Positions 1 to 57,536 of a stretch of 57,536 nt of DNA are shown one piece after another (the stretch's first letter is position 1; the number at the start of each line of letters is the position of its first letter). The stretch lies in the IMG/VR virus record IMGVR_UViG_3300036406_001093, positions 1-57,536 of that record; one strand, 5' to 3'. Source of the stretch: a virus. The position numbers and the translations under genes were made by a program. The notes under the pieces were generated by a model. That model saw only the letters and a list, made by a program, of their open reading frames with translations. It had not been told where the DNA came from and searched no databases.

Positions 1-331
1 TGGCCGGAGGAATGGCCGCAATGGCGTCCGTGACGAACTGCTCGGTGGCGTAGCCGTTTAGGTCAACAGTCCCGCCCGTGACAACCCCGGCGATGGCCGC
101 CGTAATGGCCGCATCCACCTCGGCCTTGGAGTACAGCGTGGCGATCTGGCCGTCCACGTAGGCGGTCGTGGCGTAGGCAGACAGGTCTACGGTCTGGAGC
201 CCGCCGCCGGTCGGCAGCGCAGCCAGCAGGGCATCCACCTCGGCATCGGAGTAGTAGCCGACGATCCCCTTCGTCGGGTTGATCGCGCTGGCGAAGTTCT
301 GGTGCGGAGTCGGCCGGTCAGGTGCGGGCAT
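1..331 (-). CDS. Tail-fibre protein, 3'-truncated by window edge
   Basis: This 110-residue N-terminal part has no stop before the window edge. It contains two copies of a fibre-type unit, YYSDAEVDALL / LYSKAEVDAAI, each followed by a turn such as LSAYATTAYV or LNGYATEQFV. Such units are common in trimeric phage tail fibres. The ATG lies 3 bases after the stop of the neighbouring fibre gene, so the two are co-transcribed. The visible part ends AAIPPA, where a collagen-like segment could begin. It may be the same gene as the C-terminal fragment at the right edge of the window. The fibre role is inferred from repeat style and position. Confidence 0.7.
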   Translation of the reverse strand, partial: MPAPDRPTPHQNFASAINPTKGIVGYYSDAEVDALLAALPTGGGLQTVDLSAYATTAYVDGQIATLYSKAEVDAAITAAIAGVVTGGTVDLNGYATEQFVTDAIAAIPPA

Positions 332-334
332 GGT

Positions 335-1267
335 TCACTCTGCGATGAGGGGCAGGAGGTAGCGCTTGCCGTTCACGATGATCGGAATGCCGCCAACGAT
401 GTCGGGCTGGTAGAAGTTCAGCCCGTCCGGCGCAAGGCCAATCGGCTGGCCGCTTGACTGCACCGTCGTGATGTCGTCGGCAAACGTGAGCACCGGGTCG
501 CGCAGAGCGGCTGCCGCTGGCGACTCGATCAGCGGCAGCATGTACGTCTTGCCGTTCACCCGGATCGGCACAGCGCCGACGATGTCCGGCTGATGGAAGG
601 TGAGGCCGTCCGGCGAGAGACCGATCGGCAGACCGTTGGCCTGCTCGGTCAGCATCGAGTCGGAGTACACGGGCGGGTTCGCGTTCGTGTACTCGCCCGT
701 GACGGGCGTCACGGGGTCGCCGGTCGGGTCCACCCAAATGGCGCCGCCGCCGGTTGGGGCGGGCGGCTCGGTGTCCGAGATCAGCACGGGCTCGGCGAAG
801 TACCAGCCGGTGCTCGGGTCGAGGTCGGACCGCAGGTAGCCGTCGCCCGTCGGGGTCGGCATCTGGTAGCCCGGGCTGGTCATCTTGCCGTCGCGGGCAA
901 GAAGGACGCCGTACCACAGTTCTCCGAACGCTCCGCCGTTGGCGATGACGTTGCCGTTGCCGAACACGTCGCCGGAGTTCCAGTCGGGCGAGGTGGCCTG
1001 CACCCGGGCGAACGTGACGTCGGTGTCGCGGAATGCGGCCCTGAGAACCATCTGCTCCGCCCAAGTCTGGACGGGCATCGCGGGGTCCTCGGGCAATCCG
1101 ACGGGGTTGCCGACCGTGTTGATCGTGCCGCTCGGCACGTTTGCCAGCGCGAGGTCGACGAGTTGCTTGACCGTCACTCGCTGCGTGGTGCCGCCGTTGA
1201 CGACCGGGATGAGGCCGGTCGGCTGGGCGGTGCCCGCGGGCAGTGCGGAGATGCGAACGTCAGCCAC
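335..1267 (-). CDS. Tail-fibre / tail-tip structural protein
   Basis: 310 residues. The N-terminus (ISALPAGTAQPTGLIPVVNG followed by a TQRVTVKQL segment) is the pattern seen at the start of many phage tail or fibre proteins. The C-terminal third holds two copies of a roughly 35-residue unit with the shape PIGLxPDGLxFxQPDIVG, then PIxVNGKxYxLPLI, at about residues 212-250 and 271-310. The middle has a proline-rich EPPAPTGGGAIWVDP linker. The start overlaps the end of the HNH gene upstream by 8 bases, and the next fibre gene follows after 3 bases. It probably forms part of the host-recognition apparatus; the receptor is unknown. Confidence 0.65.
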   Translation of the reverse strand: MADVRISALPAGTAQPTGLIPVVNGGTTQRVTVKQLVDLALANVPSGTINTVGNPVGLPEDPAMPVQTWAEQMVLRAAFRDTDVTFARVQATSPDWNSGDVFGNGNVIANGGAFGELWYGVLLARDGKMTSPGYQMPTPTGDGYLRSDLDPSTGWYFAEPVLISDTEPPAPTGGGAIWVDPTGDPVTPVTGEYTNANPPVYSDSMLTEQANGLPIGLSPDGLTFHQPDIVGAVPIRVNGKTYMLPLIESPAAAALRDPVLTFADDITTVQSSGQPIGLAPDGLNFYQPDIVGGIPIIVNGKRYLLPLIAE

Positions 1268-1886
1268 CCAGCACCTCCGCGAAGTTGGCTAAGACTTCAA
1301 ACTTCTCGCGTGCCGATTCGCTGACCTCGTCTCCCTTGCGGACGTTATCGCCGTGCCACATGGGCTGGAGGTTCCTCCAGTTGCAGACCGCCAGAAGTTG
1401 GGCCCGGTCGGTCAGGTCTGCTTGCGAGCACGGGTAGTCGTGGTCGATGCTCCATCGTCCATCGCCGACGCCGCGGTTGTTCCATGTCATCCCGGGCTGG
1501 AACTGCGACTCGATGTGGGCCTTGAGGTCGTCGACTGTGCAGCCGAGGTCACGGATGGCGGAGCCTGTCTTCTGCCCGTTCTTGACGGCGGAACACAGCC
1601 GGGAACGCAGCGAGCAGGCAACCGAGAAGGAGAGGTCGCCCCGCCGCCTCGCCTTGCTGCGTTCACGCCGCCGCTCCTTGGAGGCCGGGCTGGCGTATGA
1701 GCCGGAAGCCTTCTTCCTGTCCGGGTGCCGCGCGCGATACCTCGACTGGGCAGGCGCGAGCGCGTCGAGGTGCGCAGCCCACCGCTCGGGCGTGGCCTGC
1801 GCCTTCCGGGCCCAAAAAACGCACGGAGTCACCTTCCCCCGAAGGGCGGCGACCTGCTCGTCGAATGTTGGTGCGTCGGGGGTCAT
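1260..1886 (-). CDS. HNH-type endonuclease
   Basis: 208 residues. The C-terminal half has the layout of small phage or homing HNH nucleases: DLKAHIESQFQPGMTWNN, then WSIDHDYPCS (the DH pair of the metal site), then NWRNLQPMWHGDNVRKGD, where the first Asn and the Asn/Lys end fit the motif. The N-terminal half is very basic (RRRERSKARRR) and may bind DNA. The ATG overlaps the stop of the 51-residue gene upstream (ATGA). It lies between structural genes, which suits either a mobile homing-type nuclease or a packaging-associated HNH. I cannot tell these apart by eye. Confidence 0.8.
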   Translation of the reverse strand: MTPDAPTFDEQVAALRGKVTPCVFWARKAQATPERWAAHLDALAPAQSRYRARHPDRKKASGSYASPASKERRRERSKARRRGDLSFSVACSLRSRLCSAVKNGQKTGSAIRDLGCTVDDLKAHIESQFQPGMTWNNRGVGDGRWSIDHDYPCSQADLTDRAQLLAVCNWRNLQPMWHGDNVRKGDEVSESAREKFEVLANFAEVLGG

Positions 1887-2038
1887 GGCGTTTCGGTTCG
1901 GAGTTTGTCAGCCTTCTCGGTGTTGATCACCTCGCCCGTCTCGGCGAGGATGCGGTGCGTCTCGATGACCGGCGGCGGTGGCGGAACGTAGCCTCCGTTG
2001 CGTCGTTCAAGCGGCGGCGCGAGGAAGCGGTCGCTCAC
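1883..2038 (-). CDS. Small proline-rich hypothetical protein
   Basis: A 51-residue protein with a GTG start at 2038. It begins VSDRFLAPPLERRNGG, has a run of five prolines (VPPPPPV) and then HRILAETGEVINTEKADKL. Its stop TGA overlaps the ATG of the HNH gene. Tight coupling in the late operon and ordinary codon use support a real gene. It is short, likely a minor virion or assembly factor, with no recognisable family. Confidence 0.6.
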   Translation of the reverse strand: MSDRFLAPPLERRNGGYVPPPPPVIETHRILAETGEVINTEKADKLRTETP

Positions 2039-2041
2039 GGG

Positions 2042-2356
2042 TCACCCCTTCACGCAGAGAGTTCCCTCCACGTCGGCTCCCCGCACCACGATGTATGGGG
2101 CGGCATAGACGGCGGTCGGGAAGGCGTACGCCTTGCCAGCCGCTACGGCGACCGTGCAGGGCTGGGCCTCCTCGTTGATCAGCGGGGACGGCTCGTCGCC
2201 GGGCTTCCCCACGACGCAGAGTTCGAGCGTGCCGCCGCCGGTCTCGACGATCAGGATGGCGCCCGAGACGGCGGAGAACTGCACGACGGTGCCGCTGCCG
2301 TCGGCGGCAAACTTCACCGGGTACGATCCGCCGCCGCGCTTGACTACAGGGGGCAT
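2042..2356 (-). CDS. Hypothetical structural-operon protein
   Basis: 104 residues, rich in Val, Gly and Ala with alternating hydrophobic residues (GTVVQFSAVSGAILIVETG and AYIVVRG-like strands), so it is probably all-beta. It starts after a good purine-rich site (GGAGAGG) and ends 4 bases before the next gene. About 34 bases upstream of the start lies a CCATAA-centred motif shared with other genes. A capsid- or tail-decoration role is possible, but I do not recognise a family. Confidence 0.65.
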   Translation of the reverse strand: MPPVVKRGGGSYPVKFAADGSGTVVQFSAVSGAILIVETGGGTLELCVVGKPGDEPSPLINEEAQPCTVAVAAGKAYAFPTAVYAAPYIVVRGADVEGTLCVKG

Positions 2357-2378
2357 GCCAGCCTCTCCGTGGGTGCTA

Positions 2379-2396
2379 CGCCCTTGTTATGGCGTC
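2379..2396 (-). promoter_or_regulatory. CCATAA motif, copy a
   Basis: On the minus strand this reads GACGCCATAACAAGGGCG. It ends about 22 bases before the start of the 104-residue gene and lies between that gene and the stop of the one upstream. It matches at least five other minus-strand intergenic sites and one plus-strand site. A -10-like promoter element is the simplest reading. Confidence 0.5.
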
Positions 2397-2415
2397 GGCC
2401 ACGGCAGGCCCAGCA

Positions 2416-2964
2416 TCACTTGCCCTTGCGCTTCCAGTGCGGCGTGTGCTTGTCCCGAACGCGCTGCTCCGCGGCCTTTCTCGTCAGGCCGGGCTCGGCT
2501 GCCATCTCTTTCCGGGCCAGTTCTCGGACGAGACGCGGATTGAGCCCAGCGGCCCGCTGGGGCGGGGCAACACCCTCGGGCGGCGTGTAAGTCACCTGCC
2601 CGCGGACCTCCAGCCGACGCTTCTTGGCGACTCGGAGGAGATCGTCCTTGCCGCTGATCCATGCGTGCGGGTCGAGGTGCGCCCGGGAGTCCGCGATCCC
2701 GCCGTGGTAGTAGCGGCCCTCCGTGACGATACCAGCCTTCTTGGCCTCCCGCAGCATCCACTGGGCCTGCCGCTTGGGAATCTTGTCGAGCCACTCGGCG
2801 TTCTTGCGGCCCTGCATGAACGAGTCGTCCGTGCCGTGGATGCCCGGGGCGATCTGGAGGGCGCACATCTCGGCGAACCGCGGGGACTGCCCGGCCGCGA
2901 TCATCTTCTTGTAGTGCGCCTGCACCTCGGCGCTCGCCTGCGCGATCTCAAGCGGGAGGTCCAT
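2416..2964 (-). CDS. Hypothetical protein next to portal
   Basis: 182 residues, mostly helical and charged, starting MDLPLEIAQASAEVQAHYKK and ending in a basic tail (HTPHWKRKGK). A central segment (KNAEWLDKIPKRQAQWMLREAKKAG) and the Arg/Glu-rich C-terminal helix resemble small phage head-assembly proteins, but no specific family is recognised. Its start overlaps the 3' end of the portal gene by 17 bases, so translation is probably coupled. A packaging or connector role is only a guess from position. Confidence 0.65.
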   Translation of the reverse strand: MDLPLEIAQASAEVQAHYKKMIAAGQSPRFAEMCALQIAPGIHGTDDSFMQGRKNAEWLDKIPKRQAQWMLREAKKAGIVTEGRYYHGGIADSRAHLDPHAWISGKDDLLRVAKKRRLEVRGQVTYTPPEGVAPPQRAAGLNPRLVRELARKEMAAEPGLTRKAAEQRVRDKHTPHWKRKGK

Positions 2965-5056
2965 TCATCGGCTCCTCGGGGGTGGTCGGGGCCCCCGCCG
3001 CGCCGCTGCCATCATCGCCCTCGGGCGGAGGGGACCCGGTTCCGGGCGGAGGCATCGGCGGCGGCGGCGGGGGCGGAGGGATAAGGAACGGCGCGGCGTC
3101 GAGGTCGTTGGCCTTGGCCCAAACGTCGATCAAGGCGTTCAGCGGGCCGACGATCCCGGCGCCCACCAGCGGCTGGAGCAGCGGCCCGAGGGTCTGGAAC
3201 GCCATCGCCATGCGATCCTGCTCGGCCTGCTTGTTCAGTTTGCGGGCAGATCCGCTTGCGATGGTGTACGAGTACTCGCGGGTGATGGACGAGAAGTCCA
3301 TCCCGTCCTTGGGGGTGACGTGCATGGACCACGCCTCTGCGCCGAGCGGGCCAAGCACGGGCGCCACGTCCTGCGGTCGCAGCAGCCAGCGCGCAGCCAT
3401 GGCTTCCTTGCGGGCGACCCGGGACATGAAGTCCTCGAAGTTTTGGGCCATGTCGTCCGGGCGGATCGACAGGTTGTCCTGCTTGATGCTGGCCTCGCTG
3501 GCCGAGCGCATCTGATTCCGCGTGGAGCCGTACACGAGTTCGGTGAGCCCGACGCGCTTGTCGAACTGCTCCGCCACGGCGGCCAAAATGTCCCACATGT
3601 CCCGCGTCACGCCGGGGACGGCGAAGACCGATACGATGTCGCCTACCGATCGGCCGAGCGACTCGCTGATCTCCAACAGTTTGAAGCCGTTCTCCGACGG
3701 GGCGAGGAGTTGGTCCTTGATGTCCGCGTCCGCAGCCTTCGACACGCCGATGATCGTCTCGCACGACGTGGCAATGCGAGTCATGAGGAAGGACATTCCC
3801 CAGTTCAAGAACCGGAGTTCCCCGATCCCCGGGCGGATGTGGCTCACGGGCCAGAGTGCGTTCGGCTTGCGGTGGGGCGCGAACATCTCGAACGGCCAAC
3901 CGCCATTGTCGGCCCACAGCGGGATGGGCCACGCCGCACGGATGCGCAGCGTCTGCGGCAGCCCTTCCTCATCGAGTTCCTCGTCCATCACGGCCGGCGG
4001 GACGTTGAGCGGGTAGTCCACGCCCTCCGCGACGACGATGTAGCAGTTGTCGCCGAGGGGATCGAACACGCCGCGGTCGGACTTCTTGGCGTCCTTGAGC
4101 CGGTCGCCGAACCCGCACTTGCTCCAGACCTTGTAGAAGGTCACCAGATCGTTCGTCTTGCCGGTGCGCTTCTTGCCGGGCCTGCCATCCCCGTGCCGGT
4201 CGTCCACGTTGCGGGACGTCGAGTCGTACGATTCCAAGTTCGCCTTGAGGTCCGCTCGCTGGAGGCCGAACATGCGGGCCGCTTGGTCGATCGGGAGCAC
4301 GCACCGCTTGGCACACCATGTGATCTCCTCGATCACCTGCGCGTCCGGGTCCAGAAGCAGGTTGTCGACGGAGTCGTAGAACGAGCCGATGACGAGGGTT
4401 GGATCGGCCGGCGGCACGTTCTGCTGTGAGACAGCCTCGGTCCAGAGGACACCGCCGCCCTTGATGAGCGCCTCGTCCACGACCTGTCGGCCATGGGAGA
4501 TCAGGTTGTTCTCGATCGGGGTCCAGTTGAGGTACGTCTGCATCAACTCGGCGACGATCCGCTTGGTCTGGTCCGCGGCGTCGATCGCCTTGGAGGCGTC
4601 GATGAACTGCATCACCGCCGGATCGGGCATGGGCTGCCCGGTCATCGGGTCGATCTGGTACGCCTCCGGGTCGACCCCGACCATCTGCGGAGGGATCACC
4701 GGGAACTTCCGTGGGGTCACCGTGCGGACCGGGTTGCGGTTGTAGATGACCGCGCCGATGAGTTTCACCACCTCCCACACGCGATTCACGGTGAGGCGAA
4801 ACGCGGGCGCCGGGGTGGGGCGTGACATGAGGGTCAGGCCGCGGTTGCTGTTCTCGAAGAACCACCGGGGCCCGCCATCGAAGAAGTGCATCGCCTCGCG
4901 GGCGTCAGAGTCGAACGCCGACTTGGCCTTCTTGGCCGCCGCAATCTTCTTCAGCCACATCTGCGCGATGGGCTTGAGCGGCGAGGCAGGGTTCAGGGGA
5001 GACTGCTTGAGGTCATCCCCGTCGCCCTTGTCCTCCTTGAGATCGTCTTCGGCCAT
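2948..5056 (-). CDS. Portal protein
   Basis: 702 residues, the size and position expected for a podovirus-type portal, the dodecameric ring through which DNA is packaged and ejected. Features seen: helical N-terminus (PIAQMWLKKIAAAKK), the conserved-looking LTVNRVWEVVKLIGAVIYNRNP stretch in a pattern typical of portal proteins, the segment around GLTELVYGSTRNQMRSASEAS, and a proline-rich tail (eight consecutive Pro, then acidic/Gly-rich). It lies downstream of the terminase and one small gene. A GGAGG site and a CCATAA motif precede the ATG. Confidence 0.85.
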   Translation of the reverse strand: MAEDDLKEDKGDGDDLKQSPLNPASPLKPIAQMWLKKIAAAKKAKSAFDSDAREAMHFFDGGPRWFFENSNRGLTLMSRPTPAPAFRLTVNRVWEVVKLIGAVIYNRNPVRTVTPRKFPVIPPQMVGVDPEAYQIDPMTGQPMPDPAVMQFIDASKAIDAADQTKRIVAELMQTYLNWTPIENNLISHGRQVVDEALIKGGGVLWTEAVSQQNVPPADPTLVIGSFYDSVDNLLLDPDAQVIEEITWCAKRCVLPIDQAARMFGLQRADLKANLESYDSTSRNVDDRHGDGRPGKKRTGKTNDLVTFYKVWSKCGFGDRLKDAKKSDRGVFDPLGDNCYIVVAEGVDYPLNVPPAVMDEELDEEGLPQTLRIRAAWPIPLWADNGGWPFEMFAPHRKPNALWPVSHIRPGIGELRFLNWGMSFLMTRIATSCETIIGVSKAADADIKDQLLAPSENGFKLLEISESLGRSVGDIVSVFAVPGVTRDMWDILAAVAEQFDKRVGLTELVYGSTRNQMRSASEASIKQDNLSIRPDDMAQNFEDFMSRVARKEAMAARWLLRPQDVAPVLGPLGAEAWSMHVTPKDGMDFSSITREYSYTIASGSARKLNKQAEQDRMAMAFQTLGPLLQPLVGAGIVGPLNALIDVWAKANDLDAAPFLIPPPPPPPPMPPPGTGSPPPEGDDGSGAAGAPTTPEEPMNGPPA

Positions 5057-5066
5057 CGGTGTCCTC

Positions 5067-5084
5067 CGCCCGTTTTATGGCGTC
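5067..5084 (-). promoter_or_regulatory. CCATAA motif, copy b
   Basis: Minus strand GACGCCATAAAACGGGCG, starting at the stop codon of the upstream gene and ending 10 bases before the portal ATG. With copies a and f it gives the best consensus, CGCCATAAnnnnGGGCG. If it is a -10 element the portal mRNA leader would be only about 10-15 bases and would still hold the GGAGG site. Confidence 0.5.
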
Positions 5085-5433
5085 ACTCCCCCTTCTTGCT
5101 GCCTTGCCGGGCGAGCAGGGAGACCACCTGCGGCATCATCGTGCGCAGTTTCTTCAGCGTCTCCGTTGCCGGGTGGAAGCGCCAGCACCCCCACTGCCGC
5201 CACGCGGAGTTGTCCACGAGGCCCGGGTCGTCGGCGTGACGCACCGACGGCTTTTCGACGAACCCCTCGTCGGGGGAGAAGGTCAGGATGAAGACCGTGT
5301 TCACGCCCGGGCGGCGGGAGACCCAGCCGATCACCGGGTCCTTCTGGTTCAGGACGTTGCTGTAGAACAGCACCATGTCCCCGAGTTCCACCGTCTGCGT
5401 CGGGAAGTCAGACCCACTCGTACTGCTCGACAT
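5083..5433 (-). CDS. Hypothetical protein between terminase and portal
   Basis: 116 residues. The ATG at 5433 is chosen because GAGGAG lies just upstream; a longer in-frame start would add a low-quality Arg-rich leader. The body alternates strands (VELGDMVLFYSNV, VIGWVSRRPGVNTVFILTFSP) and ends basic (LLARQGSKKGE). The VxxGDMVLFY opening looks like a small beta-barrel or SH3-like fold. The start overlaps the terminase 3' end by 26 bases. Function unknown. Confidence 0.65.
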   Translation of the reverse strand: MSSSTSGSDFPTQTVELGDMVLFYSNVLNQKDPVIGWVSRRPGVNTVFILTFSPDEGFVEKPSVRHADDPGLVDNSAWRQWGCWRFHPATETLKKLRTMMPQVVSLLARQGSKKGE

Positions 5434-7111
5434 TCGTCGTCTCCTCGCTTGACGCACTGGCGTCGGATGCCGGGCCCAGATAAACGCACGCACCCACCCG
5501 GTTCTTGGTCTTGCGCGCGATGTAGTTGATTATCCACTCGGGGGTCGTATCCGACTCGTCCTTTTTCGGAGGCGAGCGGTACTTCGGCTCGGAGGCGACG
5601 ATGTACTCCATGCACTGGCATGCATGCACCTCGCCGCGGGTGTTCGGCTCGTCGCTGACGACGGAGAGCCCGTTGATGAAATGCGTCTTCTTGCGGTAGC
5701 GCCGCAGTTCGCGCTCTAGGTTCGGGCACGCCCCCCGCAGCACCCGGAGCCGCGGCTTGCCGTCCGGGCGGATGTACAGGGCCGTGCGCACGGCGGAGGT
5801 CCGGGCCTGAATGTCATCGCAGCCCGCCAAGAACCCCGCCCCGGTCGTCAGGGAGCGCAGTTTGTACAGCCGCATCTGCTCCATGTACTGCTCGACCACG
5901 GCCCGGCCGGAGCCGATGTCCGTGATCCGGCCGCCGTGCATGTCGATGATCCACTGGTGGAACTGCTGTCCCTGCACCTTCTCGGCGAACTTCTGGCCGA
6001 AGATCGCCGCAGAGCACTGCCGGATGTACAGTTCGTCGTAGACCAGCACCATCGAGTTGTCTGGCGGGACGGCCGCGAACAGAGCCGCGGTCACCGAGTG
6101 CCCCGGGTCGATAGCCGCAAACCGCGTCCAGTCCGCGGGAATCTGGCCGTCGGGAAGGTCCTCGCGCAGGAACCCGTGGACCGACATGGCGAAGTTGGGG
6201 TAGACGAGGACGGAGTCCGTGATGAACTCGCCCTCGGCGCGCATCCGGAGCACGTCTTCGCCCTGCGCCGCCCACCGCTCCAGCATCTTGGACTTCTCGG
6301 CTGAGTCGATCCAAGCGTTATCGAGAAAGCGCAGCGTGAACTTCTTGATGGTCGTCTCGGCTGTGCCTGCCTCCTCGGCGCGGTCGGCGCGCTCGGACAG
6401 GGACAGCAGCGACTCCGACCGCGAGTGCGGCATGGCCGACCAGACCAGCCGCCCCTTTTTGTCGGCGAGCCGGGCCTGCGCCTCGGGGAGGATGTTGTCG
6501 TTTCCGACGTCCTCGTCGATGTGGATCAGCGAGGCGGCGTAGCCTTGGGCAGGTTCTCCCTCGGCGCTGAAGAACTGAATCTTCCAGCCGTTGTGGAGTT
6601 CGATATGGTTGCAGTAGTTGCTGGACTTCAGCACCCACGAGATGGTCTTGATCATCCGCGGCGGGATCAGGGGCGGGGCCGGCTTGGCGAGGTGCTTCCG
6701 CGCCTCGTCGGTGACCGGGTTGAACGCCCGCCACTTCCCCGTCTGCTCGTCACGGATGATCTTGAACGCCCCCGCCTTCAGGAGGTAGGGCACTGCCACG
6801 AGCCCGATGTGGGTCCAGTTCCGGCCGATGATCACCAGCAGCCCGTCCTTCTCCGGGTACTTCCCGTACGGGTCTTGCCCGGTTGCGGCGCGAGCGTCCT
6901 CGACGAACGTGCAGAGTGACTTTCCTGATCGGTTGCCGCCAATCACCAGCGCCTCGGAGGAGCGACACTTGTGGAACTCGTCCTGCATGGGGGAGGGCGT
7001 GTAGAGTTTCAGCGCCTCGATCCGGCGTTCGTTGATCTCGGCCTGTAGTTCACGCAGGCGATCCTGCGCGAACTTGGACGGCTTACCCGGCGGGTTCGGT
7101 AGCGGTTGCAT
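5408..7111 (-). CDS. terL: Terminase large subunit
   Basis: 567 residues. The packaging ATPase/nuclease that drives DNA into the prohead. Visible motifs: Walker A GGNRSGKS (residues 58-65), Walker B SLIHIDED (194-201) with the catalytic acidic residue next to it, the coupling-type segment VWSAMPHSRSE, and the first nuclease-domain Asp in FAAIDPGHS (D335). The length is typical of phage TerL. It starts inside the 3' end of the small zinc-ribbon gene (29-base overlap) and is followed by the portal region, the standard packaging order. Confidence 0.92.
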   Translation of the reverse strand: MQPLPNPPGKPSKFAQDRLRELQAEINERRIEALKLYTPSPMQDEFHKCRSSEALVIGGNRSGKSLCTFVEDARAATGQDPYGKYPEKDGLLVIIGRNWTHIGLVAVPYLLKAGAFKIIRDEQTGKWRAFNPVTDEARKHLAKPAPPLIPPRMIKTISWVLKSSNYCNHIELHNGWKIQFFSAEGEPAQGYAASLIHIDEDVGNDNILPEAQARLADKKGRLVWSAMPHSRSESLLSLSERADRAEEAGTAETTIKKFTLRFLDNAWIDSAEKSKMLERWAAQGEDVLRMRAEGEFITDSVLVYPNFAMSVHGFLREDLPDGQIPADWTRFAAIDPGHSVTAALFAAVPPDNSMVLVYDELYIRQCSAAIFGQKFAEKVQGQQFHQWIIDMHGGRITDIGSGRAVVEQYMEQMRLYKLRSLTTGAGFLAGCDDIQARTSAVRTALYIRPDGKPRLRVLRGACPNLERELRRYRKKTHFINGLSVVSDEPNTRGEVHACQCMEYIVASEPKYRSPPKKDESDTTPEWIINYIARKTKNRVGACVYLGPASDASASSEETTNVEQYEWV

Positions 7112-7631
7112 CGACCACCTCCAGTTTGGGCGCAGGGAGGGCGACCATGCTGGCCGCGGCCTCCACCAGCCGCTGCTCGATCTCTTCGTTGAGTTCGTCC
7201 TCGGACCAAAATGTTAGCGGCTTCTTGGAGCCGCCCTGCTCGGCGTTGGTGGTCACGAGCCGGGTCATCATCTCCAGCATCTTTGTCCGGGCGGCGCTTC
7301 CGGGCTTTGCGTCGAAGTACTGCTTCAGCACGATGCTGGAGAACCCGGCGACACCGCCGAAGTAGGTCATCAACTGTTCGAGCAACTCGGCCGAGTGCGG
7401 CACGGTGGCCCCGCCGACGCGCGTGGCTGCGATCAGCGAGTCGACCGCCCGCCCCTCGATCTGCGCCATCTTGCGGGCGCGGCTCTCGGCCTTTTGGGCC
7501 TGCGAAGCCTTGCGCTTCTTCGTGACGCAGGCCAGACACATCGCCGTCTGCTTGCGGTACAGAGGAAACGTCACCGGATCATCCGGCCGGACCTCGCCGC
7601 ACTCCACGCAGCACTTCTCGCCGGGCCCCAC
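7083..7631 (-). CDS. Zinc-ribbon protein, candidate small terminase
   Basis: 182 residues from a GTG at 7631, chosen because AGGAGG stands 6 bases upstream and the longer frame has no good site. The N-terminus has a four-cysteine knuckle (CCVECGE ... MCLACV) followed by a basic helix (KKRKASQAQKAESRARKM) and then helical segments (SAELLEQLMTYFGG, KMLEMMTRLVTTNA). Lying directly upstream of TerL, it is the best candidate for the DNA-recognising small terminase, but that is inferred from position only. Confidence 0.65.
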   Translation of the reverse strand: MGPGEKCCVECGEVRPDDPVTFPLYRKQTAMCLACVTKKRKASQAQKAESRARKMAQIEGRAVDSLIAATRVGGATVPHSAELLEQLMTYFGGVAGFSSIVLKQYFDAKPGSAARTKMLEMMTRLVTTNAEQGGSKKPLTFWSEDELNEEIEQRLVEAAASMVALPAPKLEVVDATATEPAG

Positions 7632-7654
7632 GGGGCACCTCCTCACGATGGAAA

Positions 7655-7682
7655 CCCGATCGGGAGCGTCCTCCCGACCGGG
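7655..7682 (-). terminator. Intrinsic terminator-like hairpin
   Basis: A 12-bp stem with one mismatch and a four-base loop: CCCGATCGGGAG paired with CTCCCGACCGGG. On the minus strand it is followed by TTTCC. It separates the upstream structural genes from the zinc-ribbon/terminase genes and may attenuate transcription between the capsid and packaging modules. Confidence 0.55.
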
Positions 7683-7713
7683 CCCCGAGCGTCCGGCGGA
7701 TGCCGGACTAGAA

Positions 7714-8274
7714 CTAGCCGAGCAGGCCCGACAGCGGGCTCCTGCCCGGGCTGAATCCGCCGCCCCCGATCCTCTGGCCGCCCGCGCCATACAGGTTCAT
7801 GCCGGGCGTGTTCTGGGTGCCACCAGCCAGATTGCCCATCACGGAGGCCATCGAGTTGGTCGCGTTGTTCATCGCGCCCGTGACGTTCTTCGAGTGCTCC
7901 CGCTTCGTGTCCTCGGCGTACATGCCGAGTTGCCGCTGCGTGCCAGAGTCGAACTTCCGGCGGGACGCCTCCTCTTGGATGGCCCGCTTCTCGAACTGCT
8001 GCTGGCGACGGGTGTCGTCGTACATGCGACGGCTGGCAGCCTGCTGCGCCTCCCACGCCTCGCGGGCGGCGTACTTCTCCGCCTCGCGGTTGGGGCCGTA
8101 CATGCCAGTCATCATCTGGCTGGCCGGAAGCATCTGCCCGGGGCCGCGGGTGTCGGTGTTGGCGCCTCGGGCGTGCATGGCCGCCTCGTACGCCTGACGC
8201 TCCTGCGCCTGCTGCTGGCGGGCGTAGTAGTCGTCGTAGGACTCGTCCCAATCGGACTCGTAGGTGTCAGCCAT
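7714..8274 (-). CDS. Gln/Arg-rich hypothetical virion protein
   Basis: 186 residues. Starts with an acidic Tyr-rich stretch (TYESDWDESYDDYYAR), continues with a long Gln/Arg/Ala-rich helical region that looks like coiled coil (ARQQQAQERQAYEAA, EAQQAASRRMYDDTRRQQQF) and ends Gly/Met-rich (GGGGFSPGRSPLSGLLG). It is similar in style to the proteins at 47104-47667 and 47664-48377. It lies between capsid and terminase genes, so it is probably a minor virion or assembly component. Family unknown. Confidence 0.65.
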   Translation of the reverse strand: MADTYESDWDESYDDYYARQQQAQERQAYEAAMHARGANTDTRGPGQMLPASQMMTGMYGPNREAEKYAAREAWEAQQAASRRMYDDTRRQQQFEKRAIQEEASRRKFDSGTQRQLGMYAEDTKREHSKNVTGAMNNATNSMASVMGNLAGGTQNTPGMNLYGAGGQRIGGGGFSPGRSPLSGLLG

Positions 8275-8275
8275 G

Positions 8276-8689
8276 TCAGGCTTCCTTCGGGGGCGCGGGC
8301 GGCTTGGGCGGGTTGTGCTTCAGGGGGTCCGGTTCGTGGTACGAGGCGCCAGAGTCGTACACCGTGTCGCGGCTTGCCGAGCCGCTCTCGCTGTCGATGC
8401 GGGTGCCCGGCAGGATCATCTTGCCGTTGTAGATGCCGCCTTGGCCGCCCGTCGCCGCGAAGCCGTCGATGTAGTCCTTCAGTTCGGCGATCCGCCGGCC
8501 GGTCGCGAGCGAGCCCTCAATGTCCCCCCGGTACAGGTTGGACAACTGCGCTGCCCCGAGAGTCGCGGCCTCGTCGCCGACCTTGTAGGCGGCGTCCTGC
8601 CCGGAGTGGTCGTAGTTGACGGAGCGAGACCCGCTGGATGAGGTCTTGCCCCCGGCGCTCAACTCGTTGACTGGGCCGTATTGGTACAT
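8276..8689 (-). CDS. Hypothetical virion-operon protein
   Basis: 137 residues. Low-complexity Ser/Gly start (GGKTSSSGSRSVNYD), a helical middle (LYRGDIEGSLATGRRIAELKDYIDGF) and a Pro/Lys-rich tail (KPPAPPKEA). The stop is one base before the next gene's start region, consistent with co-translation. No family recognised; a head-completion or minor structural role is inferred from position. Confidence 0.65.
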   Translation of the reverse strand: MYQYGPVNELSAGGKTSSSGSRSVNYDHSGQDAAYKVGDEAATLGAAQLSNLYRGDIEGSLATGRRIAELKDYIDGFAATGGQGGIYNGKMILPGTRIDSESGSASRDTVYDSGASYHEPDPLKHNPPKPPAPPKEA

Positions 8690-8715
8690 GGGCTCACATA
8701 TGAGAACGGGCGACG

Positions 8716-8742
8716 GGGCGGCGTCCTGCCATCCCGCCGCCC
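8716..8742 (-). other. Intergenic hairpin
   Basis: GGGCGGCG pairs with CGCCGCCC across an 11-base loop in the 85-bp space between two virion-operon genes. There is no clear T-run after it, so it may be an mRNA-stability or attenuation hairpin rather than a full terminator. Confidence 0.4.
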
Positions 8743-8774
8743 GCGAGGTCAGTCAGGCCCGGGCCCGACCGAGA

Positions 8775-9035
8775 TCACTTTTCCGTCGGGGTGTCCTTGT
8801 TGGCCTTCTCCAGAGCACGCTCCTCGGCACGCAGCGCCTTGGCACGCTCCTCGTTCTTGGAGGCGTAGAACCGGGCACGGGCGGCACGCCGCTCCCGCCG
8901 CATCTCCTGCTTCGACTGCTTGATCTGGTGACCAAGTTCGAGGCGGTCGTGGGCGTCGGTGTGGTCCACCGTGTCACCAGCGAACGCCATCGGGGCGAAG
9001 GCCAGCAGCAGGGCGCCGATCAGGAATCGCTTCAT
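8775..9035 (-). CDS. Small exported coiled-coil protein
   Basis: 86 residues. The ATG at 9035 is preferred to a GTG three codons upstream because the AAGG site is well spaced only for the ATG. A signal peptide is visible (MKRFLIGALLLAFAPMAFA, likely cut before GD), followed by a highly charged helical domain (QSKQEMRRERRAARARF, EERAKALRAEERALEKAN). It should be exported to the periplasm. An envelope-associated, lysis-helper or superinfection role is possible; nothing proves it. Confidence 0.65.
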   Translation of the reverse strand: MKRFLIGALLLAFAPMAFAGDTVDHTDAHDRLELGHQIKQSKQEMRRERRAARARFYASKNEERAKALRAEERALEKANKDTPTEK

Positions 9036-9050
9036 GGGGGTCACCTTGGG

Positions 9051-9575
9051 TCAGGGGATCGTCGGGGTCGTCGTGGTCGCGTCGGTGTCGGCGGTCGGGT
9101 CGACGACCACCTCGACCTCTTCCTCGGTGCCGTCGGCGAGAACTCGCGTGACGGGCACGGCGGTGCCGTTGACGACGTTGATCCGCTGCCGCTTGTTCGT
9201 GGCCGGGTCCGTGTACGGGCCCTGAATCACGAGCCAGCAGACCTCACCGGGCTCGCAGCCGCCGAGGGCGTCCGCGCCGGTGCCGGTCACCTTCGGCAGG
9301 TACTCGTCGACCACGCCCTTGTAGCCAGCCACCGTCTTGGCCGCGCCGGGCGCCCACGGGGTCGTGCCCGCGGCGTCGGTGTTGCGGACGGCGAGGCAGG
9401 TCACGATCTCGGGCGACAGGACGGCGCCGGTCTTCGCGTGAACGTCGGTGAACTCCTTCGTGGTCAGCACGACGGAGGCACCCGTGACGGTCGGGTCGGT
9501 CTTCTCGATGGGGTGATTCCACCGAGCACCGAGAACATGGCCGCGACCGAAGCCGGGATCGAACGTGTAGGACAT
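9051..9575 (-). CDS. Capsid-associated (decoration-like) protein
   Basis: 174 residues, beta-rich (GASVVLTTKEFTDVHAKTGAV, VCWLVIQGPYTD, EEEVEVVVDPTADTDATTTT). It follows the major capsid gene directly, the usual place for a decoration or head-stabilising protein. The C-terminus is a flexible Thr/Asp-rich tail. Two cysteines (GCEPGEVCW) lie close together. The role is inferred from gene order; the fold is a guess. Confidence 0.6.
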   Translation of the reverse strand: MSYTFDPGFGRGHVLGARWNHPIEKTDPTVTGASVVLTTKEFTDVHAKTGAVLSPEIVTCLAVRNTDAAGTTPWAPGAAKTVAGYKGVVDEYLPKVTGTGADALGGCEPGEVCWLVIQGPYTDPATNKRQRINVVNGTAVPVTRVLADGTEEEVEVVVDPTADTDATTTTPTIP

Positions 9576-9614
9576 GGTCTTGCGACTTCCTTGGGGGTGG
9601 TGGTGAGGTGGAGA

Positions 9615-10742
9615 TCAGACGCCCTTGGCGTCCACGAGTTTGAAGAAGTTGCGCGGCGAGACGAATCGCATGTTGGCGAGGACGGACGCGACGTATCTGT
9701 AACTTTGATTCGATTCCGAATAGTACGGCCCCTCGGCCGTGATCAACTGTCCCTCCATGCAGTGGAGGTACATGTTGGCGATCGACAGGCCGTAGCCGCA
9801 GCCCGTGGGCACCGCGTACTCCGTGCTGATCTCGACGCCGTCCTGCTCGAACACGTCCGAGAAGCCGTAGGACTTCAGGCCGTTCGTCCGCGTGACGATC
9901 GTGCGCTCCTTCGAGTCGAGCCGGTTCATGTAGTCGATGAACATGCGCCGGTCGAGCATCACGAGATCGATGGCCGACTCCTTCGAGTCATTGCGCTTCG
10001 ACTGGTGAACGCCCTCGCGGACGGCCTCGACGCACTGGTCCTTCCACGTCGGGGTCTCGCCCTTGAAGAACGAGGACGTGTAGTTGACGATGATCGGGGA
10101 GTAATAGTCATACTCCGGGTCGCACGCGACGTTCGGCCACGATCCCTTCTCCAACTGCGAGCCGGCTTCGGCGCCGAGTTCGGTGGAGAGCGTGGCGTAG
10201 GTGTCCTTCGCCCAGCAGAACGGGTCCTCGGCACGGGCAGCCTTCTCCTGCGCGCCGGTGTCGACGTTCACCGTGCCTTCGTACTGGAACATGGAGTCGA
10301 GGCCGTTGAACCGCAACTCGTTCCCGACGGCGTCCCCGTTGACGTACACCTCACGCGCGAGGTGCTGCTCCATCGACTCCTGAAGACGCGAGGCCATCTT
10401 CCCGGCGACGTTGATGAGCGCCTGCTGGCCGCGGTTCTCCAGCATCTCCCGACGGTAGATCGCGTCGGTGACCTGATAGCCCCGCCAATCGAGTTTGGCG
10501 GTCCTCCAGAGGTTCTGGCGCGCGAAGGTCCGAGCCGTCGTGCCGTCGTTTCCGCTCACGGGCTGATTGCGAAAACGAACCTCCCACGAGAAGCCCCTGC
10601 CCGACTGATTGGTCAGCACGTTGCCCGAACCTTCGAGCGCGGCGAACACGCGGAACTTGCGGAGGACGGCGATCTCCTCCTCGCGGAGGTAGTTGGTGAT
10701 CGTCGTCCCGATCGCGCGTGCCCAATCAGTGGCCGATGCCAT
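9615..10742 (-). CDS. Major capsid protein
   Basis: 375 residues, beginning MASATDWARAIGTTITNYLR. It follows a Gln-rich scaffold-like gene and lies upstream of the packaging genes, the classic place for the coat protein. The length suits an HK97-fold coat protein. Segments such as RGFSWEVRFRNQPVSGNDGT, IYRREMLENRGQQALINVAG and GYGLSIANMYLHCMEGQLI look like well-packed alpha/beta structure rather than low complexity. The identification rests mainly on synteny and size; I cannot confirm a specific coat family by eye. Confidence 0.8.
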   Translation of the reverse strand: MASATDWARAIGTTITNYLREEEIAVLRKFRVFAALEGSGNVLTNQSGRGFSWEVRFRNQPVSGNDGTTARTFARQNLWRTAKLDWRGYQVTDAIYRREMLENRGQQALINVAGKMASRLQESMEQHLAREVYVNGDAVGNELRFNGLDSMFQYEGTVNVDTGAQEKAARAEDPFCWAKDTYATLSTELGAEAGSQLEKGSWPNVACDPEYDYYSPIIVNYTSSFFKGETPTWKDQCVEAVREGVHQSKRNDSKESAIDLVMLDRRMFIDYMNRLDSKERTIVTRTNGLKSYGFSDVFEQDGVEISTEYAVPTGCGYGLSIANMYLHCMEGQLITAEGPYYSESNQSYRYVASVLANMRFVSPRNFFKLVDAKGV

Positions 10743-10764
10743 GCGTGCGTCCTTGTGTTGGGGG

Positions 10765-11850
10765 CTAGATCAGCCCGTCGCCTTCGAGTGTTTGCCGCAG
10801 TCGTTCCTCGAACGATGTCCCGAGGCGCGCTGCCGCCGGGCTGTTCGTCATCGCCCCCGCCCTATTGGCGGTCCGAGACGCGGCACGTCGCAGGTACTCC
10901 ATGTTGGCCTCGGCGTGCGACTGTCTCGGCGCCGGCTGCGGAGCCGGGGGCGCCTGTCGAGTCATCTGCGGGAGCCGACTCTGGAAGTCCTGTTGCTGTG
11001 CCTGTCTCGCCTGAACGCTGCGAGCCTGATGCAGAAGGTCGCGTTCAACCATCTGTAGGGCGTAGTTCCAACGGGCCTCCGGTGAGGAGATGCCCATGGC
11101 CTTTGCCTGCTCGATGTAGTTTCTGGCTGCCTCGCCCTCCGGTGAGACATTCCCACTCTGGTCGTACAGCCAGTCGCGGTTCGACTGTTCGAGGGTGGAG
11201 ACGTACTGCTGCCGCTGCACCTCCTCGAATCGGGCCTGCACGATCTCCTGCGCCTGCTGCTGCGCGAGCCGCGCAACCATGGGAGACAGCGCCTCCTCCG
11301 GGTTGGTCAGGAACTTCTCGGCGAAGTTCTGCCGGTACTGGAAGTACTCGGAGATCGCGTGCCGGGCATCGATCGGCGCGTCCGGCGAGATGGCATCGCG
11401 GCCGTTCTCGTCCTTGACGATGTACCGCTTGTAGGCGTCACGGAGTTGCGGCGGGTTCCACCACGACTCCTGCTGGGGCGCCTGCTGCGGCGGAGCCTGC
11501 TGGGGCTGCTGCTGGCTGCGGGACGCCAGCCACTTCTCGTACTCGGGCCGGTCTTCGAGGTACTGCCGGGTGTGGGGAAGGAGTTGCTGGTACTGGGCCA
11601 GCGCATGGCTCGCCTGCTTCTCCCGCTCCATGGCCTGATAGAGACGGACGGCGATCTCCCGGTCGTCGTCGATGCCTTGGAAGTCGGGCAGCGACCGGAA
11701 GGCGGAAAAGATGTTCTGCTCCGGCGCCTGCTCGTCGATTTGCGGCTCGGGATCGACCTCGGGAGCCTCCTGCTCGGGAGCCTCGTTCCCGATCTCCGGC
11801 AGGTTGTCGTCCTCGACCGGACCGTCCGACATGACTTCTTCGTCGCTCAT
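10765..11850 (-). CDS. Scaffolding protein
   Basis: 361 residues directly upstream of the capsid gene. The composition is typical of phage scaffolds: an acidic, Pro-rich N-terminus (EVMSDGPVEDDNLPEIGNEA), long Gln/Arg/Ala helices predicted to be coiled coil (ALAQYQQLLPHTRQYLEDR, QQQPQQAPPQQAPQQ, RLAQQQAQEIVQARFEEVQRQ) and a C-terminal helix ending LRQTLEGDGLI that may contact the coat protein. It should guide prohead assembly and then leave or be cleaved. No protease gene is recognisable beside it. Confidence 0.75.
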   Translation of the reverse strand: MSDEEVMSDGPVEDDNLPEIGNEAPEQEAPEVDPEPQIDEQAPEQNIFSAFRSLPDFQGIDDDREIAVRLYQAMEREKQASHALAQYQQLLPHTRQYLEDRPEYEKWLASRSQQQPQQAPPQQAPQQESWWNPPQLRDAYKRYIVKDENGRDAISPDAPIDARHAISEYFQYRQNFAEKFLTNPEEALSPMVARLAQQQAQEIVQARFEEVQRQQYVSTLEQSNRDWLYDQSGNVSPEGEAARNYIEQAKAMGISSPEARWNYALQMVERDLLHQARSVQARQAQQQDFQSRLPQMTRQAPPAPQPAPRQSHAEANMEYLRRAASRTANRAGAMTNSPAAARLGTSFEERLRQTLEGDGLI

Positions 11851-11866
11851 GGGGTTCCCTCGGGGG

Positions 11867-12313
11867 TTACTTGAAGACCTGCGTGCCGTACGGCTGACCG
11901 TCGTTCGTCATCACCACGCCGACGCCGATCTCGGTGTAGTTCGGGTTGAGCATGTTCCGGCGGTGCCCGGGCGAGGCATACCAAGCCTCGACCATGGACT
12001 CGGGCGACTTGTAGTTCCAGATGACGTTCTCGCCCCACCCGGCGGCGCCGGAGTGGTACATGCGCCGCTGTCTGGCCTGCGTGCCGCTCCAGCCGCGGGC
12101 GAACTTCATCGCCTTCTCGGTGACCTTCAGCGGGCGAAGCCCGTGACGACGCCGGATGGCGTTGGTCAGGTCGACGACCTTGTACTCCCACGCACTGCCG
12201 ACGGTGACTCGACGACACATGCCGCCGTTGCACTCGGTCTTGATCAGCCTGTTCTCGGCGGTCGCGCTCTGGCAGAGTGCCAGCACGACCAGCGCAGCAA
12301 GCGCTCGTCTCAT
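11867..12313 (-). CDS. Secreted CAP/SCP-domain protein
   Basis: 148 residues. The ATG at 12313 follows AGGAGG and gives a clean signal peptide (MRRALAALVVLALCQSATA). The mature part has the CAP-superfamily signature: LTNAIRRRHGLRPLKVTEK, then HSGAAGWGENV (His and Glu of the cavity) and SPGHRRNMLNPNYTEIGVG (second conserved His). The length is close to minimal bacterial CAP domains. Two cysteines near the N-terminus could form a disulphide. CAP proteins are extracellular; in a phage late operon it might act on the envelope or be a moron. A CCATAA motif lies 24-41 bases upstream. Confidence 0.85.
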   Translation of the reverse strand: MRRALAALVVLALCQSATAENRLIKTECNGGMCRRVTVGSAWEYKVVDLTNAIRRRHGLRPLKVTEKAMKFARGWSGTQARQRRMYHSGAAGWGENVIWNYKSPESMVEAWYASPGHRRNMLNPNYTEIGVGVVMTNDGQPYGTQVFK

Positions 12314-12336
12314 GGTTGCCTCCTGCTCGGTTGGGG

Positions 12337-12354
12337 CATCGTGTTTATGGCGAC
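12337..12354 (-). promoter_or_regulatory. CCATAA motif, copy c
   Basis: Minus strand GTCGCCATAAACACGATG, in the 70-bp divergent space between the CAP gene (minus) and the plus-strand gene at 12384. It is centred about 32 bases from the CAP ATG. The 3' half departs from GGGCG, so this is a weaker copy. Confidence 0.45.
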
Positions 12355-12383
12355 GATCGCAACGAGTGAGACATAAGGAGTGC

Positions 12384-13763
12384 ATGGGAAATCCGAACCA
12401 AGCACACGTCGACAGCGGGCTCGCCCTGACCCGCAAGCACCTGACCGATGTCGTGGGGCGATACCTGCCCGACGAGCCCGACCTCGGGCCCGACCAGATC
12501 GCATCCATCCTGCTCGATGAGCCGGACCATCCGATGCGGGGCTACCTCGTTGAGGCCCTTGACGATGCAATGGTGGCGGCATCGCAGGGCCACTCGCCGG
12601 GCATCACCGCAGACGAGCGCGCAGCCGCGGGCGGCAACTCCGTGCTGCCCGACTACCTGCTCGGCGAGGGAGACCAGCGGCTCTACGGAGTGCTGCGGGA
12701 CAGCAACCTTCTGAACGCCGTCGTCGGCCGCAAGCCGGTGGCGACGGCCCGTGATCTGGAGAAGGCCAACTACCGAACTGCCGAGGATGGCTCGGTAGTT
12801 CCCGATCGGCCTTGGAGCCCCCCTTGGTACGGCGTCGAGCCGTCCGCGGAGCAGCAGAAGTTTGCCGCCGACTACCGCCTCGCGGAGGCAGGGCACGACT
12901 TCGAGCAGGCGGCGAGCATGCCGACCAAGCACTCGACGCTCTTCGGGTCACCGTACCCGCAGAACCAAGTCGTCGGCGAGCCCGAGACCCTCGCCAACTC
13001 GTGGACCAACAACGGCGACGGGGTGGTCGGGAATGCGATCACTCCGTTCGTGACGTGGCCCGAGGCGAGCCGCAGGGCAGTGCGACGAGACGAGCCGGAC
13101 ATTCTCCCGGGAGCAGAGAGCCTCCCGGGGCAGGCCATCAACGTCGCAGGGAAGTGGCTGAAGAACTTCCCCGGGGAGTTGGCGAACGCTGGCGTGCAGG
13201 GCTGGGGGCACACGGCCACCAACAGGGCCAGCCCGCTGGTGCCCCGCGGAGTGAAGGACCCCGAACTTCGTCAGGCGTCCATCGACAACGTGAGGCACTT
13301 CGCCAACTCGGTGCAGGCTCCCGACGTCCATGCGTACGGAGCGTCCAAGGGGATCGGGTACTCGCCCACGGCGGGGTGGCTGTACGACATGCTGCACGAG
13401 TTCGCCGACCCGACCACGCCCGCGATCGGGGTAGGCCGCGGCGCCTACGCAGCAGTGAAGGGCGGCATGCAGGCCGGGTACAGGGGAGTCCTCGGCGGGC
13501 TGCTCAAGGAGGTGCCGAAAGCAGTCGCGGGAGAAGGAGTGGAGGAGGCGTCGAGCCCGACCAACTACGCAGTCGGCGCCCTCTCGTACCCGTTCGCCGA
13601 AGTCGCAAGCAAGCCGACGTGGGGCAAGATGGTCGAGCACGCCCTGACTGCGCCGGAGATCAGCCCAAGTCAGCAGGCGAAGGCGCAGCAGGAGATTGCC
13701 GAGCAGGGGAGGAAGAACGACAACGCTTTCCGCAGCCTCCGCGAGGTGCGCGGGGACTACTAG
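12384..13763 (+). CDS. Lone plus-strand protein in the structural region
   Basis: 459 residues from an ATG 4 bases after ATAAGGAG; an open upstream extension is antisense to the CAP gene and is rejected. The N-terminus is helical and acidic (LTRKHLTDVVGRYLPDEPDLG), the middle has few repeats, and a Gly/Ala-rich hydrophobic stretch (GVGRGAYAAVKGGMQAGYRG) lies near residue 355. The C-terminal 50 residues are Gln/Lys-rich helix. Orientation opposite to all neighbours marks it as a separate unit, perhaps a moron or a virion protein with its own promoter. No family recognised. Confidence 0.7.
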   Translation: MGNPNQAHVDSGLALTRKHLTDVVGRYLPDEPDLGPDQIASILLDEPDHPMRGYLVEALDDAMVAASQGHSPGITADERAAAGGNSVLPDYLLGEGDQRLYGVLRDSNLLNAVVGRKPVATARDLEKANYRTAEDGSVVPDRPWSPPWYGVEPSAEQQKFAADYRLAEAGHDFEQAASMPTKHSTLFGSPYPQNQVVGEPETLANSWTNNGDGVVGNAITPFVTWPEASRRAVRRDEPDILPGAESLPGQAINVAGKWLKNFPGELANAGVQGWGHTATNRASPLVPRGVKDPELRQASIDNVRHFANSVQAPDVHAYGASKGIGYSPTAGWLYDMLHEFADPTTPAIGVGRGAYAAVKGGMQAGYRGVLGGLLKEVPKAVAGEGVEEASSPTNYAVGALSYPFAEVASKPTWGKMVEHALTAPEISPSQQAKAQQEIAEQGRKNDNAFRSLREVRGDY

Positions 13764-14028
13764 CCTTCAGGGCCTCGATCTCTTCGAGGGCCAGACGGTA
13801 CTTGGCACTTAGGGCGTACAACTCCGCCCGCACCCCGTCGGCGATCCTGCGCCACTCGTCGGCCTCGCCCGTGATGTGCTCCGCCCGGGCCCGCTCGTAC
13901 CTGTGACCAAGGCGAAGGCGCTCGACCTCGTGCCGCAGGTCGGCGATTTCCGTGCGGGCGTCCTCGGCGGTGGCGTACAGCCGAGGAGTGTAGACCCAGT
14001 CGGCGAGACGTTCGAGGATGTCAGTCAT
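13660..14028 (-). CDS. Hypothetical coiled-coil protein
   Basis: 122 residues starting MTDILERLADWVYTPRLYATAEDARTE, then heptad-like ADLRHEVERLRLG and YALSAKYRLALEEIEALKA. This is the widespread phage style of short MTDxxxRL...ERLR proteins of unknown role. The start overlaps the previous stop (ATGA). The last 104 bases run antisense into the 3' end of the convergent plus-strand gene, where the sequence turns Ser/Arg/Pro-rich and is probably poorly conserved. Confidence 0.55.
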   Translation of the reverse strand: MTDILERLADWVYTPRLYATAEDARTEIADLRHEVERLRLGHRYERARAEHITGEADEWRRIADGVRAELYALSAKYRLALEEIEALKASSPRAPRGGCGKRCRSSSPARQSPAAPSPADLG

Positions 14029-14423
14029 CGGCGGGGCGCTCCCGTGTGGTCTGGCGTGCATCGCTCCAGCAGCCCGCGGAGCGTGTGAATGTGGTGGAAG
14101 TCCTTGGGATACCAGCGTCCCTCATCGCAAGCCTCGCGGATCGCCTCCCGCTCCTCGTCGGTGAGCGTGAACGGCGTCAGGGAGCAGTACTGCGTCGTGC
14201 GGCCGACGACGTATGGGCACTGCACCGTTTCGCGGCTCTCTACTGCACGACTTCGCAGGCGCTCAATCTCGCGCCGCCGATCTACGGCTAACGTACCTCG
14301 CCTGTCAGCGAGGGCCCGCAGCCGCTTGATCACGGCGGCGGCCTCATCCATGATGTCGGACGCAGGGACGCCAGTGACGTCGTGGGGCCACTTGCGCAGG
14401 CGGTCGACGATGTCGTCAGTCAT
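14025..14423 (-). CDS. Hypothetical protein, paralogue-style of its neighbour
   Basis: 132 residues starting MTDDIVDRLRKWPHDVTGVP, with the DEAAAVIKRLRALADRR helix common in small phage proteins, then two cysteines (VQCPYVV, QYCSLTPF) and a C-terminal helical part (LTDEEREAIREACDEGRWYP). It overlaps both neighbouring genes by 4-8 bases, so this is one tightly packed operon. Function unknown. Confidence 0.6.
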   Translation of the reverse strand: MTDDIVDRLRKWPHDVTGVPASDIMDEAAAVIKRLRALADRRGTLAVDRRREIERLRSRAVESRETVQCPYVVGRTTQYCSLTPFTLTDEEREAIREACDEGRWYPKDFHHIHTLRGLLERCTPDHTGAPRR

Positions 14424-14667
14424 GGTTCCACCTCACCGTGATGTAGGTGCCAAGGAACGCGCCGAGCACGAGCGGCACGATGTACAGGGGGTTGTGCGAG
14501 TACGTCAGGATGCCGTACGCCAGCAGCCCGTAGATCACGGAGGAGAGCGCCGCGGCCCGGAACGCCCGGCGGCGGCCGACCTCAAGGATGTAGGCGGCGT
14601 AGAGGATGTCGATCAGCACGTACGTCGCGAAGACGCAGAGCGCGACAAATGGGTCAAAATCGGTCAC
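14416..14667 (-). CDS. Three-span membrane protein, possible holin
   Basis: 83 residues with three hydrophobic segments: about 6-28 (VALCVFATYVLIDILYAAYI), 41-56 (SSVIYGLLAYGILTY) and 61-77 (YIVPLVLGAFLGTYITV), separated by a short basic loop (EVGRRRAF). Size and topology would suit a class I holin, but there is no recognisable endolysin beside it, so this is only a candidate. It overlaps both neighbours by 4-8 bases. A short-chain membrane modulator is the alternative. Confidence 0.55.
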   Translation of the reverse strand: MTDFDPFVALCVFATYVLIDILYAAYILEVGRRRAFRAAALSSVIYGLLAYGILTYSHNPLYIVPLVLGAFLGTYITVRWNHD

Positions 14668-15029
14668 GGCTCGTCCTCCACCCGGATCAGTCCACGGGCC
14701 ACCCGGCTCTGATCAACATCTCCCGCAGCCTCTCGATCTCCTTGCGGAGCCTGCGGTTCTCCTCCTTCAACGACGCCGATGGGTCGGATGAAGATGGGGG
14801 TGCGCTCGCCGACGAAGCAGCAGACGGTGTTGAACTCCAAGAACTCGTCGGCGTCTTCATAGGTCATCCCGTCGCGCCGCATGAGGGCAGCGATGCACTT
14901 CTCGATGTCGTAGACCGCCACGGTCGGGCGGTGCGTGTTCACGGTCAGGCCGATGTAGCCGTCCTCCAGCCCGTCGGCCAGCAGGATGTCGTCGTCGACC
15001 TCGGCGATGGCTTCCTTGTCGATCGGCAT
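14664..15029 (-). CDS. Conserved-looking phage hypothetical protein
   Basis: 121 residues. The ATG at 15029 is chosen for the GGAAGGAG site; the upstream open frame crosses a hairpin and is rejected. It starts MPIDKEAIAEVDDDILLADG. The segment DGMTYEDADEFLEFNTVCCF then VGERTPIFI is a pattern I have seen in many phage proteins of unknown role. The tail is acidic and then Arg-rich. First gene of the short operon running down to 13660. Confidence 0.65.
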   Translation of the reverse strand: MPIDKEAIAEVDDDILLADGLEDGYIGLTVNTHRPTVAVYDIEKCIAALMRRDGMTYEDADEFLEFNTVCCFVGERTPIFIRPIGVVEGGEPQAPQGDREAAGDVDQSRVARGLIRVEDEP

Positions 15030-15080
15030 CGCGACTCCTTCCGTGGCAGCGACTTGAGTTCTTTCGGGAAAATGGAAACC

Positions 15081-15116
15081 AGCCGACCGAGGCTCGGGCT
15101 CCCCGGTCGGCTGGCC
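15081..15116 (-). terminator. Intrinsic terminator after SSB
   Basis: An 11-bp perfect stem (CCAGCCGACCG / CGGTCGGCTGG) with a 14-base loop. On the minus strand it is followed by TTTCCATTTTCC. It lies 27 bases past the SSB stop and just before the next small operon, so it should end or reduce SSB transcription. Confidence 0.7.
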
Positions 15117-15142
15117 CCAACGACCCATCCGTGGGTCAGTCC

Positions 15143-15517
15143 CTAGAATCCCCCCCAGTCCTCGGCGGAGGCGCCTGCCGTCTCGGGCTGGCGCTGGCCG
15201 CGCTTGGGCCACCGCAGCGAGATGCCGATGTCGTCGGCCATGACGGTGACGGCGGTGCGCTCGTTGCCGTCCTTGTCCTGATACTTCTCGACCTCCAGCC
15301 GTCCGGTGACGATCACCCGGTCACCCTGCTGGACCTTCTCGGCGACGAGCGCAGCCATCTCCTTGAAGCACAGCACGCTGACCCACGAGGTCACCGGCTC
15401 GCGGCCCTCCTGCTTCTTGGTGCTGGCGACCGAGAAGCGGCACATCTGCTCTCCGCTCTTGGTCGTCTTGAGTTCGGGCTGCTTGCCCACGTTGCCGTCC
15501 AGTTCGACGCGAATCAT
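15143..15517 (-). CDS. ssb: Single-stranded DNA-binding protein
   Basis: 124 residues, an OB-fold SSB of phage length. It starts MIRVELDGNVGKQPELKTT after ACGGAGG and has the characteristic SSB run: CRFSVASTKK, the SWVSVLCFKEMAALVAEKV strand/helix, GDRVIVTGRLEVEKYQDKDGNER and VMADDIGISL. The C-terminus EDWGGF resembles the acidic, Phe-ended tip through which SSBs contact partners. It would coat DNA during replication and during Erf/exonuclease recombination encoded at 33.7-35.2 kb. Confidence 0.9.
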   Translation of the reverse strand: MIRVELDGNVGKQPELKTTKSGEQMCRFSVASTKKQEGREPVTSWVSVLCFKEMAALVAEKVQQGDRVIVTGRLEVEKYQDKDGNERTAVTVMADDIGISLRWPKRGQRQPETAGASAEDWGGF

Positions 15518-15622
15518 CACTGACCTCCGTTGGGGTTGGGGAACGACCCGATCGTCGCGCGAGATGCGGCGCCCGTCAATGAGGTCACGGGAGAAAAATC
15601 GCGTGCCGATCACGAGATCCGA

Positions 15623-15640
15623 CGGACCATAAAGTCGTTG
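15623..15640 (+). promoter_or_regulatory. CCATAA motif, plus-strand copy g
   Basis: Plus strand GACGGACCATAAAGTCGT, centred about 48 bases upstream of the PEP-CTERM-like gene and the only plus-oriented copy noted. It shares the GAC..CCATAA core but not the GGGCG end, so it is a weaker match. Confidence 0.4.
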
Positions 15641-15676
15641 ACCCCGAGCAGACACTCCCGCCTCAAGGTGCCTGCC

Positions 15677-16447
15677 ATGATCCGCTCTCTGCTTCAGACT
15701 GTTGCGTTCGCCATCTCACTCGTCGCCGCGGCCGTGGTTGGTCTCGTGCTGGCGATCGGCGGTGCCTCGTACGCGCTCGGCGGCACGATCACCGGCACGT
15801 CGCAGTACTACGATTCGCCCGCCCGGGTCATGGACTCGGATGACTTTGCGGTGTGGGGCGGGCCCAGCCTCACGGCCAGTGCAGTCAAGGGCACGGGCCT
15901 GATCGACTACACGCTCACTGGCGTCGGCGCTGGTGAGTCGTCGCTCGCCAGCGGCAACTACGCGGCGGTGTTCGGGACCGGGACCTCGTGGACTCCGGGC
16001 GGCATCTACTGGACCGGCAACCAGAACGGCAAGGGCTTCACGCTCACGGTGCCGGGCGATGCCATGGAGGGGAGGACCCTCGGCGTGTGGGTCTTCACGA
16101 ACGGCCCGGCGGGCGGGCGACTGATCGCCAGCGGGGTCGGGTTTGACGGTAGCCCCGTGGGGATGGCCCCGATCCCGATCGAGCCGTACCGCCAGACGCT
16201 GCTGCTCCTCTCGGCCACCGGGCTGGAGTCGGGCTTGTCCGTCACCCTGACCAGCACGAGCAGCGTGTCCAGCGCCTCGGGGCAGTTCGTCCTCGGCGCC
16301 GCAGCGCTGACACCGCTCGCCGTCCCCGAGCCGGAGTACTGGCTGGCGGCTGTCATCTTGCTGTCAGGGGTCGGGGTCTACTGCGTGTTCATGTGGGCCT
16401 CGACCACGTTCATCCACAACGGCGACGGGGACAAGCGGGACCCGTAG
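15677..16447 (+). CDS. Exported protein with PEP-CTERM-like C-terminus
   Basis: 256 residues. The ATG at 15677 follows AAGGTG. The N-terminal hydrophobic segment (residues 5-35, FAISLVAAAVVGLVLAIGG) is a signal peptide or anchor. The middle is Gly/Ser/Thr-rich beta structure (GTSWTPGGIYWTGNQNGKG, SVTLTSTSSVSSASGQFVLG). Near the end comes LAVPEPEYWLAAVILLSGVG and further hydrophobic residues, the layout of a PEP-CTERM sorting signal: Val-Pro-Glu-Pro then a membrane span. The tail after the span (HNGDGDKRDP) is less Arg-rich than usual. Such signals are processed by host exosortase, so this may be displayed on or exported from the lysogen. A lone plus-strand gene, moron-like. Confidence 0.75.
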   Translation: MIRSLLQTVAFAISLVAAAVVGLVLAIGGASYALGGTITGTSQYYDSPARVMDSDDFAVWGGPSLTASAVKGTGLIDYTLTGVGAGESSLASGNYAAVFGTGTSWTPGGIYWTGNQNGKGFTLTVPGDAMEGRTLGVWVFTNGPAGGRLIASGVGFDGSPVGMAPIPIEPYRQTLLLLSATGLESGLSVTLTSTSSVSSASGQFVLGAAALTPLAVPEPEYWLAAVILLSGVGVYCVFMWASTTFIHNGDGDKRDP

Positions 16448-16452
16448 CGCCC

Positions 16453-16548
16453 TCACGCCGGCCCGTCGATGAACTCGATCATGGCGTCGAGCAGAGAGAG
16501 CATCTCCGCCTCGCAGTCCTCGTCAGAGATTTGCTCCCAGCACGCCAT
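16453..16548 (-). CDS. Tiny acidic ORF
   Basis: 31 residues, MACWEQISDEDCEAEMLSLL then a helix ending in DGPA. A GAGGTGG site is correctly spaced and a CCATAA motif sits 11-28 bases upstream, which is the main reason to call it. Strongly acidic and helical, perhaps a small regulator. Could be spurious. Confidence 0.4.
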   Translation of the reverse strand: MACWEQISDEDCEAEMLSLLDAMIEFIDGPA

Positions 16549-16558
16549 GCGTCCACCT

Positions 16559-16576
16559 CGTGGTGCTTATGGCGTG
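16559..16576 (-). promoter_or_regulatory. CCATAA motif, copy d
   Basis: Minus strand CACGCCATAAGCACCACG, centred about 20 bases upstream of the 31-residue ORF. It shares CGCCATAA exactly; the distal half is weaker. Confidence 0.4.
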
Positions 16577-16699
16577 GGGCGTGTTCGGGAATCGCGAAAC
16601 GCGAAACGTCACCAGACGCAATAGGAGGCGATCTCCCGGCCGATCATCCTCCGGGGGTGTCTGGACAGCCTGAACACCCGTACAGGCCCGGAGAAGCGC
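16577..16699. other. Non-coding gap
   Basis: No convincing gene here. A minus-strand frame of about 20 codons ending IASYCVW has GGAGG too close to its ATG. The stretch lies downstream of the HNH-fusion gene and may hold its 3' UTR. Confidence 0.3.
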
Positions 16700-17212
16700 T
16701 TATAGGGGCTCGCAGCCGGGCAGGCACTTCTGGCCCGGGAGAAAGCGCTGGTCTGCGACGGGCGGGGGAGGGGCTGGCGTCGGGTCCTTGGCGGTCGGTC
16801 TCGGGCGGTGGCGATTGATCAGCATCCAGACCCGGACTCGGTACCACGCGCTCCCGTTCCGCTGCCTAGACCCCCATCGGTTCAGGGCCATGGCAATCCG
16901 CTCCGTGCTCCAGCCGTGCTCCCGGGCAAGCGTGGCGACACGCACTACGGCCATCTCGGCCGGGACCTCTTCGAGTTGCCCGTCACGGCGCACCGAGTAC
17001 CCGTACGGCGGCCTGCCGACCCAGACGCCTTCCTCCCGGCAGCGACTGATCCCCTGCTTGATGAGGGAACCCGGAGCCATGTTCCGGTTGGTGTGATGCG
17101 CCCTGCCGTGGCACCGACCGCAGAGCGGCACCGTCTTCGTGCCACCGCGGGAGCGGGGAACGACGTGGTGGTCGACCTCGGCGGGGGAGCCGCACTCGAA
17201 GCACTCGGGCAT
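16700..17212 (-). CDS. HNH nuclease fused to a recombinase-type domain
   Basis: 170 residues. The N-terminal 40 residues are an HNH/zinc unit: CFECGSPAEVDHHVVPRSRGG then LCGRCHGRAHH, with four cysteines and the DHH core. Residues about 52-130 read like the DNA-binding Recombinase domain of large serine recombinases: GVWVGRPPYGYSVRRDGQL, PAEMAVVRVATLAREHGWST then ERIAMALNRWGSRQRNGSAW and VRVWMLIN. No serine-recombinase catalytic domain is present. The tail is Pro-rich with two cysteines. It stands at the edge of the control region, divergent from the early operon. Confidence 0.75.
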   Translation of the reverse strand: MPECFECGSPAEVDHHVVPRSRGGTKTVPLCGRCHGRAHHTNRNMAPGSLIKQGISRCREEGVWVGRPPYGYSVRRDGQLEEVPAEMAVVRVATLAREHGWSTERIAMALNRWGSRQRNGSAWYRVRVWMLINRHRPRPTAKDPTPAPPPPVADQRFLPGQKCLPGCEPL

Positions 17213-17403
17213 GCATCGAGTACAGCGCGAGATGTCGCGGTCGCCTATGAGGTTTCGTTTAGGCGCTCTAAGGGCAGCGAAAGATTTTGGACGTCAACTC
17301 GGGAAGGGACGTATGTATGGGCCGGTCGCCGCCGGGGGGGCCGGGGCCGGGGTCGTCCGCTGCCGGGGCCGCGTGGGATGCCCGCGATTCGCGGGGCCGA
17401 CGA

Positions 17404-17431
17404 TGTGCAACGGAGGAACCCCGGTTGCACA
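17404..17431. promoter_or_regulatory. Palindrome, candidate operator
   Basis: TGTGCAAC and its exact inverse GTTGCACA, separated by 12 bases. An 8-bp perfect dyad in a divergent promoter region is the usual look of a dimeric repressor site. Confidence 0.45.
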
Positions 17432-17495
17432 TGTGCGTATTTCGGCCGTGATTTGTGGCCTTTCCCCCCGCCACTCTGTTTCTGTCCCCGCCGTT

Positions 17496-17519
17496 CCCAT
17501 TCGCGACATGCGGCGAATG
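17496..17519. promoter_or_regulatory. Second palindrome in control region
   Basis: CCATTCGC and GCGAATGG flank a short spacer (ACATGCG and neighbours). It lies about 90 bases from the first palindrome; the arms differ in sequence, so it may bind another protein. Confidence 0.4.
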
Positions 17520-17653
17520 GCGGCCGATTCCCCGCATCGCACGACGTGCCGCGATTCGTGCCGCATTCGTTCGCGGCCGGCTTGTGATTTTGACGGGACG
17601 ACAACACACCGCGACACGCCCCCCGTCATCGTGTCGCAACGGAGGATGCAACC

Positions 17654-17869
17654 ATGGTCCGATTGAACCGCGATGAACTGACTCTGGTGATCGCGGCCCT
17701 TGCCACGATGCGAGGCGAGGCCGAAGCGAACGTGTTCAACATGGACGCCTGCCCCGCAGACCTTCGCGACGACGACGCGATCGCCGCCGCCCGCAGCGTG
17801 ATCGCAGACTTGCAGGCCCTGTCGGATCGCCTCGCGATGGACGCCGTCTACGCCATGCGGGACCGCTGA
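17654..17869 (+). CDS. First early-operon protein, unknown
   Basis: 71 residues, all helical by appearance: MVRLNRDELTLVIAALATMR then EAEANVFNMD and IAAARSVIADLQALSDRLAM. The ATG follows GGAGGATGCAACC. As the first gene after the control region it may be a regulator or a host-takeover protein, but it has no visible HTH. The CGGCTTGTAGTT element starts one base after its stop codon. Confidence 0.65.
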   Translation: MVRLNRDELTLVIAALATMRGEAEANVFNMDACPADLRDDDAIAAARSVIADLQALSDRLAMDAVYAMRDR

Positions 17870-17870
17870 T

Positions 17871-17882
17871 CGGCTTGTAGTT
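17871..17882 (+). repeat. Early element CGGCTTGTAGTT, copy 1
   Basis: One base past the stop codon of the first early gene, 24 bases before a strong hairpin. Identical 12-mers recur five more times in the plus-strand operon, four of them in gene junctions. Confidence 0.75.
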
Positions 17883-17906
17883 TCGACAGACCACCACCAC
17901 CTGCGA

Positions 17907-17940
17907 CGGCCCGCCCGGGAGCGTTTCCCGCGGCGGGCCG
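17907..17940 (+). other. Early hairpin 1 (GCGTT loop)
   Basis: CGGCCCGCC pairs with GGCGGGCCG, continued by an inner CGGGA/TCCCG stem and a GCGTT loop. It sits between the early element and the ribosome-binding site of the next gene. No long T-run follows. Confidence 0.65.
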
Positions 17941-17964
17941 TTCGCATTTCAGGAGACCCCTTCG

Positions 17965-18861
17965 ATGATCGCGATCAACACCACCACCGGCCCGGTCCCC
18001 TTGATCGAGCCGGCGGGCGACGAGTTTCAGGTCGGCGAGATCCTCACGACGAACGCCAAACTGGAAAAGGCACCCGACGGCGACGAGATCATGGTTCGCG
18101 GCGTCAGCATGGCACCGGCGAAGCGTAGCGGCGTCGGCAACGTCTGCCTGTTCGCGACCCGGGCCTGCATCATGGCGTGCGTGCTCTGGTTCGGCGGTCG
18201 CACTGTCACTGAGTCTGTGCGTCACGCTGCCATCGCCCGGACGCTGCTGTTTTTCCTGCACCCCAACGTGTTCTTCGCCCGCCTCGACCGCGAACTGCGG
18301 AAGTGGCTGCGGGCGGCCGAGAAGGCTGGCGTGCGGTTGTACGTTCGCCTCAACACGGCGTCGGACATCAACTACGCCCCGTGGTTCATGTGGCAGTACC
18401 CCGGCTGCACCTTCTACGACTACACGAAGGACTACGACCGGGCCTTGGCGTACGGTCGCGGGCTGCTGGCCGACAACTACCACGTCTCGTTCAGCGTGAG
18501 CGAATCCACGACGTGGGAGCAGGTCGCCACGCTCCACGCCCTCGGCGTCAACCTTGTCGTGCCCGTGTCGTCGCACTACGTGCCGCAGGAGCACCAGTAC
18601 GGCTACCTGCCCGAGCAGATCGTGTTTGTCGGCCCCGGCGGCGAGCGGATCACCACCGTCTGCCGCGACGGCGACAAGAGCGATCCCCGCGTGCCGGAGT
18701 ACGACGGCCGCGGCGTGAGCGTGGGCCTGCGTGGCAAGGGAACCAACGCCGCGAAGGCTGCCGCGAACGAGCACGAGTTCTTCCGCCCCTTCGGTCTCGG
18801 CGACCAGTACTTCGCCGAGTTCCGCCAGAAGGGCACCTGCATCGTGCGGCTCGCCGCCTGA
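17965..18861 (+). CDS. GP88/DUF7227-like cysteine-cluster phage protein
   Basis: 298 residues. After about 45 residues comes NVCLFATRACIMACVLWFGG, a Cys-x6-Cys-x3-Cys cluster, then a helical region (RHAAIARTLLFFLHPNVFFA) and LYVRLNTASDINYAPWFM, FYDYTKDYDRA and HVSFSVSEST. This order resembles, from memory, the mycobacteriophage gene-product-88 / DUF7227 type of phage proteins, which have been suggested to bind iron-sulphur or act like radical-SAM enzymes. The cysteine spacing does not match the classical CxxxCxxC. ATG after CAGGAG. Role unknown. Confidence 0.6.
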   Translation: MIAINTTTGPVPLIEPAGDEFQVGEILTTNAKLEKAPDGDEIMVRGVSMAPAKRSGVGNVCLFATRACIMACVLWFGGRTVTESVRHAAIARTLLFFLHPNVFFARLDRELRKWLRAAEKAGVRLYVRLNTASDINYAPWFMWQYPGCTFYDYTKDYDRALAYGRGLLADNYHVSFSVSESTTWEQVATLHALGVNLVVPVSSHYVPQEHQYGYLPEQIVFVGPGGERITTVCRDGDKSDPRVPEYDGRGVSVGLRGKGTNAAKAAANEHEFFRPFGLGDQYFAEFRQKGTCIVRLAA

Positions 18862-18883
18862 CCCCAACCCACAACCCAGTACT

Positions 18884-18918
18884 GCGGCCCCGCCGGGAGC
18901 GTTCCCGAGCGGGGCCGC
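18884..18918 (+). other. Early hairpin 2 (GCGTT loop)
   Basis: GCGGCCCCGC pairs with GCGGGGCCGC; an inner CGGGA.GCGTT.CCCG extends it. The loop is the same as hairpin 1 although the outer stem sequence differs, which points to conserved structure. There is no CGGCTTGTAGTT copy in this junction. Confidence 0.65.
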
Positions 18919-18938
18919 GGTCGTTTCAGGAGCCCCCC

Positions 18939-19322
18939 ATGATCCGCGTTCGCTTCCATCTCGGTGCCGGTGCCCACTTCATGCACTGGCAGATCACGCA
19001 CCACGACGGCAGCGTGACCTACCACGACCCCGACGCCTGCACCCTCACCATCTGGCAGGGCAGGCTCCGCAACCAGCCCGCCGCTGCGGCCCGCATCCAC
19101 GCCGGTGCCAACAAGACCGTGTGTGCGTGGATCGAAGCCGAGCGGGTGGACGTTGACCCGGGCGTGTCGGGCGTGATGGGCGGTGCCCACGCTTCCTACA
19201 ACCCGCGGGTCGCACCTCACTGGGTGATCAACGGACAGAACTCGGACGGTCGCAGGTTCCCGGTGCTCACCACCGCAGGGAGCCGCGTGTTCGTGCCCGA
19301 GATGCAGGCGATCGGCTTGTAG
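18939..19322 (+). CDS. Hypothetical early protein
   Basis: 127 residues starting MIRVRFHLGAGAHFMHWQIT, rich in His and aromatic residues (HHDGSVTYHDPDACTLTIWQ), so probably a compact beta-rich fold. The ATG follows CAGGAG. Its stop codon TAG is embedded in the CGGCTTGTAGTT element (ATC GGC TTG TAG), so coding sequence and element overlap here. No family recognised. Confidence 0.6.
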   Translation: MIRVRFHLGAGAHFMHWQITHHDGSVTYHDPDACTLTIWQGRLRNQPAAAARIHAGANKTVCAWIEAERVDVDPGVSGVMGGAHASYNPRVAPHWVINGQNSDGRRFPVLTTAGSRVFVPEMQAIGL

Positions 19323-19324
19323 TT
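19313..19324 (+). repeat. Early element CGGCTTGTAGTT, copy 2
   Basis: Overlaps the last two codons and stop of the preceding gene. No strong hairpin follows; instead the next gene's AAAGGA site comes after 25 bases. Confidence 0.75.
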
Positions 19325-19334
19325 CTGGATCGAC

Positions 19335-19358
19335 AACCTCAACACGAAAGGACGATGA
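19335..19358 (+). repeat. Leader repeat with ribosome-binding site, copy 1
   Basis: CAACCTCAACACGAAAGGAC followed by GATG is repeated exactly at 19571-19594. Each copy supplies the Shine-Dalgarno site for the next gene, so the junction was probably duplicated. Confidence 0.7.
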
Positions 19359-19567
19359 CGATGAGCAAGCGTCGAGTGCCCCTGTCCCCCCGTGTCACGC
19401 GGCACGCCGCCGTGGCGTGGCAGATCGGTGACATCAAGTCGCTCCGCCCGGAGTGGAGCGACGAGCAGTGCGTCGAGTTCATGCGTGAGAACGCGAAGCA
19501 CATTCAGGATGCGATGGTGCAGGCCGGATGGACTGCCATCGAAAGCCTGCTGCCCCCGAAGAACTGA
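19355..19567 (+). CDS. Small hypothetical early protein
   Basis: 70 residues, MTMSKRRVPLSPRVTRHAAV then a helical body ending IESLLPPKN. An ATG two codons in is an equally good start. Basic N-terminus and Trp-containing amphipathic helices; could bind nucleic acid or a host protein. No known family. Confidence 0.6.
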   Translation: MTMSKRRVPLSPRVTRHAAVAWQIGDIKSLRPEWSDEQCVEFMRENAKHIQDAMVQAGWTAIESLLPPKN

Positions 19568-19570
19568 CCC

Positions 19571-19594
19571 CAACCTCAACACGAAAGGACGATG
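19571..19594 (+). repeat. Leader repeat with ribosome-binding site, copy 2
   Basis: Second exact copy of the leader at 19335. It places AAAGGA before the ATG at 19597. Confidence 0.7.
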
Positions 19595-19596
19595 CG

Positions 19597-20001
19597 ATGA
19601 CCATGCGATTTGAAGGCAAGTTCCAGTGCAACCCGCAGCCCGGCGACTTCCTGACCCTGAACGTCGGCAGCGTCGAGGTGCGGGCCACCATCAAGCACGA
19701 CGGCCACTCCCGGCCATCGGACTACGAGTGCTACACGCCAGCCGACTGCGAGTCGTGGAGGCAGGGCGAGTGGTACTTCTGCGGCGTCGTGATCTCCGTG
19801 CGTGCCAACGGCCGCTCGGTGGACGAGCACCACGAATCCCTGTGGGGCATCGACGTCAACAACTCGGGCGACTACATCACCGAGATCGCCAACGACATGG
19901 CGAAGCGTGTCGATCTGACCGACATCGCACTGCGTCTCGACGAGTGCTCGCGATCCCTGCGTAACGCACGGGACTCGATGCTGCTCGGCTTGCCAGTCTG
20001 A
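19597..20001 (+). CDS. Hypothetical early protein
   Basis: 134 residues; start chosen by AAAGGA spacing (an upstream in-frame ATG would overlap the previous gene). Begins MTMRFEGKFQCNPQPGDFLT with beta-like strands, then YECYTPADCESWRQGEWYFC and a C-terminal amphipathic helix (ALRLDECSRSLRNARDSMLL). Four cysteines. A degenerate early element (CGGCTTGCCAGT) overlaps its 3' end. Family unknown. Confidence 0.6.
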   Translation: MTMRFEGKFQCNPQPGDFLTLNVGSVEVRATIKHDGHSRPSDYECYTPADCESWRQGEWYFCGVVISVRANGRSVDEHHESLWGIDVNNSGDYITEIANDMAKRVDLTDIALRLDECSRSLRNARDSMLLGLPV

Positions 20002-20016
20002 CCCCGGCCCGTGGTC

Positions 20017-20042
20017 GGCAGCCCTCCGCGTGGCGGGCTGCC
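20017..20042 (+). other. Early hairpin 3
   Basis: GGCAGCCC pairs with GGGCTGCC around a 10-base loop containing GCGT. Follows the degenerate element at about 19986. Confidence 0.55.
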
Positions 20043-20086
20043 ATCCGTGGATCGTGGATCGATTGAACCTACCGGAGTACTGAATC

Positions 20087-20563
20087 ATGGCTGACATGCG
20101 ATGGACGATGGGCGGCGTTAGCAGCGATGGCGTTGCCATCCGAAGCGAGGATCGGAGCGTCGTCTGGGTCGAGCGGATCGACGGCTGCGGAGACGGCACA
20201 TACCGCACCACCGACGAGCAGTGGCAGTCCATCGTGGACTGCATCGCTGCCGCACCGGAGATGCTCGCCACTCTGCGTGACCTGAGTCGCGAGATCAGGG
20301 CGGGCTCGATCCTCGACGCCGGGAGCATCGGGGACTGGGGCAGGTACATCGACGAGGTCATCGCCAAGGCCGAGCCGCCCCGCAAGGTGAAGCACACCGT
20401 GCATGTGACGGTGCAGGTCGAGGTCGAAACGACCCCGTGCTCGGCGTCCGACCCCGGCAACGTCTGCATGGCCGCCGTCGATGCGGTGCGTGACGGCGAG
20501 GGCACCGTCATCCACCACGAGATCGTGACCGAGCGGACGCGAGGCGTGCCGGGGCGGTGCTGA
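20087..20563 (+). CDS. Hypothetical early protein
   Basis: 158 residues, MADMRWTMGGVSSDGVAIRS, with beta strands then a helical centre (QSIVDCIAAAPEMLATLRDL) of the kind seen in many phage AAPEML proteins, and a C-terminal beta part (KHTVHVTVQVEVETTPCS). Stop TGA is followed one base later by an early element. No role assigned. Confidence 0.6.
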   Translation: MADMRWTMGGVSSDGVAIRSEDRSVVWVERIDGCGDGTYRTTDEQWQSIVDCIAAAPEMLATLRDLSREIRAGSILDAGSIGDWGRYIDEVIAKAEPPRKVKHTVHVTVQVEVETTPCSASDPGNVCMAAVDAVRDGEGTVIHHEIVTERTRGVPGRC

Positions 20564-20564
20564 T

Positions 20565-20576
20565 CGGCTTGTAGTT
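20565..20576 (+). repeat. Early element CGGCTTGTAGTT, copy 3
   Basis: One base after the preceding stop, 12 bases before hairpin 4. Confidence 0.75.
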
Positions 20577-20588
20577 CCAGACACACAG

Positions 20589-20630
20589 ACCACGACCCCG
20601 GCAGGTGCGTTGCCTGACCGGGGTCGTGGT
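20589..20630 (+). other. Early hairpin 4 (GCGTT loop)
   Basis: A 13-bp perfect outer stem (ACCACGACCCCGG / CCGGGGTCGTGGT) with an inner CAGG/CCTG stem and GCGTT in the loop. It is the strongest of the series and is followed by GTTTCGGGAGG. Confidence 0.7.
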
Positions 20631-20648
20631 GTTTCGGGAGGACGATCG

Positions 20649-20972
20649 ATGCTGCGAAAGAGCAGGGCCGTGGAGAACGAGCGGCTGGGCGGGATGAAGG
20701 GCGAGCAGTGGTGCCGGGTCAACGTGCGGGGCATCAACCCGTACACCATCGACCGGGTGGTCGGCACCTTCACCACGGAGTTCTCTCGCACTGGGCGGAG
20801 CCTGCCCATCGGCGAGTACTCCACCGTGGAGGTGCGGGCGTACGACGTTCGGTGCCCGGACGGCACCACGTTCCGGTTCGCCCGGCTGAAGGACGCGAAG
20901 ACGTTCATCGTGTACGAGAGCAACGGCCTCCTCATCCCGGCAGCCCTCGCTGCTGGCCTGAAGGTGCGTTGA
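20649..20972 (+). CDS. Hypothetical early protein
   Basis: 107 residues; ATG at 20649 after GGGAGG. N-terminus basic (MLRKSRAVENERLGG), then CRVNVRGINPYTIDRVVGTF and VEVRAYDVRCPDGTTFRFAR, a beta-rich body with Thr/Val strands. Overlaps the next start by one base (TGATG), so translation is coupled. Unknown. Confidence 0.6.
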   Translation: MLRKSRAVENERLGGMKGEQWCRVNVRGINPYTIDRVVGTFTTEFSRTGRSLPIGEYSTVEVRAYDVRCPDGTTFRFARLKDAKTFIVYESNGLLIPAALAAGLKVR

Positions 20973-21280
20973 TGCGAACCGTCACGGAGGACGAGTACCG
21001 GGTGAGCAAGCGAGTCGTGCTCCGCCCGGGCGTGAAGTTCAGGGCAGGCGGCGGGCCGTACTACCGCCTGTCCGATGGCACGAAGGTGAGCCTCGCTGCG
21101 GCGGGCCCCTTCACTTTCGTCCGCTGCCACAGGCGGGGGAAGTACGTGCTGATCGAGGCACTCGACAGGAATGGGTGCTTCGCCCCGCTCCATGTGGCAG
21201 GCCGACGGGCAAGGATCACGCCCGCACTCGTGCCTCGTCCCTATGTGATCCGTTCCACGGTGAGGAGGAAGGAATCGTGA
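20972..21280 (+). CDS. Hypothetical basic early protein
   Basis: 102 residues starting MRTVTEDEYRVSKRVVLRPG. Very basic (KFRAGGGPYYRLSDGTKV, CHRRGKYVLIEAL, RRARITPALVPR). The beta-strand pattern suggests a small SH3- or OB-like nucleic-acid binder. It is coupled to both neighbours by short overlaps. No family named. Confidence 0.55.
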   Translation: MRTVTEDEYRVSKRVVLRPGVKFRAGGGPYYRLSDGTKVSLAAAGPFTFVRCHRRGKYVLIEALDRNGCFAPLHVAGRRARITPALVPRPYVIRSTVRRKES

Positions 21281-21657
21281 AGGCCGCGAAGAAAGTGGAT
21301 CTCCGCCCCATCCGGGCTGCGTTCCGTGAGTTGATGAAGTACGGCATCCTCTGTGAGGGTGGCCGGTGGACGTGCTGCCAGTCGTGCGGACAGCACGACA
21401 TGCAGTTGCGGTGGGACAAGGCGGCCGAGGACGAGAAGCCTCTCGGCTACGCCTTCTGGCACGTTCAGGACGACGACCTGCTGCGTGAGACCGGCGAACT
21501 GTGGCTGTCGTTCAATGCCTTCGATCAGGGCGACTCCCGGTTCGTGGGCAACCTCGTCGTCGGCGTGCTGAAGAAGCACGGCGTGCGGGCACGGTGGAAG
21601 GGTGACGTCCGCACCCGGATCGAGTGCATCCTCGTGAAGAAGGGAGGTGCGAAGTGA
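21277..21657 (+). CDS. DUF6891-like protein
   Basis: 126 residues from a GTG that overlaps the previous stop (GTGA) and follows GAGGAGGAAGG. The pattern IRAAFRELMKYGILCEGGRW then CCQSCGQHD and GYAFWHVQDDDLL with VVGVLKKHGVRARWKGD resembles, from memory, the DUF6891 family of unknown bacterial proteins with a small cysteine site. The match is tentative. Confidence 0.55.
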   Translation: MKAAKKVDLRPIRAAFRELMKYGILCEGGRWTCCQSCGQHDMQLRWDKAAEDEKPLGYAFWHVQDDDLLRETGELWLSFNAFDQGDSRFVGNLVVGVLKKHGVRARWKGDVRTRIECILVKKGGAK

Positions 21658-21728
21658 GGGACGAGCAATGGATGCTCGTGATCGAGGTGATCCGCGTGAT
21701 CATCGAGATCATCCGGCACGGAGGCTGA
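21654..21728 (+). CDS. 24-residue Ile/Val-rich peptide
   Basis: A GTG start overlapping the previous stop (GTGA), with GGGAGG upstream. The sequence is VRDEQWMLVIEVIRVIIEII plus four residues (RHGG). The spacing of Ile/Val against Glu/Arg makes a strongly amphipathic helix; its DNA has repeated GTGATC/ATCATC units. Could be a small regulatory or membrane-active peptide. The early element starts one base after its stop. Confidence 0.5.
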   Translation: MRDEQWMLVIEVIRVIIEIIRHGG

Positions 21729-21729
21729 C

Positions 21730-21741
21730 CGGCTTGTAGTT
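21730..21741 (+). repeat. Early element CGGCTTGTAGTT, copy 4
   Basis: One base after the peptide's stop codon and 5 bases before hairpin 5. Confidence 0.75.
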
Positions 21742-21746
21742 CCGAG

Positions 21747-21794
21747 GCACGGCGACGGCCACGGGGGGAGCGTTTCCCTCCGTGGCCGCCGTGC
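21747..21794 (+). other. Early hairpin 5 (GCGTT loop)
   Basis: GCACGG/CCGTGC then CGGCCACGG/CCGTGGCCG with a three-base bulge; inner GGGA.GCGTT.TCCC loop as in hairpins 1 and 2. Followed by TTTCC. Confidence 0.65.
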
Positions 21795-21800
21795 TTTCCG

Positions 21801-21824
21801 GGCAGTGTACATATTGACACTGCC
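21801..21824 (+). promoter_or_regulatory. Palindrome with TTGACA, candidate promoter/operator
   Basis: GGCAGTGT and ACACTGCC form an 8-bp perfect dyad with an AT-rich spacer (ACATATTG). The right arm contains TTGACA (21814-21819), a perfect -35 hexamer, 42 bases before the next ATG. A -10 is not obvious. It looks like a repressor-controlled promoter for the DUF6744/MoxR/VWA cassette. Confidence 0.5.
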
Positions 21825-21860
21825 AGTACGATGGATGAATCCACAAGGAAGGACTGACAG

Positions 21861-22742
21861 ATGATCGCAACCAATCTCCCCTCGACTGCCGAGGGTGCTC
21901 TCGTTTGGACGAACCACGCCGGCCGGTGCCGGGTGAACGTGGTTCGCTCCGTGTTCAACGCCCTCGGGCTGGCGAAGTGCCTGCCCCGCAGGGAGAAGCG
22001 AGCCATCGCCCTGCGACTGGCGATCAAGGCGTGGCTGATCGCACGGTACGGGAAGAAGGACTCCCGCACCATGAAGTTGTACCCGCTCGACCGCCGGGTG
22101 CTCGGCTTCGAGGTGCGGCGGAAGATCGACGGCACCGAGCAGAACGACCACCCGTACGTCTGCACCGTGAAGGCCGACGACCGCGGGGCGTACGTCACGT
22201 ACGCCGGTGCGGCTGGCCCGCAGCAGGAGACCGACGACGTGACCCGCATCTACCTCGACCGCGTCGAGTGGTACTGCGGCACGACGGTGGGCTCGCTGAT
22301 CAAGCGTGCCATCACCGAGAAGTGGATGGGCACCAGCCTCAAGTCCAACGGCGGCCTGTTCTTCCTGCCCGGCCAGTACATCGCCAACTACCGGGCGTTG
22401 GCCGACGGGCTGGAGCGTGGGCCCGCCAACCCGGACAGCGAGTGCGTGCTGACCATCGCCACGTTCGACGTCAGGTCGAACCCGGGCGTGGCCCGTGACG
22501 CGATGGTCTCGCTGCGGCAGGAGATCAGGACGGCGACCGACGAGATCAACGCAGACCTCGTCGGTGCCCACGAGATGACCGAGTCGGGCATTGCCAACCG
22601 CAAGGCCCGGCTGGCACGGCTGCTCGCACAGGCGGCGGAGTACTCCGCCCTGTTCGAGACCGGCCTCGATGACCTGAAGTCCATGGTCGAGGGCACGCAG
22701 AACGCCCTCGCCATGGCCGAGTTGGCCGAGGCTTCGGCCTGA
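21861..22742 (+). CDS. DUF6744-like protein
   Basis: 293 residues. Begins with LPSTAEGALVWTNHAGRCRV and has a core helical/strand region, then YLDRVEWYCGTTVGSLIKRA, LFFLPGQYIANYRALADGLE and a C-terminal coiled coil (QEIRTATDEINADLV, KARLARLLAQAAEYSALF). From memory this matches phage DUF6744 proteins, which often accompany an AAA+ ATPase and a VWA protein, exactly as here. Biochemical role unknown. Follows the candidate operator; ATG after AAGGA. Confidence 0.6.
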   Translation: MIATNLPSTAEGALVWTNHAGRCRVNVVRSVFNALGLAKCLPRREKRAIALRLAIKAWLIARYGKKDSRTMKLYPLDRRVLGFEVRRKIDGTEQNDHPYVCTVKADDRGAYVTYAGAAGPQQETDDVTRIYLDRVEWYCGTTVGSLIKRAITEKWMGTSLKSNGGLFFLPGQYIANYRALADGLERGPANPDSECVLTIATFDVRSNPGVARDAMVSLRQEIRTATDEINADLVGAHEMTESGIANRKARLARLLAQAAEYSALFETGLDDLKSMVEGTQNALAMAELAEASA

Positions 22743-22743
22743 C

Positions 22744-22755
22744 CGGCTTGTAGTT
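22744..22755 (+). repeat. Early element CGGCTTGTAGTT, copy 5
   Basis: One base after the DUF6744-like stop and 15 bases before hairpin 6. Confidence 0.75.
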
Positions 22756-22770
22756 CTGAGCGATCTCGAT

Positions 22771-22801
22771 GCGGGCGGCGGGCACTGTGCTCGCCGCCCG
22801 C
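22771..22801 (+). other. Early hairpin 6
   Basis: GCGGGCGGCG pairs with CGCCGCCCGC around an 11-base loop (GGCACTGTGCT) that lacks GCGTT. Followed by CCCGTTTCAC. Confidence 0.6.
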
Positions 22802-22836
22802 CCCGTTTCACACCCCGAGTTCAGGAGGACTCTTCG

Positions 22837-23955
22837 ATGTTCAGTCACCCCATGTGGTTCGCGTTCGTTGTCATGCAGACCATGATCCCCACCCTGCTGA
22901 TCGGCCCGCCGGGCTGCGGCAAGACGGCCTCGATCATGGCCCTCTCCCACGCCATCAAGCGGCGGTTCGTTCCGCTGATCGGCAGCCAGTGCTCGCCCGA
23001 GGACGTGTCCGGCCTGCCCGTGCCGGACATGGTGAAGTTCCTGTGTCGCATGATGCCCATGTCGTGGTCCGAGGCGCTGCTCACCCCGGGTGGGCTGCTC
23101 GCCCTCGACGAGTTCGGCAACACGCCCCCGTCGGTGCATGCCTCGCTGCTCACCGTGATTCAGGACAAGAGGGTCGGCGACCTGACCCTCGATCTGGACA
23201 CGATGATCGTGGCGATGATGAACCCGCCGGAGCAGTCGCCCAACGGCACGCCGCTGTCGCTGCCCACTGCCAATCGGTTCTTCATCACCGAGTGGAAGAA
23301 CGACACGGCAGCGTGGATCGACGGGCTCGCAGCCGGGTGCGAGTGGGCTGCCCCGCAGATGCCCATCCTGCCCGACGACTGGAAGACTCGCGTCCCCCGG
23401 TGGGGTGCGCTGCTCGCCACCTATCACCGCCGGTTCCCCGGCCGTGACAACGTGCTGCCGAAGGACGACACGATCCTCCGCTACCCGACCGAGCGGTCGT
23501 GGAGGAACGCCGTTCACTGCCTCGCTGCTGGCGAGGCTGCGGGTGCGGACATGTGGACCGACCAGTCCAACGTCCGGCTCATGGCAGCCGGGTGCGTCGG
23601 TGATCAGGCGGCCGACGAGTTCTGCGAGTGGAAGAGCACGTTCGACGTGGCCGATCCGCTCGACATCCTCGACGGCAAGGTGACGTTCAAGCACCGCGAC
23701 GAGCGGCCGGACATCACGATGACCGTGCTCGCTGCTCTCGCCTCGACGGTGAGCACCGAGTCCACGTTCACGCCGGACCGCTGGGATGCGGCGGCCATGA
23801 TCTTCGGTGAGGTCGGCAAGACCAGCCACCCGGAGATGGCGCTCCGCTACACGCGGCTGCTGCTCGATGCGACGGCGAAGTTCAAGCACGCCCCGTCGGC
23901 GAAGGTGCTCAAGCCCCTCGTCGAAATGAACGCGGCGATGAAGGTGGCCGGCTGA
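22837..23955 (+). CDS. MoxR-type AAA+ ATPase
   Basis: 372 residues. Walker A GPPGCGKT (residues 23-30) and Walker B LLALDEF (87-93) with the sensor-type segment VAMMNPPEQSPNGTPLS and ANRFFITEW soon after; the NPPE..G pattern is typical of MoxR-family ATPases. It lacks an N-terminal extension. MoxR proteins remodel target proteins together with a VWA partner, and the next gene encodes one. ATG after CAGGAGG. Confidence 0.85.
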   Translation: MFSHPMWFAFVVMQTMIPTLLIGPPGCGKTASIMALSHAIKRRFVPLIGSQCSPEDVSGLPVPDMVKFLCRMMPMSWSEALLTPGGLLALDEFGNTPPSVHASLLTVIQDKRVGDLTLDLDTMIVAMMNPPEQSPNGTPLSLPTANRFFITEWKNDTAAWIDGLAAGCEWAAPQMPILPDDWKTRVPRWGALLATYHRRFPGRDNVLPKDDTILRYPTERSWRNAVHCLAAGEAAGADMWTDQSNVRLMAAGCVGDQAADEFCEWKSTFDVADPLDILDGKVTFKHRDERPDITMTVLAALASTVSTESTFTPDRWDAAAMIFGEVGKTSHPEMALRYTRLLLDATAKFKHAPSAKVLKPLVEMNAAMKVAG

Positions 23956-23966
23956 CTGTTTCGGGA

Positions 23967-23997
23967 GGGGCGGCTCGTCACGGTGGCGGGCCGCCCC
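23967..23997 (+). other. Early hairpin 7
   Basis: GGGGCGGC pairs with GCCGCCCC around a 15-base loop, in the junction between ATPase and VWA genes. No early element copy precedes it. Confidence 0.5.
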
Positions 23998-24026
23998 ATC
24001 CCGACCAACACACAAGGGACACAGCG

Positions 24027-25643
24027 ATGGACGCGATGCGAGCGAAGGTTGCCCAGTTCAGGACGGCGGTGAAGAAGATCCTCCCGTACTTCACGGGCGA
24101 GGTCTACGGCATGATCGCCATCGAGGAGAAGCGCGTCGGCACGATGGCGGTCGACGAGCAGGGGCGGATGTACTACGCCCCCGAGTTCGTGCGTCGGTGC
24201 TCGATCGAGCAGGGCCGGTTCACTGTCTGCCACGAGACGCTGCACGTTGCGCTCGGCCATGCTCGGCTGGCCCGCAAGATTCTCGGCGACAACCCGACGC
24301 AGTCCATGCTCAAGGCGTGGAACTACGCCGCCGACTGCGTGGTCAACCAGATTCTCGGTGCGTACCTGCACGAGGCCCCGGGCGAGGACGTGCTCGGCCC
24401 GGGTGCCACGATCGTGACGCACCAGACGCTCGGCCTGCCGCCGCGGCTGACCATCACGCAGTACTACGACCTGCTCTGCAAGCAGGAGGAGCAGCAGCAG
24501 GAAGAGCGCCGCCAGAAGCAGCGGCAGCAGCAGAAGGACAACGACCCGGACCAGCGTGGCGAGGGCGAGGACGATGACACGGAGGACGACGAAGATGAAG
24601 ACGTGGAAGGGTCTGGTGAAGGTGAGCCTGATGATCGGGACGGCGAACCTGACGAGCAGGGAGGTGGTGATGGTGGGGAACAGGACGTTCCTCACGATCC
24701 TTCTGAGGGCGATGGCGAGGGTGGCGAAGAGGACGAAGGCGACGACGACGGTGAAGGTGAAGGTGGCGCTCGTCCCGGCGAAGGAGGTGCCGAACGGGAC
24801 GGTGGTGCTGATCGCCCGTCGCAAGATGGCGGCGAGGATTCGTCGGACGCTGAAGGCGAAGGGTGCGACGGCGACCCGGCCGACGACGGTGGGGACGGGT
24901 CGTGGTCTCCGACTGGCGGCAGCGGCGCTGACGGAGTGCCTCGCGGATACGAGGCCGAGCGAGACCCCTCGTGGGCTGACCGCGAGTACTCGCTCGCCAA
25001 GCAACTCGAAGCCGCCATCGAGGAAGCCGAGCGCTCGTCGCCGGGCTCCGTCCCGGGCGAGTTGAAGGCGGCGGTCGGCCTCCGGCTACGGCCACAGCCT
25101 GACCCGTACGACGCTCTGCGTGCGTCCGTGGCTCGGGCTGTGGCCTCGCCGGTCGGTGCCCCCGACTTCACGCTGAAGCGGTTCAGCCGCAGGCAGCAGC
25201 CGGGCATGCCGCGCCTGCGTGGCGTGAACAAACTCACGCCCAACGTCGTGGTCCTGCTCGACACGAGCGGGTCGATGGGCTTCGGCTGCCCGGGCTACGA
25301 GCGAGCGGAGCGTGCCCTCGACGTGATCGCGAAGGGCATACGGAAGTTGAAGTCCGTGCGTGTCATCTGCTGGGACACGCAGAAGCACAGTGCCCGCATG
25401 GTGCAGTCCATGCAGGGCTTCGAGGTGCAGGGTGGTGGCGGCACCGACATGGGGCAGGCCATCGAGACGATCGACAAGGAACTCCGGCCCGACGCCATCC
25501 TGATGGTGACGGACTTGGAGACCGGCTGGTGTGAGCGGAAGCCTCGGGCCCGTGTCGTGATCGCTGCGACCGAGGCGCCGAGCGAGTACTACCCGACCCC
25601 AACGTGGGCGACGGTGATCGATCTGACGAAGGGAGGTGCGTGA
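24027..25643 (+). CDS. Metallopeptidase-like plus VWA domain protein
   Basis: 538 residues. The N-terminal domain has HETLHVALGH (69-78), an HExxH zinc site as in DUF2201-type putative metallopeptidases. A long acidic, Gly-rich linker follows (about 180-310, DEDEDVEGSGEGEPDDRDGE style). The C-terminal domain is VWA-like: VVVLLDTSGSMG supplies the DxSxS metal-adhesion site, with GGGTDMGQAIETID the conserved Thr/Asp and ILMVTDLETGW. It is the natural partner of the MoxR ATPase next door. The 3' end overlaps the following ATG by one base. Confidence 0.85.
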   Translation: MDAMRAKVAQFRTAVKKILPYFTGEVYGMIAIEEKRVGTMAVDEQGRMYYAPEFVRRCSIEQGRFTVCHETLHVALGHARLARKILGDNPTQSMLKAWNYAADCVVNQILGAYLHEAPGEDVLGPGATIVTHQTLGLPPRLTITQYYDLLCKQEEQQQEERRQKQRQQQKDNDPDQRGEGEDDDTEDDEDEDVEGSGEGEPDDRDGEPDEQGGGDGGEQDVPHDPSEGDGEGGEEDEGDDDGEGEGGARPGEGGAERDGGADRPSQDGGEDSSDAEGEGCDGDPADDGGDGSWSPTGGSGADGVPRGYEAERDPSWADREYSLAKQLEAAIEEAERSSPGSVPGELKAAVGLRLRPQPDPYDALRASVARAVASPVGAPDFTLKRFSRRQQPGMPRLRGVNKLTPNVVVLLDTSGSMGFGCPGYERAERALDVIAKGIRKLKSVRVICWDTQKHSARMVQSMQGFEVQGGGGTDMGQAIETIDKELRPDAILMVTDLETGWCERKPRARVVIAATEAPSEYYPTPTWATVIDLTKGGA

Positions 25644-26317
25644 TGAAGTTGCGTAAGTCGACGAAGGAGTCGTGGCTGATGCGGGTGCTGATGGACCGGA
25701 AGGCCCGGTCCCTGCCGTACGTCGGAGGCATAGACCTCATGCCCATGGGCCGCACGCTGCTGCGGAAGTGGGCCGACGAGCACTGCGGCAGGTACGGGAA
25801 ACTCACGCCGGAACATGCGGTCCGACTGCACGATCGGCTTGTAGTTATGGCGAAGGACATCGACGGTGCGGTCGTCGAGTGCGGCATGGTTCGTGGCCCG
25901 GCGTGGCGGCGCGGATACCTGTGGGCCTACGGTGCCATCGCCGTGCTCGACGAGTACGGCCGGGCGACCAGCGGGTCGGTGCTGATCCCCGGTGCCTCGG
26001 CCGTGCCGTACTACGTGCGCCGCAGCCTGACCAGTCCGAGGCAGTACCACCGCAGCATCCGCCTGTGGGATGACCTGTGCCCGGTGATCGAGGACATCGC
26101 GTCCCCGGAGACCGTCACCCTCAACCGGAATCAGGTCGCCCGCAAGGACGACGTGAGACCCGGCGACTGCTATCTCTACGACCTGACCCGGGCACACTCG
26201 CCCCGGGTGGTCGTGGAGAACTTGTACTTCGGCCGGGCCTGTCGGTTCGGCCTGCTCGACGAGATGATTGATACGGCACGGTGCCGTATCGTGTTCGGTT
26301 CACTCGCTTCTGCATGA
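25643..26317 (+). CDS. Hypothetical protein after VWA gene
   Basis: 224 residues starting MKLRKSTKESWLMRVLMDRK; coupled to the VWA gene by a one-base overlap (TGATG). Mixed alpha/beta (GYLWAYGAIAVLDEYGRAT, PGDCYLYDLTRAHSPRVVVE) with no catalytic motif I can name. An exact copy of the early element lies inside the coding frame at 25835-25846. It may be a fourth member of the ATPase/VWA cassette. Confidence 0.6.
   Translation: MKLRKSTKESWLMRVLMDRKARSLPYVGGIDLMPMGRTLLRKWADEHCGRYGKLTPEHAVRLHDRLVVMAKDIDGAVVECGMVRGPAWRRGYLWAYGAIAVLDEYGRATSGSVLIPGASAVPYYVRRSLTSPRQYHRSIRLWDDLCPVIEDIASPETVTLNRNQVARKDDVRPGDCYLYDLTRAHSPRVVVENLYFGRACRFGLLDEMIDTARCRIVFGSLASA
25835..25846 (+). repeat. Early element CGGCTTGTAGTT, copy 6 (inside a gene)
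   Basis: Exact 12-mer read in frame as Arg-Leu-Val-Val, preceded by CGAT as in copy 2 and followed directly by ATGG. It is the only copy within coding sequence and has no following hairpin. Confidence 0.7.
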
Positions 26318-26427
26318 GGTGCTTCGTGTACGACTACCACCCGTCGGTGGCCGAGATACTCGGCAACTGGATGATCCTGCTCGTCTCGCTTTCGTTCATC
26401 TTCTCCCTCAACCGGATGAGGTTCTAA
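26314..26427 (+). CDS. 37-residue single-span membrane protein
   Basis: Start overlaps the previous stop (ATGA). The sequence has a polar N-terminus (MRCFVYDYHPSVAEI) then a span (WMILLVSLSFIFSL) and a basic end (NRMRF), so the C-terminus should face the cytoplasm. Small phage membrane proteins of this type may be accessory lysis, exclusion or regulatory factors. No family named. Confidence 0.6.
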   Translation: MRCFVYDYHPSVAEILGNWMILLVSLSFIFSLNRMRF

Positions 26428-26429
26428 CC

Positions 26430-26795
26430 ATGACCGGCTACTACTGGCTGCTGTGCATTCCCGAGGACGAGAAGCCAGCGATCAAGCGAACGCTGCACGC
26501 CACGGGCGAAGAGGCACTGGCCCTCGCCCTGAAGTACGTGCGTCGTTCGGGACGAAAGCGATTCAAGAAGTACGGGGCGACCTGCCCGGCGCTGATCTAC
26601 AAGGTGACCGTCGAGGGCAGGACCGCCAGCGATATCGCCTACGAGGCGGCGATGTACGAGGCTGTGCGTCGATCGCTCGCCTACCCCAAGGCGAGCAGGG
26701 AGATCGACCGAGTGTTGCAGAACCAAGCGGACGCCTTGTGGCTCCACTTCCTGCGCCACCCAAAGAAGAAGGCCCCACCACCGGAGGACGAGTGA
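26430..26795 (+). CDS. Hypothetical basic protein
   Basis: 121 residues starting MTGYYWLLCIPEDEKPAIKR, helical and basic (VRRSGRKRFKKYG, HFLRHPKKKAPPP). It ends one base inside the next gene's ATG, so it is coupled to the serine recombinase and might be a directionality or accessory factor. That is only a positional idea. Confidence 0.6.
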   Translation: MTGYYWLLCIPEDEKPAIKRTLHATGEEALALALKYVRRSGRKRFKKYGATCPALIYKVTVEGRTASDIAYEAAMYEAVRRSLAYPKASREIDRVLQNQADALWLHFLRHPKKKAPPPEDE

Positions 26796-27577
26796 TGCCA
26801 ACGTGCTACGGATACGGACGTGCCAGCACCGACAAGCAGGAGTTGACCGAAGAGGTGCAACTCAAGTCGGTGAAGCGGCAGTACGACACGCTGCTCAAGC
26901 CCAAGGGCGTGCAGTGGGGCGGGTTCTTCTACGACGCTGCGGTCTCGGGCGGCAAGCCCTTCACCGAGCGGCCAGAGGGACTGAAGATGTGGATGCACCT
27001 GATGCCCGGCGACTATGTGGTCACGCACCACAGCGACCGGGCGTTCCGCGACACAGCCGACGGCCTGCGAACGGCCGCCATGTTCCGTGCCCGGGGCGTG
27101 ACGCTCGTCATGCCGGACATCCCGCACGACCTTGAGACTGCGGACGGAGAGATGATGGCGACCATTCAGTTCGCGTTGAATCTCCGCGAGCGCCGCAAGG
27201 TAGGCGAGCGTACGTCGGCTGCGATGCGGGTGCTGGCCGAGCGAGGCGAGCGGTTCGGCGGCTCATCGCAGGGCTGCCCGATCGGCTGGATGTGGGGTGG
27301 CACTGGCCTCGCCCCCGATCAGGACGAGCGGGACAAGGTCGAGCAGATGGCGAAGTGGCACGCCGAGGGGCTGTCGCACGAGCGGATCTCGATGCGGGTC
27401 ACGAGCCGGCCGTACCAGTGGCGGCGTCGGAACCGCGTGCCGAAGTTCGGCAACTGGTCTCGTCGGTATGTGGCCCTTGCTCTTGAGGCTCGTCGCCTTG
27501 GCTACCCGAAGGTGTATCTGAATAGCCCTCGACGCAAGAGCGCAGCAGGACGAACGCATCGAGCAGCCTCGACTTGA
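26795..27577 (+). CDS. Serine recombinase (resolvase/invertase type)
   Basis: 260 residues. The catalytic domain shows CYGYGRASTDKQEL with the nucleophilic Ser in the RAS-T context near residue 11, the second Arg/Asp site in HHSDRAFRDT, and the long E-helix region (QFALNLRERRKVGERTSAAM). After it comes only a short DNA-binding part (GWMWGGTGLAPDQDERD, SHERISMRVTS), so it is smaller than large integrases. The phage also has a tyrosine integrase, so this enzyme may invert or resolve another segment. Its 3' end overlaps the convergent sigma-like gene by 179 bases. Confidence 0.85.
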   Translation: MPTCYGYGRASTDKQELTEEVQLKSVKRQYDTLLKPKGVQWGGFFYDAAVSGGKPFTERPEGLKMWMHLMPGDYVVTHHSDRAFRDTADGLRTAAMFRARGVTLVMPDIPHDLETADGEMMATIQFALNLRERRKVGERTSAAMRVLAERGERFGGSSQGCPIGWMWGGTGLAPDQDERDKVEQMAKWHAEGLSHERISMRVTSRPYQWRRRNRVPKFGNWSRRYVALALEARRLGYPKVYLNSPRRKSAAGRTHRAAST

Positions 27578-28037
27578 TCGTTCGCCAGTCTCGGCCGCGG
27601 TCTCGGCCGATCGAGTTCAGGGACTTGCCCTCCAGCACATGGGCCTCGATCAAGTCCCGCTCTTCCGGCGGCAGCAGGCGGAGGCACGCCAATGCCTGCT
27701 GCCGCTGGTCGATTGTGAACGACAGGCCAAGCGCCTTGCCGAGGTCCACTCTCTCGTTCGCTGCTTCTCGCGAACGCTGCACCCGCTTCACCTCTTTGAG
27801 CAGGGCGTGCCTGATCGCCGAGCCGTAGTACGTCGTTGGCTTCGAGCGGGCAGGGTCGTAGGTGAACGACGCCTCGACCACCGCCAGTTCCGCCGCACCG
27901 TACAGGTCGCAGTGCCTGACCAGCCTGCCGTAGCACGGATGGCGTGACACGAATGCGCGCACGGCGGCAGGCACCAACTCCAATGCCGACTCGGCACGAG
28001 CCTTCTGCTCGGCAGTAAGGGTCCTAGTCTTTCTCAT
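27399..28037 (-). CDS. Sigma-70-like transcription factor
   Basis: 212 residues; ATG overlaps the previous stop (ATGA). Residues about 30-75 resemble sigma region 2: LVRHCDLYGAAELAVVEASF then YDPARSKPTTYYGSAIRHAL (the FDPxxG-type pattern) and LLKEVKRVQR. Residues about 115-170 resemble region 4: LRLLPPEERDLIEAHVLEGK and SLNSIGRDRGRDWRTIKSRL, a helix-turn-helix. No region 1.1 or 3. It may redirect host RNA polymerase to phage promoters. The last ~60 residues (from about 27577 down) are Ser/Gly-rich and overlap the serine recombinase gene. Confidence 0.75.
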   Translation of the reverse strand: MRKTRTLTAEQKARAESALELVPAAVRAFVSRHPCYGRLVRHCDLYGAAELAVVEASFTYDPARSKPTTYYGSAIRHALLKEVKRVQRSREAANERVDLGKALGLSFTIDQRQQALACLRLLPPEERDLIEAHVLEGKSLNSIGRDRGRDWRTIKSRLLDAFVLLRSCVEGYSDTPSGSQGDEPQEQGPHTDETSCRTSARGSDAATGTAGS

Positions 28038-28135
28038 CGCATTTGGCGAACCCAAGAATCGGCACGCCACGCCCGGGCGCACATCTTCTCGTGGCAGCGG
28101 GGGCACAGCGTGGGCTCGCAGCGGATGCCGTGCAT
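28034..28135 (-). CDS. Small zinc-ribbon peptide
   Basis: 33 residues: CEPTLCPRCHEKMC supplies a C-x4-C-x2-C-x4-C site. The ATG has AGGTGG upstream; a GTG four codons earlier is possible. Its stop overlaps the sigma start, so it may be a regulator or anti-sigma-type partner, though that is speculation. Could alternatively be the end of a longer frame. Confidence 0.45.
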   Translation of the reverse strand: MHGIRCEPTLCPRCHEKMCARAWRADSWVRQMR

Positions 28136-28169
28136 GTCCACCTGCACCGTGGCCGGCGAGCAGCCGCAC

Positions 28170-28505
28170 TCACTGCAATCGCGTGCGCAGCCGGCGGAGG
28201 ACGCCGCGGGATCGGTCTGTGCCGGCTCCGGCGGGCTCGTCGTAGGAGCCGTCGTTGACCTTGGCGAGCGGCTCGTACTCGACCTTCCCGTCTGCTTGGC
28301 GGAGCGCGTCCTGCGCCTTCCTCGCCCTGACCCAGTAGTCGTAGGAGACACAACCCCCTCCTGCCACGGCGATCCCCAGCAGCAGGGCTAGGGCGAGCAC
28401 CGCGTAGATGAGCAGGCTACGGTCGCCCGATCCGTCGGGCCCCGGAGACGCTGCGTCGTGGACGTCACCCGAGAGCGGGTGCGTGTACCTGCGGTAAGTG
28501 TACAT
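28170..28505 (-). CDS. Single-span membrane or lipoprotein-like protein
   Basis: 111 residues. A span at about 30-50 (LLIYAVLALALLLGIAVAGG, ending GGGCVS) could be a lipobox-like or simple anchor; then a charged helical domain (YWVRARKAQDALRQADGKVE). The chosen ATG lacks a strong ribosome site, so the start is uncertain. A CCATAA motif lies about 53 bases upstream. Function unknown; an Rz-like or spanin role cannot be excluded. Confidence 0.5.
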   Translation of the reverse strand: MYTYRRYTHPLSGDVHDAASPGPDGSGDRSLLIYAVLALALLLGIAVAGGGCVSYDYWVRARKAQDALRQADGKVEYEPLAKVNDGSYDEPAGAGTDRSRGVLRRLRTRLQ

Positions 28506-28526
28506 CCTATCAGGTCACTGCGCAAC

Positions 28527-28910
28527 CTACGTTTGCTCGGAGCCTGCCCTCCCTGCTTTTATGGCCTGCCTCCTCGCGACTGCGTCAGGGCTTTGCCATC
28601 GCCGGCCGAGGGTGAGGTCCGGGTCCTCCGCGAACCTCTCCAGCGCGGCCCGCAGCCCGTCCTCGCCCAAGTCGAGGGCCTCGCACGCCTCCCTGAAGGG
28701 GACGACGGCATCGCCACCGTCTATCCAGCGCCGGGCCGCCTCCCTCTGGCGCCGGAGTTCCTGCCGGTACAGCAGCGCCGACTTCTTGTGGTTGCGCTTC
28801 AGCCACCTACCCCGGTCGGCCAGCACGAATGCTGACTGGGCCACAAGGGCGGCGCACAGCCGGCGGTACGCGCCCTCCACTTCTCCTCGCGAGAGGTGCT
28901 CGGTGCTCAC
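28527..28910 (-). CDS. Hypothetical helical protein
   Basis: 127 residues from a GTG overlapping the previous stop (GTGA). Helical, Ala/Arg/Glu-rich (EVEGAYRRLCAALVAQSAFV, LLYRQELRRQREAARRW). The C-terminus (SPDAVARRQAIKAGRAGSEQ) overlaps the CCATAA motif that lies upstream of the next gene. No family. Confidence 0.55.
   Translation of the reverse strand: MSTEHLSRGEVEGAYRRLCAALVAQSAFVLADRGRWLKRNHKKSALLYRQELRRQREAARRWIDGGDAVVPFREACEALDLGEDGLRAALERFAEDPDLTLGRRWQSPDAVARRQAIKAGRAGSEQT
28549..28568 (-). promoter_or_regulatory. CCATAA motif, copy e
   Basis: Minus strand CAGGCCATAAAAGCAGGGAG, within the last codons of the helical gene and about 53 bases upstream of the membrane-protein start. If it is a promoter it would begin a transcript leading into the sigma-like gene. 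Confidence 0.4.
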
Positions 28911-29290
28911 TGCTGCACCTCCACCCCCGCTGCCTTCGGCGGGCGGCAGCCCGGCTGACGCAGGTCGTCGTTGAGTTGGGGCCACACTTCCTCCGAGTGG
29001 CAGGCGAACAGCAGGTTCCACGCGGCGTGCCCGAGGTGGTCCTCCGACCTGTCGCCTTCGAGGTACGAGTAGATGTGCGACAGGGCGTGGTTCAAGAACA
29101 CGCTGATCGGCAGCCCCTTCTCGACGTTGAACGCCCCGTACTTCTCCGCCCCCTCGTGGCTGGCCTGCGCCACACGCCGCAGCCCGACCGGCGTGAGCAA
29201 CTCGAACCGCACGTCCTTCGCCGTTCGCTTGGCGCCCATGCCGTACGTCGCCACACCGTCCTGCACCTTCGGCCGATCAAACAAACCCAT
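28907..29290 (-). CDS. dATP/dGTP diphosphohydrolase-like (DUF5664) protein
   Basis: 127 residues starting MGLFDRPKVQDGVATYG. The run LLTPVGLRRVAQASHEGAEK then YGAFNVEKGLPISVFLNHAL and SHIYSYLEGDRSEDHLGHAA with WNLLFACHSEE is, by eye, the phage DUF5664 family, annotated as a dATP/dGTP diphosphohydrolase N-terminal domain. It would act on nucleotide pools during replication. The Glu/His/Asp cluster (HEGAEK, EDHLGH) could bind metal. Start after GGAGGG. Confidence 0.75.
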   Translation of the reverse strand: MGLFDRPKVQDGVATYGMGAKRTAKDVRFELLTPVGLRRVAQASHEGAEKYGAFNVEKGLPISVFLNHALSHIYSYLEGDRSEDHLGHAAWNLLFACHSEEVWPQLNDDLRQPGCRPPKAAGVEVQQ

Positions 29291-29292
29291 GA

Positions 29293-29775
29293 TCACTCCC
29301 TCCACTCCTTCGCATTGGACACGTCGATGTATGCGTTGCAACGCACAACGCTCCCTCCATTGACAGTCTTCTGCGTCTGTGTTTTTTCGCACCGGAACTT
29401 GACGGAGTACTGCCCCGCCTCGTCCGTGATCTGCTGCGTCAGCAGCACGCCCTCATCCACGAGGAACAAGAACCCGTAGAGCGGCACGCACAGGGCGGCA
29501 GCCGCTGCCTTGGCCTGCTCGATCTTCTCCATGGTGACGAGCCACTCGTCGCCCCACTTGTCACGCATCTCCGCCCGGGTCACGCCGTACCTGCACTTGG
29601 TCTCGACCAACCCGGCGATGCGCCCCTGCTTGGTGATGGCGGCGTCGACCTTGGCTGGCAGGCTGTCGGGCGTCCGGCAGTACGCCAGACCAGTGGCCCG
29701 CTCGAAGATCCCGGCGGCCCGCATCTCATCGACCAGCGTCTGCTGCCCCTTGGGCGTGAGAATGTCGAGGCTCAT
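29293..29775 (-). CDS. PD-(D/E)XK-type nuclease
   Basis: 160 residues starting MSLDILTPKGQQTLVDEMRA. The core KVDAAITKQGRIAGLVETKC fits the D...ExK nuclease motif (Asp in VDAAI, Glu and Lys in VETKC). A helical region (EKIEQAKAAAAALCVPLYGF) and a beta end follow. The start overlaps the next gene's stop (ATGA). A resolvase- or repair-type role is likely but unproven. Confidence 0.7.
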   Translation of the reverse strand: MSLDILTPKGQQTLVDEMRAAGIFERATGLAYCRTPDSLPAKVDAAITKQGRIAGLVETKCRYGVTRAEMRDKWGDEWLVTMEKIEQAKAAAAALCVPLYGFLFLVDEGVLLTQQITDEAGQYSVKFRCEKTQTQKTVNGGSVVRCNAYIDVSNAKEWRE

Positions 29776-30113
29776 GCGCGGCTCCTCGCACCATGGACGT
29801 GAGACGCGAAGACGTGCATGTCGGCGAGCCGCACGGTGATCATCCACTCGCCGCCGTTCTTGCGGTGGCACACCGCCGGGATCGCCCCAGCCTTGGCCGC
29901 GTCGGCGGACGCCTGCGCCATGGCGTTGTCGATGTTGAGCCGCTCGACGCGCTTGCACTCGAAGTGCAGGCCCGGCAGTTCATCGACCACGACGTCGCTG
30001 TCACCGGCCGTGCCGCAGTACTGCTGCGTGCGGCGTGACGTGTAGCCCATCGCACTGAACTGGGCGGCAAGTTCCCTCTCTCCGTTGGCACCCTTGGCCC
30101 TGCTGTTGGTCAT
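29772..30113 (-). CDS. Hjc/VRR-like nuclease (possible Holliday-junction resolvase)
   Basis: 113 residues: MTNSRAKGANGERELAAQFS, then YTSRRTQQYCGTAGDSDVVV and LPGLHFECKRVERLNIDNAM. The Glu of GERELA, Asp of DSDVVV and ExK of ECKR are the typical PD-(D/E)XK catalytic residues of the small phage nuclease family related to Holliday-junction resolvases. ATG overlaps the HNH stop (TGATG). It would suit the recombination module of this phage. Confidence 0.8.
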   Translation of the reverse strand: MTNSRAKGANGERELAAQFSAMGYTSRRTQQYCGTAGDSDVVVDELPGLHFECKRVERLNIDNAMAQASADAAKAGAIPAVCHRKNGGEWMITVRLADMHVFASHVHGARSRA

Positions 30114-30496
30114 CACTTTCCGGCGTTCCTTCGCCGCTCCTCGTGTACCCACTCCGGCAACTCGGTCGGGTCCTCCTTCAGGCCCGCTCTCCCTTTCAGC
30201 CCAGCCAGAAACTCCAAGTCGACCTCTCCGTCCTCCTCCTCCTTCGCCTTCAGGATGTGGCCCAGTGTCAGCGGCTTGCCCGAGATGCCTGCGTGGTATG
30301 CACGGTGGCACTCCTCGCAGACGAGGATCAGGTTCCGATGGTGGTGCGGGTCACGCCCTCTCCTGCCGACGATGTGGTGCAGTTCGCATCGCTTGTTCGG
30401 CCTGAACTTCCTCCACCAGCACACGGCACACCGCTCGCTCTGGAATGCGTACGCCTCCAGCCACTTGCGGTCGGGCTTACTCCGACTCTTCGGCAT
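30113..30496 (-). CDS. HNH endonuclease
   Basis: 127 residues. Classic HNH: CAVCWWRKFRPNKRCELHHI then VGRRGRDPHHHRNLILVCEE and CHRAYH. The four cysteines could bind a structural zinc. The N-terminus is basic (MPKSRSKPDRKWLEAYAF) and the C-terminus Glu/Lys-rich. Its 5' end overlaps the metallopeptidase-like gene by 20 bases. Function may be nicking in recombination or restriction of host DNA. Confidence 0.85.
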   Translation of the reverse strand: MPKSRSKPDRKWLEAYAFQSERCAVCWWRKFRPNKRCELHHIVGRRGRDPHHHRNLILVCEECHRAYHAGISGKPLTLGHILKAKEEEDGEVDLEFLAGLKGRAGLKEDPTELPEWVHEERRRNAGK

Positions 30497-31211
30497 CAGC
30501 CACCTCCGCCAGCAGCGACTCGCCGATCCCCGCCAGTGCGTCTGCGTACGGCTGCTTGTCGAAGTCCTCGATCGCCAGCCTCGCCCGGGCCACCATCAGT
30601 TCGAGCAGGGCGCGCAGGTCATCCTTCGGGTACTCGCTGCCTTCCCTGCGGCACACTTCATCGACCGCGTACTTCGAGTACACGAGCAGTTCGATGCAGA
30701 AGCGGTCGGTCTCTTGCCGTCGTTCCCACCCGAGTTCCCTGCGAGTGATGCACCCGGACGTGTACGCCACCGCCTCGTCGAGTGGGTAGATGGCGATGTC
30801 CTGCCAGTCCCGCTGCGCCTCGATCAGGTACGTCTTGTACGTCTTGCCTCGGTGCTTGGCCGGGATCGCGTCGGCGACGTGAGCCAGCCTCGTGTTGCGG
30901 GGTAGCGGCACCTTCCACGCCACGCCATCGAGCAGGTAGAAGCCTCGCTGCTTGCCGTCGCTGTGCCGTGAGTTCACGAAGTGAGTGGCCTCGTGCGCCC
31001 ATGTGATCAGGCACCCGTCGCCGGCCCGGGCAGCCTCGGCATCTGCGGCCGGGAGCCTAGACAGCACGTCGACCAGCGCCGGCGGCAGCGTCTTGTCGGC
31101 GCACTTGCGGATGGCCGGAGCATCGACGTCGTCGCCGATGAGCAGCCCGCCGATCCACGCCACCACCACGAACAGCAGGAACACCCAGCCGATGTCACGA
31201 GTCCAGTTCAT
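30477..31211 (-). CDS. Membrane-anchored HEATH metallopeptidase-like protein
   Basis: 244 residues. One N-terminal span (residues 8-27, WVFLLFVVVAWIGGLLIG), then a soluble domain. CLITWAHEATHFVNSRHSDG has HEATH, an HExxH zinc motif, and a possible third ligand lies further on (YPLDEAVAYTSG, a DEAVAY helix typical of some peptidases). The domain therefore probably lies outside the cytoplasm, since the basic/acidic pattern before the span is MNWTRDIG. It may cleave a host-envelope protein or be inactive. Coupled to neighbours by overlaps. Confidence 0.65.
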   Translation of the reverse strand: MNWTRDIGWVFLLFVVVAWIGGLLIGDDVDAPAIRKCADKTLPPALVDVLSRLPAADAEAARAGDGCLITWAHEATHFVNSRHSDGKQRGFYLLDGVAWKVPLPRNTRLAHVADAIPAKHRGKTYKTYLIEAQRDWQDIAIYPLDEAVAYTSGCITRRELGWERRQETDRFCIELLVYSKYAVDEVCRREGSEYPKDDLRALLELMVARARLAIEDFDKQPYADALAGIGESLLAEVADAEESE

Positions 31212-31351
31212 CGCCGCCTCCTTGCGTTGTCTCGCTCGATCTCCTCCATCAAGCCCCGCACCACCGCGACCATGATCACCACCGCCGAGATCGCGAGGGT
31301 GACCAGCGACGTGATGACGATCAGCAGCACGTCACGCAGCATCGGATTCAT
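31208..31351 (-). CDS. 47-residue membrane protein
   Basis: MNPMLRDVLLIVITSLVTLA begins a long span of about 25 residues (to VIMVAVV), then a charged end (EEIERDNARRRR). ATG selected after the upstream frame; start overlaps the previous gene. Single-span small membrane proteins beside a membrane protease could act together, but this is inference. Confidence 0.6.
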   Translation of the reverse strand: MNPMLRDVLLIVITSLVTLAISAVVIMVAVVRGLMEEIERDNARRRR

Positions 31352-31676
31352 CGTCGTCGTCCTCCATGTCCAACATCTCCTCGGCCTGACGCATGGCAAT
31401 CGATGCGGCGACGAGCCACTTCGCCATGGCCTCCACCTGATCTGCGTTCTCCAGAATGCAGACGGCCTCCGTCTGCAAGGTGACGCACGGGCGGTCGACC
31501 GGGAACGACGCCGTCAGCAGGTGGCGCGGCGTCTCGCGGTACTCGTCCACGTTGCACATGTCCTTCGCCAGCATCGAGTTCGCCGAGCCGTTGCGGTACG
31601 CCAGCGTGACGGCCCATCGGTTGTCCTGCGTGACGATGCACAGTGACTCGTGGTCCTCGCTTGGCATCGTGTTCAT
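31332..31676 (-). CDS. Hypothetical acidic protein
   Basis: 114 residues from an ATG after AAGGGGG. Starts MNTMPSEDHESLCIVTQDNR; strand-rich N-terminus and C-terminal helices (NADQVEAMAKWLVAASIAMR) with an acidic end (MEDDDDESDAA). Its frame overlaps the membrane protein by 20 bases. No recognised family. Confidence 0.55.
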   Translation of the reverse strand: MNTMPSEDHESLCIVTQDNRWAVTLAYRNGSANSMLAKDMCNVDEYRETPRHLLTASFPVDRPCVTLQTEAVCILENADQVEAMAKWLVAASIAMRQAEEMLDMEDDDDESDAA

Positions 31677-33202
31677 GCGGGCACCCCCTTGGAGATTTCC
31701 CGGCGGATCGCCTTGATCAGCCACTCGTTGCCGGGGCTGCGGCGCATCGTCCGCAGAATCTTCTGGAGGTCCTGCCTCGGGATGGTGCGTACGGGCTGGC
31801 CCTTGTAGGGGCCCCACAGCATGCGCGCCTCACGCCTCTTCGGCGTCTCGACCGTGGGCTTGCCGGTCACGTCGACCGACTCGGCGTCGAACGTCACGCC
31901 CACTCTGATCTGCGCACGCCGCTCCTTCTCCGCGGCCATCTCGGCGAGGGCCCGCTCCTTGTCGAGCCGCTCCTGCTCTCGCACCTCGGCGTCGATCTCC
32001 GAGAGTTCGACCTCGCCCTCCTCCGTTCGCTTGAGGAGTTTCTCTCGGTACTTCTCCGCCTTGGCAGGCGGCAGCACCACGTCGATGGCCGAGCAGACGC
32101 GGTGGAACTTCGTGTTGTCTTGGTAGTCCAGAATGCGGCAGTGCGGCTTCGGCCCCTGTGCGATGGCAAGCCGACGCAGGTACTCGGTTGGCTGCCCGTC
32201 CACGACACCCTTGCCCGGGCGGAGGGCGCGGCCCACGATCTGGAGGTAGCGCTGGAGGCTGCGGGTCGGCATCAGCAGGTGCAGTTCCTCGACGGCGGAG
32301 TCCCACCCCATCGTGAGGATCGAGATGTTCGCAATCAGGCTGGCCTCGCCCGACTCGTAGCGGTGCATCTCCTCCTTCCGCTGCGTCTCGCTCATGCCCG
32401 AGTACACGAGCGAGCACTTCACCCCGTACCTGTTCTCGATCATGTCGCGGAACGCAATGGCGTGCTGCTTGTTGAAGCAGTACACGGCGCCCCTCTTCCT
32501 GTGGTTGGCAGCCACGAGTGCGGCGTGCTCGTGGATCAGCGACTCGTCGCGCAGGATGCGGGCCACGTCGTCGGCGCTGAAGTCGCCGAGCCCGCCCTTG
32601 ATGGCGCTCGTGTCCAGCCCCTTCATCACGACACGCTTCGCCGAGATCGGCACCAGCCAGCCGTGCTCGATCCCCGGCACCACGCCGTACTGGACAGGGC
32701 ACCTGCCGTAGTACCGCATCGCGGGGCTGCCGTGGGGAGTTGCCGTCAAGCCACACACGACGGCGCCCCGCGAGCGGTATAGATCGAGCAGGTCCTTGGC
32801 TGGCCCGGTGCAGCCGTAGTGGGCCTCGTCCACGATGACGAGGTCGGGAGAGAACTTCGCGCCCCGTCCCCCGGTGAGCAGGGACTGGAGCGATGCCACG
32901 ACGATCGGTGCATCGGACCGGGCGAACTTGTCGGCCTGCTCCACCTCGACGTCGCGGAGCCTGTACTCCTCCACGCCCTTCGCGATCTGGCCGCACAGCA
33001 CGACGCGCGGGTCGATGACCAGCGTCCTGCGGTAACGCTCGGACAGCATGGCCGCGATCAGCGTCTTCCCGAGCCCGGTCGCAACCTCGCCGAGGCAGAT
33101 GCCGTCGGACTCCAGCACGGAGTGGAGAGACTCCACCGCGTACTGCTGGTAGTCGCGAGGCTTCGGCCGCGGGTCGTCGAAGAGCGTGAGCGATGGGTGC
33201 AT
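31673..33202 (-). CDS. SF2 DEAD/DEAH-box helicase
   Basis: 509 residues. Q-like YQQYAVESLHS, Walker A EVATGLGKTLIAAML, DEAH box VIVDEAHYG, motif III-like GLTATPHG, then the second RecA domain with YCFNKQHAI, LVYSGMSETQRKEEMHRYE, LTMGWDSAVEE and VGRALRPGKG (motif VI). The C-terminus is Arg/Lys-rich. It resembles phage UvsW/XPB-like helicases, which unwind recombination or replication forks. It lies between the HTH and recombination genes. The start codon is adjacent to the HTH stop. Confidence 0.88.
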   Translation of the reverse strand: MHPSLTLFDDPRPKPRDYQQYAVESLHSVLESDGICLGEVATGLGKTLIAAMLSERYRRTLVIDPRVVLCGQIAKGVEEYRLRDVEVEQADKFARSDAPIVVASLQSLLTGGRGAKFSPDLVIVDEAHYGCTGPAKDLLDLYRSRGAVVCGLTATPHGSPAMRYYGRCPVQYGVVPGIEHGWLVPISAKRVVMKGLDTSAIKGGLGDFSADDVARILRDESLIHEHAALVAANHRKRGAVYCFNKQHAIAFRDMIENRYGVKCSLVYSGMSETQRKEEMHRYESGEASLIANISILTMGWDSAVEELHLLMPTRSLQRYLQIVGRALRPGKGVVDGQPTEYLRRLAIAQGPKPHCRILDYQDNTKFHRVCSAIDVVLPPAKAEKYREKLLKRTEEGEVELSEIDAEVREQERLDKERALAEMAAEKERRAQIRVGVTFDAESVDVTGKPTVETPKRREARMLWGPYKGQPVRTIPRQDLQKILRTMRRSPGNEWLIKAIRREISKGVPA

Positions 33203-33540
33203 CAGTCGTCACTCCTCACGCTGCGACGGAGGGCGCTCCACACCACCTGCGTCCGGTCACGCCTTGCGCCGTTTCCGACGTACCTTCTGGCCCGCTCGGC
33301 TGCGGTCCAACTCTCCCTGAACGCCGTCGCCATCGCCTCGATCTCCTCCGGAGTCGGGTCCGGCAGGCGGCTGCATCGCTTCCGCAGGGGCGGCCTCTTC
33401 TGGTTCGTGAACTGCAAGTAACCCCGGACGTACGTCTTCGACAGGCCGCACGCCTTCGCCGCCTTCTCCGCCGACATGCCCGACATGTACAGCCGGGCTG
33501 CCTCCGCCATCCGATGTGCCTTCGATGCTCCGACCACCAT
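33202..33540 (-). CDS. HTH DNA-binding protein
   Basis: 112 residues. MVVGASKAHRMAEAARLYMS then MSAEKAAKACGLSKTYVRGY is a clear helix-turn-helix (SAEKAAKACGLSKTYV). An ideal AAGGAGG lies upstream. The C-terminus is helical with many Arg. It is one candidate regulator, perhaps a repressor or activator, but its location in the replication operon would also suit a replication factor. Its DNA overlaps the 3' part of the next frame. Confidence 0.65.
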   Translation of the reverse strand: MVVGASKAHRMAEAARLYMSGMSAEKAAKACGLSKTYVRGYLQFTNQKRPPLRKRCSRLPDPTPEEIEAMATAFRESWTAAERARRYVGNGARRDRTQVVWSALRRSVRSDD

Positions 33541-33706
33541 GTGGAATCCCTCCTTGAAGAAACGTGCGAACGAACAGGACTGACTGGAGAGCCTTGACCT
33601 CTTCGATGAGGCGAGGCACATCGACGTTGACGATTCGAGGCAGGAGTTCGAGCGACAGGTTGTCGAGCCTGTACTCGATCTCCTCGATCTCGCGGCTACT
33701 GAGCAC
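33257..33706 (-). CDS. GTG-started frame overlapping the HTH gene
   Basis: 149 residues if read to its stop. The N-terminal 55 residues look real: EIEEIEYRLDNLSLELLPRI then VNVDVPRLIEEVKALQSV, a helical unit, with AAGGAGG before the GTG. After about 33540 the frame lies under the HTH gene and becomes Gly/Arg-rich (EGTSDGGGSPAVHV), which looks like an overprint. A frameshift near 33540 fusing both, or an unusually long overlap, are the two options. Confidence 0.45.
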   Translation of the reverse strand: MLSSREIEEIEYRLDNLSLELLPRIVNVDVPRLIEEVKALQSVLFVRTFLQGGIPHGGRSIEGTSDGGGSPAVHVGHVGGEGGEGVRPVEDVRPGLLAVHEPEEAAPAEAMQPPAGPDSGGDRGDGDGVQGELDRSRAGQKVRRKRRKA

Positions 33707-34370
33707 TCGCCACCTCCTTCGGTTTCGGGAGAGGCTTCATGGCCTCCCGGTCACGACGCAGGCCCATCAGTTCGTCCTCCGTCATGCGGCCAGCAGCCGC
33801 AGACAGGGCGGCCTTGGCAAGCACCGTGTCCCGGTCCTGCTCGGTGCGTGCTGCGACGAGTGCCTGTCTGGCGAGCGAGAGGGCCGCATTGCTTTTGGCC
33901 TTCGGCCCATCCAGACCGGCACCGTCTAGGTCGGAGTCCGCGGCCACGCCGCAGAGGCAGGCCGCGTCCTTGCGGCGGTAGTAGGTGACCTCCGACAGAA
34001 CCTTCTGCGGCTGGCGTTCAGTCAGCCGGGAGAAGGCCCGCTCGAACTGGCCCGACGTATGGCGGAGCGTCGAGACCAGCCACTGCTCGTCGCCGATGAT
34101 GATCGTCTTGGCGGCGAGGTCGAGGCCGTGCTTGGCAAGGGCCGGGGTGACGGCGTCGAGCACCTCGTCGAGGCTGGCGTATCGGCCGTAGTTTCCGGAT
34201 GCGTTCTTCTTGATCGGCGCGTAGTCCGCTCGGGCTCGGCACTTCGCCGCACACAGCAGGTCCGTGAACTCGCTCTCGGCAGCGGGCATGAACGCCGTCT
34301 GCGGCTTGAGGCGGGAGTCGCGGCGGCACACGATGCCGTCGAGGTCGGTGGTTTCAGTCTGCTCGGTCAT
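33696..34370 (-). CDS. Erf-like single-strand annealing protein
   Basis: 224 residues. ATG at 34370 overlaps the exonuclease stop (TGATG) and follows AAGGAG. The conserved Erf-type segment is KKNASGNYGRYASLDEVLDA then VTPALAKHGLDLAAKTIII and LVSTLRHTSG, with a C-terminal Lys/Arg-rich region (RMTEDELMGLRRDREAMKPL). Erf-family proteins anneal complementary single strands and work with a 5'-3' exonuclease such as the one encoded next. Important for genome circularisation and repair. Confidence 0.82.
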   Translation of the reverse strand: MTEQTETTDLDGIVCRRDSRLKPQTAFMPAAESEFTDLLCAAKCRARADYAPIKKNASGNYGRYASLDEVLDAVTPALAKHGLDLAAKTIIIGDEQWLVSTLRHTSGQFERAFSRLTERQPQKVLSEVTYYRRKDAACLCGVAADSDLDGAGLDGPKAKSNAALSLARQALVAARTEQDRDTVLAKAALSAAAGRMTEDELMGLRRDREAMKPLPKPKEVASAQ

Positions 34371-35227
34371 CAGTCGATCTCCTTGAGGGACCACGCGGGG
34401 AACTTGAGTTCGTGAATGTGGCCGTACCCGGCGGGTAGCCAGTTGCCGGTCTCGCGCCGCACCTCGATCTCTTCGAGGTCATTGGCGATCCACTGCACGC
34501 ATCGCTCGACGAGCGCGTCAGGGAGACACACCACCTGCACTTCGTGCGGGGGCGTCGTGGACATGGCGACGAACACCATGCCGCCGTGGCCTATGCCAGC
34601 GGCCTTGGCGATCTCTCCGTAGAGGGCCGCTTGGTAATGGTAGCCGTGCGAGAGGACCGACGAACTCCACGTCTCAAGCGGGCGTGCATCTCGACACGTC
34701 TTCCAATCGAGCACGGTGCCGAGTTCGGTCGCCGCATCGAAGCGGCAGCGGAGCAGGTGGCCGTCGTCGCGATGGTGGATCGCCGACAACTCGTGCCATG
34801 CGATCTGCTCGTACAGATTGACGGCGGCAGAGTTCCTGAAGAACTCGGCGAGGATCGCCTCGCAGGTGGCGAGGTCGGCCGGGCTGGCGAGCGGCAGGTC
34901 CGGGTCCTGATCGGCCACCCACGCCTTGGCCGCCGCCGAGGAGGAGAGTCCACCGGAGGCGGTCACGTACTCGGCGGGGATTTCCGAGAGGTGACCGCGG
35001 TATTTCCCGGGCCCGAACTCAAGGGCGGCATGAACCACCGACCCGAGTTGCAATGCCCCCGAAGAGAAGGGAGACTGGGATCGGGTGACGTAGCGCTGGT
35101 CGTACCAGACCGGGCCACGGTGCCTGAAGTCCCACAGCGGGGACTTCGAGGGGCATGGCAGCCCGTGGTAGACGCGGTTCGGGAGACCTTCAACCAGAAG
35201 GGTCTGCCCGGCCGCCAATGTTTCCAT
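34370..35227 (-). CDS. RecE-like / DUF3799 PD-(D/E)XK exonuclease
   Basis: 285 residues; ATG at 35227 is preferred because longer frames run through the tRNA fragment. Visible: LLVEGLPNRVYHGLPCPSKS, ALQLGSVVHAALEFG (motif I region), RCRFDAATELGTVLDWKTCR (the PD...DxK core), and HYHYQAALYGEIAK (Gln-rich motif). These are the marks of phage exonuclease VIII-like nucleases that make 3' overhangs for an annealing protein. It is followed directly by the Erf gene, forming a recombination pair. Confidence 0.82.
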   Translation of the reverse strand: METLAAGQTLLVEGLPNRVYHGLPCPSKSPLWDFRHRGPVWYDQRYVTRSQSPFSSGALQLGSVVHAALEFGPGKYRGHLSEIPAEYVTASGGLSSSAAAKAWVADQDPDLPLASPADLATCEAILAEFFRNSAAVNLYEQIAWHELSAIHHRDDGHLLRCRFDAATELGTVLDWKTCRDARPLETWSSSVLSHGYHYQAALYGEIAKAAGIGHGGMVFVAMSTTPPHEVQVVCLPDALVERCVQWIANDLEEIEVRRETGNWLPAGYGHIHELKFPAWSLKEID

Positions 35228-35245
35228 GGCGGCCGGGAGGTCGGC

Positions 35246-35299
<54 letters not shown>

Positions 35300-35333
35300 T
35301 TCCTCGCCGCCGTCCCCACGAAAGGCGTCGGCC

Positions 35334-36254
35334 ATGTCTTCGATACTTGTGTCGGATTCTGTCATCGGTATGCTGCCGGAAAAGGACGCAGTGTACAGGG
35401 GTACAGGTATGAGGTCAATGGGAGAGGTAGCGGAGAACTACCTGCTGGGAAGGGACGTCTCGAAGGGGTACGCCTCGAACATCCGACGGACGGCGGCGAA
35501 GATGGACGCCGCGGGCATCACCCCCGCGAGCATCGATGGCGCGAACGTCAACATCTGGCTCTCCTCCTTGAGAACGTCTGGTCTGTCGCCCGTCAGTATA
35601 CGGTCTGAGCGACGGAGCGCAATCACCATCTGGCGGCACGGGATCGAGATCGAGGTGATCGCGAATCCCATACGCCACGTCGTCCAGCCCAAGGTCCCTC
35701 GGCGGGTCACTCGTGCCTTCCGACGCTCCGATCTTACTGCCGCTGTCAATAGGGTCACGGAAAAATATTCGACCGAGAAGTTCAAGGGCAGCGGCTGTCC
35801 AAAGGGGCTGTGGCTGGTGACGTGGACCATGTTCGTCTACGAGACCGGCGCGCGATTCACAGACGCCTACGAACTCCGTGGCGAAGCGCTTGTCCACGGG
35901 GGAGTGGCATGGACCGCGAGCAAAACCGGCCTGCCCGTGATCAAGCGGCTGTCGCAGGGCACCGCGGAACGCTTGCAGCAACTGCTGGCGCTGTCGCAGG
36001 ACGGCACCGTGTTCCGCTGGGCCGTATCTCGGCGCCACGCTTTCGCTGCGATCAGGAAATCGTACGAGGAATCGGGCCTGACGGGAGGCCGGACCCAATG
36101 GCTGCGGCGCAGCGGGGCGACCCACGCAGAGATGGACCGTAAGGGCGCCGCAATGGAGTACCTCGCCCACGCCACGCCCGGGCTGGCCGAGACGAACTAC
36201 ATCGACTACACGCAGTTGCTCGACCGGCTGGCCGCCCCGAAGCCGCTCGGGTAG
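35334..36254 (+). CDS. int: Tyrosine recombinase (integrase)
   Basis: 306 residues from the ATG at 35334; an upstream extension would translate through the tRNA fragment. An N-terminal core-binding-like domain (MGEVAENYLLGRDVSKGYAS) is followed by the catalytic domain: Arg I in ETGARFTDAYEL, Lys in ASKTGLP, the HxLR-type box as QWLRRSGATHAE (Gln replaces the usual His), His in YLAHATPGLAE and the nucleophile Tyr in NYIDYT. It should join attP at the tRNA-Pro fragment to the host tRNA gene. It diverges from the exonuclease gene. Confidence 0.88.
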   Translation: MSSILVSDSVIGMLPEKDAVYRGTGMRSMGEVAENYLLGRDVSKGYASNIRRTAAKMDAAGITPASIDGANVNIWLSSLRTSGLSPVSIRSERRSAITIWRHGIEIEVIANPIRHVVQPKVPRRVTRAFRRSDLTAAVNRVTEKYSTEKFKGSGCPKGLWLVTWTMFVYETGARFTDAYELRGEALVHGGVAWTASKTGLPVIKRLSQGTAERLQQLLALSQDGTVFRWAVSRRHAFAAIRKSYEESGLTGGRTQWLRRSGATHAEMDRKGAAMEYLAHATPGLAETNYIDYTQLLDRLAAPKPLG

Positions 36255-36585
36255 TCAGCGCCCTGTTGACCAGCGCCAGAACCAGCGCTACCGTTGGTTG
36301 AACAACCCGAACGGCGTCCATCGCAGCCGAGCGGCCGAGGCGAAAGCACAGCCCAATGCGATGGCCTCCTGCTGGAAGCAGGCATGGTGAGTGCCCGTCG
36401 GTTGTACGACTGTCCGGACGGGGCGTGTGACTCTCACCCGCAGTGCAGGGTCGAACGGCCGCGACTGCGTGACCAAAATCAGCGACCGAGTAGAGGTCTG
36501 TCTCCGGCTCCAGCCGTCTGACAATCTCGCCGACTTCCTGCCGTGCGCAGGGAGTCGGTCTGCCCCCTCACCAGCCGTCTGCCGT
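36255..36585. other. Non-coding gap after integrase
   Basis: 331 bp with no gene I would call on either strand; short frames have unnatural composition. It holds the dyad at 36291-36314 and two GACGGCTGG repeats near the end of the giant protein gene. Both convergent transcripts (integrase and late operon) end here, so it is probably a terminator zone. Confidence 0.5.
36291..36314. terminator. Palindrome after integrase
   Basis: CCGTTGGTTG, AA, CAACC, CG, AACGG: nested 5-bp arms with a two-base bulge, 37 bases after the integrase stop. It may be a bidirectional terminator, although there is no T-run. Confidence 0.4.
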
Positions 36586-39500
36586 TCAGCCGGCCGCCTG
36601 CCTCGGCTGCCGCTTGGTGCGGGTGGACTTGAATCGCTTGGCCCTGCCCTCGGGCGTGGACGGCGACTTGGCTGCCTTGCTCTCGTCGCGCATCTGCTTC
36701 TCGATCACCTTCTTGCGGGCGACCAGTGCTTGGAACTCCGGCGGCAGGGTGGCGACCACCTCGTCCGGCAGCGTTGTGCGCGAGAAGGATCGTGCCCCCG
36801 GGGTGCGACCAATGATCTGGTCGATGGCGGCCAGTTCGTCGCGGCGCTTCTGGTCCTCGTCCACGAAGTATCGCCGCACTGGCGAGACCGTGTTGAACAG
36901 AGCGTTGACGGCCGATTCGCTGCGGCTCTCGACGCGAGGGTCGAGCGCGGTGCCGACGAACCCGGTAACTCGGGAGGCCCCGGGGATCGCGAGATCGAGT
37001 GCGTGTCGCGCAAGGGGCGAGATCCTCGCGTGCTTGTCGCCCGTCACGCCCATCGCGACCTTGTCCCATTGAGATGGCACGCGGCCGATGGGCTGCTTCG
37101 TGTGCATGTCCACGCCGAACGCCGCCTCCGCAACGGTTCGCAGGATCGGCGACATTTGCGATGCGGCGCTCTGGACGGTCGCCATCCCCGATGCGCTCAA
37201 CATATCGGACACGCCCGCTGCACCCTCCATTGCCGACGGACGGTAAGCGACCATGTTGAGGGCACTCGTGCCCGGGATGTCGATGCCTCCGAGGACAGCC
37301 TGCATGCCCGATGGCGCCAGCCCGATGTTGAAGTAGTCCGGCACGCCCATGTCCGAGAGCGCCTTGGGGTCGATTCCGAATCCGCCTCGATCCCGGTAGG
37401 ACTGCGGCAGGTAGGAGTCTTGGTCGTCGCCTTGCAGCCGGTCGAAGGCGCGGAGCGTTTGGCTGTATGGTCCGCCCGGGTTGAGCAGCGCCTCCTTCGC
37501 GGCGTACTGACCAGAGCGAACGGTGTACGAGAGGAACGGGATCGCGAGGTCGCGCACCCGCTTCTCGATATCGGTCAGGCTCTCGTAGTCGACATGGATT
37601 TCCTTGAGGCGGCGAGCCGCCTCCTTCGGCGACACCCCTTGGGCGAGCAGGGCGTTGTACCCCGACAGCCTCGTGTGTGCGTCGGACCACTCGGCCGCGT
37701 CCTCGAACTTCTTGAAGATCGGGTTGTTCGTCGTTCGCCGCACGATTGCATCGGGCGCCGTAGACGTAATCCCGAGCGGGTCGCTCGCCCAACTCGCCGC
37801 GTACTGCCCCCACGTCCTCGGCCGATTGCCGATAGACACGCCCTTGATCCCGTAGAAGTCGAGCGAGTTCTTGTCGGTGGCGATGTCGGTGACAGTCTTC
37901 GCGTTGGGGATCGGCACGTTGAGCGGCGTGGACCCGGGCAAGACTTCGAGCAGCGCCTTGCCGGACCTGTCGCCGATCTCCCGCTCGACGCTGCCCATGC
38001 CCTTGAGCACGCCGGCCTCGGCGAGGTCGGACAGGTATTGGCTCAACATCTTCTCGTCGTTGCCGACCGTGGAGTAGGCCGGCAGCGATCGGATGTAGTC
38101 CAGCGCGGCAGAGTGGTTGCCGTTCAGCAACGTCTGCGAGTGGTACATGCTAGTGGACAGCGCGATCGGATCGCCAACCGTGACGACGTTGCCGATGGCG
38201 CCACTGAGCCAGTCGCGCGTGACCCGAGAGGGCCATGCGAGGACCTGCGACTTGAACGCGCGAGTCATCTGCGACAGGAACTCGCCGATCATGCCCTTCT
38301 CTTTGGGGCTGGCGAGCAGGTTCTGCGTCCTCGTCAGGTTGTCGAGGAACGACTCCGGCACGAAGTACTGCCGAAGGTCAACGTCGTCCGGGCTGACGGC
38401 ATTGCCTTTCTGCGCCAGTTTGGCTGCGATGGCTTCACGCGCACGAGCGGCGGCGCCACCCGGGAGTTGGCTGCCCGCAGTGCGCTGCGACTTCAGGCCG
38501 ACGCGCCCGAGCGCCTCGTGCAGCGGGACCACCTTGCCCCCAAGCACGTCGCCCGCATTGCCCGCGATGGCCCGACTGACCACGGCATCACCGAGGGCCT
38601 CGCCAGTGGCGACTGCCTTCATGCGCCCCGTGGTGTATCGCGCCACCGCCTCGGCCGGGTGGTTGCCGAACACCACCGGGTCGGCCGGGTCGAGTTGATT
38701 CAGGAATCGGGCGAGCGCCTTAGTTTGGCCGCGTGTCACTCGCGGCGTGACGAGGCTCGGGTCAAGGACGCCGACGGTGTTGCGCTGCGCTTTGGTGAGC
38801 CCGGCCGCCTTTGCGGCGGCGACCCGGCCCGGGTACTGCGCGGCCTCGCTTCCGGGCACCGTCCGGTAGTACTCGCCGTTGGGATCGTGGATGTCCGACA
38901 TGAGCCAGTTGGCTACGTCGTTGTCGGACATAGTCGGCTTGCCGGTCTTGGGGTCGAGCCGGCCGCCGAGGAACTCCTTCTTCTTGGCGTAGTGCCGCAG
39001 TTGGTCGATGCCGCCCGGGAGTTGCAGGAACTTCTTTCGCGCGATCTGGTCGCCAGTGACGAGATCGTAGTACGCGCCCCTGCCGCCGCCCTTGCCGAGG
39101 ATCGTGCGATCGAGGGCGGTGGTCATCATGTACGGACGGTAGGCCGCGCCGAACTTGTGCCGCAGTTGGTGGGCGTTGATGCCCGCGTCCTTGCTCTGAG
39201 AAAGCAGTTCCGCACGGAGCGTCGGCCAGACGCTCGCGAACTCCTTGATCTTCGGCGTGTTCTCCACGAAGTCGATGTCACGGGCAGTGGCAGCCACGCC
39301 TTCGACGTATCGGTCGATCGCCTCGATGGCGTCGGCCCCGTTGGCGTCCCTGATGCCGGTGCGCCGAGCCACGTCGTCGGGCACCTCGGCGAACTGAATC
39401 AGTTGCGCAATGTCACCGGACTTGCGCGCCCCGAGAGAGGCGCCCTTACCGCCGGCCGAGTTGATCTCAATGGCCGTGGCCTGCGCGATCGGGTCGATGA

Positions 39501-40341
39501 CGCCGCCGGCTAGTTTGTTGCTGACGCTGTGGGCGATCCGGCCGACCGGAGACCATCGCACGTTCTCGCCGATTGCATCGAAGAAGCGAGCCGAAGCATC
39601 GCCCACATTCGCGCCAAACGGATCACCGACTGTATCCGCGAATCCCCACGAGCCAGATAGCGGGGTGTCGGCAATGTCGTCATAGTTCCACCTCTTCTGC
39701 CGGAGAAACCCGTCGAGGTGCTGCTGGATTCTCGCAGCCTGATCAGGGTCCTTCACCTGATCGACGAGTTGCCGAAGCGTGGTCTGACGCTGCGCCGCCC
39801 GCTGGCCGACGAGCGGTCGCGCCGTGTGCTCGACGAAGTCGTCGATCGAGTCTCGCCCGAGTGCCTTGAGCGTGCGCTGCGCCCGGCCGGGCAGGGTCGG
39901 CACCAGCCCCCTGACGGCTCGCTGCTGGAGTTGCCGGCTCGCGACCGACGCCGCGTCATCGAGCAGGCCGATAGCACGGGCGGCCTTGCCGCCTGCGGTG
40001 AGTGCCTTGAGCGGCCCGGAGACGAACGTCAGCGGATCGGTGGCAACGCCGAGCGCCGTGCCCAGTACGAACTTGCCGGCAGGGTTGGTCACCCCGGTGG
40101 CTCGCTCGGCGATGTCGTCGGCACTGACTCGCTGCCTCGCGTCGAGCGGGTTGTTCCATTGACCGTCCATCCCGTAGTCGATGACGGACCGGACGGCAGC
40201 GGCGGGCGTGTCGATGTACCAGAGTGCGTTACTGATGCCCCGCGGGGTGCGGCCAGCGACACCAGTCTGCGCCGGGTTGGCCGCGGCGCTCGCGTTGCGG
40301 GCGGCGATGATCTCTTCCGCCGTGTCGAACGCCAGACCCAT
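36586..40341 (-). CDS. Giant virion protein (1251 aa), probable ejection protein
   Basis: 1251 residues, last gene of the late operon. Begins MGLAFDTAEEIIAARNASAA; helical throughout with Ala/Gly-rich stretches (GTALGVATDPLTFVSGPLKA) and a Lys/Arg-rich end (FKSTRTKRQPRQAAG). No enzyme motif is clear. The size and position beside two other giant proteins match internal virion or DNA-ejection proteins of short-tailed phages (like T7 gp14-16 by analogy, not by sequence). It may form the ejection channel. Confidence 0.65.
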   Translation of the reverse strand: MGLAFDTAEEIIAARNASAAANPAQTGVAGRTPRGISNALWYIDTPAAAVRSVIDYGMDGQWNNPLDARQRVSADDIAERATGVTNPAGKFVLGTALGVATDPLTFVSGPLKALTAGGKAARAIGLLDDAASVASRQLQQRAVRGLVPTLPGRAQRTLKALGRDSIDDFVEHTARPLVGQRAAQRQTTLRQLVDQVKDPDQAARIQQHLDGFLRQKRWNYDDIADTPLSGSWGFADTVGDPFGANVGDASARFFDAIGENVRWSPVGRIAHSVSNKLAGGVIDPIAQATAIEINSAGGKGASLGARKSGDIAQLIQFAEVPDDVARRTGIRDANGADAIEAIDRYVEGVAATARDIDFVENTPKIKEFASVWPTLRAELLSQSKDAGINAHQLRHKFGAAYRPYMMTTALDRTILGKGGGRGAYYDLVTGDQIARKKFLQLPGGIDQLRHYAKKKEFLGGRLDPKTGKPTMSDNDVANWLMSDIHDPNGEYYRTVPGSEAAQYPGRVAAAKAAGLTKAQRNTVGVLDPSLVTPRVTRGQTKALARFLNQLDPADPVVFGNHPAEAVARYTTGRMKAVATGEALGDAVVSRAIAGNAGDVLGGKVVPLHEALGRVGLKSQRTAGSQLPGGAAARAREAIAAKLAQKGNAVSPDDVDLRQYFVPESFLDNLTRTQNLLASPKEKGMIGEFLSQMTRAFKSQVLAWPSRVTRDWLSGAIGNVVTVGDPIALSTSMYHSQTLLNGNHSAALDYIRSLPAYSTVGNDEKMLSQYLSDLAEAGVLKGMGSVEREIGDRSGKALLEVLPGSTPLNVPIPNAKTVTDIATDKNSLDFYGIKGVSIGNRPRTWGQYAASWASDPLGITSTAPDAIVRRTTNNPIFKKFEDAAEWSDAHTRLSGYNALLAQGVSPKEAARRLKEIHVDYESLTDIEKRVRDLAIPFLSYTVRSGQYAAKEALLNPGGPYSQTLRAFDRLQGDDQDSYLPQSYRDRGGFGIDPKALSDMGVPDYFNIGLAPSGMQAVLGGIDIPGTSALNMVAYRPSAMEGAAGVSDMLSASGMATVQSAASQMSPILRTVAEAAFGVDMHTKQPIGRVPSQWDKVAMGVTGDKHARISPLARHALDLAIPGASRVTGFVGTALDPRVESRSESAVNALFNTVSPVRRYFVDEDQKRRDELAAIDQIIGRTPGARSFSRTTLPDEVVATLPPEFQALVARKKVIEKQMRDESKAAKSPSTPEGRAKRFKSTRTKRQPRQAAG

Positions 40342-40344
40342 TGG

Positions 40345-43302
40345 TCACTCCACCGCCGCAGAGTCGTCGGTTCCCACCTCGGTTGCCGGCGAAGAGGCGC
40401 CCCGGAAGCGGTCGTACCACTTGGCCGCCACCTGTTCCTTGACGCGGCGGGTGCTCGCTAGAGCCACGAACTCGTTCTTGCTGAGAGGAGGCGGAGGCGT
40501 GGCATTGGCGGCCTTGGCGCTCTCGACCTCCGCCTGCCTGCCGATGACGATCCTCCAGAAGTAGTACGCCTCTGCCGAGCCCGGTGCGATGGTGCCGCCC
40601 GCAAGCCTCTGCCACGCCCGGTCTCCGAGAACCGAGATCACGCGGTCCCGCGAAACCCCCGTCGGGTCCTTGGGGTCTGCCATGCCCTGCGACTCAAGCG
40701 CGTGCTGGCCGGCGGCAATCATGGTGTCGAACGAAGAGCCCGGCGGCAGCGAGTCGACGGCGTCGTAGACAGAGACAGTGAGCGAGTCCGGCTCCTTCTC
40801 CTCTTCACGCACCCGGCCACCGGCACGGGCGGCCTCGGCTGCGGCCTGATGTCGTGCGGCCTCCGTCGCGGCGTGCGCGTTCAGTTCCGTCTGCGCCATG
40901 TCATGCTCGCCGGCAAGCGTGTAGGCGTGGGCACGCTGCGCCGGCGTTGATTCCGGGTTCCGCAAGATGGCCTGCGCCTCCTTGCGGTGCATGGCGGCCC
41001 GGGATTCGGGGGCCATCCGCGACTCCCGGTGGCGGTTCGCGGCCTCGGTGGTGCGGAGGTGGTGCTGGTGGGCCGTCGCTACGGTCCGCTCTCCGGCGCT
41101 CTCCGCGGCGTCGGACACGACGTCGAAGTCGACTCCTTGGCTCTCGGCGAACTCTTGCAGCGATACCCCGGCGTCGATGTGTGCGCCGACGTGGCGACGG
41201 TATTGCATGACGGCCGACTTGTACTTGCGGTCCATCATCGCAACGACGCTGGGCGGCGGAGGCGTGATGACGATGTCCTCGTCCTTCACGCCGTTCGCCC
41301 TCTGGTCCGCGTATTGTTCGTCAGCCTGCTTCTGCCACTCGTTGTAGACCCGGGTGGTGAACTTATCGACCCGAGCCTGTTGTGCGTTTCGTTCACGCGC
41401 CTCGGTGATGTGGGCCGGCTCCTGCTGCCGTGCCGGCTGTGCGGCGGGAGCAGCCACGCCAGCCGCCTGCTCGGCTGCCTGCTTTGCCTTGGGCGGCACG
41501 TCCGCAACAGGGCCGGGCTCCGCGCTCACGCCGAGCATGGCCTTGTTGTGCTTGTCGACCTCGAACTTCAGCGCCGCGTCACGCTCCACGCCACGACGCG
41601 CAGCGAGCCGCGCTCCGCCCTTGCCGTCCGGACCGCTGTGCTCGGGGTACGAGGTCTCCGGCGCGAATCGGTTGTCGTACGCACCGATGCCGTGCTTCTT
41701 GTCGTAGTCTTCCTTCTCGTCCTCGAACGCGACACGCTCGTTGTGCTCGCCTACCCGGCCGCGGAACTGCCGCAGAGAGTTCCTGTCGAGCGAGTCGTAG
41801 TCGATGGAGACGCGCTGCCCCGTGGAGGTGCGGACCTTCACCGAGTTGGTCTTGGGATCGTAGGACTCGATCTCCCCGTCGAACACGTACTTGCCGCCCT
41901 TGGTGGCGATGCGGCTCATCCCCGGCGCGGGCGGCTTGCGCGGGTCAGCGTTGGGCGCTGGGCCTCGGGGAGCCGCCGGCGGGATTGCGCCCGGGCGACC
42001 ATCCCCGGCCGCGGGCGGAGGAGGAAGGCCCGGCCCGACCGGCCGCCGCGGTGCTGGTGCCTTCCCCTTCACGCCGATCGTCGGATTCGGCACCATGGCG
42101 AGGGGCGTCTCCGTCCCGGCCTCTGGAGCGGGGATGACGCGGTTCGCGGGCTCCGCGCCTTCGATCCCGCCAGCGAATCGGCCGCCGCCCGGAACCGCCC
42201 ACCGGGCCGCCGGGGTGTTTTGCAGTGCTTCCACCGCAAGCGGATGTGCCTTCGAGTTGGGGTCGTTCGCGACGATGATCCGCAGTTGCTCGCCAGACCA
42301 AGCCAAAGGGTCGGGCATCCCGGCCGCGTCGGCTGCATCGACAAGTTTGGTGTAGAGCCAATCCTTGCCGATCACATGCATGTCTTGTCTGGTCCGCTCG
42401 CGCGGATCGACGGGACGCGCAGCCTGCCGAGCGGGCGCTTGGGGGGCTGGCGCGTTGGGCGCTGGCTTCGGCGGAGCGGGCTGGCCGGCTACGGGCTGTG
42501 CAGCGGGCCGTGCGGCTGGCCGTGCGGCTGGCCGTGCGGCGGGCCGCGCGGCTGGCGCCTCGTCGCCCGGGCGTGGCGTGTCGTACGTGAGCACACCCGT
42601 CTGCCCCGAGAACGGATTGGGGTTGTCCTCGACCTGACCGCGGGGGGCGGTGGCAAGGACGTGCTGCTGCTGGTCGGGCGGCAGGCGGTTCAGTGGGGCG
42701 GTCACTCCCCGCCGAGCCTTCGGGTCCCAGATACGCACTCGGCCGGACTGCGGATCGTAGGCCGATGCTTGTCCGTTGCCCTGCCACGACCAGTCGCCAA
42801 CCGTGACGGTGTACGGGCGAGGCCCAGCGGCAGCGGGCTGTCGCACCTCCGCCGCAAGTCCACGAACGGTGTCCTCCTGCGTGGCCGGCTTCGCTGCCGG
42901 GCGCGGGGCCTGCGGGATGTTCTGTGGAAACAGCGCGTCCGGCGGGTGCAGGTCGAACTTCGGCTTGGCGTTGTAGCCCGGCTTCTTCGTCGGGTCGCCG
43001 CCCGTCGTGGGGTAGAGATTCCTGCCGGCCGGGTAGTCGATCGAGTCTTCGAGGCTTACGGGGGCAGTCACGAGCGGCAGCCCGGGGTGCATCTGCCCCA
43101 TGCCAGCCTGCATGCCAAGGGTCAACTCACGCATGCGGTCGCTGTCGCCCGCGTTCTTGGGGCTCCACTCCTCCAGACGCACCTGCGGCTTCGGGGCCGA
43201 GAGGTCCTCGGCCGTGCCGTCCTCGTTGTAGGACATGACGCGGGGCCGCCCCTCACGCTCGGACTTCATCCTGCGAATGCGGTCTTCTGCCGTCTCTGCC
43301 AT
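40345..43302 (-). CDS. Giant Pro/Ala-rich virion protein (985 aa)
   Basis: 985 residues. Starts MAETAEDRIRRMKSEREGRP, then is Pro/Ala/Arg-rich and disordered-looking. Around residue 255 are four PAAR repeats (ARPAARPAARPAARPAAQP), and another Pro-rich zone follows at about 395-450 (GLPPPPAAGDGRPGAI). The C-terminal 350 residues are helical (HKEAQAILRNPEST, ATEAARHQAAAEAARAG). It sits 3 bases from the next giant gene. Probably a flexible internal virion protein; no family named. Confidence 0.6.
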   Translation of the reverse strand: MAETAEDRIRRMKSEREGRPRVMSYNEDGTAEDLSAPKPQVRLEEWSPKNAGDSDRMRELTLGMQAGMGQMHPGLPLVTAPVSLEDSIDYPAGRNLYPTTGGDPTKKPGYNAKPKFDLHPPDALFPQNIPQAPRPAAKPATQEDTVRGLAAEVRQPAAAGPRPYTVTVGDWSWQGNGQASAYDPQSGRVRIWDPKARRGVTAPLNRLPPDQQQHVLATAPRGQVEDNPNPFSGQTGVLTYDTPRPGDEAPAARPAARPAARPAARPAAQPVAGQPAPPKPAPNAPAPQAPARQAARPVDPRERTRQDMHVIGKDWLYTKLVDAADAAGMPDPLAWSGEQLRIIVANDPNSKAHPLAVEALQNTPAARWAVPGGGRFAGGIEGAEPANRVIPAPEAGTETPLAMVPNPTIGVKGKAPAPRRPVGPGLPPPPAAGDGRPGAIPPAAPRGPAPNADPRKPPAPGMSRIATKGGKYVFDGEIESYDPKTNSVKVRTSTGQRVSIDYDSLDRNSLRQFRGRVGEHNERVAFEDEKEDYDKKHGIGAYDNRFAPETSYPEHSGPDGKGGARLAARRGVERDAALKFEVDKHNKAMLGVSAEPGPVADVPPKAKQAAEQAAGVAAPAAQPARQQEPAHITEARERNAQQARVDKFTTRVYNEWQKQADEQYADQRANGVKDEDIVITPPPPSVVAMMDRKYKSAVMQYRRHVGAHIDAGVSLQEFAESQGVDFDVVSDAAESAGERTVATAHQHHLRTTEAANRHRESRMAPESRAAMHRKEAQAILRNPESTPAQRAHAYTLAGEHDMAQTELNAHAATEAARHQAAAEAARAGGRVREEEKEPDSLTVSVYDAVDSLPPGSSFDTMIAAGQHALESQGMADPKDPTGVSRDRVISVLGDRAWQRLAGGTIAPGSAEAYYFWRIVIGRQAEVESAKAANATPPPPLSKNEFVALASTRRVKEQVAAKWYDRFRGASSPATEVGTDDSAAVE
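42499..42563 (-). repeat. PAAR-type tandem repeat inside giant protein
   Basis: Five near-identical 12-base units (GGCCGTGCGGCT in plus orientation, with variants) encode Pro-Ala-Ala-Arg repeats. Such tandem DNA repeats can change number between isolates. Confidence 0.7.
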
Positions 43303-43309
43303 TGGTCAC

Positions 43310-46300
43310 CTAGTCCGCGTAGACGTGCCCGGATATGCCGATCTTGGAGTTCTTCGCCCGCGTCAGCGCTTCGCGGGACCTCCGGAGCCTCTCCTCTCTC
43401 CTTATGGAGCGGCGGGCACCGATCGCACCCTCCGTCGGGGAGGGTTCCGGCGGGAGTTCCGCTGGCGGAGCAGCCGGGGCGTCCTCCTCCCACGAGGGCA
43501 TGACGTCGCCGAGGGTGTCCGGGGCAGGCTGCATGGCCCCGTTGATGATCAGGCCGCCAATACCGAGTGCCCCCACGCCGCCCGCCGTGCGGTATGGGTG
43601 CCGGTATGCCGCCCCGGCTCCGCTCCTGATGGTGCGGAGCGCTCGCTCGGTCACCGACTCCGGAGCCCTCCACGGAATGAACGCGGGCTGGAACGGAGAC
43701 CGGGGAGTGTACGGAGAATGCTCGCCGACCCGAGCATTCAGTACGGGGTCGAACTTCGAGTGCTTGCCGATATTGGCCGCAAACGGGTCGAACGGAGACG
43801 ACGAGCCGATCAGCGGGTTGTCGTACGGAGAGGCCGCCCCGGTGTTCGGGTCGTACGGCGTAGCCAATCCGCTATTCGGGTCGTACGGAGTTGCCGCCCC
43901 GGTGTTCGGGTCGTACGGAGTTGCCGCGCCGGTGTTGGGATCGTACGGCGTGGCCCTGCCGACGTGAGGGACCAAACGGTCGAACGGAGACGACGCCCCC
44001 TCGGGCATGTCGAAATCAATGTCGGCACCGTCCATTCCGAGAGTGGCGTTCATCCGCCGGGCGCTCTCGATCAACTCTGCCTGCGCAGCCTCGTCGCGGT
44101 ACACGGGCGTGTGGTAGTCGTCGTATCCGATCTCGTTGAGGAAATCTTGGAACGACTTGTCCGCTCGGGCGGCCGTCGGGGCAGCGGGCATCGCTGCGCC
44201 GCCACGGGCGCGGAACGCCCAGCCGCCGTCCTCGCCCGGGCCGAGCACCACGTTGTCGGGCACGGAGGGCGGCGGTGATGCCGGAGGCGGAGCGGCCGGC
44301 CGCACCGGCGCAGCCTGACGGCCACGTCCAGCACGCACCCCAGCCTGCCCCTGACCGGCGTCCGGCTTCCTTGGAGACGGGGGAGCAGCCGGCGGTGTGC
44401 CCGCGGCCGGCGGCGGCTCGGAGACCGCGGCGGTCGTGGCAGCCTTGCGCGGCTTGCGCGACCCCTTGGTGTCTCGCACAGCGGCGTTGAGCGCGGCCTG
44501 ATCGGGAACGTCGGCGAAGGCGCCGGGGTCGTAGCCGTTCGGGTCGATGCCCATGAGGTCCGCATCACTCGGACCATCGTTGTCGAGGCCGCGAAGTTCT
44601 GCGTCGAGGTCAGCCATCCCCGCGTCACGGTCAGTGCCACGGAGCGCCCGCTCTTCAGGCGACCAGCCGCCACGCACTGCCTCGCGCCGAGACTGAACGG
44701 TCGTGCCGTCGTCCCGCTTGGCGGCTGCACGCAACTCGGACTTCGGCACATTGACAGCCGGGGTCTGGCTGCGCTGCCGGCCGGAGTCTGGCACCGGCGG
44801 CAGGCCCTCGTCGCCGGCGGGCGCAGTCGTGGCGGTTGCCGGCGGCTTAGTTCCGCCACCTCCAGCCGCCGCGGCCTTGGGCTTGCGGCCCGGGAGCGGA
44901 AATAGATCGCGGAACTGTCGGGTCGCCGCCGCGTTCACCTGAACAGGAAGAGCATCCTCGCTGCCGGTGAACGGATCGTCGATCTCCGAGGCGAGGTCCT
45001 CTGGGTCCGTCGGACGCGGCGGCTCGACCTGCGGCTTCGCGGGTGCGTCGGCAGGGCCGTCGGGGCGCTTGGTGATCTCGTTGAGTTTCGCCTCGTATTC
45101 GGCGAGGCTCGCCTCGTTGATGGTCCCGGGCTGCCGTGGCCCAACGGGCTCCGCGAACCGCGTCTCCGTCTCGGGGGCATCACGCATCCCGAACTCGACC
45201 GGCTGCTGCTCGCGAACCTTGGACGAGTCGCGGGCCTTCAGCCTGCGGTCGGCGAGACGTCGGGCGCGATCACGCAGGAAGTCTCGGACGTTCGGCTCCG
45301 GTGCCGGAGGGAGAGCGGAGGACGTCGGCGGCCGGATGTTTCCGGACACGACGTCAGCCTGACTGGCGGCATCGTCGCCGCGGCGAACGCCCGGGGGCAT
45401 GACGTTGGGGATTTCCCAGCCGTAGCCGCGAACGAGCGTGGAGGCCATGCCGTGCATGGCGTCACGCGCGGCCGACGAGGAGATGCGCTCCCCGGGCATG
45501 TCGTTTTCAACGATCGCGCGGGCGTGCTTGAACGCGATGTCGTATGCGTGCTCGGGGCTCTTGGCTCCCGCGATGCGCGACAGGCGAGCCTCGCCGTCCT
45601 CGGGGAAGTTCTTCAGGACTTCCTTCTGCGCGGTCCCGAACCTGCTCTCGGTGCTCTGCGTGTGGCTGACCCCGAGTCGCCCGTACGACGACCCGTGGTC
45701 CATCTTGGCTTCCTCGATCTCGTCCGAGGAGAGCCTCTTGGCCGAGTCGGCGGCGTTGGGGTAGAAGCCGGCAGCGTTTGCCGCGTCTCGGCGCCGACGC
45801 TCGCGAGAGGACTCCGAGACGCGATTCTCATTCACGGTGTCGCCTGTCGCGCTCTTGCCGCGACCGCTCGTGCGAGTGCCGGGGGCCCGGTACTCGGGAG
45901 CCCGCGGCTTGGCGTCGAGTTTGTTCGGGCCTTTGCCAACCCGAACCCGAATGGACTTTCTCTTCGGCGGCTCCAGTTCCACTTCCGGCTCACGGAGCAC
46001 GATCTCTTTGTCCGGCAGCCCGACCTCGGTGGTCCGCTGGGCGACCGGCAGTGCCTGCGATCCGTCTCCGCCGCCAGCGATCACCTCGCTGCCTCGGGGC
46101 TCGCGGCCAGTGCCACGCCATCCGCTGCGGTCGAGCGGGGGGTTGAGATCGAGCGGCCCGGCGGCGGCGGGCCCGGGGCTGCGGCGCTCGCGGCGATTGA
46201 TGTCGGCGGTCGTGAGCGGCTTCTCTGCGTCACGCCGTGCGTCGGTCACGTCTTCGAGGGCGCGGCCCGTGTTGCGCACGTCTCGCTTCTCGTTGTCGGC

Positions 46301-46765
46301 GCCCTCGCGCTTCAACTTCTCGGCGATGGCCTTCTCGGAGCGCCCCGTGCTGTCGTAGTCCGAGTTGCCGCCAGTGCGCGAAGTCTTCTCCTCGGGGCCG
46401 CGGGACTTCGGCAGGTCCTTCGACGGATCGAAGTCCGGCCCGGCCTTGCCGAAGACTAAGTGGTCGAACTGCTCGCCCCAGAGTTTGTTCTGCTCGTAGA
46501 GCCGGCGGCGCACGATCTTCTTGTTCTTGTTCGACAGGCCAGCCAGCGCCCTCTGGCCCTCCTCGTGAGAGAGCATCTCCCGCAGTTCTTCGGCCGGGGT
46601 GTTATCCCAGTCGTCCGGTCGCACGACCTCCGACACGGGCTTCCGCGCACGGCCAGAACCCTTGGCCGGCTTGCTGCCGATCTCGTCTGCCTTGGCAGCA
46701 GCCGCGAGGTTGTCCTCGACGTACCGCTGGATGTTGGTCGCTGCGCCGCGAAGCCCGCCTGCCAT
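43310..46765 (-). CDS. Giant virion protein (1151 aa) with TPYDPNTGAA repeats
   Basis: 1151 residues. Starts MAGGLRGAATNIQRYVEDNL; a charged N-terminal half, then Pro/Ala-rich segments. Near residues 935-985 lies a tandem decapeptide array TPYDPNTGAA (four to five units with SPFD, SPYD variants). A Gly-rich hydrophobic patch (GGVGALGIGGLIINGA) near residue 1070 could insert in a membrane. Three giant genes in a row suggest ejection proteins. No catalytic motif found. Confidence 0.6.
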   Translation of the reverse strand: MAGGLRGAATNIQRYVEDNLAAAAKADEIGSKPAKGSGRARKPVSEVVRPDDWDNTPAEELREMLSHEEGQRALAGLSNKNKKIVRRRLYEQNKLWGEQFDHLVFGKAGPDFDPSKDLPKSRGPEEKTSRTGGNSDYDSTGRSEKAIAEKLKREGADNEKRDVRNTGRALEDVTDARRDAEKPLTTADINRRERRSPGPAAAGPLDLNPPLDRSGWRGTGREPRGSEVIAGGGDGSQALPVAQRTTEVGLPDKEIVLREPEVELEPPKRKSIRVRVGKGPNKLDAKPRAPEYRAPGTRTSGRGKSATGDTVNENRVSESSRERRRRDAANAAGFYPNAADSAKRLSSDEIEEAKMDHGSSYGRLGVSHTQSTESRFGTAQKEVLKNFPEDGEARLSRIAGAKSPEHAYDIAFKHARAIVENDMPGERISSSAARDAMHGMASTLVRGYGWEIPNVMPPGVRRGDDAASQADVVSGNIRPPTSSALPPAPEPNVRDFLRDRARRLADRRLKARDSSKVREQQPVEFGMRDAPETETRFAEPVGPRQPGTINEASLAEYEAKLNEITKRPDGPADAPAKPQVEPPRPTDPEDLASEIDDPFTGSEDALPVQVNAAATRQFRDLFPLPGRKPKAAAAGGGGTKPPATATTAPAGDEGLPPVPDSGRQRSQTPAVNVPKSELRAAAKRDDGTTVQSRREAVRGGWSPEERALRGTDRDAGMADLDAELRGLDNDGPSDADLMGIDPNGYDPGAFADVPDQAALNAAVRDTKGSRKPRKAATTAAVSEPPPAAGTPPAAPPSPRKPDAGQGQAGVRAGRGRQAAPVRPAAPPPASPPPSVPDNVVLGPGEDGGWAFRARGGAAMPAAPTAARADKSFQDFLNEIGYDDYHTPVYRDEAAQAELIESARRMNATLGMDGADIDFDMPEGASSPFDRLVPHVGRATPYDPNTGAATPYDPNTGAATPYDPNSGLATPYDPNTGAASPYDNPLIGSSSPFDPFAANIGKHSKFDPVLNARVGEHSPYTPRSPFQPAFIPWRAPESVTERALRTIRSGAGAAYRHPYRTAGGVGALGIGGLIINGAMQPAPDTLGDVMPSWEEDAPAAPPAELPPEPSPTEGAIGARRSIRREERLRRSREALTRAKNSKIGISGHVYAD
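43815..43955 (-). repeat. 30-bp tandem repeats (TPYDPNTGAA units)
   Basis: Repeated units include GTGTTCGGGTCGTACGG and close variants about every 30 bases. They encode the Pro-Tyr-Asp-Pro decapeptides of the 1151-aa protein; flanking copies are degenerate. Confidence 0.7.
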
Positions 46766-46768
46766 GTG

Positions 46769-47095
46769 TCAGTCCTTCTTCTTGAACGGGAACGGCTTCT
46801 TGCCCTTCTTGAATGGCGGGGCCTTGCCCTTCTTCTTGGGCTCGTCCTCGTCCTCTTCTTCCTCGTCGTCGGCAGCCCGCTTGAGGTCTTCGGGCAGGTC
46901 GTCGCTCTCGACCTTCGGAGCCTTCGATCCGCCCTTCTGCTCTTCGTGCAGATCGGCGAGGTCTTCCTTCTCCTTGTCGTCAGCGTCGGCGTCCTTCTCC
47001 TTGGCCTTCTCGCTCTTGCCCTCCTTGAGCAGGGCCTGACGGAGAAGGCGCTTGAGCACCGAAGGCTTCAGGTCATCGATGTCGATCGAGTCCAT
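46769..47095 (-). CDS. Small highly charged protein
   Basis: 108 residues. An acidic/Lys first half (EGKSEKAKEKDADADDKEKE), then acidic run (AADDEEEEDEDEP) and a lysine-rich tail (KKGKAPPFKKGKKPFPFKKK). This split polyampholyte is typical of small virion proteins that contact DNA or a partner by charge. It opens with a helix (DSIDIDDLKPSVLKRLLRQA). Start ATG after the neighbour's end. No family. Confidence 0.6.
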   Translation of the reverse strand: MDSIDIDDLKPSVLKRLLRQALLKEGKSEKAKEKDADADDKEKEDLADLHEEQKGGSKAPKVESDDLPEDLKRAADDEEEEDEDEPKKKGKAPPFKKGKKPFPFKKKD

Positions 47096-47103
47096 GGCGT
47101 CCC

Positions 47104-47667
47104 CTAGTTGAAGAGTCCTTGCAGCATTCCCATCTGCTGGTTCATCAGCGCTCGTCGGATGGACTCGGCAGCCTGCGCACCGGCGAACTGCTGGCCCCAA
47201 CCGGCCTGCGACATGGCGTGCTGCACCATCGCGAGAGCCTGCGCCTCACGCTCTCGGCCGAACTGGAAGTCCAGCCGCGCCTTCGCGTTGTTCATCTGGT
47301 CCTGCGCTGCGATCCCCGCGGAGTCGGCACGACCCTGCGAGAGCGCCTGCTGCTGGCCGATCTGCGAGAGGTATCCGGTGCCGCGAGACGACCCGAGCCC
47401 GTTGCGGGCGGCTTGCTTCTGAAACATCCGCTGGTCGCCCATCATGTGGGCCTGACCCATGCGATTGTTGATCGCGCTCTGCGTGGAGTCGGCGGAGATG
47501 TACTTGGGAGCAGCCTGCGTCGACTGACCGCCGTACGCGCCGTTGCCGGTCTGCGGCGGCTTCCGCCCGGGCATGGGGGTGTCGATCCATCCGCCGCCGG
47601 GCTGCGACGGCCCGCCGGGGTAGCCCCACGCACTGCCGCTCGCTCCTTGGTTCTGCGATGCGATCAC
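47104..47667 (-). CDS. Gln/Gly-rich virion protein
   Basis: 187 residues. Gly/Pro-rich N-terminus (GASGSAWGYPGGPSQPGGG), then Gln/Ala/Met-rich helices (ARLDFQFGREREAQALAMVQ, ESIRRALMNQQMGMLQGLFN). It overlaps its neighbour's end by 4 bases. Similar in composition to the genes at 7714-8274 and 47664-48377. Likely a structural or chaperone-like component; unknown family. Confidence 0.6.
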   Translation of the reverse strand: MIASQNQGASGSAWGYPGGPSQPGGGWIDTPMPGRKPPQTGNGAYGGQSTQAAPKYISADSTQSAINNRMGQAHMMGDQRMFQKQAARNGLGSSRGTGYLSQIGQQQALSQGRADSAGIAAQDQMNNAKARLDFQFGREREAQALAMVQHAMSQAGWGQQFAGAQAAESIRRALMNQQMGMLQGLFN

Positions 47668-48377
47668 GACATGCCCCTCATGCCCATGGAGGCGATGCCC
47701 CCGGCGAAGCCGATGTTGTTCTTGAGGATGTCGGCAGCCAGACCGATCTGAGCCGCGCCGCGCTCGGCGTAGTCACCGTAGATTTGGGCGAGGTTGCTGG
47801 CCCCCTGCGTGGTGGACTCGGCACGCTTGGCCTGCTGGTCCATGAACAGTTGCTGGTTCTGCGCGTCCACGGCTCGGCCAATCTGCGAGGCGTCGTTCTG
47901 CGACGTGGCCCGCATGAAGGCTGACACGTTGGGGTTCGAGGAACTGCCGGTGTCGAGCAGGCCAGCAAGCACTCCGCCCTTGCCGATGCCGCCGCCGACG
48001 TTGATGCTGCTCCGGTAGGAGCCTGTCTGCGGGGCCTGCGGAGTCTTGCCTCCGAGCCCGCCAGCGAGACCGCCGAGTGCCGACCGCTGGGAGTCAGCAG
48101 CAGCGCGGTCGCGCCTCTGCTGCTCCTGCCGGATGATGTTCGTCCGGTTCATCTGGCTGTCTTGGAGGCGCTTTGCGTCTCCAGACGGATGACCCCAGCC
48201 CGAGTGCCGGATGAGTTTGCCGTTTCCGGGCTTGCCGTCCGTCTGCCAGACGACGCCGTCGGGGCCCCGAGCGCCCACCAACTTTTCGATCTTCGACAGG
48301 TTACGCCACCAGTCCGGCGCTTCCTTTCGGTCGACGGTCGTTCGATCGCCCCATGGTCCTCTTACTGCGCCCGACAT
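47664..48377 (-). CDS. Gln/Gly-rich virion protein
   Basis: 237 residues. ATG at 48377 follows AGGAGG; a start five codons upstream has no better site. Begins MSGAVRGPWGDRTTVDRKEA. Helical segments (NIIRQEQQRRDRAAADSQRS, VDAQNQQLFMDQQAKRAEST) flank a Gly-rich linker (LGGLAGGLGGK). A CCATAA motif sits 26-43 bases upstream, suggesting a promoter for the giant-gene block. Confidence 0.6.
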   Translation of the reverse strand: MSGAVRGPWGDRTTVDRKEAPDWWRNLSKIEKLVGARGPDGVVWQTDGKPGNGKLIRHSGWGHPSGDAKRLQDSQMNRTNIIRQEQQRRDRAAADSQRSALGGLAGGLGGKTPQAPQTGSYRSSINVGGGIGKGGVLAGLLDTGSSSNPNVSAFMRATSQNDASQIGRAVDAQNQQLFMDQQAKRAESTTQGASNLAQIYGDYAERGAAQIGLAADILKNNIGFAGGIASMGMRGMS

Positions 48378-48402
48378 ACCGCCTCCTGCCACCGTGCTGC
48401 TC

Positions 48403-48420
48403 CGCCCTGTTTATGGGGCG
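48403..48420 (-). promoter_or_regulatory. CCATAA motif, copy f
   Basis: Minus strand CGCCCCATAAACAGGGCG, a good match to copies a and b including the GGGCG end. It is centred 34 bases upstream of the 237-residue virion protein. Confidence 0.5.
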
Positions 48421-48431
48421 GGGCACGGCAA

Positions 48432-48854
48432 TCACGGCAGGGCTTCGGGGTAGCGGGCGCCGCGGCGAATAGCCAGCAGAATCGCCGCCTTTCCCGCGGC
48501 GTTTACGTAGGGGAGTTTCCTCTTGCCAGCCTCCTCGGCCAGCCACGAGGAGATCAGGTCGACGTTGTCCCGGCACCACTGGATGCCGCGGCGGTCCATT
48601 TCTTTGGCCCGGCGGTTGCACCCGCAGGTCGGTGACGAGGTGATCCCGATCATCTTCAGCAGGCCCTTGAGCGCGGTCCCTGCTCCCCGAGGGGGGTCTG
48701 TCTTCGGGGGCCTGACCCGGGGGTAGGCGGGGTGGGTCTCATCGATAGTCCAGATGTCGCCCCGCTTGGAGACGACGCAGGGCTCGACCTCCTGCCATCG
48801 GTAGCCGCGCTCCTTGCATCGAGCGATGAACAGGTCTCGGTGTCCTGTGATCAC
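48432..48854 (-). CDS. CGCN-motif phage protein
   Basis: 140 residues, starts MITGHRDLFIARCKERGYRW. The N-terminus has Trp-rich strands, then the cysteine group SSPTCGCNRRAKEMDRRGIQ followed by WCRDNVDLI, and a C-terminal helix. The CGCNRR...GWC-like arrangement (here IQWC) is known from phage proteins of unknown role. Start overlaps the previous gene's end by 4 bases. Confidence 0.6.
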   Translation of the reverse strand: MITGHRDLFIARCKERGYRWQEVEPCVVSKRGDIWTIDETHPAYPRVRPPKTDPPRGAGTALKGLLKMIGITSSPTCGCNRRAKEMDRRGIQWCRDNVDLISSWLAEEAGKRKLPYVNAAGKAAILLAIRRGARYPEALP

Positions 48855-51514
48855 GGGAAGGGGTTCTCGGGTGGTGGCGTGCAGATCAGTCCGGGCTCAA
48901 GCGGGTCTATGTATTCGGGGTCCGGCGGTACGGCGAGCGGCCCGCCTATGCCCTGAAAGTAGTACTCCATCTCCGTGCGCTTCAGGAGACAGTCGGAAAC
49001 GTCTTCCCACTTATTCGCCGCGCAGTCGTAGACGAACGCGCGGTAGCGAATCCGCGTGGAGTATGTGTCGGCGAGGCCGCCCTCTTCGACTGGAGAGCAG
49101 GACGAGCCGTCCACGAGCGTGGACCGAGAGGTGGCGGCCGTCGTGCGCAATATCCCTATGCGAACTCCGGCCGCCTCGTACCGGAGCGCAGCCTTGTAGT
49201 CAGCCCAGTTGCAGTCACAGCCGTCCCCCTCACAGTCGTCAACCGGCAGGGGTATCTCTTTGTAGTTCGGCCGCCAAGCGAATCCGGGCAGGATCGGCGG
49301 GTGCGGGGGGTCGGGCACCCGATTGTATGCGCCGATGAATGGCGAGTTGCACGGCTTGAAGTGTATTGACCCTTCCAGCCAGTCGCCGCCATGCTGGTCG
49401 CTGTTCTGGACGCCGAAGCACGCCGAGGCGCTGCCGGTGTCGACGGGCTTGTAGGCGCTGTAGGCGAAGCAGTTCGAGGTGCTGATCTGCCACCCGTTCG
49501 CACCGCCGCCAGCCTCGCTGTTCGCGAACTGGAGTTCGTCGTTCAGCGTGTGGCAGTTTGCGCACGGGCCGCAGCAGACCATCGAGCACAGGGCGGTCGG
49601 GACCGTGAAACCTGAAACGTCCGCGCCTAGCGGATGGCACGAGTAGTCGTTTGGGTACTCGTACGAGCAGATGGACTCGCCGCAGCCCTTATTGCACTCC
49701 TCCTCGGTGTTCCAGTAATCCTCGTCGCCCTGCGGCGCGTAGACCTCCACGCACCCGTACTTCGGTTCATCGCACGGGACGAGCGGATTGGTCGTGCCCT
49801 TGCATACCCAAACGAGACATGTGCAGAGGACGTCGTCGCACTTCGCCCCACCCGTCCATGTGTACGCGGCCCCGAGCCTCTCGGCCTCTTCCCGGCACTG
49901 CTCCTCGGTGTATCCGTCGTTGCAGACGGCTTCCTGAAATACGCCGCGGCACTTCTCAAGCGAGTAGCCGATCACCTTCCACCCGTCCTTGTTGTCCGGG
50001 CACACCTCCAAGAAGGGCTCGCCGCCCAGCGCGCCCGTGTCGCTCGTGGAATAAACGTCGCAGCCGTCAGTGATCCATATCTCCTCGTCGTCGGAGGTTT
50101 CCTTCACGACGCCGATGCACCCCGCGCCGTTGGCCGGTTCGTAGAAGTAGACATGCGTCTGCACGCAGGCCCCGGGCGAGCAGTCGCAGTCCCGAATGCA
50201 GCAGGCCCCGACCTCCGGATCGCACTCCCGGTTGCACTCGTCAAGCGTGCCGTGCCACGAGAGGACCAGCCCCGGGTCCACGATGTCCTCGCGGGGGACG
50301 CATTCGTATGTGTCGGTGGCCGTGAGCACGCAGCCGTACCGACTACAGTCGCACGAGATGTCCGCGCACTTCTCTCCGGCGCTCCACCTGTGATAGACCG
50401 CCCGTCGCTCTGCCTCCTCCTCGCACTCGATCTCCGTGTAGCCGTCGAGGCACTCGTAGTACTCCTCCTCGACGGCCTCGCACTTATCCTTGGAAGAGCC
50501 GACGAGAGACCACTGCCAGTCGCTACTGTCGGTGTCGTCGCACAGCGAGATGTCGGCGTCGGTGTCGGTGGTCTTGAAAACCTCGCAGCCGTTCGAGGCC
50601 CAAATCTCCTCGCCGTCGCTGGTCTCCTTGGTGACTTCGACGCACGCGCCGGTTGCGTCCTTCTCCCAGTACGACCACACCTGCTCGCAGGACGTCTTCG
50701 TGCAGTTGTACTCGCACTTGTACAGGCAACAGGCGCCGGTCTCGTCAACGCAGGCATACTCGCACTCGGCGAGCGAGTTGTGCTCGGACAGAACGATCAG
50801 CGTCGGGTCGTCGTCTGTTGCCTTGTAGCACGACCGCCCCTTGTCGGGGTCCTCCGACTTGTAGGCGCAGACGTACTTACCCTCGTAGCAGAACTCCTCG
50901 CACTCTTTGAGCGAGCCGTGCTCCGTCAGGATCACGAACGACGGGTCTCCGTCGTCCTTCCGGCAGGCCCGGTCGGCGTCCGAGCCGTCAACAGGGTATG
51001 CGCAGACGTACCCCTCGTCGCAGTTGTCCTCGCACTGCTTGAGGCTGTCGTACTCGGCGAGCACGATCAGTTCCGGGTCAACGGGGTCCGTCTTCTTGGA
51101 GCAGAAGCGGTCCTTGGCCGGATCGATGGACCTGTACGCGCAGACGTAGGTGGCGCCGCAATCCTCCTCGCATTCCTTCTTCGTGTCGTGCTCGGAGAGG
51201 ACGATGAGGTTCGGGTCGTCGTCCGTTGAGGGGTAGCAGTCCCGCTCCGCAGGAGTCTCCGAATCGCGGTACGCGCAGACGTACTGCGTCTCGCAGTATT
51301 TCAGGCACTCCTTCTCGGAGCCGTACTCGCCCAGCACAGTGCCCGGCTCCGTCCCCTTGGGGTAGCAGTCCTGCCCCTCATCCGGGTCGTCGGTCGCGGA
51401 GCGGTACGCGCAAACGTACTTTGCGCAGCACTTGTTGATGCACTCCATCGCCGCCGCCATGGCGACCTTGCCGCCGCGCACAACGAGGGCGCCGTACTTC
51501 TGGAGGAGGCTCAT
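48851..51514 (-). CDS. Cysteine-rich repeat virion protein (887 aa)
   Basis: 887 residues with an unusually high cysteine content. Residues about 33-255 hold five tandem units, each with four Cys in the pattern YVCAYR...DC...(S/T)EH.(S/T).KECE..C. After them are two copies of a larger module starting GACC(L/I)Y/RxC and containing KETSD(G/D)EEIW. The C-terminal 250 residues are less regular. It suggests disulphide-stabilised modules, perhaps a tail spike or adhesin. No signal peptide. The unit order matches an array of duplicated domains. Confidence 0.75.
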   Translation of the reverse strand: MSLLQKYGALVVRGGKVAMAAAMECINKCCAKYVCAYRSATDDPDEGQDCYPKGTEPGTVLGEYGSEKECLKYCETQYVCAYRDSETPAERDCYPSTDDDPNLIVLSEHDTKKECEEDCGATYVCAYRSIDPAKDRFCSKKTDPVDPELIVLAEYDSLKQCEDNCDEGYVCAYPVDGSDADRACRKDDGDPSFVILTEHGSLKECEEFCYEGKYVCAYKSEDPDKGRSCYKATDDDPTLIVLSEHNSLAECEYACVDETGACCLYKCEYNCTKTSCEQVWSYWEKDATGACVEVTKETSDGEEIWASNGCEVFKTTDTDADISLCDDTDSSDWQWSLVGSSKDKCEAVEEEYYECLDGYTEIECEEEAERRAVYHRWSAGEKCADISCDCSRYGCVLTATDTYECVPREDIVDPGLVLSWHGTLDECNRECDPEVGACCIRDCDCSPGACVQTHVYFYEPANGAGCIGVVKETSDDEEIWITDGCDVYSTSDTGALGGEPFLEVCPDNKDGWKVIGYSLEKCRGVFQEAVCNDGYTEEQCREEAERLGAAYTWTGGAKCDDVLCTCLVWVCKGTTNPLVPCDEPKYGCVEVYAPQGDEDYWNTEEECNKGCGESICSYEYPNDYSCHPLGADVSGFTVPTALCSMVCCGPCANCHTLNDELQFANSEAGGGANGWQISTSNCFAYSAYKPVDTGSASACFGVQNSDQHGGDWLEGSIHFKPCNSPFIGAYNRVPDPPHPPILPGFAWRPNYKEIPLPVDDCEGDGCDCNWADYKAALRYEAAGVRIGILRTTAATSRSTLVDGSSCSPVEEGGLADTYSTRIRYRAFVYDCAANKWEDVSDCLLKRTEMEYYFQGIGGPLAVPPDPEYIDPLEPGLICTPPPENPFP
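50749..51418 (-). repeat. Five tandem four-cysteine repeats
   Basis: Each unit is 42-46 codons and begins YVCAY. The repeats have diverged at DNA level but keep the cysteine positions, so selection on structure is likely. Confidence 0.75.
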
Positions 51515-52338
51515 GCGGTGATGTCGGCGCAGTCGGTGAGGGGCAGGCTGACGACGTCGGCGTCCCGGTCGTCTCCGGCCAGCACGTACGTATCGCGGCG
51601 CTGGAAGTCGATCGACGACTCCCCCATCACTGCGTTGGTCAGGTACGTGATTCTCTTGAGGTCGACGATGAGATCGTCTGCGTCCTTCGAGCCGAGAAGG
51701 AACCCCGACTTGCGGGTGAAGATGATCTGCGAGTCGTCAACCTTGATGTCGGTGATGACCTCGACCTCTTCGCCCTTCGGCTGGAGCATGTACTGGAGCA
51801 TGCCGGGGGACGACTGGACGCCCAGCAGGTCAGGTCGCTGGCTTCGGATGTTGAGGTTGCGCCCCATGAGGCGATTGTCGCCGAACACGGCGACGGAGTT
51901 CGCTGGGCCGTACCCGCGCAGGCCAACTATGGCGGTCGTCGGACCGGCAACGCCGACGGCGATGTATGGACCCTCCGCGATGGAGGTGATGTTGTCCCAC
52001 CCGCCATCGCGCCTCGTTGGCTGAAACCGGCTCCGAGGGGCGACCGGCTCCGTCTCCTCGGGCTGATCGCGCTGCCGCTCCCTCTCGTCCTTTTTCTCTT
52101 CGCGCTTCGGGGGCTTCCGTCGGGACTCCGGTGAGTCCATCTGCGGGAAGCGATACTTCCTCTTCGGCGGCGTGACGAATCTGTAGTCGGGCGGCGTGTA
52201 GTCGAACGACACGGGGCCGCGATGCACGAGCGGGGCCGCGCAGTGGGCGAGCGCGTGCATTGTGTCGTTGGCCGCCAGAGGCGACTGCCCGCCCTCGATG
52301 AGCGACTGCTCGATGCGACCGGACTGCTTGGTGAACAT
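51511..52338 (-). CDS. Hypothetical tail-associated protein
   Basis: 275 residues; ATG at 52338 overlaps the nozzle gene's stop (TGATG). The N-terminus is MFTKQSGRIEQSLIEGGQSP; a charged spacer (SRRKPPKREEKKDERERQRD) is followed by beta-rich YIAVGVAGPTTAIVGLRGYG and EVITDIKVDDSQIIFTRKSG. Probably a tail-tip or connector protein, but no family is recognised. Confidence 0.6.
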   Translation of the reverse strand: MFTKQSGRIEQSLIEGGQSPLAANDTMHALAHCAAPLVHRGPVSFDYTPPDYRFVTPPKRKYRFPQMDSPESRRKPPKREEKKDERERQRDQPEETEPVAPRSRFQPTRRDGGWDNITSIAEGPYIAVGVAGPTTAIVGLRGYGPANSVAVFGDNRLMGRNLNIRSQRPDLLGVQSSPGMLQYMLQPKGEEVEVITDIKVDDSQIIFTRKSGFLLGSKDADDLIVDLKRITYLTNAVMGESSIDFQRRDTYVLAGDDRDADVVSLPLTDCADITA

Positions 52339-54779
52339 CAGGCGACCCCGTACACGTCGAGCGCGTGGATGACGAATGGCCCCGAGTCGGTGCGGTCCGC
52401 CGACAACTCCACGGCGACGTGCCGGTCGTTCCCTCGGAAGTCGTCGATGGTCTGCGAGGTGAACAGGGCGCGGCACACTCCGGAGGAGACGCGCTCTGGC
52501 AGCAGGCTTGCGTCCATGTCGATGGCGGTGACGGGCTCCTGCGTCTCGTATCGTTCACCAGTGCCGCGGTCCCGGGCGGCCACGTTGATCCGCGGGTACG
52601 GCGAGTTGTTGTAGAAGAGCCGCAACTTCATGGAGCACGGCCCCTGCGTCGGCGTGAACAGCATGGCTACGTTGCGGTGCGTGTCCCGCTGCTCGACGGG
52701 CATGGAGTCGTGCGGGTACTCCATGTTGCCGGTGCGGACCCAGCACGGCACCGGGGCCTTCCCGTCCGCAGCCCGGCATGTGCCGGTGGCCTGCTCGCCG
52801 GATTCGGGAGGCTCGATCTCGATCGCGGGGCTCGTGTAGCCGTACCCGCCGCAGCGCACGTACAGCCCGAGCAGCGACCCGTCCGTCCCGACGGCCGCCT
52901 CGACAACGGCTCCTGCTCCGTCCCCGGTGACGGTCACCTTGGGCGGTCGTCGATATCCGCTGCCCGGCTCGATCAACTTGGCCTCGACGATCGTGCCGTC
53001 GGCCCGGTCGAAGTTGCCGGTGCCCAGCGCGAGGATGTCCTTCTTGCTGGTGCCGAACACGCACTGGACCGAGCCGGACTCGTCTCGCATGTTCGCGCCG
53101 CCCACGAGCGGGGATGCGTAGCGCTCCTCCCACCAGCCTTGGAACTCGAACGAGTAGCAGTACTGCCGCGTGGGGTAGTCGCCGGGCGAATCGCCCTTGA
53201 GACGCACCGAGATTCGCAGGCACCGGGCGGATCGGTCGGCGACGACGGAGAACCACTGCGACTTGGAGAAGTCGATGTCCTCTTGGAAGAGCGTGTTCAT
53301 CACCGTCGAGATCGGGCGCACGTCCCCCGACAGGTCCATGGCGTACACGCCCTCGTTGTCCATGCAGAAGATCGTGCCCTGATATTCGTCCCAGCAGCGC
53401 TGGTTCAGGCAGCCCCGGTATGCAGCGATCTGCACGTTGGCGTCGATGATCGGCTGGGACACGTACGAGAGCCGGTGGGCGTGGCGTGACTGCATGATCC
53501 CGAGCGAGGCTCCGTACGGGATCAGCGCCGTGATGTGGTCGTGCCCTCGCACGTTGGTTTGAAGCACCAACTCGTTGATGTCCGGGCAGGACTCTGGCTC
53601 GTTGTACTCGGAGAACCGCAGCACGTTCGGCTCGCTTCCGCTGGTGTCGACGGCCATCCAGAGGCGGTCCTGATACACGACAGCCACCGCCTTGTCGGAC
53701 GGCGGCACGCCGAATCGGTTGGCGTTGAGTTCGCCGTTCGGGAGCAGGATCGGCATGGCCGCATACCCGTCCCGCTCGTAGTCGGTCAACTCCATGTCCG
53801 TCAGGTCCTCGACGAACGAGGTGGCGTCTGGCGGAAGAGTGGCGACCCGGTAGGCAGTATACGCCTGATCACTCGTGGTGCGCCAGAGTTCGATCGCGAC
53901 GGACCGGGGCGATACGACCGGCGGCAGGTCCCATTCCAGTTGCCCGACGCCGTCACCGGCATCGATGGTTGCGACCGGGGAGAGGTTCGAGGGAATGGGC
54001 CCGCCGCGGCTCTCTGGCGTGTCGTCGATGACCCGGTAGTAGCAGTCGTACTTGCCGCGGATGTGGGCGCGCATGATCGCGTTGGCTACGGCGCCGCCCG
54101 TCTCCGGCACGGCGGTAGGTGGGTCGGTGTAGGCCCCGCCGTCCTTGACCAAGCCCGCCTTGAGCAAGCCGCCCTTGTCTACGACGGTCGACACGAGGGC
54201 GCCGCCGCCGTTGCCGCCCGTGATGCGAACCTGCGCGGGCACGGTGTAGCCCGAGCCACCGCCACTCACGTCGATTCGCTCGACGGGGTAGTAGTACCTC
54301 TTGTCCGTGGTCTGCGCGATCGGATTGTCGTAGCCAATCGGAATCGGGCTCAAGACGGGCGTGAGTGTGGCGCCGTCCCCGTAGGTGTTCCCGAGCGTCA
54401 CGATCGGGGTCTTGAGGTAGCCGCGTCCGTAGTCGATCACGTCGATGCTGCCGACCGTCGACCCCTCAAGGTACGCCCGGAGCACGGCGGGGCGCAGCGG
54501 GTTTCCTCCGACGTTTTCGAGCGTCACGTCCGGGGCGCGGTTGTATCCCGTGCCGCCCTCGATGATGTCGACACGCGCGATGTAGTACTTCGGCGTGCCC
54601 GTCATGGTGACGGTCGGCGCCGTGTCGGGGGCGTCGACGCCCATATCCACGACGACCGGGCCGCCGGAGAGGTCTACGCGGACAGGGCGGTTCCCGTTGC
54701 CTTGGAACAAATAGCCCCACTGCTTCGGCCCGACGGCAAGCGTGGCGGGAGCGTTCGTAGCGACCGTGCGCAGCAGCAT
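52338..54779 (-). CDS. Tail nozzle-like structural protein (813 aa)
   Basis: 813 residues. Contains at least five GxGYxxPP-type repeats, e.g. EGGTGYNRAPDVTLENVGG, YGRGYLKTPIVTLG, GGGSGYTVPAQVRITGG, PGSGYRRPPKVTVTGDG and CGGYGYTSPAIEIEPP. The middle has propeller-like segments (VYQDRLWMAVDTSGSEPNVL then RFSEYNEPE, GIMQSRHAHRLSYVS) that resemble podovirus tail nozzle or tail-tube-B proteins. The gene follows an adaptor-like gene and a 91-residue gene, fitting head-to-tail assembly order. Confidence 0.7.
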   Translation of the reverse strand: MLLRTVATNAPATLAVGPKQWGYLFQGNGNRPVRVDLSGGPVVVDMGVDAPDTAPTVTMTGTPKYYIARVDIIEGGTGYNRAPDVTLENVGGNPLRPAVLRAYLEGSTVGSIDVIDYGRGYLKTPIVTLGNTYGDGATLTPVLSPIPIGYDNPIAQTTDKRYYYPVERIDVSGGGSGYTVPAQVRITGGNGGGALVSTVVDKGGLLKAGLVKDGGAYTDPPTAVPETGGAVANAIMRAHIRGKYDCYYRVIDDTPESRGGPIPSNLSPVATIDAGDGVGQLEWDLPPVVSPRSVAIELWRTTSDQAYTAYRVATLPPDATSFVEDLTDMELTDYERDGYAAMPILLPNGELNANRFGVPPSDKAVAVVYQDRLWMAVDTSGSEPNVLRFSEYNEPESCPDINELVLQTNVRGHDHITALIPYGASLGIMQSRHAHRLSYVSQPIIDANVQIAAYRGCLNQRCWDEYQGTIFCMDNEGVYAMDLSGDVRPISTVMNTLFQEDIDFSKSQWFSVVADRSARCLRISVRLKGDSPGDYPTRQYCYSFEFQGWWEERYASPLVGGANMRDESGSVQCVFGTSKKDILALGTGNFDRADGTIVEAKLIEPGSGYRRPPKVTVTGDGAGAVVEAAVGTDGSLLGLYVRCGGYGYTSPAIEIEPPESGEQATGTCRAADGKAPVPCWVRTGNMEYPHDSMPVEQRDTHRNVAMLFTPTQGPCSMKLRLFYNNSPYPRINVAARDRGTGERYETQEPVTAIDMDASLLPERVSSGVCRALFTSQTIDDFRGNDRHVAVELSADRTDSGPFVIHALDVYGVA

Positions 54780-54786
54780 TCCACCC

Positions 54787-55062
54787 TCACGTCTTGACCC
54801 CGCTCACGATCGCCAGATTCCCCTCGGAGTCCACGACGAGCGCGCGGTCAGGCTGGCCGACGCCGCCGGAGAAAGGGAACACCTGCTCCACTACGCCGGT
54901 CAGGCCGGAGTTGTCGTACTTCACCGGGGCCGAGCCTCGTCGGCTCGTGAGTTGCCCCGGAATGGCGAGCGTCATGTTGACCTGTTGCTGCATCCCGCCC
55001 GGCGGAATGGCGTACGGGCTGGCGGCGATCACCAGCCCGCCGAACTTTGAGATGCGCAGCAC
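54787..55062 (-). CDS. Small nozzle-region protein
   Basis: 91 residues, MLRISKFGGLVIAASPYAIP, beta-rich (QVNMTLAIPGQLTSRRGSAP, LVVDSEGNLAIVSGVKT). The region reads like an N-terminal piece of nozzle-type proteins (Gln-Val-Asn-Met then LTSRRGSAPV), so it might once have been fused with the next gene, which begins only 8 bases downstream. Alternatively it is a separate short connector. Confidence 0.6.
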   Translation of the reverse strand: MLRISKFGGLVIAASPYAIPPGGMQQQVNMTLAIPGQLTSRRGSAPVKYDNSGLTGVVEQVFPFSGGVGQPDRALVVDSEGNLAIVSGVKT

Positions 55063-55064
55063 GG

Positions 55065-56024
55065 TCAGGCCCCGCCGTCAGGGCCGAGCGGTGCGGTGTA
55101 CACGCCAGCGTACGGCGCCTGCGTGGCATCGGGCACCCGATCGTACGGCGCTCGGCGGCCGGAGATGGGCGCGATGACGTCGCCTTCCATCGCGAGTTTC
55201 AGGTCGCGGGTGTACAGCGCGACCGCGGCGTCGATGGGCTTGCCGGTCATGCGAGCGACCCATACCTCGGCGCCGGTGAGGACCGCCGTGAACATCCCCG
55301 GCGACACGTCGAGGAGGTCGGAGATCACGAAGCGGCAGTCCGCGTACGTGTCGTTCATGGGGTTCTCAAGCGTCAGGCTCGCGGGCCCGCCACGCAGTTC
55401 GATGCGGCTCTGCTCCGCGTACGGGTAGAAACCCGACAGCGGCTCGGGATGGTTCTGCGGCGTGCCGACACGGAGCACCGCGCCGACGCAGCGCCCCGGG
55501 AAGTTCGTGTTGGTGCCCGTCACCGAGGTGCCGTTGACCGTGACGAATCCGGTGCGGACCTGCGTCTCGTAGCCCATCAGCGTCAGGGGCTTCGGGCGAC
55601 GGCGGTACGTGTACCGCAGCGTCATGCCAGCAGGCAGCCTGCCGCCGATCTTGAGTTCCCAGCGGTCGAAGTTCTTCGGGTCCGTCGACTTGGTGATCGT
55701 CCAGTACAGGGCCTCCCCGAGCGTCCACGAGTCCTGCTCGCGGCGCACCCACTCGGCGGGGGTGATGTACGCGGTGATGGTCGTGCGGTCCTGCGGGATC
55801 AGCGCGTCGATGTTCACGCAGTCGACGGGCAGCAGGTACGTGTTCTGGTTGGCGTCGATCGTGACCTCGGACTCCGAGACGTACCACAGCCAGTCCTTGG
55901 CGTGGGCCACGTCGCGGTAGGAGTGATGCACGGCAGCGCGCAGGACGCGGTGCTCTTGGTCTTGGGCGCCGCCGCCCACGGACTGCATCAGGTAGTCGAT
56001 CGCGTCTTGCGCGCAGTAGTACAT
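55065..56024 (-). CDS. Head-tail adaptor-like protein
   Basis: 319 residues; the ATG at 56024 has GAAGGAAGG upstream. Helical N-terminus (CAQDAIDYLMQSVGGGAQDQ, VLRAAVHHSYRDVAHAKDWL) then strands (YLLPVDCVNIDALIPQDRTT, LYWTITKS, LKIGGRLPAGMTLRYTYRR). This helix-then-beta layout with a TYxLPxD-like segment resembles podovirus adaptor (tail tubular A-type) proteins that join the portal to the tail. Placement immediately upstream of the nozzle gene agrees. Confidence 0.7.
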   Translation of the reverse strand: MYYCAQDAIDYLMQSVGGGAQDQEHRVLRAAVHHSYRDVAHAKDWLWYVSESEVTIDANQNTYLLPVDCVNIDALIPQDRTTITAYITPAEWVRREQDSWTLGEALYWTITKSTDPKNFDRWELKIGGRLPAGMTLRYTYRRRPKPLTLMGYETQVRTGFVTVNGTSVTGTNTNFPGRCVGAVLRVGTPQNHPEPLSGFYPYAEQSRIELRGGPASLTLENPMNDTYADCRFVISDLLDVSPGMFTAVLTGAEVWVARMTGKPIDAAVALYTRDLKLAMEGDVIAPISGRRAPYDRVPDATQAPYAGVYTAPLGPDGGA

Positions 56025-56025
56025 G

Positions 56026-56232
56026 TCAGCCTTCCTTCGGTCGTACACCGGCCAGACGATCCTTGGCGAACTGGATCACCTCGGGCGTCCAGTGCTGGGC
56101 GGCCATGTCCTTCACGGCTTGCGGGGCATCGTCGGGGAGCGGGCGGGCGGGGTGGTAGTTGCGAGCCCACAGACTGCCGCCACGGTCCTCGATCACGCCG
56201 ATGGTCATGTTCTTTTGGAGGGTGACGTTCAT
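56026..56232 (-). CDS. Small hypothetical tail-region protein
   Basis: 68 residues starting MNVTLQKNMTIGVIEDRGGS, then YHPARPLPDDAPQAVKDMAA and a C-terminal helix. Overlaps both neighbours. Perhaps a tail chaperone or connector; no recognised family. Confidence 0.6.
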   Translation of the reverse strand: MNVTLQKNMTIGVIEDRGGSLWARNYHPARPLPDDAPQAVKDMAAQHWTPEVIQFAKDRLAGVRPKEG

Positions 56233-56753
56233 CCAAACCTCGCGTCGTCTGTGAGGTAGGTCAGCGTGAACGTGGCTTGGCCGGGGTCAAACTCGCCGCG
56301 TGATTCGATGCTGATGGTGTCAGCGTACAGACCCAGAGCAAACACCCAGCCAATCGTTCCTTGTTCGTAGTGAACCAGCGGAGCAGTAAAAACCGACGAG
56401 TCCGTCGATAGGTTGGCGTCGTTGTATTCGGACAACGAGAACGGCAAGCCAGTTAGGGAAAACGGGAGTCGTTCGCCAGCCTCGATCTTCGTCATAAGGG
56501 AACACCGAACAAGCAAGGTCACCGCACGACCAGCACGAGTCCAGTACCCCTCGACCTCGCCAACCGCGCCGTCGACGTTATTGGACACGGCGGGAGTCCA
56601 CACCCCGCTGAAATGCGTGTCGCCCTTCAGCATCAGCAGCCCATCGCTGCCGACCGCGAGGGTGTTGCCCGCGTCTTTGCTTGGCTCCGACGGGCCGGGT
56701 GGTCCCTTGAGGGACTGCCACCCGGACCCGTCATAGATGTAGGCGTCCTTCAC
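56229..56753 (-). CDS. Fibre/tail-tip protein with short collagen-like stem
   Basis: 174 residues starting MKDAYIYDGSGWQSLKGPPG and then a Gly-Pro-type run; the rest is beta-rich, with LKGDTHFSGVWTPAVSNNVD and FALGLYADTISIESRGEF. The DAYIYDGSGW opening is shared in style with the neighbouring collagen-like protein (VSIFDGTSWVSI). Probably a secondary fibre or its trimerisation head. Confidence 0.65.
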   Translation of the reverse strand: MKDAYIYDGSGWQSLKGPPGPSEPSKDAGNTLAVGSDGLLMLKGDTHFSGVWTPAVSNNVDGAVGEVEGYWTRAGRAVTLLVRCSLMTKIEAGERLPFSLTGLPFSLSEYNDANLSTDSSVFTAPLVHYEQGTIGWVFALGLYADTISIESRGEFDPGQATFTLTYLTDDARFG

Positions 56754-56757
56754 CGGG

Positions 56758-57432
56758 TCACTCCGTCTCGATCCAGAAGTCCCCGATGGCAGCCGTGGCG
56801 GGCTGGGTCGGGCCCTTGGTCACGTTCACCGAACGGCCATCGGCACCGTCGGCACCAGTTGCACCATCGGCTCCAGCCGCTCCGTCCGAGCCCTTCTTGG
56901 CGATCAGTTTCAGGTCGCCGGGTCCGATCAGGGCCGCCTTGGTCAGGCCGGAGACGATGTAGGTCTCGCCGCCGAACGTGACCACATCGTTGTTCTCGTA
57001 CTCGGCCCCGGCGTCGTACTCGCCCTTGTAGGTCAGGCCGACGCCGTCCTTGCCAGCGGCACCATCGGCACCCGGGGCACCAGCGGCACCGTCCTGACCC
57101 GGAGTCCCGTCAGCACCGGGGGCACCATCGGAGCCCTTGGGGCCACGGATGCCGCCGACGTTGACCCAGCCGCCCGGTTCGGTGACGCCGTCGAACACCA
57201 GACCGTCGCCGGGAGCGATGTCGAACGGGGCGTCCGCTTCCATCCCGGCCGGGATCGGGTCGGGTACGAGCCACATATCACCGACCGTCGGGCTGGCGTC
57301 GGGAGGGTACTGCGCGGCCGGTCCCTTGATGGAAACGCCCGAGCCATCCTTGCCGTCCACGCCGTCCTTGCCAGCGGGGCCGACGATGGAGACCCACGAA
57401 GTGCCGTCGAAGATGCTGACGTTCTTAGCCAT
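56758..57432 (-). CDS. Collagen-like tail-fibre protein
   Basis: 224 residues. Starts MAKNVSIFDGTSWVSIVGPA, then collagen-like Gly-X-Y runs (GKDGVDGKDGSG; later GPKGSDGAPGADGTPGQDGA and GAAGADGATGADGADGRS), ending QPATAAIGDFWIETE. Phage collagen-like stems form trimeric fibres. The C-terminal pattern VNVTKGPTQPATAAIGDFWI matches the end of the partial gene at the window edge, so the fibre genes are related by duplication. Confidence 0.75.
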   Translation of the reverse strand: MAKNVSIFDGTSWVSIVGPAGKDGVDGKDGSGVSIKGPAAQYPPDASPTVGDMWLVPDPIPAGMEADAPFDIAPGDGLVFDGVTEPGGWVNVGGIRGPKGSDGAPGADGTPGQDGAAGAPGADGAAGKDGVGLTYKGEYDAGAEYENNDVVTFGGETYIVSGLTKAALIGPGDLKLIAKKGSDGAAGADGATGADGADGRSVNVTKGPTQPATAAIGDFWIETE

Positions 57433-57443
57433 CGCTTGTTACC

Positions 57444-57536
57444 TCAAGGGGTGTTGCTGATCCATACGTCTCCAGCCTTTGCCGTCGCGGGCTGGGTGTT
57501 CTGCACGTTGACTGCGACCGACTCACCGGGGTCGCC
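57444..57536 (-). CDS. C-terminal fragment of a collagen-like fibre gene
   Basis: 30 residues, 5'-truncated by the window edge: GDPGESVAVNVQNTQPATAK then AGDVWISNTP. GDPGE is a collagen-like Gly-X-Y end. The ending is homologous in pattern to the 224-residue fibre protein downstream. It may be the C-terminus of the gene cut at the other edge of the window. Confidence 0.65.
   Translation of the reverse strand, partial: GDPGESVAVNVQNTQPATAKAGDVWISNTP

Follow-up and report, generated by a model that had tools for sequence, protein, structure and literature searches.

Can a bacteriophage encode cargo for the surface-sorting machinery of its host? The question is raised by one gene of a 57,536-bp virus record, analysed here over its whole length (the window), which a first-pass annotation had taken to encode a PEP-CTERM-like sorted protein. 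The gene, whose product we call P0001, is divergent from that for the single-strand DNA-binding protein (ssb), and its transcription runs away from ssb (Table 1). Its hexamer coding score and a GC3 of 0.88 are gene-like. The longest ORF starts at TTG 15530 and comprises 305 aa, but we favour ATG 15677 as the start because it is preceded by the element AAGGTG, which is retained in the related record L002; the remaining 5′ intergenic DNA of L002 has diverged from the window. A promoter scan found nothing, and a weak phrog_24811 match (E 0.003) was set aside. The adjoining gene (16700-17212, minus strand) encodes an HNH domain fused to a serine-integrase recombinase-like segment (phrog_95), and this fusion gene is conserved in L006, L013 and L015.

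Table 1. Positions of the features discussed, in window coordinates.
Feature	Position	Strand	Evidence or remark
Major capsid protein gene	9615..10742	-	phrog_9953; query for relatives and likely host
ssb gene, single-strand DNA-binding protein	15143..15520	-	phrog_44, E 5e-31; synteny anchor in relatives
Shine-Dalgarno-like AAGGTG, 5′ of ATG 15677	15665..15670	+	kept in L002
P0001 CDS, 256 aa, PEP-CTERM-like phage protein	15677..16447	+	ORF, orthologues, dN/dS
Predicted signal peptide, residues 1-35	15677..15781	+	alignment; helix 2-34 in AlphaFold2 model
Predicted beta-sandwich, residues 36-214	15782..16318	+	CBM-like jelly roll in predicted models
VPEP motif, residues 216-219	16322..16333	+	invariant in family
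C-terminal hydrophobic span, residues ~223-241	16343..16399	+	hydropathy; helix 221-249 in model
Short tail STTFIHNGDGDKRDP	16400..16444	+	net charge -1, no Arg cluster
attP-like 52-bp 3′ part of tRNA-Pro(CGG), adjoining integrase	35249..35300	-	ARAGORN
Tyrosine integrase, likely start ATG 35334	35334..36254	+	phrog_1, E 4e-14 on ORF 35226-36254

The elements on which the earlier proposal was built, a signal-like N-terminus, a Gly/Ser-rich middle region and VPEPEYW followed by a membrane span, are all present in the ORF. The N-terminus, MIRSLLQTVAFAISLVAAAVVGLVLAIGGASYALG followed by G, displays an n-region, an h-region and an A-x-[AG] site, and a signal peptide is thus predicted, with cleavage between A33-L-G35 and G36 (ASYALG/G). 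AVPEPEYW occupies residues 215-222 and precedes the C-terminal span, whose mean Kyte-Doolittle hydropathy is 2.18 over 19 residues. AlphaFold2 models of P0001 (pLDDT 62) and of its homologue in L073 (pLDDT 69) each show a beta-sandwich with one helix at the N-terminal and one at the C-terminal end. The best structural matches of the L073 model are CBMs (CBM61, Z 10.3 over 134 residues, rmsd 2.7; CBM16, Z 9.3), whereas the P0001 model alone retrieves mixed jelly rolls with Z up to 8.6, which may reflect just a common arrangement. The predicted jelly-roll fold thus resembles that of CBM61, CBM16, CBM4 and CBM22, but at about 10% identity and with moderate model confidence (pLDDT 62-69) the likeness in fold shows no function. 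P0001 has no sequence match to any CBM family in NCBIfam or Pfam.

By the published description, a PEP-CTERM domain combines PEP, a membrane span and a basic cluster, and most proteins with the domain carry signal peptides (PMC1569441). P0001 displays these features except for the basic cluster, and it also lacks the model score: the profile search that had been recommended, with TIGR02595 and PF07589, returned no match, nor did anything else in NCBIfam or Pfam. For P0001, PEP-CTERM-like describes an architecture that its phage gene family conserves, not membership of a curated model. The tail without an Arg cluster, recognised from the outset as the weak point, is borne out by STTFIHNGDGDKRDP with its net charge of -1; across the ssb-linked clade the tails carry net charges of 0 to -5, and some are 20-30 residues long. 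Compared with the PEP-CTERM/exosortase (EpsH, Xrt) system, P0001 shares a signal peptide, a Pro-Glu-Pro near the C-terminus where a span is predicted to meet the periplasm, a body little like known families and a likely host lineage with exosortase; it differs in being phage-encoded, in its acidic tail without a basic cluster and in matching no model. From composition, a protein has a chance of about 1e-4 of carrying [VI]PEP at the border of a C-terminal span. For the 155 ORFs of these phages that have such a span, 0.045 cases are expected and nine were seen, but as most of the nine are orthologues related by common descent, they count as only some three independent lineages.

Orthologues of P0001 were found in seven further records (L002, L003, L009, L013, L015, L021 and L073) at 36-90% identity. 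L002 and L003 carry the same gene as the window (90% identity); in L009, L013, L015 and L021 the orthologue lies beside ssb (36-41% identity), and in L073 it has, as judged by eye, a BppU-like gene on one side and tail-type genes on the other. None of the orthologues has lost the A-x-[AG] signal-peptidase site, VPEP or the span, but the sequences of signal peptide, span and tail diverge. In the eight-row alignment, which reaches down to 36% identity, VPEP and A33 (position -3 of the signal-peptidase site) are invariant, and VPEP is kept even in a relative of 26% identity. The body of P0001 is under purifying selection (window versus L002: dN 0.021, dS 0.112, dN/dS ~0.19). In the same comparison AVPEPEYWLA is unchanged and span plus tail reach a dN of 0.47. 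P0004 and the L073 protein are 76% identical in the body, 19% in the signal peptide, 100% in PEP and 7% after it. A fixed motif amid fast-evolving sorting segments is the pattern expected of a sorting signal that is recognised. Codons 225-256 of the window gene and its L002 counterpart differ strongly at synonymous as well as non-synonymous sites amid nearly identical flanks, which suggests recombinational replacement at the sorting signal.

The same phage group encodes further proteins of this type. In L020, a phage with a capsid protein of 84% identity, the position adjacent to ssb encodes P0008 (MKKFLCLLAILFASPAAAG...AVPEPVTIVLLAAAAPLLYAWKKRSN), which passes TIGR02595 with 18.2 bits against a cut-off of 16 (20.9 bits in a second search) and, unlike P0001, has a basic cluster after the span (YAWKKRSN). 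P0008 is a bona fide TIGR02595 protein at the locus of P0001 in a related phage. Between P0008 and ssb, L020 also contains a 120-aa ORF (1276-1638, minus strand) with the PEP-CTERM-like end PIPEHSSMSLLIFAITVLALANIPRWVRKRLENR and no N-terminal signal peptide, perhaps a truncated relative. In G602 (L093; the phage of L022), P0010 is encoded directly after the integrase gene, downstream of a strong Shine-Dalgarno sequence, AGGAGGTGATC; its C-terminal end, PIPEPSSLMLTLMGAFLVRLFFVTAGRTFTAGL, includes IPEPSS, a span and Arg, and it scores 12.1 bits, under the cut-off. P0005 scores 10.1 bits against the same cut-off of 16. The contig L029 starts with the end of a protein comprising IPEP, a span and WRPHVHR. 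This fragment, P0004, P0008 and P0010 resemble the PEP-CTERM family NF038129 in the last beta-strands and the PEP, but their matches, with 10-21 bits, lie below the cut-off of 65, and they are not members. P0001, P0008 and P0010 have a D-[FY]-A-[VL]-W-G patch in common; as hhalign of the P0001 family, P0008 and P0010 covers the patch region only, and with low probability, it does not establish common ancestry of the three types. The long records G611 and G612 yielded no such PEP-CTERM-like gene.

The first-pass annotation had regarded the phage as a prophage, and a temperate lifestyle is indeed supported by the predicted tyrosine integrase and the adjoining attP-like block of tRNA-Pro. This 52-bp block is matched in 355 of 392 planctomycete genomes (at 100% in G216), and the best planctomycete matches nearly all end at the same base, the form expected of attP. 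Since the comparison covered planctomycete tRNAs only, it speaks for temperate life better than for the identity of the host. Besides the tyrosine integrase, the window has a serine recombinase (26453-27577, plus strand; phrog_95/125). Elsewhere it carries genes for a MoxR-type AAA ATPase and, next in order, a DUF2201 metallopeptidase/VWA protein (22837-25643, plus strand), a pair that is usually cellular, and a row of three giant ORFs (1251, 985 and 1151 aa; 36586-46765, minus strand), the 1251-aa one having no Pfam match and no relative in isolate phages.

A search with the capsid protein retrieved 42 viral contigs as relatives. A capsid alignment scanned over 84,980 species genomes identified two loci only, both in planctomycete MAGs (G001 and G002). 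One locus is a 55-kb contig whose portal and terminase are 50-57% identical to those of the window and whose structural genes are collinear with it. A more distant prophage module occupies 124-144 kb of a 148-kb contig in the planctomycete G562, and host genes, ligD among them, lie at 60-80 kb of that contig; a GroES-like (Cpn10) gene (L080, 18955-19413, minus strand) lies at the edge of this module. On about 60% capsid identity and the binning of the MAGs, the phages probably belong with Planctomycetota hosts, from which the host of the exact window phage is extrapolated. Both MAGs carry exosortase together with PEP-CTERM proteins, about 20 in G001 and four in G002. The G001 enzyme passes the XrtU model and the G002 enzyme the general exosortase model, and the expected ACSG, R and H positions were located by eye in both. 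The G562 genome also carries exosortase. As 62 of 149 sampled planctomycetes do so, its presence in all three phage-bearing genomes is mild support only. The first-pass annotation had named the combination of no model hit and a host lineage lacking exosortase as evidence against its proposal; P0001 has no model hit, but these host genomes do contain the enzyme. A sorting system borne by the phage itself is rejected, as there is no exosortase gene within the phage.

On the basis of these results, we favour, with modest confidence, the view that a temperate Planctomycetota phage has, as cargo, a gene for a protein with the build of a substrate of its host's PEP-CTERM/exosortase system. P0001 would be exported by Sec, lose its signal peptide at the A-x-[AG] site and remain anchored in the inner membrane by its C-terminal span, VPEP lying on the periplasmic side. 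We read export, the motif and the host enzyme from sequence, and infer that the XrtU-like host exosortase would recognise P0001 and release or transfer it; the CBM-like beta-sandwich would then come to lie on the surface of the infected or lysogenic cell or in its exopolysaccharide. The benefit would most likely be altered or masked surface glycans, leading to superinfection exclusion or changed aggregation. Remodelling of the host surface by the phage, as first suggested, may thus be the outcome.

Because the acidic tail of P0001 is atypical, the main rival is an uncleaved, membrane-anchored form: a PEP-CTERM descendant that is no longer an exosortase substrate. It would be bitopic in the inner membrane, hold its beta-sandwich in the periplasm, for example for superinfection exclusion, and have a longer acidic tail that acts in the cytoplasm. 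The acidic and sometimes long tails of the clade, the missing model match of P0001 and the low score of P0005 are all consistent with this form. A mere anchor, however, would not need VPEP, which is invariant in orthologues of only 36-41% identity although all of the sequence behind it diverges, and we regard the anchored form as rather unlikely, though worth serious consideration. Chance resemblance of the PEP motif in an ordinary secreted protein would account for the missing match, and the motif is short; given its estimated frequency per protein, its invariance in the family and a protein passing the curated model at the same locus, coincidence appears very improbable.

Other functions for a phage protein of this build were weighed as well. 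The position of the L073 homologue near tail-type genes, and the frequency of CBM-like folds in tail fibres, would suit a component of the virion or of adsorption, with a tail-fibre-like carbohydrate-binding domain and terminal hydrophobic segments that serve assembly. In the other phages with context, however, the gene is not near tail genes: it diverges from ssb or, in the case of P0010, follows the integrase gene. The L073 protein, too, keeps the signal-peptidase site and VPEP. These points make a virion role improbable. A periplasmic domain with a C-terminal span also brings to mind a lysis protein, either a unimolecular spanin or holin-like. Such a role is scarcely credible and was rejected, because no member has an N-terminal lipobox cysteine; a signal-peptidase I site is found instead, the gene lies outside a recognised lysis cassette, and the beta-sandwich domain is large.

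The phage genes for PEP-CTERM-like proteins resemble lysogenic-conversion (moron) genes for envelope proteins in being sporadic, position-variable cargo of temperate phages, one of them beside an integrase. They differ in that their products use a C-terminal exosortase-type signal, not a lipobox or a plain membrane anchor. A profile of the P0001 family found no full-length match in 199 genomes of the family of G001 and in 392 planctomycetes, and two weak partial matches of 56 residues (E ~0.001). P0001, P0008, P0009, the capsid protein and the portal were all without a relative in isolate phage genomes, and a canonical CTERM peptide had no match there in a search limited by the low-complexity filter. 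Phages are not mentioned in the founding PEP-CTERM paper (Haft et al. 2006, PMC1569441), and the open-licence literature contained no report of phage-encoded PEP-CTERM proteins.

PEP-CTERM/exosortase sorting is widespread among environmental Gram-negative bacteria. The broader proposal, for which we see the case as evenly balanced, is that temperate phages of Planctomycetota supply the host exosortase with substrates from their own genomes, an undescribed virus-to-host route of surface sorting, and that the acidic-tailed PEP signal of one clade is still recognised. If true, these phages would reprogramme the surface or exopolysaccharide of the planctomycete lysogen with a sorting enzyme that belongs to the host itself. 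The family, with canonical members and acidic-tailed members in which VPEP is intact, would then provide natural test substrates for what exosortase needs beyond the PEP motif.
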